The position numbers and the translations under genes were made by a program. Of a DNA stretch of 64,000 nt, positions 1-64,000 are shown in pieces. Every line of letters starts with the position of its first letter. Position 1 is the first letter of the stretch. The DNA is from Manis javanica (lineage: Eukaryota > Chordata > Mammalia > Pholidota > Manidae), in assembly GCF_040802235.1 (NCBI RefSeq), contig NC_133161.1:106843001-106907000 (forward strand), written 5' to 3'. A model generated the notes under the pieces. The model saw only the letters and a program-made list of their open reading frames with translations. It was not told the origin of the DNA and did no database searches.

Positions 1-984
1 TGGTCCCCCAGGGATGGGGGTCCAATCTAGGCTCTGACATGCGGAGGCCTAGCTCACTCTGAATGTGAGGGATAAGGTGCCTTGAGAAGGCAGGTGGGGC
101 CAAAGGGAGGAAAGCGGTCCCACCCCAACTCTTGGGGTTCTGAAAGTAGGCCCCTGGGGTTAGTGCTCAGGTTCCAGAGTCAGCGAGGCCCAGGACAGGA
201 TGGTGGTGACCACTAGGGCCAGATGCACTGCAGTCTGAGGAGGGCCAGGGCCGGATGGCGGTGGCACTGAGGCTTGGATACTGCATGGCAATGTGCAACG
301 AGACCCTGGAGGAATCCTCAGGGACACTGGGCATATTTTGAAGCTTGTTCACTTCTAAAAAGAAATACTCCTGCGATTGCATCACATCATGCTGATTGCT
401 GTCTGGTTTAGTCCTGCTCTGGCCTCCAACTATTTATTTTTCTGGTTCCCAGAGATGGCTTTGCTTCATAGACACTAACTTGGGCTTTCCCAAATGTGGT
501 TAGTGGTAGGCCTTGTGGAAGGTGTTGAGCCAGACTTCTCTGGGTGTTCAAGTGTTGGCTGATGAACAAGGGCCTCGGCTACCAATCAGAGGTGATCCTC
601 TGGCTTCTTCCATCTTGCTGTTTTGTAAGTCACCACCTCACAGGGTGGCTGTGAGCAAGTGGTTCCTAAGAGCTTAGGTGAAGCCCACCCAAATGAGAAC
701 AGCCAAAGGCTATTTATTGAGAGCTCGCTAGTGCAAGGGGTCAGCTACCATCTCCTGCTATGGGCAGAGACTCACAGGGAGGCAGAAGGATGGGAAAGCT
801 TTACAGTGGGAAAAGGGAAGGCTGTTTGTGTGGGGAGGCTGGAGGCAGGGACTTATTAACATTAATAATATCTGAGAAATACCTTCACAGTAATATCTAG
901 ACTGCTGTTTGTCTTGTCAACTGACATCATAACCTAGCCAAGTTGACACTTAAAATTAAACATCACAGAGGGCTGCAAGACACA
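1..984. other. Anonymous sequence, no supported gene
   Basis: I find no convincing coding exon, RNA gene or clear repeat here. Short open frames at 167-385 and 659-859 have no recognisable domain. The last 60 bases (about 900-960) look like the edge of an old interspersed repeat, but I cannot name it. Confidence 0.4.
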
Positions 985-1440
985 TGATTAATAAGCAAAA
1001 GTCAACTGCATTTCCATGAACTACTAATGAACAATTCAAAAATAAAATTCAGAAAATAACTGCATCTATAATAATATCAAAAAAATTAAATACTTTGGAA
1101 TAAATTTTCTAAGAAGTACAAAGATTATACCCTTAAAGTGATAAAACATTTTAAGATATATTAAAAGACATTTAAATAAGCAACAGGAAAAAAATTCCTA
1201 TGATCATGATCAAGTGACAGCATGCCCACACTGACTTGCAGAGTCAATGTCAACCCTATCAAATTCCCAGCTGGAAAATTTGATAAGCTGATCTTAAATT
1301 CATAAAAAACTCAAGGAAACAAAAATATCAAAAACAAATCTTGAAAAAGAAGAATAGAGTTAGAATAGTCATATTTCCCAATTTCAAAACTTTTTATAAA
1401 GCTACAGAAATCTAGGTTTAGCAATTTTGCTCATCTAAAA
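985..1440 (+). mobile_element. Old L1 ORF2 fragment, sense
   Basis: AT-rich sequence that follows the order of L1 ORF2 in the region after the reverse transcriptase core (the stretch that in younger copies here lies around 7180-7480). It includes the conserved 'caaccctatcaaattcccag' style motif. It is heavily mutated with many stops. It is a dead ancient L1 piece that ends against an oppositely oriented fragment at about 1440. Confidence 0.6.
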
Positions 1441-2480
1441 ATAAAAATTTTTTATCTCACAGATTTTATCTCAGTTTCCTGTTGTCTATTTCATTGATTT
1501 CTGCTCTGATTTTTATGATTCCCTTTCTTCTGCTTAGTTTGAGTTTAATTGGCTCCTCTTTTTCTTGGTTCTTAAGGTTACGTACTATATTTCTTTGTGC
1601 ATTGATTTGAGTCCATTCCCTTTTTAAATATAGGCATTAATGTTATAAATTTCACTCTAGCCTCTGTATTAGTTGCATCCTACATTTTTTATGTGTTTTC
1701 TTTTAATTTTCATTCAGTTCAAAATGATTCCTAATTTCTTTTTGTATTTCTTCTTGGCCTCTTAGGTTATTTAAAAGCATGCAATTTAGTTTCCACATTT
1801 TTGGAGATTTTCCACATATATTTCTTTTATTGATTTCTGATTTGTTTCCATTGTGGTTGAAGAACATACTTTGTATATTTGGATTTTAAAAATTTTATTA
1901 ATACTTCTTTTATAACAGAATATGGTAAATATTCTGGATGTACTTGAAAAATGTATGTTCTGTTGTAGAGATATAACTGTCAATTAAGTCAAATTGGATA
2001 ATAGTGTAGTTCAAGACTTACATTTTTTTGTCTATTTGTTCTATTGAAATTTCTAGCTATAATTGTGGATTTGTCTTTTATTCTTTCTGTGTTATCAGTT
2101 TTTACTTCAAGTACTTTGAGGCTCTGTTATTTATAACAATATTTAGGAACATAAACATTAGGATTGTTATGTCCTTTTACTGAATTGGTATTTTAACATT
2201 ATAAAATGATTCTCTTTATTCTTAACATTATTCTTTCCTCTGAAAGACTTCAGATAATATCTTGATAATAATATAACCACTATAGCTTTCATTTGATTAG
2301 TGTTAGTATGGTATACATTTATTCTATTCTTTTACTCTAAATGTGTCTTTATATTTAACTTGGGTTTCTTATAGACAACATACAGTTGTGTCAGTTTTGT
2401 TTTTATATCCAATCTGAAAACATTTGCCTTTTAGTTGGTCCATTTAGTACTTTTACATTAATGAGAATCGATGTGAAGTA
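1441..2480 (-). mobile_element. Old L1 ORF2 fragment, antisense
   Basis: The minus strand reads as degenerate L1 ORF2 between the endonuclease and the reverse transcriptase fingers, collinear with the minus-strand L1s at 14040-14900 and 23080-23900. Landmarks are the antisense 'catgcaatttagtttccaca' region and the 'ctctgttatttataac' area. It is much more diverged than the other L1s in the window. Together with 985-1440 it makes a back-to-back arrangement that may be two separate insertions. Confidence 0.6.
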
Positions 2481-2937
2481 CATGAATAAATTTATCTGTC
2501 ATGACAAGTTGTGGTAACAAATCAACACTAAAACTTCAGTGACTTGTCTCAGGAAAAGTTATGTATCACTCAATCAACACTCAACGAAGAAGTCAGCAAG
2601 CTCTCTGCCAGCCACCCCCTATTGTGAGGCTGCTGGCTCAGCCAAGACAGAAGAGAGACATACAGGAGACATAACTGCTTTTAACTGTCTCTCTCTTCAC
2701 AGACCCTTAGCCTGAGCAAGCCAGGCAGCTTTAACACTGCTGCATGAGAGGCTGGAAAGGAGCACATGGAATTCTGGTGACCACAGCTGTCTGATGATCT
2801 TTGCTGTGACCATTTTTGTTACAAGTTAGCTCAAAAAGGAAATAGGAATCGTGGAGAAGATAGACTAGGGCCCAGATTCTATAAGAGCAAGATTTCCCTA
2901 TGGTTAAGGAAATAGGACGACCATGTTCAAACTTTAC
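2481..2937. other. Anonymous sequence before composite element 1
   Basis: No gene is seen. The stretch around 2500-2600 (acaaatcaac, cttcagtgac) vaguely resembles the start of an old MaLR or DNA-transposon repeat, but not well enough to call. Confidence 0.35.
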
Positions 2938-2954
2938 AAAAAGAGACTATTGCA
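2938..2954 (+). repeat. 5' target-site duplication of composite element 1
   Basis: The 17 bases aaaaagagactattgca are repeated at 10989-11005 with one mismatch (g/t at position 8). The A-rich 5' edge fits an L1 endonuclease nick (TTTT/AA type on the other strand). The L1 body begins immediately after it. Confidence 0.9.
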
Positions 2955-3969
2955 GCAGAACCAGGATGGCTGCATGAGTAGAGCAACGGAAATCTCCTCC
3001 CAAAACCACATATATCTATGAAAATATAACAAAGACAACTCTTCCTAGAATAAAGACCAGAGGACACAGGACAACATCCAGACCACATCCACACCTGCAA
3101 GAACCCAGCACTTCACAAAAGGGGTAAGATACAAGCCCTGGCCCGGCGGGTCCTGAGCGCCCCTTCCCCCAGCTCACGGCAGGAGGAGAGAGGTCTGAGC
3201 GGGAGGGAGAAACAGCCCAGGACTGCTGAACACCCAGCCCCAGCCATCCGGACCAGAGCGCAGACACAGTGAATGCACGGGGCCTTGGATACTAGGGAAA
3301 CAGGGCAGCAAGAATGGTGAGTGGGTACTGGAAGCCAGCACTGGAGGACAAAAGAAAAGCGAGCGGCTATCTTTTTTTTTTCTTGTCTTGGTTGTTGTTG
3401 TTTTGTTGTGGTGAGTGCTTTTTGGAAGTCTTAAAGGGACAGGGACCCCAATACTAGGGAAACAGAGCCCCAAGACCGGCAAGCGGGTATCGGAGACCGG
3501 CGCCAGAGAACAAAAGAAATGCGAGCGGCCACCTTTTTTTCTTTTTTTCTTTTTTTTTTTTTTGTGGTCATTGTTTTGTTTTGACGGGTGCTTTTTGGAA
3601 GTCTTAAAGGGGCAGGGCAGGATACTTAGTCCAGAGGTACGGAATCCAGGGATGTCTGTGCATTCTAATCCCTGGAGTTGCAAGGAGCACGGAGGCCCCT
3701 TATGGAGATAAATAGGCTCCCTGCCGCTCCCCCTCCAACGCAACTCTACCACTTTGGAGCAGCAGCCCGAGCCAGGCCACGCTCACCACAACAGGGGAGA
3801 TAAACTCCATAGCAGCGGGGCAGGAAGTAAAAGCCCTCTCTGTGCGCAGCTACCCAGCACAAGCCACTAGAGGTCACTATTCTCCCAGGAGAGGAAGGCC
3901 ACAAACCAACAAGAAGGGAAGTTCTTCCAGCCATCACTAGTCCCAGCTCTGCAAACTATTCCTATCACC
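2955..3969 (+). promoter_or_regulatory. L1 5'UTR (internal promoter region), class B
   Basis: GC-richer leader before ORF1, homologous to 43468-44263. It begins with the gatggctgcatgagtagagc motif typical of L1 5' ends. By family knowledge this region carries the internal RNA polymerase II promoter. It differs from the leaders of the L1s at 16289-16925, 33975-34572 and 41944-42897 (class A) but matches the leader at 20854-21668. It includes a tandem duplication described separately. Confidence 0.75.
3289..3624 (+). repeat. Tandem duplication inside L1 5'UTR
   Basis: Two units of about 162-174 bp. Each runs from 'atactagggaaacag' (3289 and 3451) to 'gctttttggaagtcttaaag' (3416 and 3590), with a pyrimidine/T-rich tract in the middle. 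The other composite copy has only one such unit (about 43790-43900). The layout recalls promoter monomers of mouse L1, but only two units are present. Confidence 0.8.
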
Positions 3970-4872
3970 ATGAAAAGACAAAATTACAGGCAAACCAAGA
4001 TCACAGAGACACCAGAGAAGGAGACAGACTTAACCAGTATTCCTGACAAAGAATTCAAAATAAAAATCATAAACATGCTGACAGAGATGCAGAGAAATAC
4101 ACAAGAGAAATGGGATAAAGTCTGGAGAGAGATCACAGATGCCAGAAAGGAGATTACAGAAATGAAACAAACTCTGGAAGGCTTTAGAAGCAGAATGGAC
4201 AAGATGCAAGAGGCCATTGATGGAATTGAAACCAGAGAAAAGGAATGCATAGAAGCTGACATAGAGAGAGATAAAAGGATCTCCAGGAATGAAACAATAT
4301 TAAGAGAACTGTGTGACCAATCCAAAAGGAACAATATCCATATTATAGGGGTACCAGAAGAAGAAGAGAGAGGAAAAGTGATGTAAAGTATCTTGGAAGA
4401 AATAATTGCTGAAAACTTCCCCAAACTGGGGGAGGAAATAATCGAACAGAACCCAGAAATACACAGAAACCCCAACAGAAGGGATCCAAGGAGGACAACA
4501 CCAAGACACATAATAATTAAAATGGCAAAGCTCAAGGACAAGGGAAGAGTTTGAAAGGCAGCTAGAGAGAAAAAGTTCACCTATAAAGGAAAACCCATCA
4601 GGCTAACATCAGACTTCTCAACAGAAACCCTACAGGCCAGAAGAGAATGGCATGATATATTTAATGCAATGAAACAGAAGGGCCTTGAACCAAGGATGCT
4701 GTATCCAGCACGACTATCATTTAAATATGATGGCAGGATTAAACAATTCCCAGACAAGCAAAAGCTGAGGGAATTTGCTTCCCACAAACCACCTCTACAG
4801 GGCATCTTACAGGGAATGCTCTATATGGGAGCACTCCTAAAAAGAGCACAGAACAAAACACCCAACATATGA
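3970..4872 (+). pseudogene. L1 ORF1 (RNA-binding protein) of composite copy 1, broken
   Basis: ORF1 encodes the trimeric nucleic-acid chaperone that coats L1 RNA. The frame opens at ATG 3970 (MKRQNYRQTKITE) and stays open for 138 codons through a lysine/glutamate-rich coiled coil with heptads, then the start of the RNA-recognition part (NIHIIGVPEEEERG). TAA at 4384 interrupts it. Downstream frames keep the C-terminal domain (MKQKGLEPRMLYPARLSFKY, from 4669). About 120 bp present at the end of the copy 2 ORF1 region are missing here. A normal family length is about 300 codons. It is non-functional. Confidence 0.85.
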
Positions 4873-5019
4873 AGAATGGAGGGAGAGGAATAAGAAGGGA
4901 GAGAAGAAAAGAATATCCAGACAGTGTATATAACAGCTCAATAAGTGAGCTAAGTTAGGCAGTAAGATACTAAAGAGGCTAATCTTGAACCATTGGTAAC
5001 CATGAATTTAATGCCTGCA

Positions 5020-8000
5020 ATGGCAATAAGTACATATCTTTCAAAAGTCACCGTAAATGTAAATGGACTGAATGCACCAATCAAAAGATATAGAGTAATA
5101 GAATGGATAAAAAAGCAAGACCCATCTATATGCTGCTTACAAGAAACTCACCTCAGACCCAAAGACATGGACAGACTAAAAGTCAAGGTATGGAAAAACA
5201 TATTTCAGGCAAACAACAGTGAGAAGAAAGCAGGGGTTGCAGTACTAATATCAGACAAAATAGACTTCAAAACAAAGACAGTAACAAGAGATAAAGAAGG
5301 ACACTAAATAATGATAAAGGGCTCAATCCAACAAGAGGATATAACCATTCTAAAAATATACGCACCCAACACAGGAGCACCAGCATATGTGAAACAAATA
5401 CTAACAGAACTAAAGGGGGAAAAAGACTGTGATGCATTCATTTTAGGAGATGTCAACACACCACTCACCTAAAAGATTGATCCACTGGGCAGAAAATAAG
5501 TAAGGACACGGAAGCACTGAACAACACAATAGTGCAGATGGATCTAATAGACATCTATAGAGCTCTACATCCAAAAGCAACAGGATATACATTCTTCTCA
5601 AGTGCACATGGAACATTCTCCAGAATAGACCACATACTAGCCCACAAAAAAAGCCTCAGCAAAATCCAAAATATTGAAATTCAACCAACCAATTTTTCAG
5701 ACCACAAAGGTATAAAAGTAGAAATAAATTCTACAAAGAAAACAAAAAGGCTCACAAACACATGCAGGCTTAACGACATACTCCTAAATAAGCAATGGAT
5801 CAATGAACAAATTAAAATATAGATCAAGGAATATATAGAAACAAACGACAACAACAACACAAAGACCCAACTTCTGTGGGGCACAGCGAAAGCAGTCCTA
5901 AGAGGAAAGTATATGGTGATCCAGGCACACTTGAAGAAGGAAGAACAATCCCAAATGAATAGTCTAACATCACAATCATCGAAACTGGAAAAAGAAGAAT
6001 AAATGAGGCCTAAAGTCAGAAGAAGGAGGGACATAATAGAGATCAGAGAAGAAGTAAACAAAATTGAGAAGAATTAAACAATAGAAAAAATCAATGAAAC
6101 CAAGAGCTGGTTCTCTGAGAAAATAAACAAAATAGAAAAGCCCCTAGCCAAACTTATTAAGAGAAAAAGAGAATCAACACAAATCAACAGAATCAGAAAT
6201 GAGAACGGAATAATCACAACAGACTCCACAGAAATACAAAGAATTATTAAAGACTACTATGAAAACCTATATGCCAACAAGCTGGAAAACCTAGAAGAAA
6301 TGGACAACTTCCTAGAAAAATACAACCTTCCAAGACTGACCAAGGAAGAAACACAAAAGTTAAACAAACGGTAATCAAAAAACTACCCAAGAACAAAGCA
6401 CCCGGACCTGACGGATTTACCTCGGAATTTTATCAGACACACAGAGAAGACATAATACTCATTCTTCTTAAAGTTTTCCAAAAAATAGAAGAGGAGGGAA
6501 TACTCCCAAACTCATTCTATGAAGCCAATATCACCCTAATACCAAAACCAGGCAAAGACCCCACCAAAAAAGAAAATGACAAATATCCCTGATGAATTTA
6601 GATGCAAAAGTACTTAATAAAATATTAGCAAACAGAATTCAACAGTATATCAAAAGGATCATACATCATGACCAAGTGGGATTCATCCCAGGGATGCAAG
6701 GATGGTAAAACATTCGAAAATCGATCAACATCATCCACCACATCAACAAAAAGACAGACAAAAACCACATGATCATCTCCATAGATGCTGAAAAAGCATT
6801 TGACAAAATTCAACATCCATTCATGATAAAAACTCTCAGCAAAATGGGAATAGAGGGCAAGTTCCTCAACATAATAAAGGCCATATATGATAAACCCACA
6901 GCCAACATAATACTGAACAGTGAGAAGCTGAAAGCTTTTCCTCTGAGATCGGGAACTAGACAGGGATGCCCACTCTCCCCACTGCTATTTAACATAATAC
7001 TGGAGGTCCTAGCCACAGCAATCAGACAAAACAAAGAAATACAAGGAATCCACATTGGTAAAGAAGAAGTCAAACTGTCACTATTTTCAGATGACATGAT
7101 ATTGCACATAAAAAAACCGAAAGACTCCACCCCAAAGCTACTGGAACCGATATCAGAATACAGCAAAGTTGCAGGATACAAAATTAACACACAGAAATCT
7201 GTAGCTTTCCTATACACTAACAATGAACTAATAGAAAGAGAAATCAGGAAAACAATTCCATTCACAGTAGCATCAAAAAGAATAGAACACCTAGGATTAA
7301 ATCTAACCAAAGAAGTGAATGACCTATACTATGAAAACTACAAGTCACTCTTAAGAGAAATTTAAGGTGACACTTACAAATGGAAACTCATCCCATGCTC
7401 CTGGCTAGGAAGAATTAATGTCATCAAAATGGCGATCCTGCCCAAAGCAATATACAGATTTGATGCAATCCCTATCAAATTACCAGCAACATTCTTCAAT
7501 GAACTGGAACAAATAGTTCAAAAATACATATGGAAACACCAAAGACCCCGAATAGCCAAAGCAATCCTGAGAAAGAAGAATAAAGTAGGGGGGATCTCAC
7601 TCACCAACTTCAAGCTCTACTATAAAGCCATAGTAATCAAGACAATTTGGTACTGGAACAAGAACAGAGCCACAGACCAGTGGAAAAGACTAGAGACTCC
7701 AGACATTAACCCAAACATATATGGTCAATTAATATTTGATAAAGGAGCCATGGACATACAATGGCGAAATGACACTCTCTTCAAAAGATGGTGCTGGCAA
7801 AACTGGACAGCTACATGTAGGAGAATGAAACTGGACCATTGTCTAACCCCATATACAAAAGTAAATTCAAAATGGATCAAAGACCTGAATGTAACTCATG
7901 GAACCATTAAACTCGTGGAAAAAAACATAGGCAAAAACCGCTTAGACATAAACATGAGTGACGTCTTCTTGAACATATCTACCCGGGCAAGGAAAACAAC

Positions 8001-8814
8001 AGCAAAAATGAACAAGTGGAACTATATTAAGCTGAAAAGCTTCTGCACAGCAAAAGACACCATCAACACAACAAAAAGGAACCCTACAGTATGGGAAAAT
8101 ATATTTGTAAATGACAGATCCGATTAATGGTTGACGTCCAAAATATATAAAGAGCTCACACGCCTCAACAAACAAAAATCAAATAATCCAATTAAAAAAT
8201 GGGCAGAGGAACTGAACAGACAGTTCTCCAAAAAAGAAATACAGATGGCCAACAGACACATGAAAAGATGCTCCACATCACTAATTATCAGAGAAATGCA
8301 AATTAAAACCACAATGAGGTATCACCTCACACCAGTAAGGATGGCTGCCATCCAAAAGACGAACAACAACTAATGTTGGCAAGGCTGTGGAGAAAGGAGA
8401 ACCCTCCTACACTGCTTGTGGGAATGTAAATTAGTTCAATCATTGTGGAAAGCAGTATGGAGGTTCCTCAAAATGCTCAAAACAGACTTACCATTTGACT
8501 CAGGAATTCCACTCCTAGGAACTTATCCTAAGAACGCAGGAATCAAGTTTGAGAAAGACAGATGCACACCTATGTTTATCGCAGCACTATTTACAATAGC
8601 CAAGAATTGAAAGCAACCTAAATGCCCATCGGTAGATGAATGGATAAAGAAGATGTGGTACATATACACAATGGAATACTACTCAGCCTTAAGAAGAGGG
8701 AAAATCCTACCATTTGCAGCAACATGGATGGAGCTGGAGAGTATTATGGTCAGTGAAATAAGCCAAGAGGAGAAAGGGAAATACCAAATGATTTCACTCA
8801 TCTGTGGAGTATAA
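5020..8814 (+). pseudogene. L1 ORF2 (endonuclease/reverse transcriptase) of composite copy 1, broken
   Basis: ORF2p nicks target DNA and reverse-transcribes L1 RNA by target-primed reverse transcription. I chose ATG 5020 (MAISTYLS) because other copies share it, and stop at 8812-8814. Visible parts are the AP-endonuclease-like domain (NGLNAPIKR, then QETHL with the catalytic Glu, GDVNTPL, SSAHGTFSRIDHIL, SDHKG), the reverse transcriptase ([30 protein letters not shown], catalytic F-S-D-D instead of the usual F-A-D-D), and the cysteine-rich C-terminus around 8380-8450. Stops and frameshifts at about 5308, 5470, 5820, 6370, 7363, 8126 and 8371 make it dead. Confidence 0.9.
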
Positions 8815-9168
8815 GAACAAAGGAAAAGCTGAAGGAATAAAACAGCAGCAGAATCACAGAACCCAAGAATGGAGTAACAGGTACCAAAGGGAAAGGGACT
8901 GGGGAGGATGGGTGCATAGGGAAGGATAAGGCAGGGGGAGAAGAAGAGGGGTAATAAGATTAGCATGCATGGGTGGGTGGGAGAAAGGGGAGGGCTGTAC
9001 AAAACAGAGAAGACACGTAGTGATTCTACAACATTTTGCTATACTCATGGACAGTGACTGTAAAGGGGTTTATAGGGGGGACCTGGTATAGGGGAGAGCC
9101 TAGTAAACATAATATTCTTCATGTAAGTGTAGATTAAAGATAACAAAAAAAAAGAAAGAAAGAGAAGG
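8815..9168 (+). other. L1 3'UTR and first poly(A) of composite copy 1
   Basis: The 3'UTR is G-rich around 8890-8990 and ends with 'gtagattaaagataac' at about 9143, the same point where the other L1s of the window end (for example antisense at 18600 and 11030). An A-rich tract follows (9144-9168). In an ordinary L1 the element would stop here. Confidence 0.8.
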
Positions 9169-9322
9169 GGGATTACTCCCTGATAGGATAAAACTAACTG
9201 TAAATCAATGATTAATGCACGCTTTAAATATCCTTAATTTTGATCACTTAAAGGTTGTCAGATGATAAGCTATGGATGTACACTTTCCTGATAATATTCC
9301 TTTCTCTTTAAAAAAAAAAAAA
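9169..9322 (+). other. Composite tail segment A, unknown origin, with second poly(A)
   Basis: About 141 bp of sequence (starting 'gggggattactccctgatag') followed by 13 A residues (9310-9322). The same segment sits at 49579-49731 in copy 2. I see no other copy in the window and no coding content. Its poly(A) end suggests it was the 3' end of an RNA. Confidence 0.7.
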
Positions 9323-9546
9323 GCAGTTCCTGTGTGGTGACCTCCAATTAGTTCTACACAAAGGTATAAAGGGCATATCAAACTGTGGGCAAAGGGTCTG
9401 TTTGTGTTTATACAGAGGATCAAAGCCTAATTTGACTACCCAGAAAATGAACTAAGATATGATATGAAGAGGAAGTTCCAACATCAGCACTCTCTGGAAG
9501 AAACATACCAGAAGATGATCAAAAAACCTCAACAAAGATTCAGGCG

Positions 9547-10010
9547 ATGCTGCATTTGTAGCTGCATTCATCCCACCAGTTCCTGGACTTGCCATTTGAA
9601 TGAAGAAGGAGATATCTAAGCTGGCCTGTGCATACAGTAAAACAACAAATTTGACTGTATCTATACTGTTGGAACTCAACCAATAATTATGAGAAGTGCA
9701 AGTTGGAATGCTCCAAAATCTTACAACTACAGACTATCTACTGTTAAAAGAATATATGGGATGTGAACAGTTCCCAGGTATGAGTTGTTTTAATTTGTCT
9801 GATTTCTCTCAGACTGTAAAAGTACAGTTGGACAATATCCATTATATCATAGACAAATTTCCACAAATGCCTAGGGTGCCTAACTGGTTTTCTTGGCTTC
9901 ACTGGAGATGGCTGGTAATTATAGATCTGCTTTGGTTATGTAACTGTATTCCTATTATGTTAATGTGTGTGTGCAGTTTAATTAGTAGTTTAAAACCTAT
10001 ACATGCTTAA
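9547..10010 (+). pseudogene. ERV env transmembrane-subunit fragment, copy 1, broken
   Basis: The translation resembles the TM subunit of a retroviral envelope. A hydrophobic N-terminal stretch is followed by a leucine-rich heptad region, a disulphide-loop motif C-X6-S-C, a Trp-rich membrane-proximal part and one membrane span with a short tail ending at TAA 10008-10010. The frame is cut by a stop just before the ATG-containing stretch at 9600 and by two more around 9685-9692. It is homologous to 49995-50501, which is open. The surface subunit is absent. The class of ERV is uncertain. Confidence 0.65.
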
Positions 10011-10605
10011 GTTACTCTACAAGAAGTTATGTCAAAGAAATAATCAATCTTCCCATGTTTTCTTCCGTCTGCTACCTCTATAGCTTTTCTTCTTCCTTCC
10101 TAATTACAACCCTTAAATAGAATTCGTCCCTCATATCGAATTCACCGAGTATCATAAATCCTCCAAGTGGTAAAGATACCTCAAGACAAATGCTGGGCAT
10201 AGAAGCCACAGGGCATAAATCTGCAAAGAAGTAAAAAGCTAAGCTTTTCAAACAATATGGCTTCTCTCTCACTTACCAACTTTACATTTCCCTGTATGGC
10301 CCCAGAAGACGACTGGTTAGCCAGAGACGGGTAAGATTCCTCAAGGGAGGAACAACCTAAGACAGGCACAGTCACAGGGGAGCCATCAGGTGAGAAATTG
10401 GGGATCAACAGAGGTGAGGCTTAGAACCTCACCCCCCCTGTTTTGAGAGAAATCTTCTGCATCCATCGATGTTTTATTGCCCTTGCCTAGCTTGGATTAA
10501 CACTTAGTCTACAGGCACACACCTGATCATCTACATTTGCTCTCTTACAACACTAAACTATGTTTTCTACCTTTATGGTGCGTCTACCTACCACTTCAGC
10601 ATTTT

Positions 10606-10607
10606 AT

Positions 10608-10660
<53 letters not shown>
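10606..10660 (+). repeat. (AAT)n microsatellite in ERV tail
   Basis: A near-perfect AAT/TAA run of about 18 units just before the LTR. The matching place in copy 2 (51070-51106) is shorter and interrupted (tagtaat), so it has changed length since the copies separated. Confidence 0.9.
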
Positions 10661-10661
<1 letters not shown>

Positions 10662-10668
10662 GGAGAAA

Positions 10669-10988
10669 TGTGGGATTCACATATAAAGTATAAAAATCAA
10701 ACGAATATTCATATTTGACCTGATTGTTTATAGTTCATAATGAGTGAGCAAAACAGAAAGTTTTTGTGATGACTGCCCTTGTACTGTTCACCCTGTAAGA
10801 ACTTATTCACTATGTAAGAATTTGCTCACCATGTAAGAACTTGTTCGTTATGCTTCAGAAGATTGGAGACTGATGAGAATTAGGCTGGGGGTGGATTAAT
10901 GATTGTGCATTGAGCATTGACTCCCCTATACAGAATTTCATTTTTGTTAACAACCATTTGATCAATAAATATGAGAGATGCCCTCAAA
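10669..10988 (+). mobile_element. ERV LTR end (U3-R) supplying the poly(A) site, copy 1
   Basis: It begins TGTGGGATTC right after a short purine run (gggagaaa) that can serve as the polypurine tract. It carries TATAAAG/TATAAAAA at 10683-10697, a roughly 20-bp imperfect tandem repeat (ttcaccatgtaagaacttg type, about 10785-10850), and AATAAA at 10964-10969, 16 bases before the final poly(A). There is no U5 or CA end, which is what an RNA polyadenylated in R would leave. Confidence 0.7.
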
Positions 10989-11005
10989 AAAAAGATACTA
11001 TTGCA
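10989..11005 (+). repeat. 3' target-site duplication of composite element 1
   Basis: aaaaagatactattgca matches 2938-2954 at 16 of 17 positions and directly follows the terminal A tract. Confidence 0.9.
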
Positions 11006-11367
11006 AAGATGTTAATTTTTTTCATTTCATTAATCTACAATTACAGAAAGAACATTATGTTTACTAGGTTCCCCCCTTCACCAAGTCCCCCCCACATATC
11101 CTTCACAGACACTGTCCATCAGCATAGTAAGATGCTGTAAAATCACTACTTGTCTTCTCTGTGTTGCACAGCCCTCCCGATGCCTCCCGCCACATTATAG
11201 ATTCTAATCATAATGCCCCCTTTTTTCCCCCACCCTTATCCCTCCCTTCCCACCCATCATCCCCAGTCCCTTTCCCTTTGGTAATTATTAGTCCATTCTT
11301 GGGTTCTGTGATTCTGCTGCTGTTTTGTTCCTTCAGTTTTCCTTTGTTCTTATACTCCACATATGAG

Positions 11368-14300
11368 TTAAATCATTTGGTACTTGTCTTTCTCCACCTG
11401 GCTTATTTCACTGAGCATAATACCCTCTAGCTCCATCCATGTTGTTATGAATGGTAGGATCTGTTTTTTTCTTATGGCTGAATAATATTCCATTGTGTAT
11501 ATGTACCACATCTTCTTTATCCATTCATCTACTGATGGACATTTAGGTTGCTTCCATATCTTGGCTATTTTAAATAGTGCAGCAATAAACATAGGGGTGC
11601 ATCTGTCTTTTTCAAACTGGAGTTTTGCATTCTTAGGGTAAATTCCTAGAAGTAGAATTCCTGGGTCAAATGGTATTTCTATTTTGAGCATTCTGAGGAA
11701 CCTCCATACTGCTTTCCACAATGGTTGAACTAATTTACATTCCCACCAGCAGTGTAGGAGGGGTCCCCTTTGTCCACACCCTCGCCAATATTTGTTGTTG
11801 TTTGTCATTTCGATGATGGCGATCCTTACTGGTGTGAGGTGATATCTCATTGTGGTTTTAATTTGCATTTCTCTGATGATTAGTGATGTGGAGCATCTTT
11901 TCATGTGCCTGTTGGCCATCTGGATTTCTTCTTAAGAGAACTGTCTATTCAGCTCCTCTGCCCATTTTTTAATTGGATTATTTGCTTTTTGTTTGTTGAG
12001 GTTTGTGAGCTCTTTACATATTTTGGATGTCAATCCTTTATCAGATCTGTCATATATGGATATATTCTCCCACACTGTAGGATACCTTTTTGTTCTATTG
12101 ATGGTATCCTTTGCTGTACAGAAGCTTTTCAGCTTGATATAGTCCCACTTGTTCATTTTTGCCTTTGTTTCCCTTGCCCGGGGAAATATGTTCATGAAGA
12201 AGTCACTCATGTTGATGTCCATGAGATTTTTGCCTATGTTTTTTTCTAAGAGTTTTATGGTTTCATGACTTACATTCAGGTCTTTGTTCCATTTGGAGTT
12301 TACTTTTGTGTATGGGGTTAGACGGTGATCCAGTTTCATTCTCTTACATGTAGCTGTCCAGTTTTGCCAGCACCATCTGTTGAGGAGACTGGCCTTTCCC
12401 CATTGTATGTCCATGGCTCCTTTATCGTATACTAATTAATGTCTGGAGTCTCTATTCTGTTCCACTGGTCTGTGGCTCTGTTCTTGTGCCAGTACCAAAT
12501 TCTCTTGATTACTGTGGCTTTGTAGTAGAGCTTGAAGTTGGGGAGAGAGATCCCCCCCCCCAACTTTATTCTTCCTTCTCAGGACTGTTTTGGCTCTTCT
12601 GGGTCTTTGGCAGTTCCATATGAATTTTTGAACTATGTGTTCCAGTTCATTGAAGAATGTTGCAGGTAATTTGATAGGGATTGCATCGAATCTGTATATT
12701 GCTTTGGGCAGGATGGCCATTTTGACAATATTAATTCTTCTGAGCCAGGAGCATGGGATGAGTTTCCATTTGTTAGTTACCTCTTTAATTTCTTTTAAGA
12801 GTGTCTTATAGTTTTCAGGGTATAGTTCTTTCACTTCCTTGGTTAGGTTTATTCCTAGGTATTTTATTCTTTTTGGTGCTATTGTGAATGGAACTGTTTC
12901 CTGATTTCTCTTTCTATTAGTTCATTGTTAGTGTATAGGAAAGCTACAGATTTCTGTGTGTTAATTTTGTATCCCGCAACTTTGCTGAATTCTGATATTA
13001 GTTCTAATAGTTTTGCAGTGTAGTCTTTAGAGTTTTTTATGTACAATATCATATCATCTGCAAATAGTGACAGTTTGACTTCTTCTTTACCAATGTGGAT
13101 TCCTTGTATTTCTTTGTTTTGTCTGATTGCCATGGCTAGGACCTCCAGTACTATGTTGAATAACAGTGGGGAAAGTGGGCATCCCTGTCTTGTTCCCAAT
13201 CTCAGAGGAAAAGCTTTCAGCTTCTCACTGTTCAGTATGATGTTGGCTGTGGGTTCATCATATATGGCCTTTACTATGTTGAGCTCCTCATCCCGTATAC
13301 CCATTTTGTTGAGAGTTTTTATAATGAATGGATGTTGAATTTTGTCAAAGGCTTTTTCAGCATCTATGGAGATGATCATGTGGTTTTTGTCCTTTTTGTT
13401 TCTGGGATGGATGATGTTGATGGATTTTCGAATGTTGTAACATCCCTGCATCCCTGGGATGAATCCCACTTGGTCATGGTGTATGATCATTTTGATGTAT
13501 TTTTTAATTCAGTTTGCTAATATTTTATTGAGTATTTTTGCATCTACGTTCATCAGAGATATTGGTCTGTAATTTTCCTTTTTTGTGCAGTATTTGCCTG
13601 GTTTTGGTATTAGGGTGATGTTGGCTTCATAGAATGAGTTTGGGAGTATTCCCTCCTCTTCTATTTTTTGGAAAACGTTTAGGAGAATGGGTATTATATT
13701 TTCTCTGTATGTCTGATAATATTCAGCGGTGAATCCATCCGGCCTGGGGTTTTGTTCTTGGGTAGTTTTTTGATTACCACTTCAATTTCTTTGCTGGTAA
13801 TTGGTTTGTTTAGATTTTGTGTTTCTTTCTTGTCAGTCTTGGAAGGTTGTATTTTTCTAGGAAGTTGTCCATTTCTCGTAGGTTTTCCATCTTGTTAGCA
13901 TATAGGTTTTCATAGTAGTCTCTCATAATTCTTTGTATTTCTGTGGGGTCCTTCATGATGTTTCCTTTCTTATTTCTGATTCTGTTGATGTGTATTGATT
14001 CTCTTTTGCTCTTAGTAAGTTTGGCTAGAGGCTTATCTATTTTGTTTATATTCTCAAAGAACCAGCTCTTCATTTCATTGATTTTTTATATTGTTTTATT
14101 TTTCTCAATTTTACTTATTTCTTCTCTGATCTTTATTATGTCCTTTCTTCTGACTTTAGGCCTCATTTTTTCTTTTTTTTCCAATTTCAATAATTGTGAC
14201 ATTAGACTATTCATTTGGGTTTGTTCCTCCTTCTTTAAATATGCCTGGATCGCTATATACTTCCCTCTTAAGACTGCTTTTGCTGTGTGCCACAGAAGTT

Positions 14301-15139
14301 GGGGCTTTGTGTTGCTCTCATTTGTTCCCATATATTGCTTGATCTGTATTTTAATTTGGTTGTTAATCCATTGATTATTTAGCAGCATGTTGTTAAACCT
14401 CCATGTGTTTGTGGGCCTTTTTGCTTTCTTTGTACAATTTACTTCTAGTTTTATTCCTTTGTGGTCTGAGAAGTTGGTTGGTAGAATTTCAATCTTTTGG
14501 AATTTACTGAGGCTCTTTTTGTGGCCTAGTATGTTGTCTATTTGGAGAATGTTCCATGTGCACTTGAGAAGAATGTGTATCCTGTTGCTTTTGGATGTAG
14601 AGTTCTATAGATGTCTGTTAGGTCCATCTGTTATAGTGTGTTCAGTGCCTCTGTGTCTTTACTTATTTCTGTCTGGTGGATTTGTTCTTTGGAGTGAATG
14701 GTGTTTTGAAGTCTCTTAAAATGAATGCATTGCATTCTCTTTCCTCCTTTAGTTCTTAGTATTTGTTTCACATATTCTGCTGCTCCTGTGTTGGGTGCAT
14801 ATATATTTATAATGGTTATATCCTCTTGTTGGACTGAGCCTTTATCATTATGTAATGTCCTTCTTTATCTTTTTTTACTTTCATTGTTTTGAAGTCTATT
14901 TTGTCTGATATTAGTACTGCAACCCCTGCTTTTATCTCCCTGTTGATTGCATGAAGTATCTTTTTCCATCCCTTGACTTTTAGTCTGTGCATGTCTTTGG
15001 GTTTGAGGTGAGTCTCTTGTAAGCAGCATATAGATGGGTCTTGTTTTTTTATCCATTCAGTGACTCTCTGTCTTTTGATTGGTGCATTCAGTCCATTTAC
15101 ATTTAGGATGACTATTGATAGGTATGTACTTATTGCCAT
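11368..15139 (-). pseudogene. L1 ORF2, minus strand, broken
   Basis: Endonuclease/reverse transcriptase of the 11006-16925 element. ATG at 15139 (MAISTYLSIV) was chosen as in the sister copies. Open pieces cover the endonuclease start (14816-15166, with QETHLK), 14086-14388, 13810-14073, the reverse transcriptase core with intact F-A-D-D (12879-13490), 12436-12834, 11932-12414 and the Cys-rich end (11368-11919, [17 protein letters not shown]). Several frameshifts and stops lie between them. Of the L1s here, this keeps the most canonical catalytic motif. Confidence 0.85.
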
Positions 15140-15400
15140 TGCAGGCTTTAGATTCATGGTTACCAAAGGTTCAAGGTTAATTTCCTTACTATCTAAGAGT
15201 TTAACTTAACTCAGTATGCTATTACAAATACAATCTAAAGGTTCTTTCCTGTTTCTCCTTTTTCTTCCTCCACCTTTCCTTATATATTAGGTATCATATT
15301 CTGCACTTTTTGTCTATCTCTTGATTGACTTTGGGTATAGTTAATTTAATTTTTCATTTGCTTAGCAATTAGCTGTTCTACTTTCTTTACTGTGGTTTTA

Positions 15401-16288
15401 TTACCTCTGGTGACAGCTATTCAACCTTAGGAACACCTCCATATATAGCAGTCCCTCCAAAATAGACTGTAGAGATGGTTTGTGCAAGGTAAATTCTCTC
15501 AGATTTTCCTTATCTGAAAATTTTTTAACCCATCCTTCAAATTTAAATGATAATCTTGCTAGATAAAGTAATCTTGATTCTAGACCCTTCTGCTTCATGG
15601 CATTAAATACATCATGCCACTCCCTTCTGGCCTGTAAGGTTTCTGCTGAGAAGTCTGATGTTAGCCTGATGGGCTCTCCTTTGTATGTGATCTTATTTCT
15701 GTTTCTGGCTGCTTTTAACCGTCTGTCCTTATCTTTGATCTTTTCCATTTTAATTACTATGTGTCTTGGTGTTGTCTTCCTTGGGTCCCTTGTGTTGGGA
15801 GATCTGTGGATCTCCATGGCCTGAGAGACTATCTCCTTCCCCAGATTGAGGAAGTTTTCAGCAACTACCTCCTCAAAGACACTTTCTATCCCTTTCTCTC
15901 TCTTCTTCTTCTGGTATCCCTATAATGCGAATATTGTTCCGTTTGGATTGGTCACACAGTTCTCTCAATATTCTTTCATTCTTAGAGATCCTTTTTTCTC
16001 TCTGTGCCTCAGCTTCTTTGTATTCCTCTTCTCTGGTTTCTATTTTATTTATTATCTCCTCCACCGTATCCAACCTGCTTTTAATTCCCTTTTAATATAC
16101 AACAATTGGATCTCTGACCTGAATTCATTGCTGAGTTCTTGGATGTCTTTCCATCCCTCCATTAGAATGTTGATGATTTTTATTTTGAACTCCCTTTCAG
16201 GAAGAGTCACGAGGTCCATATCATTTAAATCTTTCTCGGGAGTTGTATTAATAATTTTACTCTGGACCAGTTTTCTTTGGTGTTTCAT
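15401..16288 (-). pseudogene. L1 ORF1, minus strand, broken
   Basis: Starts with MKHQRKLVQSKI at 16288 and ends at TAA 15401-15403, the family position. The N-terminal half (16052-16288) is followed after a frame break by the coiled coil and RNA-binding domain (15873-16073, RIIGIPEEEERE) and, after another break, the C-terminal domain (15401-15817, with REWHDVFNAMKQKGLESR). About 296 codons would be expected. It is broken by at least two frame changes. Confidence 0.8.
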
Positions 16289-16925
16289 ATTTGTATATGG
16301 TGCCCTCTAGTGTCCAGAAGCTCTATTCTATTCTGGAGCTGCTCAGGAACTGAAGCAGTGTTGGGGGTCGTAGGGGAGTGGTATTGGTACCTAGGGGGAG
16401 GGAAGAGCTGTTCCCCTCTTGCCTGCTGCTGTGCCTGTCTCCACTGCCTGAACCAGTGGGCCAATCACACAGATATAAGCTTTTGTCCCAGAGCAGCCAG
16501 ATATGGATCCCTGCTTTCCACAAGCAGCTGGAATCCCAGTCTCCCCGGGAACTCTGCCTGTCCCAGCTTTCCAACACTGTAATCAGAAGAGTATGATGAA
16601 AGCACCATGAAATGTAGGTTTGTGCTCCCAGCACAGATACCCAGAGCTAGGTATTCAGCAGTCCCAAGCCTTCCACTCCCTCCCTGCTCAGTTTGTCTTC
16701 CTCCTGCCAGTGAGCTGGAGTGGGGGAGGGACTCGGGTCCCATGGAGCCACAGCTCTGGTACGTTACCCTGTTTGCTGAGGTCTGCTCTTTCCTCCAGGT
16801 GTATGCAGTCTGGTGCTGCCCTCTTTCCTGTTGCTCTCAGGATTAGTTGTGCCAACTATATTTTCTAATTTTATCCAGTTTTAGGAGGAAGCGTCTGTCT
16901 CTCCTCTCACACTGCCATCTTTATT

Positions 16926-18571
16926 ACAGCACTAGCATGCCTTTCTTTAATTAAAGTATCATTGGTATACAATTTCATACTACTTTCAATATACAACAGT
17001 GTTTCAACCTTTACGCACACTATTAAATCCTCACTCCCTCTAGTGCACTTACTGTCAGCATAGGAAAATGTTGCAGAGCCATTGGCTATATTCTCCATGC
17101 TGCACTTCCATCCCCATGACCAACTTACATTTCTGATTGAGAATTTTTGTGCCCTTTTAACCCACTCACCCTCTTCACCCACCCACCTCAACCCATTCCC
17201 CATGGTAACCACTGGTCACTTCTCAATGTCTGTGAGTCTACCACTATTTTGTTCATTTTGGGTTTTTTTGTTTTTAGATTCCATAAATAAGTGACATCAT
17301 ATGGTATTTCCCTTACTCTGCCTGGCTTATTTCACTGAGCATAATACCCTCTAGCTCCATCCATGTAGTCACAAATGATAGGATTTATTTTTTTATGGCT
17401 GAGTAATATTCCATTGTGTATATGTACCACTTCTTTATCCATTCATCTATTTATGGGCTCTTAGGTTGCTTCTATAACTTGGCTATTGTAAATAATGTGG
17501 CAATAAACATAGGAGTGCACATATCATTTCAAATCAGGGATTTTGTTTTCTTTGGGTAAAGTCCTAGAAGTGTCATTACTGAGACATATGGCATTTTTAG
17601 TTTTCATTTTTTGAGGAACTTCCAAACTGCTTTCCACAGTGGCTGCACCAATTCACATTCCCACCAACAGTGTGTGAGGGTTCCCATTTCTCCACATCCT
17701 CACCAACACTTGTTATTTCTTCTCCTTTGAAAGTAGCTATTCTGACTCGTGTGAGGTAGTATCTTATTGTGATTTTGATTTGTATTTCCCTGATGATTAG
17801 TGATATGGAGCATGTTTCATGTACCTGTTGGCCATCTGTATTTCTTCTTTGGAGAAATGTCTTTTCAGGTCCTCTGCCCATGTTTTAACTGTATTATTTT
17901 TTTTTTGGTGTTGAGGTATGAGTTCCTTATCAGATGAATAGTTTATGAATATATTCTCCCATCCTCTAGGTTGTCTTTTTCTTCTGTGAATGGTGTCCTT
18001 TGCTGTATAGAAGCTTTTTAGTTTGATGTAGCCCCACTTGCTCATTTTTTATTTTGTTTCCCTTGCCCAGGGAGATGTGTCCAGGAAAATAGTGCTCACA
18101 CTTATGTTCAAGAGATTTTTGCCTATGTTTTCTTCTAAGAGTTTTATGGTTTTGTGTCTTACCTTTAGGTCTTTGATCCATTCCTAGTTTACTTTAGTGT
18201 ATGAAGTTAGACAATAATCCAGTTTTTCTCTCTTGCATGTGAGTGCCCAGTTTTCCCAAAACCAGTTATTGAAGAGGCTGTTTATTCCCCATTGTATATT
18301 CATGGCTCCTTTATTGTATAGTAATTGACCATATATGTATGAATTTACATCTGAGCTCTCTTTTCTGTTCCATTGATCTATGGCTCTGTTCTTGTGCCAT
18401 TACCATACTGTTTTGATTACTGCAACTTTGTAGGATAGCTTGAAGTCATGGAGTGTAATACCCCAGCTTGTTCTTCTTTCTCAGGACTGCTTAACTATTT
18501 GGGGTCCTTTGTGGTTGCATATGAATTTTAGGGATATTTGCTCTAGTTCATTGAAAAATTCCATTGGTATT
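16926..18571 (-). mobile_element. Old L1, 3' half, minus strand (part 1 of split element)
   Basis: Antisense 3'UTR (16926-17330) and C-terminal ORF2 (17330-18571), more diverged than neighbours. It stops at 18571 inside ORF2 and resumes in register at 21669, where a younger L1 was inserted. The 3'UTR differs from that of the younger L1s, pointing to an older subfamily. Confidence 0.75.
18559..18571 (+). repeat. Target-site duplication of the L1 at 18572-21668, left copy
   Basis: ttccattggtatt is repeated at 21669-21681. It is part of the ORF2 sequence of the older L1, so it is a genuine duplication of the host element. Confidence 0.85.
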
Positions 18572-21500
18572 ATTTTTTATTTTTTATTTTTTATTTTGTT
18601 GTCATTAATCTACAATTACATGAAGAACATTATGTTTACTAGGGTCCCCGGTTCACCAAGTTCCCCCCCACAAACCCCATTGCAGTACTGTCCATCAGCG
18701 TAGTAAGATGCTGTAGAATCACTACTTGTCTTCTCTGTGTTGCACAGCCCTCCCCATGCCCCCCCCACATTATACATGTTCATCGTAATACCCCCTTTCT
18801 TTTTCTCCACCCTTATCCCACCCTTCCCTCACATTCTCCCCATTCCCTTTCCCTTTGGTAACTGTTGGTCCATTCTTAGGTTCTGTGATTCTGCTGCTGT
18901 TTTGTTCCTTCAGTCTTTCTTTGTTCCTACTCCACATATGAGTGAAATCATTTGGTGTTTGTCTTTCTCTGCCTGGCTTACTTTTACCCTCTAGCTCCAT
19001 CGATGTTGTTGCAAATGGTAGGATTTGTTTACTTCTTATGGCTGAATAATATTCCATTCTGTATATGTACCACGTCTTCTTTATCCATTCATCTACTGAT
19101 GGACACTTAGGTTGCTTCCATTTCTTGGCTATTGTAAATAATGGGTTTTGGATGTAGAGTTCTATAGATGTCTATTAAGTCCATCTGTTCTAGTGTGTTG
19201 TTCAGTGCCTCTGTGTCCTTACTTATTTTCTGTCTGGTGTATCTATCCTTTGGAGTGAGTGGCGTGTTGAAGTCTCCTAAAATGAATGCATTGCATTCTC
19301 TTTCCTCCTTTAGTTCTTAGTATTTGTTTCACATATGCTGGTGCTCCTGTGTTGGGTGCATATATATTTATAATGGTTATATCCTCTTGTTGGACTGAGC
19401 CCTTTACCATTATGTAATGTCCTTCTTTATCTTTTGTTACTTTCTTTGTTTTGAGGTCTATTTTGTCTAATTCTAGTACTGCAACACCTGCTTTTTTCTC
19501 CCTGTTGTTTGCATGAAATATCTTTTTCCATCCCTTGACTTTTAGTCTGTGCATGTCTTTGGGTTTGAGCAGCATATAGATGGGTCTTGCCTTTTTATCC
19601 ATTCTATTACTCTGTGTGTTTTGATTGGTGTATTCAGTCCATTTACATTTAGGGTGATTATTGAAAGATATGTACTTATTGCCATTGCAGGCTTTAGATT
19701 CCTAGTTACCAAAGGTTCAAGGTTATCTTCTTTAGTATCATACTATCTAACTTAACTCACTTATTGAGCTATTTTAAACACTGTCTGGTGATTCTTTGTT
19801 TTTCTTCCTTCTTATTCCTCCTCCTCTGTTCTCTATATGTTGGTTGTTTTATTCTGTGCTCTTTTATTTTTCCTTTAACTGCTTCTGTAGGTAGTAGATT
19901 TTATTTTTTGCCTTTAGTTAGTATTTGGTTGGTCTGCTTTCTTTGCTGTGATTTTATTTTCTTTGGTGACTTCTATTTAGTCTTAGGAGTACTCCCATCT
20001 AGAGCAGTCCCTCTAAAATACCCTGTAGAGGTTGTTTGTGGGAGGCAAATTCCCTCAACTTTTGCTTGTCTGGGAATTGTTTAATCCCTCCTTCATATTT
20101 AAATGATAATTGTGCTGGATACAGTATTCTTGGTTCAAGTCCCTTCTGTTTCATTGCATTAAATATATCATGCCATTCTCTTCTGGCTTGTAAGGTTTCT
20201 GTTGAGAAGTCTGATGATAGCCTAATGGATTTTCCTTTGTAGGTGACCTTTTACCTCTCTCTAGCTGCCTTTAAAACTCTGTCCTTGTCCTTGATCTTTG
20301 TCATTTTAATTACTATGTGTCTTGGTGTTGTCCTCCTTGGGTCCCCTCTGTTGGGGGTTCTGTGCACTTCTGTGGTCTGATTGCTTATTTCCTTCCCCAG
20401 TTTGGGAAAATTTTCAGCAATTATTTCTTCAAATACACTTTTTTTTTCAAATACACTTTCTATCCCTTTTTTTCTCTCTTCTTCTTCTGGTATCCCTATA
20501 ATGTGAATATTGTTCCTTTTGGAATGGTCACACAGTTCTCTTAATATTGTTTCATTACTGCAGATCCTTTTATCTCTCTCTCTGCATCAGCTTCTATGCG
20601 TTCCTGTTTCTATTCCATCAATGGCCTCTTGCATCTTATCCATTCTGCCTATAAATCCTTCCAGAGATTGTTTCATTTCTGTAATATCCTTCCAGACATC
20701 ATCCCTTAGCTCTTGCATATTTTTCTGCAGCTCCATCAGCATGGTTATGAACTTTAGTTTTAATTCTTTTTCAGGGAGATTGGTTAGGTCTATCTCCTTC
20801 TCAGGGTTTGCCTCTGTGATCTTAGTCTGTATCAAGTTCTTCTGCCTTTTCATGGTGATAGAGGTATTTGTGGGGAGCTGGTGGTGTGTTGGCTAAGAGA
20901 AAGTCCCTTCTTGCTGGTTTGTGTCCTTGCTCTACTGGGAGAACAGCAACCCCTAGTGGCTTGTGCTGGGTAGCTGTGTGCAGATGGGGTTTCTAATTCT
21001 TGCCCGCCCACTGTGGAGCTCCGAGGTTGTTGTGGGCATGGCCAGCCTTAGGCTGCTTCTCCAATATGGTGGAGTCACATTGGAGGGTGAATGGGCCAGT
21101 GGCCATTTATCTACGTGAGGGGCCTTTGAGCTGTGCTGCTGCCCAGGGGGTTAGGGCACCTGGCATTCCTTTGGATTCCCAGCTGCTGCGCTAAGTGTCC
21201 CGGGGTGCTTCCATCCAGCTGTGGAGTCCCTGTCCCTTTTAGACTTTCAAAAAGCACTCGCCTTTCTTTGTCCCAGGGTCATTGGCTTCAGGGACCTGCT
21301 CACAGGTCTTACTGTCCTGTTTCCCTAGTTTCCAGCACCCCATGCATGCACTGTGTGTCTGTGCTCTGGTGCGGATGGCTAGGGCTAGGTGTTTAGCAGG
21401 CCTGGGCTCCCTCTCCCTCCCTGCTCCAACTCCTCCCCTCCTGCTGGGACTGGGGTGAGGGGTGCTCAGGTCCCACCGGGCCACAGCTTGTATCTTACTC

Positions 21501-21668
21501 CCTTTGCGATGCACTAGGTTCTCACAGGTGTAGATGTAGTCTGGGTGTTGTCCTGTGTCTTCTGATGTCTCTTTTAGGAATAGTTGTATTTGTTGTATTT
21601 TCAAAAATATATATGGTTTTGGGAGGAGATTTCTGCTAGTCCACTCACACCACCATCTTGGTTCTCTG
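18572..21668 (-). mobile_element. Young L1 with internal ORF2 deletion, minus strand (class B leader)
   Basis: T-rich poly(A) tail (18572-18598), 3'UTR and the last ORF2 codons to about 19142. It then joins directly to the endonuclease start (19143-19685), ORF1 (19954-20853) and a class B 5'UTR (20854-21668), which shares the 'aaaaagcactcgcctttctt' stretch with the composite leaders. About 3 kb of ORF2, including the reverse transcriptase, is missing. The 13-bp duplications at 18559-18571 and 21669-21681 enclose it. Its 3' end is the ordinary L1 end without an ERV tail, although its leader class is that of the composites. Confidence 0.85.
19954..20853 (-). pseudogene. L1 ORF1, minus strand, of the 18572-21668 element
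   Basis: Opens MKRQKNLIQTKITEANPEKE at 20853. The first 80-odd codons form the coiled coil (LPEKELKLKF, then QELRDDVW), and the frame is lost near 20590 at the GTHRS end of the open stretch. The remaining C-terminal domain is recognisable to TAA 19954-19956. Its N-terminus is closer to the composite ORF1 (MKRQNYRQTKITE) than to those at 16288 or 41943. Confidence 0.75.
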
Positions 21669-23965
21669 TTCCATTGGTATTTTGATAGGGATTCTATTGA
21701 ATCTGTAAATTGCTTTGGGTAGGATGGTCATCCTGACAATATTAATTCTTCCTATCCATGAGCATGGAATAGATTCCCATTTATTTGTGTCTCCTTTAAT
21801 TTCTCTCAAAAAATGTGTTTTAGTTTTCAGAGTACAGGTCCTTCCTCCTTGGATTGGTTTATCCCTAGGTATTTTATTCTTTTTGATACAATTATAAATG
21901 GAACAGTTTTTCTGATTTCTCTTTCTGCTTGTTCATTGTTAGCATATAGGAACACAATAGATTTCTGTGCACTAATTTTGAATCCTGCAACTTTGCTGAA
22001 TCCAGTTATTAATTCTAATATTTTTTGACAGGCTTTAGGGTTTTCTATATAGAATATTAGGTCATCTACAAATAGTGACAGTTTAACTTCTTCCTTACCA
22101 GTTTGGATGCCTTTTATCTCTTTATTTTGTCTGACTGCTATGGCTAGGGCCTCCACTACTATGTTGAATAAAAGTGGTAAGTGGACATCTTTGTCTTGTT
22201 CCTAATCTTAGAGAAAAATATTTTAGCTTTTTGCCATGAGTATAATGTTAGCTTTGGGTGTTATTTATAACCTATATTATAGAGGTATGATGTCCATACC
22301 CTCTATACTCATTTTGTTGAGAATTTTTATTATGAATGGATGTTGAGTTTTGTTAAGTGCTTTTTCAGCATCTTTTGAGATGATCATATAGTTTTTGTCC
22401 TTCATTTTATTAACATGTAATCACATTCATTGATTTACAAATATTGTACCATCCTTGCATTCTTGGAATAAATCACACTTGGTTGTGATGGATGATCCTT
22501 TTGATGTATTTTTGAATTCAGTTTGATAATATTTTGTTGAGGATTTTTGCATCTATGTTCATCAGTAATTTTAGTCCATAATTTTTTTTATAGTGTCTTT
22601 GGTTTTGGTATTAGAGTGATGCTTGCCTCATAGTATGGCTTTGGGAGCATTCCCTCCTCTTCTACTTTTTGGAAACTTTAAGAGGAATGAGTACTAGCTC
22701 TTTTTTAAAGTTGGTATTTTGGTATAATTCAGGTGTGAAGCCTTCTCATCCTGCAATTTTGTTTGTTGGAAGTTTTTTGATTACCAATTCAATATCATTA
22801 CTAGTAATTGGTCTATTCAGATTTTATGTTTCTTCTTGGGTCATTCCTGGAAGGTTGTATTTTTTTTCTAGGAATTTCTCCATTTCTTCTAGGTTGTTTG
22901 ATTTATTGGCAAATAATTTTCCATAGAATTCTTCAATAATTTTTTGTGTTTTTGTCATATCTGTTCTAACTATTGCTTTTTTGCTTCTGATTTTGTTTAT
23001 TTGTGTCCTCTCCAATTTTTTCATGATTAGTCTGGCTAGGGGTTTGCCTATTTTGTTTTTCTTCTCAAAGAACAAGCACCTGGTTTCATTGATTTTTTTC
23101 TATTGTTTTATTCTTTTCTATCTTATTTATTTCTGCTCTGATCTTTATTTTGTCCCTCCTTCTACTAACTTTGGGCTTCATTTGTTCTTCTTTTTCTAGT
23201 TTCTAATTGTGAATTTAGGCTGTTTATTTGGGATTGTTCTTCTTTCTTGAGGTGAGCCTGTATTGCTCCAAGAACCACTTTTATGGCATCCCACAGATAT
23301 TGTACTGCTGTATTTTTGTTTTAATTTGTCTCCACATAGTGCTTGATTTCTGGTTTGATCTGTTCTTTGATCCATTAATTATTTAGAAGCATGTTGTTTA
23401 GCATCCATATGATTGTAGGCTTTTTGTTTTCTTCATGTAATTTATTTCTAGTTTCATACCATTGGGGTCTGAAAAGCTGCCCGATACAATTTCAATCTTT
23501 TTTAATTTTGTGGCCTAGCATGTGATCTATTCTGGAGAACATTCTATGTATACTTGAGAAAAATTTATATCCTGCTGCTTTGGGTGGAATGTTCTATAGA
23601 TATCTGTTAAGTCTGTATGATCTAATGTGTTGTTCAGTGCCTCTGTTTCCCTATTTGTTTTCTGTCTGGTTGATCTATTGATGTAAGTGGTGTGTTAAAG
23701 TCTCCTAGTATAAAATAAGTTGCAGCCTGTTTCCTCTGTTAATTTATGTTAGTATTTGTTTCACATATGTAGATGCTCCTATGTTGAGTGCATAGATGTT
23801 TATAAAGGTTACATCCTCTTGTTGGACTAATCCCCTTATCATTACATAATGTCCTTTTTTATCTCATTACTTTGTTTTGAAGTCTATTTTGTCTGATTTA
23901 AGTAATGCTCCCACTTTTTTATACCTATTATTTGCTTGAATTATCTTTTTCCATCCCTTGCAGCA
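21669..23965 (-). mobile_element. Old L1, 5' part, minus strand (part 2 of split element)
   Basis: Continuation of 16926-18571. The minus strand reads ORF2 from the thumb region back through the reverse transcriptase (F-V-D-D at about 22070, open 21827-22156), 22824-23075, and into the endonuclease (KGWKKIIQANN at about 23950). It ends at about 23965, so the element is 5'-truncated in the endonuclease domain. The first 13 bases are the right target-site duplication. Confidence 0.75.
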
Positions 23966-24144
23966 TGCATTTCTAGTTTGTCCATCTCCTCCTGGCCCAC
24001 CTGGCCCCTTTTGATATGGATTTTGTGATCTCTGACTTAGAGTGTTACCATTTACCCTGGACCTAGTTTCCTCCTTCCAGGTACAACCTTTCAAATCTGA
24101 GTTTGATATTCCCCAGTGAGAATGAAGATGCAAAATGTGAGTTG

Positions 24145-24295
24145 ACAGTAATGGCAAATGCCTACATAGCACCTACTGAATGTCAGACACTGAACTATTA
24201 TTCACTTCACACTCACAACAGCCCTGTGTGGAAAGTGCTGTTATAAGTGAAGACACTGAGGCTCAGAGCAGTTAGTCAAAGGTAACTTCCTTCTC
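24145..24295 (-). repeat. MIR-like ancient SINE
   Basis: Contains the order 'cacctactgaatgtcagaca', 'tcacaacagccctgtgtgg' and 'actgaggctcagagcagtta', which is the reverse strand of the mammal-wide MIR 3' half. It is diverged, as expected for its age. Confidence 0.65.
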
Positions 24296-24955
24296 CACAC
24301 CTTTTGTTTAATTAATACTGATACTACTGGATGTTCTTTGCTTGAACTTTCTCAGACTGGTTCTTGTTTTCTTGACCAAGCATTTGGTCTAGGCTTCAGC
24401 ATATTCATGGTTTAGGGCTTTAGCCTCCAGCTCCAGCTCTGTGAGCGTTCAGGGCCCCATCTCCTGCTTTGAGTTTGCTCACTTTTAAATTGGAGCTCAT
24501 TAGAGCAAAGCCCCCCCATGACTTTTTGGCTGCTGTTTTTGTGGGCTTCAGGAAACCAGGAAATTGTTAAACAAGATTACATCACTGTTTTGGACACACC
24601 ACTAAGAGCGCTCAAGATTAAGACTGTCCAACAGAACCTCAAATAGATGACATGGGAAAGTGGGGTGTGGATAAGAACTGTAATTATTTCTTATGAGTCA
24701 GGAAGTGTTTAAATTTACTTTCTGAAGTCAGAGCATTAAAGGATCACCAGCTGCAATCTGGTAGTGAGTAAGTGGTTTTAACACTTTTACTTGTCATTAT
24801 AAATAAATTTAAAATTGAAGGAAAGTGAAGACACAATTTTCAGAATAGCATGATGTCTCTGACCTAAATTACCAGGGCAGTAATTCAGGCAGAACTGCAC
24901 ACAGACCCCTAAAACCTTGCCTAGTCAAGCTGGACAACATTTTGATTCAAGGACA
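24296..24955. other. Unique intergenic sequence
   Basis: No gene, RNA or repeat that I can support. Confidence 0.5.
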
Positions 24956-25560
24956 TTCATTCAATCAGTAGTTTGTCACGTATGTGCTGAGTGCCTCCTA
25001 TGTGCCAGAAACTATGCTAGGTAGGGAGCAAGGATTTAATCCATTCAGCAATTTCATTTGCAGGCCTGCTAGGTGCAGACACCACACTGGGTTCTGGGGA
25101 TGTGGCCTCTGTTTATGTATGACAGTCAGACTTTTAACAACCAATTGCACAACTAGTTAACTGCTATTATAGATGCTGCAAAAAGAAGACTCAGTGTGCT
25201 TCCCAATCGAGGTTCTCCTGAACACCTAGTTCCCAACAACCAGTCTGGGAAGTGAGGAAAGGCCTCCCTGGTAAGAAAATATTCGAGCTGAAGTTCAAGG
25301 AGCTGAAGAGCTAGATGAAGTGAAGCAAGGGAAAAGGGGAGAGACTTTCAGGCAAAGAGAGCAGGAAATGCCAAGGACCTGAGGAGGGATGGAGCCCCTT
25401 ACTTCACGGAGCTGGCAAAGGCCAGTAACCAGGATGCGCACAGCACAGGCAGAGAGGGAAGAGTAGCGTGGAGTAGGACCAGTGGGATGTATCCTGGAAG
25501 AACTGGGAAAGCACTAGGATTTTAAGCAGGATGGTGAAACCACATTAGCGTTTGTAAAGG
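24956..25560 (+). repeat. Ancient mammalian interspersed repeat, unnamed
   Basis: Begins 'cattcattcaatcag', then 'gtgcctcctatgtgccag'. Later it has 'aggcctccctggtaag', 'gctgaagttcaaggagctga' and 'ttttaagcaggatggtgaaa' in the order seen in a common old mammalian repeat. I recognise the pattern but do not trust a family name. Confidence 0.45.
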
Positions 25561-25663
25561 CCAGTGTCCTGTTCTGTGAAGGCCAGAGGTGTGGCAGAGC
25601 AGAGGCAGGGCCTCCGTCACAGGGCTAACTCCCAGTGACAGGCGAGCAGTGCTGGTTTAGGGC

Positions 25664-25872
25664 CAAGCTCCTCAGCAGTATCACTGTCGTGTTCTGCCAG
25701 GGCCCTCCCTGTTGGGGGGCCACCCTGTGGACTGCAGGATGTTTAGCGGTCCTGGCCTCCACCCACGGACGCAGTGGCTCTTCCCCAAGGCAGGACAACT
25801 AAAAATGTGTCCAGACATTGGCAACGGGCCCCCACAGAGCAAAATCGCCCAGAGTGAAGAGCCAGCAGTTTG
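25664..25872 (-). mobile_element. MER20-like DNA transposon remnant (hAT-Charlie)
   Basis: Carries 'gcaggatgtttagcggtcct', 'ggcctccacccacggacgca', 'actaaaaatgtgtccagaca' and 'caaaatcgcccagagtgaag', the reverse strand of MER20. It is about 200 bp long, the usual size. In other mammals MER20 copies have been linked to endometrial enhancers; nothing here shows such a role. Confidence 0.7.
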
Positions 25873-27599
25873 CACGATGGCAGGGTCGTGGGATGCGGAG
25901 ACACTCAAGGCGGAGCCAGGGGCTGGGCTCAGAAGAGCCTGACAATGGGCATGAGGGCAGGCAGAGCACAGGGTCAGGAGGGACTCTCACAGGACAATGC
26001 CACCCACTGGTAGAAAATACATAAAGAAGACCAGATTTGAAGGAAAAGATAGAATTCCACCTTGGGTTGGTGGAGTTTACGGTACCTCTTAAGGCCTCCG
26101 AGACATGCAAAGAAAAACAAATAAGGCCCTTGTCTTCCAGGAGTTAAGAGTCTAGAGAGGCTGACAAATCCATTAGTGACTGTAGGGTGAAATACTCCAT
26201 TAGCTATGCTCACATGAGTTGGACACACAGACAGGTAATCAGATACCATTGCAGAAGTAGGCCAAGGGTGACTTCTCAAAGGAGCAGAAGCATGGACTGA
26301 TTTTTAAAGGCTGAATTAAAATTAACTGGGTAGAGATAAAGGAGAGAAGAGAAAGGCAAATGTGAAAATTTGTGTAGCATGAAGCAGCATAATATATTCT
26401 GAAAATATAAGAAGCAGCTGAAATAAGGGCCTCAAACAAGACAGTGAAAATGTGGGCAGGATGGGTTTGAGACATTCTACTGAGGCCAGCTCCTCGAGAC
26501 TCAAAGATTGCCTGGTTGTAGGGGTGGGAAGGGACCAGTCTTAACAGCGCCTAACACCACCAGGACATGGCTGGTGTTTCACTGAAACATTTGTTCTAGT
26601 AAATGTGGAACTATTCACCTAGTAGAGACTTCAGGTGAGACCTGGATTTGGTGAGAAGCTGGAGGTTAGGAACAGTGAGTTTGAGATTTGGGAAAGACAA
26701 GTGGGTAGCAGCTTGTCTCTGACTCTGTAACTGACCCGAGGTTTCTAAAATCTTTGTTCATTAGAGAAGGGATTCTGGCCCCAACCATGATCCCATGAAT
26801 GACCCACAGAATCTAAGTTCTGTATTCTATGCTAATCTTTACTATTTTTCAAATATGTCCACAACCCACCCTGGTACACTTCTGGCTGGGATGTCACTTC
26901 CTTTCAAAAAAGGACTTGAGCTCTCCATGAGCCAAGGTCCAGAGGGGAGATTATGGGTCTGATCCACCTGCTTCACAGCACAACCCTGAAAATGACAGCA
27001 TGAGCTCATGGGAGCCAGAGCCAGCATCTCCGTATTTGTACAGTGGAACACTTTGAATAGCTTCCCAACCTGGTACCTCATGACAGCATTTTACCCACAA
27101 GCTACTATTCCAGGTGAGCTTCTATGTCACACTCTCCGTACCCACCCAGGCTGGGCTTTTCCCCTAGGATTAAAGAATAGGTGGTAAGGAGGAAGGCCAC
27201 AAGTGAGACAGAGGAAGGTGCTGCTCTTTCTCTCTCTGTGAACATTTAGTGCAGGTGTCACATCACGTCAGTAGAATTTCATAGCATGTTCTACAGCGCT
27301 GACACTGTTCTGGAAGCTACTGGGGACTCCTTATATTGCAACATTGTTCATTGTGTTTCCAGGGGAGAAATAAATTGGTAAAATGTGCATGTATGAAATG
27401 GAGATGAAATAGGTCAACTTGAAAACTACTTTAAAATTTTCTAAGGGAAAAAGATACAGCTTGCTGTCACCCTTTATAACCAAGAGTATCTTTTTTTCAT
27501 CAATCCAAAAAATTGTGTTATAACTCATACACTGTCTCTTCTGTCTGTTGGTCACAATTTAATTTAAAAGGATAGCATAGGTAATATAGTCAATAATAT
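25873..27599. other. Unique intergenic sequence with possible old repeat debris
   Basis: About 1.7 kb with no gene I can support. 26080-26500 (ending around 'gtgggcaggatgggttt') again looks like decayed ancient repeat, not nameable. Short open frames are isolated and lack domains or splice context. Confidence 0.4.
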
Positions 27600-27765
27600 T
27601 ATAATGCTTTTATTTGATGACAGCTGGTAATTACACTTACCTTGGTGAGCACTTTGTAATGTATGTAAGCATGGATTCATGATGCTGCATACTGGAAACT
27701 ACTGTAATATTGTATATCACCTATACTTAAATAAAAAAATTAAAATTAAGTTAAATTTTAAAAAG
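27600..27765 (+). mobile_element. L1MA-type 3' end fragment
   Basis: Contains 'ggtaattacacttacc', 'gagcactttgtaatgtatg' and 'aatattgtatatcaccta', then 'cttaaataaaaaaatt', which is the terminal part of mammalian L1MA-type elements ending in an A tract. No ORF part is left. Confidence 0.5.
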
Positions 27766-27799
27766 AATATCTGAAAGAACTGAGAAATTGTGTGTGGAG

Positions 27800-27990
27800 T
27801 AGGATTGCCAGAAAAATTATATACTATTCAGTTAAATTTAAATACCAGAAAAACAGCAAAAATGTTTTTAGTATAATTATGTTCCATATTGCATAAGACA
27901 TACTTACACTAAAAAGTTATGAATTGTTTATATGAAATTCTAATTTAATGGGGCACCCTGTATTTTTGTTACTAGATCAGGCAACGCTAA
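27800..27990. mobile_element. MER53-like palindromic DNA transposon
   Basis: About 190 bp that reads almost the same on both strands. 'aggattgccagaaaaa' near the left end pairs with 'tagatcaggcaacgct' near the right, and 'gttaaatttaaat' pairs with 'gaaattctaatttaa'. The centre carries 'attgcataagacatactta'. This is the layout of the non-autonomous element MER53. Confidence 0.65.
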
Positions 27991-29224
27991 TATGGAGCAG
28001 TCTGAAATTTACCTTCAGCTTCCTAATACAGATACTTTAAATGTATTTATCCACTTGTTTAATGGGTCCTTCCTTGTTCCAGGAAGGATCTGAAGTAGCT
28101 GAATATCATTATGTCTTTCTAGGTGACAAGGTCACCACGACTCACTAACCCTTTCGAGCGAAGAGAAAGATCATCCTCAGACAGCAATGTGGGGGGCCCT
28201 CCCCTCAGGCTGTTGGAGACCCAGGCAGGGAATGACGGGCTCCTATTCTGGGAGACAACCGACACTCCCACACAGCAAATTCCGATTACATTTCATCCCT
28301 GGAACTTCTCTGCTCAGGGCATCTATTTTCTCATCATGAAGCTGGAGTTGAACTTACAACAAATGGGATGAGGGCCAAGAGTATCTATCTCACTTGCAGC
28401 CTTCCTCCCAACCCCCTATTCTTTAATCCTAGGGAAAAGGCTAAGCTTGTCACTTCCCAGTCTATTCGTTCATTCTGATCCCTAAGGATGGTTTCCCAGT
28501 AAGTCAAGCCGTCCTTCAAATACCCACGGATCCTGTCATTCATGCTGTGTGACATGGGACTGGCATTCTGAGCTGATTCCATTTAAGTCAGAAGTGGAGC
28601 CAGGGAGGGAGACACTCAGACAGTGGCATCTTTTAAAAGTTGTGTGTTATCATGACAACTGCAGAGATTATGAGCAGGACTTCAGAGAAGTGTGAAAGCA
28701 GCTGTGAGAAAGAGAGAGAGAAAGGGCCATTCCAACTTGCCCACTCTCCTAACAGGGCTGAGCCTACCCCCAGCCTTAGCCCTTTCAACGTTTAGAAACT
28801 GGTTGAACCTCTGAGGTAAGAAATGCCACTGAAAAGCTGTCCTTTCAGGTTTCAACTCTATCTGGCCTTCCTGGGAAGGGAGAGAGGACATGAAGAGCAG
28901 GGCTGGCTGTCTCCATTAAGGGCAAACATGACAAGGTCTGCAGAGGCCCAGGCCCACGCCTGATCTTGACACAACCTAAAGATCCTAGCAAGTTGCAGCT
29001 GCTAGGATGTCATCTTGAGTCACTCATTAGAAAAGTCTGAATAAGTACCGAAACCATATACCCTAGCCTACTCCAGATGGCTTGGAGCCCTTCTAGGCCA
29101 TTATCATGTGAATAATTTTGGGGATTCACAACAGTGGTATATGATAAGTATGTGTAAATGTTATGTTTTTTTGTAATAGAGAAACAGAGGCATTGAGGTT
29201 ACTTAAGATCCTATGTTAAAATAT
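27991..29224. other. Unique intergenic sequence
   Basis: No supported gene. An open frame at 28123-28371 starts soon after a fair splice-acceptor-like site (gtctttctag ending 28122), but no good donor follows and I do not recognise the protein. It is listed as a weak observation only. Confidence 0.4.
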
Positions 29225-29900
29225 TTTTCATTTTTATTTTTAAAAAATATTACTAAAGTTTAAAATATACACAAAGTAGAATAATGAAGTAAACCCTCCA
29301 TGCCCATCAATCAGCTACATTATCAACTCATGGCCCATCTTATTTCAACTCCCACTTTCCCCTGTCCCATATTATTTGAAAGCATATCCTAACCATTACA
29401 GCATTTCATCCAGAAATTCTGGTTTAGTATGATTCTACAAAAGATAAGAATTCCTTTTTAAACACAGCCACAAGAAAGAATTAATTTCCTCGGTAGCATC
29501 AATATCAAAGTTCAATGTTCAATTGCCCAAGGATTTCATAAATGTCATAAATTTATTTTTGGTTTGTTTGAACCGGGATCCAAATAAAATTTATATATTC
29601 AGATTGGCTGACATGGCTCTTGAATCTAAAAGGCTCCCTCTGCATTAGTTTCTTTCCTTGCAGTTTGCTTGTTGAAGAGTCCAAGGCCCTTGTGCAGCTG
29701 AGTTTGCCATAGTGTAGATTGCTTTGGTCAAGTCCATGAGGTGTCACTGAACATATTTCTCAGTCCTCTGTATTTCCTGCAGTTGATACCGGAGGCTTGA
29801 TCCATTTTTTTCTCTTAAGATTTCTTCATAGGTGGTGCTGTCTACTTCCAGGAGGAAGTGTTTGTTGATCTGGTTCTCTCTCTCCTGAAGTTATCTTCCA
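29225..29900. repeat. Ancient repeat, probably L1M-related, unnamed
   Basis: The order 'aaaatatacacaaagtagaa', 'tgaagtaaaccctccatgcc', 'atcagctacattatcaact' and, further on, 'gaagagtccaaggccct' follows a widespread old mammalian repeat. It is strongly decayed; family and orientation are uncertain. Confidence 0.4.
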
Positions 29901-30289
29901 TTGACTGTTCAGACACTCAAGACCTAGATCTCTTAATACATTATTGGCTGTGGAAAGGTAATATTTATTCAGCCTTTCCTTTTCTATCTGTTAGCTCAAG
30001 TACAGCCACGACAGGAAACTGCCCATTTCTAGTGTCTGGCACAGTTCACAGGGAAAAGGCAGGTTAAAGCCTTGATTTTGTTTCTTTCACTTACATACCA
30101 CTTTTCAATGAGCCACTTTCCAGAATGATGAGCTCACTCACCAGCACTTTCCAATAGTAGTCAGTGAAGCTTCTTGTGTGTGTGGTAGGATGGTCATGCA
30201 CTTAAACATATTTGATAGATCAAATATAAAACAGAAGATTTTAAAAATTTGAAATGTAATCAACAAGCTTGCATCAATAATTGAATAAA

Positions 30290-30525
30290 ATGCAATTTGA
30301 GAGATCACTCATATGTCATAAAATTCACCTTTTTAAAGTATACAATTCAGCAGTTTTTAGTATGTTCACAAGATTGTGCTACTATCACCACTAATTCCAG
30401 AGCATTCTTATAACCCCAAAAGAAACCTACAACTGCTACCAGTCATTCTCTACTCCTTCTTCCCCTCAGCCCTTGGCAACCACTAATCCACTTTCTGTTT
30501 CCATGGATTTGCCTGAAAATACATT
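30290..30525 (-). mobile_element. Old L1M 3' region fragment, antisense
   Basis: Contains 'cataaaattcacctttttaa', 'gtatacaattcagcagtttt', 'ccccaaaagaaacctacaac' and 'ttggcaaccactaatccac', the familiar antisense 3' part of old L1s. Confidence 0.6.
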
Positions 30526-30559
30526 ATTTACAATCATGTTTGTAACACTGAAGAAAAAT

Positions 30560-30800
30560 GACTGTATGTAAAGCCAGAAAGAAAATCTCAACAAATGTCA
30601 AAGGACTGATAGCATTCTCTGACTGCAATGCAAATCAGTTGGAAATAAATGACAAAAAATATCATGTGACTGGAAGATCAACAACACACTTATTTGATTC
30701 ATGGATCAAAGAGTCAGTGGATCATAATATCAATATTTACAGTATGTAAGAAATTACTTCTTCTGCAGCAACTTAAACCCAAATTGAAAAATGTTAGACA
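30560..30800 (+). mobile_element. Old L1 ORF2 endonuclease-end fragment
   Basis: The frame 30558-30749 keeps a degenerate form of the L1 segment that follows the endonuclease (FSDCNANQLEIN, then a target-strand region). Position in the family corresponds to about 46080-46200 in composite copy 2. Very decayed. Confidence 0.4.
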
Positions 30801-33800
30801 GCAACATAAACATATAATAGAATTTTTCAGAATTCTTTTATGGAAGCATGGAAGAGAAAGAAAGGAAGAAATGGAGGAAGTTCACTGGTCTCAGGAACAC
30901 TGGAAGGCCACAGGAGGGGCGGGAGCCTGTACATGAGCTGAACACTAGCTTGGTGGCTGGAACAGCAGAGGGAGAGGTAATGCGGCAGACCCATAGTTTC
31001 AGAATGCTGGAGGCACTGGACCGCAGGCAGCATCATTTTAAGCTGGGGTTGCCATACTGAAGTGAGTGCTTCCTGCAGCTCTGCTTTCTCCAATGTCTCC
31101 TCCACTGGAACCCCCTGCAGTCACGACAGACATCCCCACAGCTTTTTCCAAGTTCTGTCAGGGCAAGTGCTGGTGGCTTCCTGACTGGTTGCATGATGCA
31201 TAAGAATCCCTCTCAAAAGTTAAACAGCTTTCAGCATTTCTGTATTTCTGATTTCATGCCAACTCACTCCAATAATTCATTAAAAGTTTCATGAAACCTA
31301 CATTTTAGCTTGCATTTCAAACTTATGTTTAAAGTAGCAAGGTTGTAGGCATCTACAGCAATATCACTTGAATGACTTTGTCAACTAATTATGGATCAAA
31401 CTGCTCAGATGAACATAGGGTAATGGAAGGAAGCGTGACCACAGCGATGGAGTGAACAGGTTGATCAGCACCTGGCAAGCTAAGGAAGCCACGCTTGGCC
31501 CTCCCTAGCCACTGAGACACATCTGACTCTACCATATCAGCTAATGATACAAGAATTATGTTACCTGTATTCTCTAGAATTCTAAAATTTTTAAATATAT
31601 ATTTCTGAGGGGAATGGAGCTGTTGTGATTCAGCCTGGGGGAGGTGGCTGAGCAGAGTTTGCATCAGATGGCATGGCTGGGCCCACGCTGGAGTACCTGT
31701 CACAGCTATTTTGCCAAGGCCTATGGTGGTGTCAGAATAGAAGGAACACCGTCCACAGGACACTGTGGGGGCAGCAGGAGTAATTCAGCATGCACAGCGG
31801 GTAGCAGACTCCGGTTCCAGGCCATGCTGGCAGCAAATTCCAGAAACCCATGATCAGCAAACATCTAAGAATGCTAAAACACTCTTTGGGCAGCAAGAAT
31901 AGTCTGTGGGTCCTGCATGACCAAACCTAGATCCATGTTCCCTTGTCTTACCAGAAAACAAAAGTGACAGAAAGGTGGAGGCCTGGGGTTCCAATAATGA
32001 CTGGTTTTGTTACCAAGGACAGGAAGGCTCATTCCTCTTTGCTCTGTTGTCCTTTCTTAGCATCATGGCCAAGAAAAAATTATAATTTATGGAACTTGAA
32101 AGTTCAAGTTGCTTGAAAAATTAGTGTAGAATAGTAGTGACTGGGTTTTCCTCTATCTTGCCAAAACGCATGTCAAGTGCCCTTCGCCCAAGCCACGGTG
32201 TGAGGGCTCACAGATGGGCAGCTGCCAGGCCACTGGCTAAGCACCCACAGTACACCTGCTCTGAGTCTGCAACTGAAGCATGAAAGTCAGACCTATGAAT
32301 AAAATACTTTAAAATATTATTTTGCTCTGAACTTGATTTACAAAGCATAACAGAAGATATGGAAGGAATTTTTCCAAGATAAACAACCTGGAGAAGGGGG
32401 CAGGTCATGTTATTTTTGCTACTCATAGTAAATCACCAAGCATGGAGATCACAAAGGAGAATTCTTGATCCCCAAGATCAGGGAAAATTTCTCTTGGTGA
32501 CAATGTTCATTATTTTATGCTAACTGTAATACATAACATTTCAACATAAGTCTAAAGAAGGTGCTAGTTAGAATAAACTGAGCCAGCATGTGGACATCTC
32601 CTGCCTGACAGGGTTTCCTGTACACTTAGCTTCTTCACAAGGAAGAGGGAATGAGTGGGAGGACTCCTCCAAGAAGCTGGCTCCTGGCTGCTGCTCTTCT
32701 CTCCTATTTCTACTCTCTCCTAATTCTCTCAAGGATGACATACACATAGGCATTTACAGAGTATAGCTACCATGTGACATTGTATGCAGACTTCAGGGTA
32801 AAATCATAAACACCATTTAAATAAATAACAGGTACACATTTTCTTAATCAATCCAGGCTCTAAGTATTAATCATATAAAATTTCCAATTAAGTCCCATCT
32901 ATTTTTGAAAAATAATGTAGAGTCGTTTAAAAATATATAGTAGCAATAGTTGTTATCAAAAGCTTAAGAAACAAAAAGTTTGAATGGATAATCCTATCAC
33001 CAGTGATTATTGCAGTATAACAGTGAGTGTAATGCATATGCATACACATGCACACACACACATACATGCAGAAATCTTGGTTCTGAGTTAAACATTTGCA
33101 ATTTCAGTGAATCACAAGTAACTCCAAATTCCACAAGGTATAAATGTCACTTTGGTTTGGAAAAATGTCACTAAGTAATGAGAAGTCTTGCTCAAGTTCC
33201 TGCCTTGATTGCCTGGATATCTGGATGTCTTAAATAAGTATGTAAGAGGACCCAGATCCAATCCATGGAAGTATATTTATTTGAAAACCCTACTGATAGT
33301 GACAGAGACCCATTCACACTAAGCATGTAAAGAAAGTGCTGGGGATAATAAACAGTGATCTCACAAGCAGGAAACACATGTGGAACTCATAAGGAATGAA
33401 GAAAATGGGGAAGCCAAAAACCAGAGCTATACTCTCTCCCCTGTCTTAAGGATTTATTTGCCTCAATTTGCTCTGTCTGTATCTCTGTCCTCCTACCCCA
33501 GTTTTCTCTGCTTCCTCCTCTGGAAAGTGCCCAGAAAAGGCCCCCAAGGATAAATGAATCTTAGTCCTGTTACCCAGAGAAACTGTCAGATTTTCAGGGT
33601 CTCAGTTTCAACATCACTAGAGTGCAATCAGATTGGCACAGCTCTTCTCTGATGGCCAGACCAAGGACTGCTAGTTCTTTGCAAGAACTATCTTTTTTTC
33701 CCAGCTTTGAAACCATGTTTATATAATTCAGTAGAAGACAAGAGTTCATGCATCCATCCATCCCTGTTCTTATTCAACTGAGTTATGTCAATCTAGTGTT

Positions 33801-33958
33801 AATATGTTAACCTACTACATCTTTCAGGTATTTACAGTTTATTTATAAGTATAGATTGAAAAGTTTTATGTAAACTTATCTCAGGCAATTTTTCCTGCAG
33901 GCTGGGGGGAATGGGTGGTTTGAATAGAAGAAAAAGTGAACCAGAACTCAGAGTTGCC
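30801..33958. other. Unique intergenic sequence
   Basis: About 3.2 kb without a gene, RNA or repeat that I can support, apart from a short CA-rich stretch at 33033-33070. Open frames such as 31389-31763 on the minus strand lack family signatures. Confidence 0.45.
33033..33070 (+). repeat. Short CA-rich simple repeat
   Basis: Mixed (CA)n/(CATA)n run; imperfect. Confidence 0.6.
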
Positions 33959-33960
33959 TT

Positions 33961-33974
33961 AAAAGTGATCTAAC
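33961..33974 (+). repeat. Target-site duplication of the L1 at 33975-36173, left copy
   Basis: aaaagtgatctaac recurs at 36174-36187 as aaaagtgatctgac, one mismatch in 14. Confidence 0.85.
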
Positions 33975-36173
33975 TCTGGGGGATCAGATTAAAGATGGTG
34001 GCGTGAGAGGTGAGACAGAGACCTCCTACAAAACCACACATGATATGAAAATATACTTAATATAACTAATCCTAACAGAGGAACAGGAAAGAAGGCTGCG
34101 CCAGACTGCATGCACTTGGAGAAAAGAGCAGACCTCAAGGAACCTCACGGAACAGGGTAACGTACCAGAGCCATGATCTAGAGGAACTCAAGCCCTTCCC
34201 CGATCCCAGCTCACCAATGGGATAAAGAGAAATGGAGCGGGGAGAGGAAGCCCTTGAGACCTCTCTGGGAGCACGAACCTACTTTGCATGGTGCTCTGGA
34301 GTTTTGTGGGATTGGAAAGCTAATACAGGTGGAATGCTTGGAGAGACAGAGATTCCAGCTGCTTGCGGAAAACAGGGATCCACATCCGGCTGCTCTGGGA
34401 CAAAGGAAAGGCGGGCGGTCTGAGAGGCATCCTCACAGCCAGAGGACTGCTGAAGGGGCAGGGATTGCATGGGGCTTGCTGCTCAGGAGAAACGATAAGT
34501 GGATAAATTGTCCAGGCGCACTCTGCACAGCAGGTTGGGAACTTTCAGGAGCTTCAGGCGCTCCATCACCCTGCCAAAGCAATACTGAGAAGGAAGAATA
34601 AAGTGGGGAGGATTACACTCCCTGACTTCAAGCTCTACTACAAAGCCACAGCAATCAAGACAATTTGGTACTGGCACAATAACAGACCCATAGACCAGTG
34701 GAAAAGACTAGAGAGCCCAGATGTAAACCCAAGCATATGCGGTCAATTAATACATGATAAAGGAGCCATGGATGTATAAAGAGGAAATGACAGGCTCTTC
34801 AACAATGGGCGTTGGCAAAACTGGAGAGCTACATGCAAGAGAATGAAAGTGGATTATTGTCTAACCCCATACACAAAAGTAAACTTGAAATGGTTCAAAG
34901 AACTGACTATAAGTCATTAAACCATAAAACTCATAGAAGAAAACATAGGCAAAAATATCTTGAATATAAACATGAGCAACTTTTTCCTGAACGCATCTCC
35001 TCAGGCAAGGGAAACAAAATAAAAAATGAACAAATGGGAATACATCAGACTGAAAAGCTTCTGTACAGCAAAGGACACCATCAACAGAACAAAAAGGAAT
35101 CCTACAGTATGGGAGAATATATTTGTAAATGACATATCTGACAAGGGGTTAACATCCAAAATATATAAAGAGCTCACACACCTCAACACCCAAAAAGTAA
35201 GTAACCCAATTAATAAATGGGCAGAGGATCTGAAGAGACAATTCTCCAAAGAAGAAATTCAGATGACCAACAGGCACATGAAAAGACACTCCACATCACT
35301 AATTATCAGGGAAATGCAAATTAAAACCACAATGAGATATCACCTCACACTACCTAGGATGGCCAACATTGAAAAGACTAGGAACAACAAATGCTGGTGA
35401 GGATGTGGAGAAAGGGGGATCTTCCTACACTGCTGGTGGGAATGTAAAATAGTTCAAACATTGTGGAAAGCAGTATGGAGGTGCATCAAAAAAACTAAAA
35501 ATAGAAATACCATATGACCCAGAATTCCACTCCTAGGAATTTAGCCAAAGAAAACAACTTCTCAGATTCAAAAAGACATATACACCCCTGTGTTTATCGC
35601 AGCACTATTTACAGTAGCCAAGATACGGAAGCAATCTAAGTGTCCATCAGTAGATGAATGGATAAAGAAGAGGTGGTACATATACACAATGGAATACTAT
35701 TCAGCCATAAGAAAGAAACAAATCCTACCATTTGCAACAACATGGATGGAGCTGGAGGGTATTATGCTCAGTGAAATAAGTCAAGCAGAGAAAGACAAGT
35801 GCTGAATGATTTCCCTCATTTGTGGAGTATAACAACAAAGCAAAACTGAAGGAACAAAACAGCAGCAGACTCACAGACTACAAGAAGGGACTAGCAGTTA
35901 ACAAAGTGGAGGGGTGAGGGAAGGTAGGTGGGGATGGAAGGAGAAGGGGATTGAGGGATATCATGATTAGTGCACACGGTGTGTGTGGGGTCACAGGGAA
36001 GACAGTGTAGCACAGAGAAGACAAGTAGAGACTCTGTGGCATCTTACTACACTGATGGACAGTGATTGCAATGGGGTGTAAGGGGGGACTTGATAATGAG
36101 GATGAGTGTAGTAACCACATTGTTTTTCTTGTGAAGCCTTTGTAAGATTGTATATCAATGATACCTTAATAAA
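33975..36173 (+). mobile_element. L1 with 5'UTR joined to ORF2 end (internally deleted)
   Basis: A class A L1 leader (33975-about 34572, with 'agatggtggcgtgagaggtg') passes directly into the last third of ORF2 at about 34573 (gccaaagcaatactgag). The element then runs through the ORF2 C-terminus and 3'UTR to 'atgataccttaataaaaaa' at 36173. ORF1, the endonuclease and the reverse transcriptase core are all absent. The 14-bp duplications enclose both parts. Frames inside ORF2 (34812-35132, 35026-35400, 35590-35805) are also broken. Confidence 0.85.
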
Positions 36174-36187
36174 AAAAGTGATCTGAC

Positions 36188-36519
36188 ACTGTGTGCATGT
36201 CTGGACCCAGAAGAGTCCATTTCAGAGTCCCTTTCATGGAAGATGGAACTGGCCCAGGCAGGTGCTAGAGGCTTATTTCCACAAGAATTTAAAGGCTGAG
36301 AAAAACCCATCAATGACCTCTGAGACTTGGCATCAGCCCTGTCCTCCAGACAGAGGGCAATATAACAAGTTGGGCCTCTGTTGAAAGAATAGCCCTTGAA
36401 TTGAATATCCACCCTGACCTTGGTCAGCTGTTCCTGCCCTCTTGTGAAGGGCAGCTTCCCATAGAAGGGACCATGGACTTCCTTGGTATACAGATTCTCA
36501 GCCATGAGAACCTGGCACT
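36188..36519. other. Unique sequence between two L1s
   Basis: No gene seen. It is the right flank of the 33975-36173 insertion and the left flank of the minus L1 beginning near 36520. Confidence 0.5.
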
Positions 36520-36924
36520 TTGTCTTTATTTTATTTTATTTTTTAGATTTTATTTATTTATTTATTTTAATTAAAATTTTTATTAAGGTATTATCAATAT
36601 ACACTCTTGAGAAGGTTTCACATGAAAAAACTATGTGGTTACTACATTTACCGATATTATCGAGTTTCCACTGATACCCCATTGCAGTCACTGTCCATCA
36701 GTATAGGAAGATGCCACAGATTCATTATTTGGTTCTCTGTGCTACACCGTCTTTCCTGTGACCCCTCACACCATGTGTACTAAACATAATACCCCTCAAT
36801 CCCCTTCTTCCCTCCCCACTGGCCCTCCCACACTCCTCCTCCTATTTGGGAACCCCTAGTCCCTTCTTGGAGTCTGTGAGTCTGCTGCTATTTTGTTCCT
36901 TCACTTTTGCTTCATTGTTATGCT

Positions 36925-39900
36925 CCACAAATGAGGAAAATCATTTGGCACTTGTCTTTCTCTGCCTGGCTTACTCCAATGAGCATAATACCCTCTAGCC
37001 CCATCCATGTTTTTGCAAACGGTAGGGTTTGTTTCTTTCTTATGGCTGAATAAGTATTCTATTGTGTGTATATACCTCCTCTTCTTTATCCATTTTTCTA
37101 CTGATGGACACTTAGGTTGTTTCCATATCTTGGCTATTGTAAATAGTGCTGTGGCAAACAAAGGAGTGCATATATGTCTTTGTCTTTTTCAAACTGGGCT
37201 GCTGCATTCTTAGGGTAAATTCCTAGGAGTAGAATTCCTGGATCAAATAGTATTTCTATTTTGAGTTTTTTGAGGAACCTCCATACTGCTTTCCATAAAG
37301 GTTGAATCAATTTATATTCCCACCAGCAGTGTAGGAGGGTTCCCGTTTCTCCACGTCCTCGCCAACATTTGTTGTTGTTTGTCATTTCGATGATGGCGAT
37401 CCTTACTGGTGTAAGGTGATATCTCATTGTGATTTTAATTTGCATTTCTCTGATGATTAGTGATGTGGAGCATTTTTTCATGTGCGTGTTGGCCATCTGA
37501 ATTTCTTCTTTGAAGAACTGTCTGTTCAGATCCTCTGCCCGTTTTTTAATTGGGTTATTTGCTTTTTGTTTGTTGAGGTGCATGACCTCTTTGTATATTT
37601 TGGATGTCAACCCCTTATCAGACATGTCATTTATGAACATATTCTTCCATACTGTAGGATGCCTCTTTGTTCTACTGATAGTATCCTTGGCTGTACAGAA
37701 GTTTTTAGTTTGATATAGTTTCACGCGTTCATTTTTGCTTTTGTTTCCCTTTCCCAGGAAGATATGTTCATGAAGAAGTTGCTCATGTTTGTATTCAAGA
37801 GAGTTTTGCCTATATTTTCTTCTAAGAGTTTTATGGTTTCATGACTTACATGCATGTCTTTGATCCATTTCGAGTTTACTTTTTTGCATGGAGTTAGAGA
37901 TTAATCCAGTTTCATTCTCTTGCATGTAGTTGTCCAGTTTTGCCAACACCAGCTGTTGAAGAGGTTGTCATTTCCCCATTGTATATCCATGGCTCCTTTA
38001 TCATATATTAATTGACCATATATGTTTGGGTTAATATCTGGAGTCTCTATTCTTTTCCACTGGTCTATGGATCTGTTCCTGTGCCAGTACCAAATTGTCT
38101 TGATTACTGTGGCTTTGTAGTAGAGCTTGAAGCTTGGAAACGAGATCCCCCTGCTTTATTCTTCCTTCTCAGGATTGCTCTGGCTATTTGGGGTCTTTGG
38201 TGGTTCCATATGATTTTTAGAACTGTTTGTTCAAGTTCTTGGAAGAATGCTGTCTGTATTTTGATAGGAATTGCGTTGAATCTATAGATTGCTTTAGGCA
38301 GGATGGCCATTTTGACAATATTCGTTCTTTCTAGCCAAGAGCATGGGATAAATTTCCATTTATTAGTATCCTCTTGGATTTATCTTAGGAGTGTCTTATA
38401 GTTTTCAGGGTATAGGTCTTTCACTTCCTTGGTTAGGTTTATTCCTAGGTATTTTATTCTTTTTGATGCAATTGTGAATGGAATTATTTTCCTGATTTCT
38501 CTTTCTGCTAGTTCATTGTTAGTGTATAGGAATACAATGGTTACTGTGTACTAATTTTGTATCCTGCAACATTGCTAAATTCAGATACTTATTCTAGTAG
38601 TTTTGGAGTGGAGTCTTTAGGGTTTCTTATGTACAATATCATGTCATCTGCAAACAGTGACAGTTTGACTTCTTCCTTACCAATCTGAATGCATTTTATT
38701 TCTTTGTGTTGTCTGAGTGCGGTGGCTAGGACCTCCAGTACTATGTTGAATAAAAGTGGGGGAGAGTTGGTGTCCTTGTCTTGTTCCCAATCTTACAGGA
38801 AAAGCTTTCAGCTTCTCACTGGTAAGTACAATGTTGGCTGTGGGTTTCTCATATATGGCCTTTTATTATGTTGAGGTACTTGCCCTCTATACCCATTTTA
38901 TTCAGAGCTTTTATCATGAATGGATATGGTATTTTTGTCAAATGCTTTTTCTGCATCTATGGAAATGATCATTTGGTCTTTGTCCTTTTTCTTGATGTGG
39001 TCAATGATGATGGATTTTCTAATGCTGTACCATCCTTGCATCCCTAGGATGAATCCCACTTGATCATGGTGTGGGATTCCTCTAAGATCCTCTTGATGTA
39101 TTTTTGAATTCAATTTGCTAATATTTTGTTGAATATTTTTGCATCTATGTTCATCAGGGATATTGGTCTGTCATTTTCTTTTTCTTGTGGTATGTTTGCC
39201 TGGTTTTGGTATTAGAGTGATGCTGCTTTCATAGAATGAGCTTGGAAGTATTCCCTCCTCTTCTGTTTTTTGGAAAACTTTAAGGAGAATGGGCATTATG
39301 TCTTGTCTAAATGTGTGATAAAATTTAGCAGTGAATCCATGTGGTCCGGGGGTTTTGTTCTTGGGTATTTTTTTGATTACCAGTTCAATTTCATTGCTGG
39401 CAATTGGTCTGTTTAGATTTTCTCTTTATTCCTGTGTCAGTTTTGGAAGGTTGTATTTTTCTACAAAGTTTTCCATTTCTTCTAGGTTATCCAGTTTGTT
39501 AGCATGTAGATTTTCATAGTATTACCTAACAATTCTTTGTGTTTCGGTGGTGTCCATTGTGGTTTTTTCCTTTCTCATTTCTGATTCTGTTTATGTGTAT
39601 AGATTCTCTTTTTTCTTATTAAGTCTGGCTAGGGGTTTATCTATTTTGTTTATTTTTTCAAATAATCAGCTCTTGGTTTCATCAAGTTTTTCTATTTTTT
39701 TATTCTTTTTATTCAATTGTATTCAATTTTTTATTCAATTTTATTCATTTCTTCTCTGATTTTTATTATGTCCCTCCTTGTGCTTACTTTGGGCCTCATT
39801 TGTTGTTCTTTTTCCAATTTCAGTAATTGTGAATTTAGACTATTCATTTGGGATTTTTGTTCCTTCTTTAAATAGGCCAGGATTGCTATATACTTCCCTC

Positions 39901-40776
39901 TTAGAACTGCCTTCACTGTGTCCCACAGAATTTGGGGCTTTGTGCTGTTGTTTTCAGTTGCCTCCATATATTGCTTGATCTCTGTTTTAATTTGGTCATT
40001 GATCCATTGGTTATTTAGGAGCATGTTGTGAAGCCTCCATGTGTTTCTGAGCCTTTTTGTTTTCTTTGTAGAATTTATTTCTACTTTTATACCCTTTGTT
40101 CTGAGAAGTTCATTGGTAAAATTTCAATCTTTTTTAATTTACTGAGGCTCTTTTTGTGGCCCAGTAAGTTGTCAATTCTGGAAAATGTTCCATGTGCACT
40201 TGAGAAGAATGTGTATCCTACTGCTTTTGGTGTAGTGTTCTGTAGATGTGTGTTAGGTCCATCTGTTCTAATCTGTTCAATGCCTCTATCTCCTTACTTA
40301 TTTTCTGTCTGGTTGATCTCTCCTTTGGAATGAGTGGAGTGTTGATGTCTCCTAGAATGACTGCATTACATTCTCTTTCCCCTTTTAATTCTGTTAGTAT
40401 TTGTTTCACATATGTAGGTGCTCCTGTGTTGGGTGCACAGATATTTATAATGATTATATCCTCTTATTGCATTGACCCCTTTATCATTATGTAATATCCT
40501 TCTTTGTCTCATGATTTTCTTTGTTTTGAAGTCTATTTTGTCTGATACAAATACTGCAACACCTGCTTTTTTCTCCCTATTAATTGCATGAAATATATTT
40601 TTCCATCCCTTCACTTTTAGTCTGTGTATGTCTTTGGGTTTAAAGTGAGTCTCTTGTAGGCAGAATACAGTTGGCTCTTGTTTTTTTATCCATTCGGTGA
40701 CTCTATGTCTTTTGATTAGTGCATTCAAATCATTTACATTTAGGGTGATTATCAAAAGGTATGTACTTATTGCCAT
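36925..40776 (-). pseudogene. L1 ORF2, minus strand, broken
   Basis: Starts at MAISTYLLIITLNVN (40776). The endonuclease beginning (40366-40803) is open with QETHFKPKD. Later blocks include 39731-40024, 38898-39113 ([12 protein letters not shown]), 38104-38310 and 37134-37724 ([17 protein letters not shown]). The reverse transcriptase catalytic region around 38640 lies in a frame-broken stretch. The end near 36925 is approximate. Confidence 0.8.
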
Positions 40777-41046
40777 TGCAGGCTTTAGATTCATGGTTAC
40801 CAAAGGTTCAAGGGTAACTTGCTTACTATCTAAGAGTCTAGCTTAACTCACTTAGTATGCTATTACAAATACAATCTAAAGGTTCTTTCCCCCCTCCCCT
40901 GCTCTTTTTCTTCCTCCTCCATTCTTTATATATTAGGTATCATATTATGTACTCCTTGTCTATCTCTTGATTGACTTTGTGGGTAGTTGATTTAATTTTC
41001 CATTTACTTAGTAATTAATTGTTCTACTTTCTTTACTGTGGCTTTA

Positions 41047-41943
41047 TTACCTCTGGTGACAGCTATTAAACCTTAGAAACTCTTCATCTATAGCAGTTCC
41101 TCCAAAATACTGTAGGGACAATTAGTGGTAGGCAAACTTAGCTTTTGCTTAACTGGAAATCACTTAATCCATCCTTCAAATTTAAATGATAGTCTTTCCA
41201 GGTAGAGTATTCTTGTTTGGTGGCCCTTTTGTTTCATTGCATTAAATATATCATGCCACTCCCTCTGGCCTGTAAGGTTTCTTTTGAGAAGTCTGATGAT
41301 AGTCTGATGTGTTTTCCTTTGAATATGTTCTTTTTTCCATATCTGGCTGCTTTTAAAAGTCTGTCCTTATCCTTGATCTTTGCCATTTTAATTTTTATAT
41401 GTCTTGGTGTTGTCTTCCTTGGGTCCCTTTTGTTGGGAGATTTGTGCATTTCCATGGCCTAAGAGATTATCTCCTTCCACGGATTGAGGAAGTTTTCAGC
41501 AATTACCTCTTCAAAGACACTTTCTATCCCTTTTTCTGTATCTTCTTTTCCTGGGATCTCTATAATGCAAATATTTTTCTGTTTGGATTGGTCACATAGT
41601 TCTCTCAATATTCTTTCATTCCTAGGGTTCCTTTTTTCTCTCTGTGCTCAGCTTCTTTTTACTCCTGTTTTCTAATTTCTATTTCATCTACCATCTGCTC
41701 TGCCTCATCTAATCTGCTTTTAAATCCCTCCATTGTATGTTTCATTTTGGCTACTGTATTTTTCATATTTTGTATCTCATTCTTGAATTCCTCCCTGAGT
41801 TAGTGAATATTTATCTGTAGCTCTATGATCATGTTTATGATTTTTATTTTGAAATCTCTTTCAGGAAGATTGATGAGTTCAGTTTCACTTGGCCCTCTTT
41901 CTGGTGTTTGTGAGATTTGGTTTGAACCAGGTTCTTTTGACAT
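41047..41943 (-). pseudogene. L1 ORF1, minus strand, broken
   Basis: Begins MSKEPGSNQISQTPERGPSE at 41943, an N-terminus unlike that of the composite L1s, followed by the shared LPERDFKIKIINM block. The middle is frame-broken. The C-terminal block is recognisable at 41234-41455 (SPNKRDPRKTTPRHIKIKMA). TAA at 41047-41049 is at the family position. Confidence 0.75.
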
Positions 41944-42897
41944 TTCACATTTGTAGGTGGCGCCCTCTAGGGCACAAGTCTCCACTCTCTGGAGATGCTC
42001 AGCCCCTGGAGCAATGGTGGGGGTTGCAGGGGATCAGTGCTGGTGCCTTTCAAGAGGAAAGAGCTCTTTACTGCTTCCCGGCTTCAGTGCCTGCCTCCAC
42101 TGCCTGTTCCAGTGGGCTGAGTGTGCAGGGAGAATCTTCTATAGTTTGCACTTGTAGCTGCTATTGGCAGGGCTGCCCTCTGGGTGGCCTGGCCCAGTGG
42201 CAGGGGCAGCTGATTTGCTAGTGGGTGCCATCTGTGAGGAAGGAGTATTGTGCTGAATTTCAGGATGGGGGACCTCATAGTTGCACTGCCAGCGAGGAGA
42301 GTGGTGCACCTGAACCTTCTGAAAGTTCTCAACCTGCTGGACATAGTGTAACAGGACAATTTTGTCCAGCTATCCATTCTCATGAGTAGCAAGCTCTGTG
42401 AAATTCTTGCCATTTTAGCAGCCCTCTCACTGTTGGGAAGCCTCTCAGACTGCCCACCTTTCTTTTGTCCCAGAGAGGACAGTTGTGGATACCTGTTTTC
42501 CACAAGCTGCTAGAATCTCAATCTCTCCAATATTCCACCTGTCTTAGTTCTCCAATCCCACTAATGTCCATAGCACTAGGCAATGTAGGTTTGTGCTCCC
42601 AGAGCAGGTTTCCAGGGCTGGGTGTTCATCAGTCCTAGGCCTCCACCCCCTCCCTGCTCTGTTTCTCTTCCTCCACTGGTGAGCTGGAGTGAGGGAGGGG
42701 CTTGGATCCCTGTGGATCATGGCTTTGGTACTTTAACCTTTTCATTGAGGTCTGCTGTTTTGCCCAGGTGTAGGCAGTCTGGTGCAGGTTTCTTTCCTGT
42801 TGTTCTTTCAGGATTAGTTGTATTTGCTATATTTTCATATTATATGTGGTTTGTGAGGAGGCTCCTGCCTCATCTCTCATGCTTCCATCTTTAAGCC

Positions 42898-43467
42898 TAT
42901 TCCATTCAGAAGCTTTTTAGTTTGATGTGAGTAATCCTGCTTCTTCATTTTTTATTGTTTCCCTTGCACAAGGGCATGTATACAGGAAAAACTGCTCATG
43001 CTTATGTTCTAGAGATTTTTGCCTATGCTTTCCTTTAAGAGTTTTATGTTTTCATGTCTTACATTTAGGTATTTGTTTCATTTTGAGTTTACTTTTGTGT
43101 ATGGAGTGAGACAGTGATCCAGTTTGATTGTCTTTCATTTAGATGTCCAGTTTCCCCAAGAAAGTTGAAGAAACTGTCTTTTCCCCACTGTATATTCATC
43201 ACTTCTTCATTATATATTAATTGACTATATGTGTGTGGGTTTATGTAGGGGCTCTCTATTCTGTTTCATTGATCTGTTGGTCTGTTCTTGTGCCAATACC
43301 ATACCATTTTGATTATTGTAGCTTTGCAGTATACTTTGAAGTGAGGGGTGTAATACCCCTGGCTTTGTTCTTGTTTCCCAGGATTGCTTTGGCAGTTTGG
43401 GGTCATTTTTGGTTTCATATCAATGTTAGGATTACTTGCTCTAGTTCATTTAAAAAATGTCATTGGA
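42898..43467 (-). mobile_element. Old L1 ORF2, minus strand (part 1 of split element)
   Basis: Antisense C-terminal ORF2 starting at the 'cagaagctttttagtttgat' point and running to 43467, where composite copy 2 was inserted. It resumes at 51452. The 3' end of this old L1 is missing to the left, where the 36520-42897 element begins. Confidence 0.75.
43452..43467 (+). repeat. 5' target-site duplication of composite element 2
   Basis: aaaaaatgtcattgga recurs at 51436-51451 as aaaaaatgtcgttgga (15 of 16). It is part of the old L1 host sequence, and the nick context T/AAAAAA suits L1 endonuclease. Confidence 0.9.
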
Positions 43468-44263
43468 GGGGGTGGAGCCAAAATGGCAGCGTGAGTAGAG
43501 CAGTGTAAATCTCCTCCCAAAACCACATATATTTTGGAAAATACAACAAAGAAAACTCTTCCTAGAAGAGAGACCAGAAGACACAGCACAACAGCCAGAC
43601 CACATCCACACCTGCAAGAACCCAGCGCCTCACAAAAGGGGTAAGATACAAGCCCTGGCCCGAGCGCCCCACAGCCCAGCTCCGGGCGGGAGGAGAGGAG
43701 TCAAAGCGAGGAGGGAGAGGGAGCCCAGGACTGCTAAACAGCCCTAGCCATCCGCATCAGAGCACAGACACAGTGCATGCGTGGGGAGCTGGAAACTATG
43801 GAAACAGGAGAGTAAGACCTGCAAGCAGGTCCCTGCAGATGGCGAACCCAGGACAAAGAAAAGCGAGTGCTTTTTGGAAGTCTTAAAGGGATAGGGACCC
43901 CGCCACCTGACAGAAGCATCCTGAGACACTTAGTCCAGCAGTAGGGAATCTGGGGAACTCTGGGCACTCTAACACCTGGGCAGCAGGGAGCATGGAGGCC
44001 TCTCACAGAGATAAATAGACTCCCAACCATTCCCCCTCCAACATGGCTCCACCATATCAGAGCAGAAACCCGAGGCAGGCGACGCCCACAGCAACAGTGG
44101 AGATAAACTCCTTAGCAGCCGGGCAAGAATCAGAAGCCCTTTCTGCACCAGCACAAGCCATTAGGGGTCACTGTTCTCCCAGGAGAGGAAGGTGACAAAC
44201 CAACAAGAAGGGAAGTTCTTCCAGCTGTCACTAGTCCCAGCTCTGCAAACTATCTCTATCACC

Positions 44264-45165
44264 ATGAAAAGGCAAAATTACAGGCAAACAAAGATAACAG
44301 AGACAACACCAGAGAAGGAGACAGACCTAACCAGTCTTCCTGAAAAAGAACTCAAAATAAAAATCATAAACATGCTGATGGAGATGCAGAGAAATATACA
44401 AGAGCTAAGGGATGAAGGTCAGAGGGAGATTACAGATGCCAGGAAGGAGATTACAGAAGTGAAACAAACTCTGGAAGGATTTATAAACAGAATGGATAAG
44501 ATGTAAGAGGCCATTGATGGAATAGAAACCAGAGAACAGGAATGCATAGAAGCTGACACAGAGAGAGATAAAAGGATCTCCAGGAATGAAACAATATTAA
44601 GAGAACTGTGTGACCACCCCAAAGGAACAATATCCGTATTTTAGGGGTACCAGAAGAAGAAGAGAGAGGAAAAGGGATGGAAAGTATCTTGGAAGAAATA
44701 ATTGCTGAAAACTTCCTCAAACTGGGGGAGGAAATAATTGAACAGACCATGGAAATACACAGAACTCCCAACAGAAAGCACCCAAGGAGGACAACACTGA
44801 CACATAATAATTAAAATGCAAAGATCAAGAACAAGGACAGAGTATTAAAGGCAGCCAGAGAGAGAAAAAAGGTCACCTACAAAGGAAAACACATCAGGCT
44901 ATCATCAGACTTCTCAACAAAAACCTTAAAGACCAGAAGAGAATGGCATGATATATTTAATGCAATGAAACAGAAGGGCCTTGAACCAAGGATACTGTAT
45001 CCAACATGACTATCATTTAAATATGAAGGAGGGATTAAACAATTCCCAGACAAGCAAAAGCTGAGGGAAATTGCTTCTCACAAACCACCTCAACAGGGTA
45101 TTTTAGAGGGACTGTTCTAGATGGGATCACTCCTAAGACTAAACAGATGTCACCAAAGAAAATGA
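44264..45165 (+). pseudogene. L1 ORF1 of composite copy 2, broken
   Basis: Opens MKRQNYRQTKITETTPEKET at 44264 and runs 80 codons through LPEKELKIKIINMLMEMQRN to a TAA at 44504. The remaining coiled coil, RNA-binding and C-terminal parts are readable with further frame breaks. The family stop falls at 45163-45165, giving about 300 codons for an intact gene. The same N-terminus as copy 1 supports one subfamily. Confidence 0.85.
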
Positions 45166-45434
45166 AATCACAGCAAAGAAAGCAGACGAACAAAATACTA
45201 ACTAAAGGCAAAAATTAAAATCAACTACCCACTAAAAGCAGTTAAAGGAAACACGAAAGAGCACAGAATAAAACAACCAACATATGAAGAATGGAGGAGG
45301 AGGAATAAGAAGGTAGAGAAGAAAAGAATCTCCAGACAGTGTATATAACAGCTCAATAAGTGAGCTAAGTTAGGCAGTAAGATACTAAAGAAGCTAACCT
45401 TGAACCTTTGGTAACTGCAAATCTAAAGCCTGCA

Positions 45435-48400
45435 ATGGTAATAAGTACATACTTTTCAATACTCACCCTAAATGTAAGTGAACTGAATGCACCAATCAAA
45501 AGACAAAGAGTAACAGAATGGATAAAAAAGCAAGACCCATCTATATGCTGCTTACAAGAAACTCACCTCAGACCCAAAGACATGCACAGACTAAAAGTCA
45601 AGGGATGGAAAAACATATTTCAGGCAAACAACAGAGAGAAGAAAGCAGGGGTTGCAGTACTAGTATCAGACAAAATAGATTTCAAAATAAAGACTGTAAC
45701 AAGAGATAAAGAAAGACACTACATAATGATAAAGGGCTCAGCCCAATAAGAGGATATAACCATTATAAATATATATGCACCCAATACAGGAGCACCAGCA
45801 TATGTAAAACAAATACTAACAGAACTAAAGGGGGAAATAGAATGCAATGCATTCATTTTAGGAGACTTCAACACACCACTCAGCCTAAAGGATAGATCCA
45901 CTGGGCAATGAACAACACACTAGAACAGATGGACCTAATACACATTTATAGAACTCTACATCCAAAAGAAACACGATATACATTCTTCTCAAGTGCACAT
46001 GGAACATTCTCCAGAATAGACCACATACTAGCTCACAAAAAGAGCCTCAGTAAATTCCAAATGATTGAAATTCTACCAACCAACTTTGCAGACCACAAAG
46101 GTATAAAACTAGAAATAAATTCTACAAAGAAAGCAAAGAGGCTCACAAACACATGGAGGCTTAACAACATGCTACTAAATAATCAATGGATCAATGAACA
46201 AATTCAAAGAGATCAAAGAATACATGGAAACAAATGACAACAACAACACAAAGCCCCAACTTCTGTGGGACGCAGCGAAAGCAGTCTTAAGAGGAAAGTA
46301 TATAGCGATCCAGGCACACTTGAAGAAGGAAGAACAATCCCAAATGAAGTCTAACATCACAATTATTGAAACTGGAAAAAGAAGAACAAATGAGGCCTAA
46401 AGTCAGCAGAAGGAGGGACATAATAAAGATTAGAGAAGAAATAAACAAAATTGAGAAGAATAAAACAATAGCAAAAATCAATGAAACCAAGAGCTGGTTC
46501 TTTGAGAAAATAAACAAAATAGAAAAGCCCCTAGCCAAACTTATTAAGAGAAAAAGAGAATCAACACAAATCAACAGAATCAGAAATGAGAATGGAAAAA
46601 TCACGACAGACTCCACAGAAATACAAAGAATTATCAAAGACTACTATGAAAACCTATATCCTAACAAGCTGGAAAACCTAGAAGAAATGGACAGTTTCCT
46701 AGAAAAATACAACCTACCAAGACTGACCAAGGAAGAAACACAAAAGTTAAACAAACCAATTACGAGCAAAGAAATTGAAACGGTAATCAAAAAACTACTC
46801 CAAGAACAAAACCCCCAGGCCAGACAGATTTACCTCGGAATTTTATCAGACATACAGAGAAGACATAATACCTAATCTCCTTAAAGTTTTCCAAAAAATA
46901 GAAGAGGAAGGAATACTCCCAAACTCATTCTATGAAGCCAACATCACTCTAATACCAAAACCAGGCAAAGACCCCACCAAAAAAAGAAAATTACAGACCA
47001 ATATCCCTGATGAATTTAGATGAAAAAATACTCAATAAAATATTAGCAAACCGAATTCAAAAATATATCAAAAGGATCGTACACCATGACCAAGTGGGAT
47101 TCATCCCAGGGATGCAAGGATGGTACAACATTTGAAAATCCATCAACATGATCCACCACATTAACAAAAAGAACAAAAACACATGATCATCTCCATAGAT
47201 GCTGAAGAAGCATTTGATAAAATTCAACATCCATTCATGATAAAAACTCTCAGCAAAATGGGTATAGAGGGCAAGTACCTCAACATAACAAAGGCTACTT
47301 ATGATAAACCCACAGCCAACATCATAGTGAACAGCAAGAAGCTGAAAGCTTTTCCTCTGAGATTGGGAACAAGACAGGGATGCCCACTCTCTGCACTGTT
47401 ATTTAAGATAGTACTGGAGTTCCTAGCCATGGCAATTAGACAAAACAAAGACATACAAGGAATCCAGATTGGTAAAGAAGAAGTTAAACTGTCACTATTT
47501 GAAGATGACATGATATTGTATATAAAAAACCTTAAAGACTCCACTCCAATGCTACTAGAACTAATATCAGAATACAGCAAAGTTGCAGGATACAAAACTA
47601 ACACACAGAAATCGGTGGCTTTCCTATACACTAACAATGAAACAATAGAAAGAGAAATAAGGAAAACAACTCCATTCACAATTGCATCAAAAAGAATAAA
47701 ATACCTAGGAAAAAACCTAACCAAAGAAGTGAAAGACCTATACCCTGAAAACTACAAGACACTCTTAAGAGATATTAAAGGGGACACTAACAAATGGAAA
47801 CTCATCCCATGCTCATGGCTAGGAAGAATTAATATCGTCAAAATGGCCATCCTGCCCAAAGCAATATATAGATTTGATGCAATCCCTATCAAATTACCAG
47901 CAACAATCTCCAACAAACTGGAACAAATAGTTCAAAAATTCATATGGAAACACCTAAGACCCCAAATAGCCAAAGCAATCCTGATAAGGAAGTATAAAGT
48001 GGGGGGGATCTCACTCCCCAACTTCAAGCTCTACTACAAAGCCATAGTAATCAAGACAATTTGTTACTGGCACAAGAACAGTGCCACAGACCAGTGGACC
48101 AGATGAGAGACTCCAGACATTAACCCAAACATATATGGTCAATTAATATTTAATGAAGGAGCAATGGACATACAATGGGGAAATGACAGTCTCTTCAACA
48201 GATGGTGCTGGCAAAACTGGACAGCTACATGTAGGAGAATGAAACTGGACCACTGTCTAACTCCATGCACAAAAATAAATTAGAAATGGATCAAAGACCT
48301 GAATGTAAGTTATGAAACCATAAAACGCTTAGAAAAAAACATAGACAAAAATCTCTTAGACAAAAACTTGAGTGACCTCTTGAACATATCTCCAAAGGCA

Positions 48401-49223
48401 AGGAAAACAAAAGCAAAAATGAACAAGTGGAACTATATGAAGCTGAAAAGCTTCTGTACAGCAAAAGACACCATCAATAGAACAAAAAGGTACCCTACAG
48501 TATGGGAGAATATATTTGTAAATGATAGATCCAATAAAGGCTTGACATCCAAAATATATAAAGAGCTCACCCACCTCAACAAACAAAAAACAAATAATCC
48601 AATTAAAAAATGGGCAGAGGAACTGAACAGACAGTTCTCCAAAAAAAATTCAGATGGCCAACAGACACATGAAAAGATGCTCCACATTGCTAATTATCAG
48701 AGTAATTCAAATTAAAACCACAATGAGATATCACCTCACACCAGTAAGGATGGCTACCATCCAAAAGACAAACAACAACAAATGTTGGCAAGGCTGTGGA
48801 GAAAGGGGAACCCTTCTACACTGCTGGTGGGAATGTAAATTAGTTCAACCATTGTGGAAAGCAGTATGGAGGTTCATTAAAATGCTCAGAATAGACTTAC
48901 CATTTGACCCAGAAATTCCACTCCTAGGAATTTACCCTAAGAATGCAGCACTTCAGTTTGAAAAAGACAGATGCACCCCTATGTTTATCGTAGCACTATT
49001 TACAATAGCCAAGAATTGGAAGCAACCTAAGTGTCCATCAGTAGATGAATGGATAAAGAAGATGTGGTACATATGCACAATGGAACATTATTCAGCCATA
49101 AGAAGAAAACAGACCCTACCATTTGCAACAACATGGATGGAGCTAGAGGGTATTATGCTCCGTGAAATAAGCCAAGTGGAGAAAGATAAATATGAAATGA
49201 TTTCACTCATATGGGGAGTGTAG
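45435..49223 (+). pseudogene. L1 ORF2 of composite copy 2, broken
   Basis: ATG 45435 to TAG 49221-49223, about 1263 codons if intact. Endonuclease pieces are 45408-45749 (QETHLRPKD) and 45908-46237 (SSAHGTFSRIDHIL). The linker is at 46366-46875. The reverse transcriptase runs 47183-48106 in one open frame of 307 codons ([30 protein letters not shown]), with the catalytic motif F-E-D-D instead of F-A-D-D. The C-terminus is at 48654-49223 with [17 protein letters not shown]. Frame breaks lie between the pieces. The altered catalytic neighbour residue and the breaks make it inactive. Confidence 0.9.
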
Positions 49224-49578
49224 AACAAAGAAAAACTGAAGGAACAAAACAGCAGCAGAATCACAGAACCCAAGAATGGACTAACAGGTACCAAAGGTAA
49301 ACGGATTGGGGAGGATGGGTGGGTAGGGAGGGATAAGGGGGAGGAAGAAGAAAGGGGGTATTATGATTACCATGCATAATGTGGGGGGTGGGAGAAAGGG
49401 GAGGGCTGTGCAACACAGAGAAGACAAGTAGTGATTCTACAACATTTTGCTATGCTGAAGGACAGTGACTGTAATCGGGTTTGTGGTGGGGGGGACTTGG
49501 AATAGGGGAGAGCCTAGTAAACATAATATTCTTCATGTAATTGTAGATTAATGATAACAAAAAAAAGAGAGAAAGAAA
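49224..49578 (+). other. L1 3'UTR and first poly(A) of composite copy 2
   Basis: G-rich 3'UTR (49300-49500) ending 'gtagattaatgataac' at about 49557, then an A-rich tract. This is the point where ordinary L1s of this window stop. Confidence 0.8.
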
Positions 49579-49731
49579 AGGGGGATTACTCCCTGATAGG
49601 ATAAAACTAACTGCAAATCAACGATTAATGCATGCTTTCCACATCCTTAATCTTGATCTTTCAAAGGGTGTCAGATGATCAGCTATGGAAGTACATTTTT
49701 CTGATAATATTCCTTCCTCTTAAAAAAAAAA
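49579..49731 (+). other. Composite tail segment A with second poly(A), copy 2
   Basis: Homologous to 9169-9322; ends with ten A residues (49722-49731). Origin unknown, no coding content. Confidence 0.7.
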
Positions 49732-49734
49732 GCA

Positions 49735-49776
49735 GCTCCTTGCAAACCGTTTGGTGTCAAGCTGCCTGTGAATCTG
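49735..49776 (+). repeat. 42-bp segment shared with 56449-56490
   Basis: It starts gctccttgcaaaccg and ends tgcctgtgaatctg, and 41 of 42 positions match 56449-56490 (one a/g change). Similarity stops sharply at the right edge and fades into A-rich sequence at the left. Absent from composite copy 1, which has a deletion here. Confidence 0.85.
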
Positions 49777-49994
49777 GGTTTAGTTTCACTGGTGATCTCC
49801 AATAGGTTCTTCACAGTGGTATAAATGTCATATCAAAGTGTGGGCAAGGGGTCTGTTTGTGTTTATACAGAGGATCAAAGCCTAATTTGGCTACACAGAA
49901 AATGAATTAAGGTACGATATGAAGAAGAACTTCCAACATCAACATCCTCTGGAAGAGTCATTCCAGAAGATGATCATCAAAAAACTTCAACTAA

Positions 49995-50501
49995 GATCCT
50001 GGCGCTGCTACAGTTGTAGCTGCAGTCATCCCACCGGTTCCTGGACTTGCCATTATAATGAAGAAGGAGATATCTAAGCTGGCCTGTGCATACAGTAAAA
50101 CAACAAATTTGACTGGATCTATACTGTTGGAACTCAACCAAGAATTAGGAGAAGTGCAAGTTGCAGTGCTCCAAACTCTTGCGACTATAGACTATCTACT
50201 GTTAAAAGAACACATGGTATGTGAACAGTTCCCAGGAATGAGTTGTTTTAATTTGTCTGATTTTTCTCAAACTATTCAAATTCAGTTAGACAATATCCAT
50301 TGTATCATTGATAAGTTTTCACAAATGCCTAGAGTACCTAACTGGTTTTCTTGGTTTCACTGGATATGGCTGGTAATTGTAGGTCTGCTTTTGTTATGTA
50401 GCTGTATTCCTATTATGTTAATGTATGTGCACAATTTAATTAGTAGTTTAAAACATATACATGCTTATGTTACTCTACAAGAAGATATGTCAAAGAAATA
50501 A
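49995..50501 (+). pseudogene. ERV env transmembrane-subunit fragment, copy 2, open
   Basis: An open frame of 168 codons follows a stop at 49992; the first Met is at 50058. In order it shows a hydrophobic Ala/Val/Pro-rich stretch like a fusion peptide, a leucine-rich heptad region with an N-glycosylation-type NLT, a loop C-X6-S-C (a CX6CC-like motif with the middle Cys replaced by Ser, as in copy 1), an NLS glycosylation-type site, a Trp-rich membrane-proximal part, one membrane span of about 20 residues and a tail of about 23. The surface subunit and cleavage site are missing, so it is a fragment. I infer a class I-like ERV with low certainty. Confidence 0.65.
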
Positions 50502-51113
50502 TCAATCTTCCCATGTTTTCTTCCATCTGCTATTTCTATAGCTTTTCTTCTTCCTTCCTAATTACAACCCTTTAGTATAATTCATGCCTCATATCGAAAA
50601 TTACTGAGTATCATAATTCTTCCAAGTGGTAAAGATACCTCAAGACAAATGCTGGGCATAGAAGCCACAGGGCATAAATTTGGCAAGAAGTAAAAAGCTA
50701 ACCTTTTCAAACAATGTGGCTTCTCTCTCACTTACCAACTTTACATTTCCCTGTATGGCCCCGGAAGATGACTGGTTAGCCAGAGACGGGTAAGATTCCT
50801 CAAGGGAGGAACAACCTAAGACAGGCACAGTCACAGGGGGGCCATCAGGAGAGAAATTGGGGACCAACAGAGGTGAGGCTTAGAACCTCACACCCCCTGT
50901 TTTGAGAGAAATCTTCCACATCTGTGGATGTTTTGTTGCCCTTGTCTAGCTTGGATTAATACTTAGTCTATAGGCACACACCTGATCATCTACATTTGCC
51001 CTCTTACAGCACTAAATTATGTTTTCTACCTTTATCTTGCATCTACTTACCACTTCAGCATTTTATTTAAAATAATAATAATAATAATAATAATAGTAAT
51101 AATAATGGAGAAA

Positions 51114-51435
51114 TGTGGGATTCACATATAAATCAAGTATAAAAATCAAACGAATAATCATATCTGACTTGATTGTTTATAGTTCATGATGCGTGATCAA
51201 AACCGAAAGTTTCTCTGATATGACTGCCCTTGCACTGTTCACCATGTAAAAACTTATTCACTATGTAAGAACTTGTTCACCATGTAAGAACTTGTTCGTT
51301 ATGCTTCAGAAGATTGGAGACTGTTGAGAAATAGGCTTGGGGTTGATTAATGACTGTGCATTGAGTCCCCTGTACAGAATTTTATTGTTGTTAACAACCA
51401 TTTGATCAATAAATATGAGAGATGCCCTCTCAAAA
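51114..51435 (+). mobile_element. ERV LTR end (U3-R) supplying the poly(A) site, copy 2
   Basis: Starts TGTGGGATTC after 'atggagaaa' and an AAT-rich run (51070-51106). It has a tandem of ttcaccatgtaa-type 20-bp units at about 51238-51300 and AATAAA at about 51409-51414, 17 bases before the A tract. It lacks the U5 part, as expected if copied from polyadenylated RNA. Confidence 0.7.
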
Positions 51436-51451
51436 AAAAAATGTCGTTGGA
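51436..51451 (+). repeat. 3' target-site duplication of composite element 2
   Basis: aaaaaatgtcgttgga, right copy of the duplication at 43452-43467. Confidence 0.9.
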
Positions 51452-54400
51452 ATTTTGAGAAGGATTGCATTAAATCTATAAATTGCTTTCAGCAGGATAG
51501 TCATTTTGACAATATTAATTCTTCCTATCCATGAACATGGAATAGATTTCCATTTATTTGTATCTTCTTCAATTTCTTTTATGAGTGTCTATAGTTTTCA
51601 GAGTATAGGTCTTCACTTCCTTGGTTTAGGTTTATTCCTAGGTGTTTTACTCTTTTTGTGTAATTATAAATGGAGTTGTTTTCTGATTTCTTTTTCTGTT
51701 AGTTCATTGTTAGTGTAAAGGAATGCAGCAGATTTCTCTGTAATTTTTTATCCTTCAACTTTACTTAATCCAGTTATTAATTCTAACAATTTTTTGGTAG
51801 AGTCTTTAGTGTTTTCCGTATATAGTATCATGTCTTCTGCAAATAGTGACAGTTTAATTTCTTCCTTACCAATCTGGATGCCTTTTCTTTTCGTCTTGTC
51901 TGATTGCCATGGCTAGGACCTCCAGTACTATGTTGAATAAAAGTGGTGTGAGTAGTCATACATGTCTTGTTCCTGATCTAAGAGGAAAAGCTTTTCAGCT
52001 TTTTGGCATTAAGCATGTTTGCTGTGGGCTTGTTGTATATGACATTTATTATGTTGAGGTACATACCATCTATACCCATTTTGTTGAAAGGTTGTATCAT
52101 GAAGGATGCTGAATTTTGTCAAATGTTTTCTCAGCATCTTTTGAAATGATCAGGTGGTTTTTTACCTTTCCTTTTGTTAATGTGGTGTATGGTATTGATT
52201 GATTGACAAACATAATGCCATCCTTGCATCCCTGGAATAAATCCCACCTGATCATTGTAGCTCCAGGAATAAGAGGGTTCCCAGCCCAGGGCAAGTTCTA
52301 TATAAATCTGGTGAAACTGGAGATGGACAAGGGGAAAGGCAGGATGGGTTAAAAGGGTTTATTTCTCACAGCTTCATTAGCCAGACCCCACACCATCCAT
52401 CCCCTCCCACTGTGACATGTACTACCTTCCCCTGCCCAATGGTGGATCCATGGTGACTGGCAAACACAAGATCAGTTATGTACCAGAAACAGAGGGGAGG
52501 AGAGAATGGCTCTTTCCTTTCCATCCCCTACCACAGATTGACCAGAAGCTCCACCATGGTAAACATCCATTGGCTATGTAAATAGACTAAGGTCAGGTGG
52601 GAAATTTTGGAAATTCTGGGTGAAAACTTCCATTTACCCCACAATTATGATGGATGATCCTTTTGATGTATTTTTGGATTCAGTTTGCTAATATTTTATT
52701 GAGAATTTTTTGCATTTATGTTCATCAGGAATATTGGTCTGTAATTTTCTTTTTTTGTAGTGACTTTGGTTTTGCTATTTGAGTGACGCTGGCCTCATTG
52801 AATGAGTTTGGAAGTATTCCCTTCTCTTCTACTTTTTGGGAAACTTTAAGGAGGATGGGTATTAGGTCTTTACTAAATGTTTGATAAAATTCAGTGGTGA
52901 AGCCATCTGGTCCTGGAATTTTGTTTGTTGAGAGTTTTTTTATTGCCAATTCCATTTCATTACTGGTACTTTTTCTGTTCAGGTTTTCTGTTTCTCCCTG
53001 GATCAGTCTTGCAAGGTTGTATTTTTCTAGGAATTGTCCAATTCTTCTATGTTGTCCAACTTACAGGCATACAATTTTTCATAGAACTCTCTAATTCTTT
53101 GTATTTCTTTGGTATCCATTGTGGATATTCACTTTTTGTTTCTGATTTTGTTAATTTGTGTCATCTTTCTTTTTTTCTTGGTAAGTCTGGTTACTTAGCC
53201 CATTTTGTTTATGTTCTCAAAGAATCAGCTCTTGGTTCCATTGCTTTTTTCCATTGTTTTATTCTTCTATTATTTATTTCTGCCCTGATCTTTATTATGT
53301 CTCTCATTCTACTAACTTTGGATTCATTTTTTTATTTTTCTAGTTTCTTTAATTGTGAGTTCAAACTGTTTATTTGGGATTGTTCTTGTTTCTTGTGGTA
53401 GGCCTGTATTGCTATGTACTTCTGTCCAAGAACCACTTTTGTGGTGACCCACAGATTTTGGACTGCTGCATTTTTGTTTTCATTTGTCTCCATGTAGTGC
53501 TTGATTTCTGTTTTGATTTGTTCATTGATCCATTGATGATTTAGAAGCATGTTATTTAGCATCCATGTGTCTGTGGGATTACTTTGTTTTTGTGTGTGTG
53601 TTATTTATTTTAGTTTCATAGCATTGTGGTCTAAGAAGTTGCTTGATACAATTTGATTCTTTTTGAATATATTGAGGCTCTTCTTGTAGCTTAGTATGTT
53701 ATCTATTCTGAAGAACATTCCATGTAGACTTGATAAAAATGTGTATCTTGCTTCTTTTGGGTGGAATGTTCTGTACATATCTGTTAAGTCAATATGATCT
53801 AATGTGTTGTTTGTGCCTCTGTTTCCTCATTTATTTTTTGTTTGGCTGATCTGTCCATTGATATAAGTGGCATGTTAATGTCCCCTAATATGAATGTATT
53901 GCCATCTTTTTCCTCCTTTAGTTCTGTTAGTATTTGTTTCACATATTTAAGTGCTCCTATATTGAATGCCTAGATACTTATAATGGTTATATCCTCTTGT
54001 TGAACTGACCTGTTTATCATTATGTAATGTCATTCTTTGTCTCTTGTTAGTTTCTTTGTTTTGAAGTCTATTTTGTCTGGTATAAGCACTGCTATGCCTG
54101 CTTTTTCTCCCTATTATCTGCATGGAATATCTTTTTCCATCACTTCATTTCTTATCTGTGCATATTTTTGGGTCTGAAATGAGTCTCTTGTAGGTAGCAT
54201 ATAGATGGGTCTTATTTACATGTAAGTTATTTATTAAGAGGTATGTACTATTGCCATTTTATCAATTGTTTTCTGGTTCTTTTTATACCTCCTCTCTATT
54301 CCTTTCTTCTCTCCTGCTCTTTTCTTGTTATTTGATGTTTTCCTTTAGTGTTGTGATTGGATTTCTCTTTTTTAGTTTTTGTATATCTGTTATAGGCTTT

Positions 54401-54990
54401 AGGTTTGTGGTTACCATGAGGGACAAGGATAGTTTCCTAACTATATAACAATATATATTAAGTTGACAATTGCTCTATTTCAAACACCATCTAAAAGCAC
54501 TTGTTTTTTATTCCTCTTCCTCCTCAACTTTTATGTATTAGATGCCATAATCTGCATTTTTTGTATGTGTTTAGTTGATTTTACTACTTTTGTTTTGTTT
54601 TGCTTTAATTTCATACTTGGTTGGTAAGTAATTGGTCTACTACTTTTACTGTGGGTTTAGTTTCACTGGTGAAAACTATTTGGGCTTAAGAAATACAAAA
54701 GTCCCTTTTACATATCTTGTAATGCTGGTGTAGTAGTGATGAATTCCTTCAGTCTTCATTTATCTGGGAAATTTTTAATCTCATTCAAATTTGAATGATA
54801 ATCTTACCAAGTAGATTATTCTTGGTTGTATGTCCTTCTGTTTCAATACATTAAATATTTCAGGCCACTCCCTTCTGGCCTATAAAATTTCTGCTGAGAA
54901 GTCTGCTGATAGCCTGATGGAGTTTTTCTTATAAGTAAATTTTTTTCTCTATAGCTTCTTTCAGTACCATCTCCTTATCCTTAATCTTTG
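51452..54990 (-). mobile_element. Old L1, minus strand (part 2 of split element)
   Basis: Continues the old L1 of 42898-43467. The minus strand reads ORF2 back through the reverse transcriptase (51780-52950) and endonuclease (53300-54240), and ORF1-like sequence to about 54990. A solo LTR interrupts it at 52256-52643. Frames are short and decayed (52725-52955, 53332-53562). No class A or B leader is recognisable at the end. Confidence 0.75.
52256..52643 (-). mobile_element. Solo LTR inside the old L1
   Basis: A 388-bp insertion that starts TG and ends CA on either strand. It is flanked by atcat (52251-52255) and attat (52644-52648), a 5-bp duplication with one mismatch; removing it restores normal L1 sequence. 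On the minus strand it reads TGTGGGGTAAATGG at the start, has a CCAAT at about 52577 and AATAAA at about 52361, then ends GGAGCTACA. No internal ERV sequence remains. I cannot name the family. Confidence 0.75.
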
Positions 54991-55690
54991 CCTCTTGACA
55001 AATTTTTAAATGTACAATATATTACTGTGGACTATAAGTACAGTGTGGTACAGCAGACCTCTGGAGCCTAGAGCCTATTCATTTTGCTTGATTGAAATTC
55101 TATGTATGTATGTTATGTAGTATCTTCCATTTTCCTCTTTCCCCAGTCCCTGACAACATCATTCCACTTCTTGATTGCATGAATTTGACTACTTCATTCA
55201 ATTTAGGCCATTTTAAATCAGATTATTAGCTTTTTTATAATTGAGTTGTAAGAGTTCCTATATATTTTGAAGATTAACTCCTTATCAAATATATGGTTTG
55301 CAAATATTTTCTTCCATTTCATAAGTTACCTTTTCACTCTGGTGATTGTTTCCTTTACTGTGAGGAAAAGTTTTAGTTCAATGTAGTCCTACTTCTATAT
55401 TTTGTTTTTGTCGCCCGTGCTTCTGGTATCATATTTGTGAAATCATTGCCAAGATCAATGTCATGAAAGTTTTACCCAATGTTTCATCTTAGGAGTTTTA
55501 TAGTTTGCGGTCTTATGTTTAAGCCTTTAATCAATTTTGCATTGATTTTTGTATGGTATAAGGTAATAGTCTAACTTCAGTCTTTTGCATATGGACAAGC
55601 AGTGGATAACCATTTTCCCATACCACTCCTTGTAGAGAAATTTTGTATTCTTGTGTATCCTTGACACCCTTGTTCAAGGTCAGTTGACTC
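54991..55690 (-). mobile_element. Old L1 3' end, antisense
   Basis: Antisense 3'UTR and ORF2 C-terminus of an L1M-type element. Landmarks are 'aaatgtacaatatattactg', 'gtccctgacaacatcattcc', 'aactccttatcaaatatatg' and 'ttttgtatggtataagg'. Distinct from, and more diverged than, the L1 to its left. Confidence 0.65.
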
Positions 55691-58600
55691 TAAATATTGA
55701 GTGGGACAGTCACATGGTGTTCTCCCTTCTCCAGTAATATTATTTCTGAAGTTGGAGAAGGTATTCCCTCAGGGTGTGTGGGGCGCAGGGCAAATAGTGT
55801 TTTGAGGGACCACTATTTACACAATCTGAATCATCCCAAGTCAGTGTATCAGCCCCATTCTGGTGGCCTAATCACTCTTAAGGCACTCTCCTAGAGCTTG
55901 GGTCCAGCCATGGGACCCAAGGAAAACCGCCAAGGAGAATGTAACTTATACTCATTACAGAAAAATACTGTAATTTTTTTCTGGAAAGTTTCTTACCTCT
56001 GCAACTGCTCTGTGTACCAAGTAGGACAGATCCCCCTAGCTTATGAACAAGGTTACATGAGAAGTAATTATTCATATTCTACTGTCTCATTACCTGCAAA
56101 CTATCCCCCCACCCCAAATATGTCATTTCATGATACACCTCCAATGTTTGTGAAAAAGTCTGCCCTGAGTGCTGCCTCTGCTTTGCAGCAAGCCCCATTA
56201 CCTGTGCCACCCTGACAGCTATGCCTGGTCTGAAGTAAGGAGGGGGAAATGCAGAGTTAAAGGTGAAGCCCATTCTTCCTTCAGCGTAATGACGTTCTCT
56301 TCGTATGACCAGTCCCATCATTGGTTGAGCTGGAGACAAGGCCAAGCCTCACACTGTTCTCAGAATCATGCCATGTCTGGAAACAACTGAGGCTTTCCTC
56401 CCAGGCCACGTGGTTGTTCCCAGCTCACAGAGTGTAAAGAAAAGACAAGCTCCTTGCAAACCGTTTGGTGTCGAGCTGCCTGTGAATCTGAAAACAGTCT
56501 TAGAGATGGCTGAACCACAGCAGTGAGTTCCCTGTTCCCTGCTGTATCTCTAATATCCAATCTGAGTAAATCCTTGTGTCTGTTATATTTTGGGGCACTC
56601 GAGTTTGTCCTGAAAGCATGTAGCTCTCAGTGTGGTGGCCAGAATGAGTCCTGCAGAGCTTCTGTGATGCCTCTTGCTCTCATAACCTTTCCTGTGATCT
56701 AACCAACTTCTGGGCTTCTTTTGTCTTCTTATCTGTGTGTTCATCTAGAACAAGTTAAATCCTCCAACTGATCCCTAAGGGATCTAGAAATCAAAGTAGA
56801 TATTTCAGGCAGTCATGATTGATTTTGACCCTGTGAGGAAAGAGTATGGGAAGAGTATGAAATTGTCTTTTGATTCAGAAACTTTCAAGAATAATCATGC
56901 CCTCCACTGATAGGAGCCATTTAGGTGGTCCCCACCAGAAGTCCTATGACAGCAGTGCCCTGTCCTCAACAACCAGGTGTGTCCTCAGCCACAGTGAAGG
57001 GTGCTGAGAGCTGCCACAGGGACAGGAGCAGAATAAGATGTTCTCCAATCCACCATCACTTCTTCCTGGGAATGCCTACAGAACCCAAACTGGGTTAAAA
57101 TCTATCACGCTTCTGGTTTCTACAACTATCATACAAGTATTAGCATCCAGCTTACATTCTAAATTTTGCCACAAGCTTTAAATCTAGTGGAGTATCCATG
57201 ACTACACACAAAATGTGGTTCAGGGTCTCCAAACTGTCCTTTTATGTTTGAATGGATACCTAGCCTTTTTTTCATCTCAATTTCCGACATAAATTGAGTC
57301 CCACAAAGCAAGAAATTATACAAATGACATCAAAATCCATGAGCTGTCACAGGGAGACCTTGTAAAAAAGACAACAGGAAACAGCAAATATAAGATGAGG
57401 TAGGTGCTCTTTGCAGTATTCATCTGCACCTTGGACTGCACTGAATTTACTGTATCTCTGAAATGAAATATGCCGGGTGGAACAACTGAAGGCAGCGGTT
57501 CTCTAATTTTGTCTCAGAATCACATTATACTCTTAAAATTTATTGAGGATCCCAAATAATTTTTATAAGGGCAATATCTATCAATGTGTGCCAAATTAGC
57601 AATTAAAACAAAAAATTTAATTTTTTAAAAATTTGTCAAAATAGTACCTGCAGTCAGCAACATTTAGGGAAAGATGCCAGTTGCTTAAATAGGGTTTGGA
57701 CTTTTTAGTTTTTGAAAATATTGGTTGTCCTTAGGACAAATTTGTGTATTTGCCCACAGCTTTCCACAAGTATCCATCAGATTTTAAAAAGAATGAGAAA
57801 AACAGTCTTCACCTCACACCAGGGGTAGAAAGAGATCAAAGGTCAGCAGGCTGAACGTGGCAGAAATGGCCATGGATGACTCAGCAGCACCTGCCAGTGT
57901 TACAGCCTGAAAGACTCAGGCTTTCGGGACCACCTGCCATAGGTTATTTTAATGAAGTCCCTGAGGTGGGAGAGGGACACCTCCTAAGGCAAGTATCAGT
58001 AGTTAGGGGACTGAACTTCCTACATGGGAAGTCATGAAAATTCGGGAGCAGTGAGGAAATTTCCTTAATTGAGGTTGGGGGAAAGATGGACTCTGGGCAG
58101 GGGAATGAAGCAATAAAGTCAGGCTGGCCCTCAAGGGATGCCCCTGTTACGGGCATCCGTTATGTCACTTCTTTTTTCCTGGACTTTGAGGATAGCTGTG
58201 CTGAGCACACTTTGTTTTCCAGTCTTCCCCTACCCTGGAATATCCCGTGGTCATCCTATCTGCAGGGGGTGTTCCTGCGCACAGCCCTGTGCAGCCGGGA
58301 GCCCATAGGGCAGGCAGCAGGGGGAAACCAGGCCAGAGGCAGGATTGGTCTTTTTCTGTGCTTGGTGCTGGTTTTCTCTATCACGTGACTTTTTGTTATG
58401 TTAATATATACTTTGCTTCGTTCCAGAAAAGAATTCATATCACTCTATGCTACAGTCCTTACCGAGAATTTCTCATCCAGTGACTTAGAATCCTAGGGGC
58501 AGAAACTATATTTTTAATCTCTACCTTGTCATCACCTAGTGCCATCTGGCATTCAACTAATGTCTAAACGGAAAAAAACGGAATTCTTTCCCTCAAGGAG

Positions 58601-58809
58601 AAATCATTACGTTTGGTTCCAAATAATTAAAGAAGCAATAAGAACAAAGAGAACCATTAAAGACTGATAAGTAATCATACTATTACTATATAAAGGTCAA
58701 GATTTCCTTGTGTCCTTTTATTATACATGTTATGCTCCCGGGCAATTAAATTAATATTGGAGGAATCTCTCGGGGTAATTAAATATTTAGATGATTAAGT
58801 ATTCTTTCA
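55691..58809. other. Upstream flank of the CpG-island gene, mostly unique
   Basis: About 3.1 kb with no gene I can support. Frames at 55697-55894 and 55898-56215 have no recognised domain. 56449-56490 matches the composite tail, and the 56380-56620 region may be part of an old ERV (see findings). The rest looks unique. Confidence 0.4.
56449..56490 (+). repeat. 42-bp segment shared with composite tail (49735-49776)
   Basis: 41 of 42 positions identical. The flanks differ on the right; on the left both sides are A-rich. It may mark an ERV family related to the composite tail. Confidence 0.8.
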
Positions 58810-59284
58810 CATGATCTCCCGGTAGGCGGGAGAAAACGCGGGTCACTGACGGCGCGTCCACGCCGCACAGCGTGAGGGCGGCGAGCTCCTCGCTCCAGGC
58901 TGCCCGGGGGCACGTGCGGCGCCCGCTTCCCCGGAGAAGTCGCGTACAGGACGGGGCCGTGCAGGCGCTCGGAGGCCCCCCGGCTGCAGGGGCAGTGAGT
59001 GGGCGCCGCGGGCTCTGAGCGGCTGCGCGGGCGACGCCGGAGCCCTCGGAGCGCACCCGCCGCGGCCAGGCCCCGCAGGAGGCTCCGGCCGCTCCGAAGC
59101 CCCCCGCTCGTGGCCTTCCTAAAGGGCCCCTCGCTGCCCGCCGTGCGGGGCCCCGGAGAGAGGCTGCCCGCCGCCAGTGCGCCGCGGCCCGGCAGCGCCG
59201 CTCCGGTGGAAATGCGCCGGCAGGATACTTGTCCCGGTGCGCACGCCGTACCGCGCGGCCGCGGAGGTGAGGCGCGCGACGGAG

Positions 59285-59470
59285 ATGGGGGAGGCCATGT
59301 CGAAGAGGCTGAAGCTGCATCTGAGCGCGGAGGCAGAAATGGAGGAGCGGGCGTTCGCCAATCCCTTCCTGGACTACGAGGCCGCCGCCGGAGCGGCCGA
59401 GGAGCCAGGCTTTGCTCGCCCCCCGCCCACCACCGACGAGCTCGGCCTGCCTTTCCACGACGACGGGAAG
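59285..59470 (+). CDS. First coding exon of an unidentified protein (partial gene)
   Basis: ATG 59285 sits in a strong start context (G at -3 and +4) inside the CpG island and opens 62 codons ending exactly at an AAG|GTGAGT donor, phase 0. The peptide begins MGEAMSKRLKLHLSAEAEME, with a basic KRLKL patch that could be a short nuclear signal. Acidic and Ala/Glu-rich residues follow, then a Pro-rich stretch (FARPPPTT), ending LPFHDDGK. An in-frame second ATG is at 59297. The frame is open upstream to ATG 59177, so a longer start cannot be excluded, but that part looks like GC-rich leader. No further exon is found before 64000, so intron 1 exceeds 4.5 kb. I do not recognise the gene. It looks like a conserved cellular exon because of the good start, the donor and the island. 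Confidence 0.7.
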
Positions 59471-59476
59471 GTGAGT
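59471..59476 (+). promoter_or_regulatory. Splice donor of exon 1
   Basis: AAG|GTGAGT, a near-ideal U1 match; the open frame continuing to 59803 is intron read-through. Confidence 0.8.
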
Positions 59477-59534
59477 CCGTGGGCCGGGCGGGGTGTCGCG
59501 GGAGCTCGGGCGGTGGGACCGCCCACCCGCTCCG

Positions 59535-59542
59535 TGACGTCA
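59535..59542. promoter_or_regulatory. CRE/ATF palindrome TGACGTCA
   Basis: Perfect full-site CREB/ATF element in a CpG island, 64 bases into intron 1. Binding is inferred from the motif only. Confidence 0.6.
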
Positions 59543-59808
59543 TCCGACCGCGCCCCGCGCCCCGCAGGGTGGGCCAGGGAACCGCGGTCAGCTAACGGCC
59601 CCAGGCTGGACGGGCCTGGAGGGCTGCTGCTCACCGGGACACTCTTCCAGGCGGGGTCCTTCCTAGTCTCCCGTGCCGTTGGAATGCACCTGTGGGGCGC
59701 TATGTTTCGTAGCCCTTGGAAGCGTCCGTCCAAGCTCCAGGGTCGGAGGATGTACAGGGCCCTGAGCACACGCCCACCTCGAGATGTGAAACGAGCCCGA
59801 TGACAACC

Positions 59809-60312
59809 TGTAAGATAAATTCTAGCCGGAATAAGCAGGCAAAGAGAGGCAACAAAGGGCCAGGTAATTTATTTAAATACCCCCGGGTGAGGTTCTATGG
59901 CCTTCTTGCCGGAGGCCATAGAAGTCACGCCCGGTTAGGGAGGTGGGGCGCTTATAAGGGCTTAGGAGGGGGAGGAGTGGGCAAACTATCTTAGGAGGGT
60001 GTTGAGAGGTATGATTGGCTAAAGGTGACATAATAGACAACTAGAAACTTTTTTCCTTCCAAGAGGGAGGAGGCTGACATCCGGGTCCCTGTTGGCACAT
60101 CAGGATGGAATTCAGGGAAAGCTATCCCATTTCCATATACGGCACGGACTTTGGGGTCTGGTCTGTTCTCCCCCTATGGCATCTCTCAGTTCTGTTTGCA
60201 TGTCCTTGTTTTTCCTTTCTCCAGCCTAACATTCCAGCCTTTTGGTCATAATGGGCGATGACTCAATCTGGCTACTTTGCATGTCCTTGTTTTTCCTTTC
60301 TCCAGCCTAACA
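59809..60312 (-). mobile_element. Solo LTR in intron 1
   Basis: A 504-bp element bounded by tgtaag on the left and ctaaca on the right (so TG...CA on either strand) and by a perfect 5-bp duplication caacc (59804-59808 and 60313-60317). On the minus strand it has a TATA-like CTTATAAG at about 59951-59958 and AATAAA at about 59867-59872, so it is antisense to the gene. Its U3 edge contains an 81-bp repeat: the 34-bp stretch at 60198-60231 recurs at 60279-60312. It lies about 340 bp downstream of the exon 1 donor. Confidence 0.85.
60198..60312 (-). repeat. Duplicated U3 edge within the solo LTR
   Basis: 'ttgcatgtccttgttttt' to 'ccagcctaaca' appears twice, 81 bases apart. Such U3 duplications in retroviral LTRs often carry enhancer motifs. 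Confidence 0.75.
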
Positions 60313-60317
60313 CAACC

Positions 60318-60939
60318 GCTTATGGCTTTTCTGAGGCCAGCTCTTTCGTGGGGTCCGGCTCCTGGTCCCCTGACCTTGGAATTTATGGCTTAGAACCCAC
60401 AAAAGCATAGTTCATACCTGGTAGCATCATTTTGATGGGTCGTGTGTGTGCCCAGGTATCTGAGTACACGTTAACATGGTAGGGGAAAAGTGGAAATAAA
60501 AGCGTGAATATCAGCAGAACTGTTTTCAGGTTTGGTAAAACCACGTTTACTAATCATCATTTCTTCACAGATCTCAGTGTTCTAAGTCTCACTTCCCCTC
60601 CGGAGCTCCCCATGTATTTTGTATTTGGAAAGGTAAAAGTTTGCCAAAACTACTAATAAAATTTTGAAGGGGGCATTTGTCTGAGTATGGAATCTTAGGC
60701 AAGTGAGGGTTCTCTAAATCCCTTTTCTTATATGTAATCAAAAACTGGATAAAAATAGGGGTGTTAGTGATCGAGTTAGCTAAAATGCCTAAGTTGACTT
60801 GCAAACTGCCTTATAAAGCACCTTCTATACCCCCAGTACATGTCAGTCTCTTTCTTCCCCGTGAAAATTCAGTCCTGTGGCTTAAAGTTCACATGCTATT
60901 AGTTTTTCTCTAGATTTCTTCTGTTTGCAAATACATAAG
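60318..60939. other. Intron 1 sequence, nothing recognised
   Basis: Unique-looking sequence between two ERV remnants. Confidence 0.45.
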
Positions 60940-61319
60940 TGTAACTCCGGGAGACGAAATCACAGGATAAAATACCTCTAACACTGAAATCAGTCAAAGG
61001 GGAAAATAAAGCTTAAAACCCGTTTATTGCTTACAAACTGCAGACCAGGGCAGTTTGTTTCCTGATCAACCCAAAGTAAATTAGACCTCTTCCACACCTC
61101 TCAGGTTCAGATAAGCCCTCAGTTGGCTGGATAATGACCCATTGGCATCGAGATGAACCATTCTCCACCCCTGAGGAATGCCTATTGATGTGCAGATACC
61201 CTAAAGCGATACTTCTCTCCACCCCTGAGGATGCACTAAAGCCAGACAGGATATTCTGGAAACATAACAATTTTACCCACAGGCCACTCCTCCAGAAATC
61301 TGGCCTTACACTTTACTCA
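60940..61319 (-). repeat. 3' LTR of the ERV-L-like remnant
   Basis: On the minus strand it starts TGAGTAAAG directly after the polypurine tract, has AATAAA/AAGC around 61003-61010 and ends GGAGTTACA at 60940. Shared blocks with the other LTR include ccacccctgaggaatgcctat and gaggatgcactaaagccag. Confidence 0.75.
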
Positions 61320-61593
61320 TTCCCCCTTTTTCTCAGTGGCCCCTGGGCCTGAAATCTGAAACATTGTGACCAGACTAATGAATACAATAGCAACAGTAAT
61401 AGAATCATGATAATCCTCAAGCCAGAGGATTCAGCCTATGCAGATTAAGTAAATGTGCTTTACAACACAATCTCTCACTAAGCACAAAATGTTTAATACA
61501 CTAACACACTATTATTATTTGCTACACTTGTTTACTCATTCCTAACAACCATGCTAGATTACTCACAAAACTTTTACCGAACATTAGACAAAA

Positions 61594-62523
61594 TCAAGCC
61601 GTCCAAAGCTCGTCTATTTCAGCTGTCACATGGCAGCTGCAGCCAGGGGGCACATCCTGGCCACAAGGACTGTAGAAGAAAATAACCATGATCTTTGGGG
61701 TCACTCTGCTGTTACTCCACAAATACACAGGAGGCCAGCTTCCAGGCCTTTTCCCCAAGATGCCAGAAGAGCCAGCCATCGCCAGTCTATGTGTTGAAAT
61801 ATCCACGGCCACGTCCATTTAACAGTATCTAATTTCCACTTTATTTCTAATTGCTGCACCCATATTTGCAATGCATGTCCAGTAAAGTGGGTATCTTGAT
61901 CGGACTCGATCACTGGCAGCTGGCCATAGGCTGCAGAGAGACGCTCCAGGCTCCTCTTGGTGGTTTGCTGATCCTCATGACATGCAGAAAGAGAACCAAT
62001 AGTCCAGTAGCCGTATCCACAAAAGTCATGGCATACTGATATCCTTTTGATATGGACAGAGGCTCATATAGTCTGTCTGCCAGCTGAGGAGGGCTGTTGT
62101 TCCCCTTACTACTGTCCCATGCTGCTGTGGGACTTGGTGTAAGTCCCTCTGAGAGCACACAAGGAGCTCTTTCCAGGCTCGGCTGGCTTCTTCAAAAGTC
62201 AATGGTAAGCCCAACCAATAGGCTATAGCCCACATTGTCTTTTGCCCCATGTGCAACAAATGTTGATATAGCCATTGGGCCACATCAGAGGCAGGCTTTC
62301 CTTCTAGCCAGAGCACCTGGGCCAATGTGTCTGCATTATTATTCCTTGGGGATGCCAAAGGCAAATGGCCAGTCACATGATATACGTAGGTGTCTGTGCC
62401 ACACCACTCCGTGGCCTTTGTGTCCAGTCTCACACCCACCCTGCGATGGGACAGGTGGTTATTACCTTGGTTGGAGCTATTCCGTAATGGGCTCCATAGC
62501 CAGCAAGGCGTGGTACACAGCAC
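61594..62523 (-). pseudogene. ERV pol remnant (RNase H end to integrase), broken
   Basis: Overlapping minus-strand frames in collinear order. 62026-62523 holds the end of RNase H (HVTGHLPLASPRNNNADTLA) and an integrase zinc-binding-like His pair (QHLLHMG), but only one of the expected two cysteines. 61910-62158 holds the first catalytic-Asp region (TFVDTATG). 61701-61913 holds the second Asp (ESDQDTHFTG). The third catalytic Glu is not recognisable. Frames are shifted relative to one another, so it is dead. Confidence 0.65.
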
Positions 62524-62806
62524 CCAGTCGCTTCTCTATCAAGGTGTACCAGACCTCTGCTCCTTTCCATAGTTGTGACCAGGTTCCAGCTGACAGCAGG
62601 AGCAGCTGAAGCAGCCTGCGGCTTTGGCCATGGGCCTAGGTCAGCGCAGGCAGAGGTGGTGGTCACACCTCCATGACCACACAAGTGCAGACAAACGTTC
62701 CTCTGCGCAAGCGCCACTTCTCACCATTATCTCTAGGGGCAGCGCTCCCAAAGGACATCCACTATGACAGATTTCGGGTTCACAGATGCTGTCGACTACC
62801 ACCAGA

Positions 62807-63167
62807 TGTAACTCCAGGGAGAGGAAATCCCGAGACAAAATACCTCTATCAAATGGAGCAATAAAGTTTAAATCAGGCAAATGGAAAAATAAAGTTTAAA
62901 ACCCATTTATTTCTTAGAAACTGCAGTTCAGGACCGTCTCTTTCCAGCTCTGGCTGAAGTAAATTACACCTCCCCCTCACCTCTCAGGTTCAGATAAGCC
63001 TTCTGTTGCCTAGGTAACTACCCATTGATATGGAGATGAACCATTATCCACCCCTGAGGAATGCCTATTGATACGCATATGCATTAAAGCCATACTTCTC
63101 TCTACCCCTGAGGATGCACTAAAGCCAGTTGAGATATTCTGGAAATATTACAATTTTACCCAAAGTA
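62807..63167 (-). repeat. 5' LTR of the ERV-L-like remnant
   Basis: Homologous to 60940-61319 from its inner end (gtaactcc at 62808) to 'caattttaccca'. The outer 40-50 bases are lost or diverged. It contains a local duplication of the cattt...aataaagtttaaa block (62858-62902). Differences from the partner LTR are many, so the insertion is old. Confidence 0.7.
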
Positions 63168-63879
63168 AGATTTCTCTTACGCTTGTGACTTAGTGATCAA
63201 ATTTTTTATAATAAAAATAAATCTCTGCCAAGATTTAAAAAGACCCGTCGTTCATACTTCTCAGTTGCTATGTCAATACTCTTTGGAATAACAAGGCAAT
63301 AACTGTTTACTTAAATGAACTTCTGACCACCATTTGAGTCTCCATGAGAACAATGAAGAGATGTGAGCACTCGAGTTTCATTTAATACCTCACAAAAGGA
63401 GATACACTCTGGTTCTGAAATTACATTCTTTTCTTTTTACCCTTTATATATGGTAAACTTGATTTTGACCTCAACTATATACGAAACTGACTTATGTAAA
63501 GAAAATAGAACCACAAATAACTAATTGGGCTTTGTTATTATTTATCTCTATGCAATTAAACAAAAGTTCGGGTGGACCCTGTACCAGTGTTTTGATCATA
63601 TGATAAAGAAAGGGAAATGGAAATTGTGTTGTTCCTGGACATGCAAAGGAGAGCACATTAAGGTGAGAGGAGCATTGTGATTTTAAAAGGTGGAGACAAT
63701 GCTTATTAGTTACAGGAAAATCATAAAAAGACAAGTTGTCTTCTGTATAGATATTTTATGATTGGCAGATTTACATTTGTAATTCTTAAAATGTTAAGAT
63801 AGGAATGTAATTAAGATAGAAGATTTCAAATATATTTCCATTTGTTTTGATTGACATGAAGTCTTAAGAAAATTGAGGG
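63168..63879. other. Intron 1 sequence, nothing recognised
   Basis: AT-rich, no gene or repeat that I can name. Confidence 0.45.
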
Positions 63880-64000
63880 TGTTATGGATTGAATTGTGTC
63901 TTCTAAAAAGGCATGTTGAAGTCAACTGCTGAATTTTCAGAATGTACCTTATTTGGAAATAAGGTCATAGCTGATGTAATTAGTTGAGACAAGGTCACAC
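63880..64000 (+). mobile_element. MLT1-type LTR (ERVL-MaLR), start only
   Basis: Starts TGTTATGGATTGAATTGTGT and continues with 'gtaccttatttggaaataag' and 'tgatgtaattagttgagaca', the classic MLT1 order. It runs off the window end. Confidence 0.75.

Follow-up and report, generated by a model that had tools for sequence, protein, structure and literature searches.

The window analyzed here, a stretch of 64,000 nucleotides of the Manis javanica genome, carries two insertions in which an L1 is followed by the 3' end of an endogenous retrovirus (ERV) and a poly(A). The second of these (copy 2, 43468-51435) is flanked by 16-bp target duplications, and its parts are given in Table 1 together with the extent of copy 1; the open reading frames of its L1 body are broken. 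Joining the flanks of copy 2 yielded a closed site of 816 bp. Four further L1 stretches in the window (37839-38662, 12263-13072, 47490-48315, and 7076-7900) align with it over its full length, or all but a single base, at 76-78% identity. Since these alignments run across the join, the target was itself an L1, and the closed site reads as one L1 in register on both sides, as a previous sequence-only reading of the window had claimed.

Table 1. Parts of composite copy 2, with the extent of copy 1, in window coordinates.
Feature	Position	Strand	Remarks
5' target-site duplication, copy 2	43452..43467	+	16 bp, 1 mismatch vs 51436-51451; within L1 resuming after 51451
L1 body, copy 2, 5' UTR to 3' UTR, decayed	43468..49558	+	Aligned with copy 1 and other window L1s
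A-rich linker, L1 3' end to ERV tail	49559..49579	+	Same place in 28/30 loci
Tail part 1, ERV upstream of env gap	49580..49723	+	Contiguous with upstream ERV in nine ERV loci
A-tract and tail part 2, ERV env region, private insert 49737-49795	49724..49994	+	ERV loci L048, L054
env transmembrane (TM) fragment, 168 open codons (49995-50498) plus stop	49995..50501	+	Closest solved relatives: ASLV fusion TM chains, E ~1e-9
ERV stretch env-to-LTR, AAT microsatellite	50502..51113	+	Partial in ERV loci, full in composites
ERV LTR, U3 and R only; AATAAA 51408-51413	51114..51431	+	ERV-locus R continues into U5; composites stop here
Poly(A), overlaps A-rich start of 3' duplication	51432..51441	+	Sequence; A-run there in 30/30 loci
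3' target-site duplication, copy 2	51436..51451	+	16 bp, 1 mismatch vs 43452-43467
Copy 1 including duplications	2938..11005	+	L1 2955 to ~9144, tail ~9168-10985

The two copies are alignable over their whole length, from the 5' end of the L1 through the final poly(A), with a divergence of 10.1% in the L1 part and 9.0% in the tail. Their 5' UTRs are more diverged (18.8%), in part because copy 1 has extra repeated sequence there, as judged by eye, and the private insert of ~60 bp in copy 2 (49737-49795) is missing from copy 1. Homology continuing past the duplications, which would point to a segmental duplication, was looked for and found to end at them, with 37.6% identity in the final 101 aligned columns beyond the 3' duplications. 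The duplications of copy 1 (2938-2954 and 10989-11005) are 17 bp long with one mismatch and unlike those of copy 2. In trees of four L1 regions built from the L1s of the window, the L1 parts of the two copies were sisters every time (support 100/99, 96/97, 100/100, and 99/98). This relationship, together with an identical junction at different target sites, bears out the earlier proposal of a chimeric source that was copied repeatedly. A chance ERV neighbor as the source of the pair was rejected on the same junction at different target sites, and both this and segmental duplication are excluded for the pair by unrelated flanks, different duplications, and the uninterrupted L1 at the closed site.

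The retroviral tail and its junction with L1

Of 20 loci read, nine (L046, L048, L049, L050, L051, L052, L054, L058, and L061) have tail parts 1 and 2 continuing upstream into further ERV sequence with no L1, within an upstream view of 50-90 bases; composites, L1s, and more distant or rearranged copies are among the remaining eleven. The order in these ERV loci is parts 1 and 2, then a stretch that is missing in the composite, and then TM. This stretch measures ~0.9 kb in L048 and L054, both of which match the whole of part 2 ahead of it, and the composite tail is without ~0.9 kb of env. As judged from these alignments, the tail derives from one ERV family that is still present in the genome. 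The three-part tail that had been described is common to both copies, but it represents one ERV 3' part with an internal gap, and the insert of copy 2 is private to that copy; three unrelated parts were rejected, as parts 1 and 2 are contiguous in the ERV loci and TM follows ~0.9 kb downstream. Two other candidates were also rejected. The second internal A-tract does not prove that a further transduction took place, because it aligns with the A-rich AAAACAACA of ERV loci (GAAACAACA in two, shorter in one), and splicing was discarded as the cause of the env gap, because no clean GT-AG was seen by eye in five ERV loci.

A protein search found 34 relatives in public contigs, and residues 2-125 of one, P0017, have an identical counterpart in the genome of the window; among viral contigs, the env TM had no relative. 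Pfam returned two weak matches, both under the cut-off, and tRNA and Rfam scans returned nothing. A short provirus (L056) has two LTRs, U5, and a primer-binding-like TGGCGCCCAAACAGGGAC, presumably of the lysine type, and its median identity to 31 tails is 87.5%. At the 3' end, R runs on into U5 in ERV loci, whereas composites switch to an A-run exactly at the R/U5 border. This border is the natural polyadenylation point of the LTR, and the end of the composite tail is a polyadenylation site located there, with AATAAA upstream. Having a single U3-R without U5, a poly(A), and L1-type duplications, the composite is not provirus-like.

At the site of the junction, the nine ERV loci mostly read CATTATTTATTAAAACAAAAAGGGGGATTAC or near it, whereas composites read from the L1 3' UTR through the A-rich linker into AAAAGGGGGATTAC, so ERV homology starts at, or within a few bases of, TT/AAAA, the target of the L1 endonuclease. 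TTAAAA is exact at the homology start in six of the nine ERV loci, the hexamer occurring 32 times in the 30,159 bases of these nine, and it has been named as a signature of L1 insertion (PMC9604959).

Copy number and structure across the genome

Patterns were counted across the whole genome with <=3 mismatches, and the reversed-pattern controls gave 0 each. There are 12,972 tail starts (a 34-mer pattern without L1 letters), 28,167 R ends (the 3' end of the tail), 14,137 cases of R followed by A18, and 20,319 L1 3' ends of the composite type, next to 260 cases of R joined to U5, a count that misses diverged LTRs. Copies 1 and 2 are therefore members of a very large family, numbering in the thousands, and no rare oddity; that the source was copied at least twice, as had been stated, is true but understated. 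At such densities the chance of two or more per 64 kb is 16% for R ends and 4% for tail starts, so a pair in the window is not remarkable. Attachment to L1 genome-wide rests on 30 chosen loci, five of which form two sets that have flanks in common, and on 14 pairs found side by side among the matches listed. In these pairs, identified by eye on contig C1 among 100 listed exact tail starts, the tail start follows a listed exact L1 end of the same strand at a distance of ~30-60 bases.

These 30 loci, among them copy 2 itself, were those that matched the copy 2 tail best, a choice biased toward complete, young tails. All of them have an A-run after R, and 28 have the L1 3' end with the same junction, the other two (L007 and L017) being cut near it. 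AATAAA/ATTAAA is missing from the linker in 25 of the 28, a set from which L007 and L017 are absent for lack of the L1 end. Shared 3' flanks unite L011, L015, and L016, and likewise L023 and L024, which are hence not independent, and segmental duplication multiplies some composite copies elsewhere in this way. The L1 start was seen in 5 of the 12 loci for which the predicted 5' end was fetched. Target duplications were tested in eight copies (these five loci, L007, and both window copies) and enclose the whole L1-ERV unit in every one, with own-flank scores of 11-15 vs <=9 in 224 mispaired tests. The L007 unit is 5'-truncated and begins in the linker, and L020 has ~17 extra bases between its 5' duplication and the L1. 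In four of the eight (L007, L014, L019, and L027), an additional locus-specific piece of ~105-250 bases, with an A-run at its end, precedes the second duplication, indicating that the lineage transduced further flanks.

Origin and history of the lineage

We consider it quite probable that an L1 located within an ERV carried the 3' end of the virus along by transduction and gave rise to a long-lived, high-copy L1 lineage of which copy 2 is one insertion. The founding L1 would have entered an ERV in the sense orientation, at TT/AAAA, and its transcripts would have read through the L1 end as far as the poly(A) site in the LTR of that ERV. Retrotransposition of this read-through RNA would constitute a 3' transduction, after which the chimera may have kept working L1 proteins for some time, become a source lineage, and spread by its own proteins, with some transcripts presumably passing the LTR poly(A) site too and picking up further flanks. 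The source locus with an L1 in the ERV was not found: none of five places matching a narrow pattern had ERV upstream.

Template switching, in which the L1 reverse transcriptase would have begun copying a polyadenylated RNA of the ERV and then moved onto the 3' end of an L1 RNA, would give a product much alike, with the A-rich end of an L1, an ERV part, and a poly(A) at the R end, and the later spread of the L1 lineage would be identical. Such switching by L1 is on record in U6/L1 chimeras (PMC4859970), and both routes have been named for chimeric L1s (PMC6500023), but we judge it improbable here, because the start of the ERV at TTAAAA (6/9) would be a ~1% coincidence (one hexamer per 942 bases, a few bases either way) and because plain read-through transduction is found in four of eight copies of the composite family. 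Very little credence can be given to the insertion of an ERV into, or just behind, an L1 whose transcript ended in the ERV's LTR, as in the source of mouse Lama2 dy-Pas, where an IAP LTR provides the precedent (PMC6466679); the composite tail lacks a 5' LTR and starts within the ERV, preceded by a complete L1 3' end and an A-rich linker, and on this route the 5' part of the ERV would have to have been lost later through a deletion with its end at TT/AAAA. Segmental duplication, despite multiplying the two groups of copies named above, has a negligible chance of explaining the window copies, given their unrelated flanks, different duplications, and a closed copy 2 site of uninterrupted L1.

Within the lineage that a 3' transduction would have founded, the window copies mark different phases or branches, as judged from divergence. 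The tail of copy 1 is an outlier, 7.7% from the closest other tail and 9.0% in the median, and sits on a long branch of a star-like tail tree, whereas the tail of copy 2 belongs to a younger, star-like set (4.2% to the closest, 5.0% in the median), so the two do not stem from a single immediate source. L015, L016, and L024, with their shared flanks, were left out of the tail tree and the codon counts, and copy 1 (c1) also out of the codon count. Pairwise medians among twenty younger copies were 4.82% for the tail and 6.25% for the 3'-terminal 1.1 kb of L1, and copy 1 differs from them by 9.0% in the tail and 9.6% in L1; these distance medians are without ten loci (L004, L006, L007, L013, L015-L018, L024, and L025). 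The excess of L1 over tail divergence in the younger copies counts against 3' transduction as the best reading, and may stem from choosing loci by tail similarity.

Differences between copies 1 and 2 showed a third-position excess in ORF2 (109/1035 vs 145/2066, p 0.001), which held without CpG sites (98/1012 vs 125/2027, p 0.0006) and against tail rates (1.17 vs 0.84 and 0.74). There was no such excess between these copies in ORF1 (21/236 vs 41/473) or in the env TM (13/105 vs 23/210, p 0.85), and divergence of the latter at the three codon positions gave no sign of selection, either between copies 1 and 2 (10.1, 10.1, and 9.5%) or across 27 copies (3.57, 5.13, and 4.22%), 18 of which have an unbroken TM frame. 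The ORF2 excess suggests that a working ORF2 was kept between phases, although the test is modest, as ORF1 lacks the excess; with an excess in ORF2 and none in the env TM, ORF2 would have been under selection while the lineage lived and env would have been cargo. If mammalian sequence changes at close to 2e-9 per site and year, a divergence of 2.4% for each copy corresponds very roughly to about 10 million years. Signs of recent activity were absent: no place but L002 itself exceeded 96% identity to the L002 tail among 42 matches (40 of 7,104 candidates scored), and the longest open ORF2 frame was 920 codons among 150 scored relatives, composite or not, of 273,939 candidates.

Relation to known L1 chimeras

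L1 3' transduction is well known, serial transductions are on record, and its products resemble the composite in having an L1, an A-rich stretch, a non-L1 flank, a second poly(A), and duplications around the whole (PMC4859970); in the composite, the transduced piece is the 3' part of an ERV and the outcome is a lineage of thousands of copies. Mouse Lama2 dy-Pas, a single mutation caused by an L1 that transduced an IAP LTR, is similar in that an L1 transcript was polyadenylated in an ERV LTR and retrotransposed, but there the ERV lay within the source L1 and its 5' LTR was used (PMC6466679), whereas here the L1 seemingly lay in the ERV, the tail is env plus 3' LTR, and the family is fixed and high in copy number. 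The SINE-R of SVA likewise consists of the 3' part of an ERV env and an LTR, ends in poly(A), and is moved by the L1 machinery, but SVA also contains hexamer, Alu-like, and VNTR parts and is without an L1 body (PMC4859970); in the composite, a full L1 comes before the ERV part, and the tail of each window copy follows an L1 body.

Chimeric L1 insertions have been described in the human lineage as a route to new L1 forms, and captured 5' ends have been proposed to drive L1 turnover (PMC13174262). That work treats 5' chimeras, and the terms pangolin, endogenous retrovirus, and ERV have 0 occurrences in its main text (PMC13174262). A pangolin ERV, ERV-Gamma.b9-Mpen, has an almost complete L1 between ENV and the 3' LTR, and thus resembles the proposed source in carrying an L1 within the ERV 3' part, but it is interpreted as one provirus hit by an L1, with no L1 family described in the passages concerned (PMC12584738). 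Among the titles and starts of abstracts listed in literature searches, none reported an L1 lineage of thousands of copies with an ERV 3' end, although a repeat library such as Dfam or Repbase may contain an L1 family of this type.

Thus, the proposed mechanism, 3' transduction, is known, and a high-copy L1 lineage with an ERV 3' end appears to be new. To our knowledge, most discussion of 3' transductions concerns single events or small families, and here one seems to have founded an L1 lineage of thousands of copies, carrying a retroviral env-LTR piece to 28,167 R ends vs 260 R ends joined to U5. We can speculate, as a tentative and rather doubtful suggestion, that the captured retroviral 3' end was of help and more than merely tolerated, with the LTR poly(A) site (or an escape from silencing directed against the previous 3' end) replacing a weak L1 ending, so that the chimera became a leading L1 lineage of its host and later gave rise to short LTR-sized poly(A) retroposons, in parallel to the origin of SINE-R/SVA. 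Matches to env or LTR in such genomes should be treated with caution, as they may be L1 cargo and not proviruses. The composite lineage makes it testable whether captured 3' ends drive L1 turnover.

A private insert and a sign of L1 recombination in the window

The tail of copy 2, the ERV-derived part that follows its L1, carries a private insert in which 40 bp are 97.5% identical, and the following 21 bp 100% identical, to two segments that lie 3-5 kb downstream in the same orientation, in the order tabulated. Short stretches of letters in common were judged by eye at its borders. The insert resembles the product of templated repair and would postdate the landing of copy 2.

ORF2 of a tail-less L1 in the window is close to that of the composites (88-90%), whereas its ORF1 is nearer to another L1 type at 36577-42120 (81%, against 75% to the composites), which is a sign of L1 recombination.

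Features of the window and of contig C1 of the same genome
Feature	Location	Strand	Remark
Private insert of copy 2 tail	window 49737-49795		matches to 56451-56490 and 54652-54672
L1 without tail	window 11016-16461	-	ORF1/ORF2 comparison
L1 with both ends kept	window 18581-21664	-	~3 kb of ORF2 missing
R-end row	C1:2241799/2242169/2242541		exact R-end matches
R-end row	C1:6426345/6426723		exact R-end matches

R ends and other L1-env associations

Among the matches listed from the same genome, exact copies of the R end (the 3' border of the tail) are much denser than exact tail starts, as 100 listed R ends all fall in the first 13.9 Mb of C1 and 100 listed tail starts span 213 Mb, and some R ends stand in rows spaced by ~370 bp. 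This excess and spacing hint at a short poly(A) retroposon of LTR size and younger age, or else at nested insertions.

At locus L053 of the same genome (positions 1-1380), a different, AATAAA-rich L1 end lies directly 5' of ERV env sequence, and is a second instance of L1 adjoining the ERV family that donated the tail. Separately, in a public protein of 171 aa (P0034) the end of the env TM is joined to a domain of L1 ORF1, probably through nested insertion or rearrangement.

Further 3' transduced pieces

Four other tail-bearing loci (L007, L014, L019, and L027) each carry a distinct extra 3' transduced piece beyond the LTR end. These pieces are tags that could serve to trace source copies.
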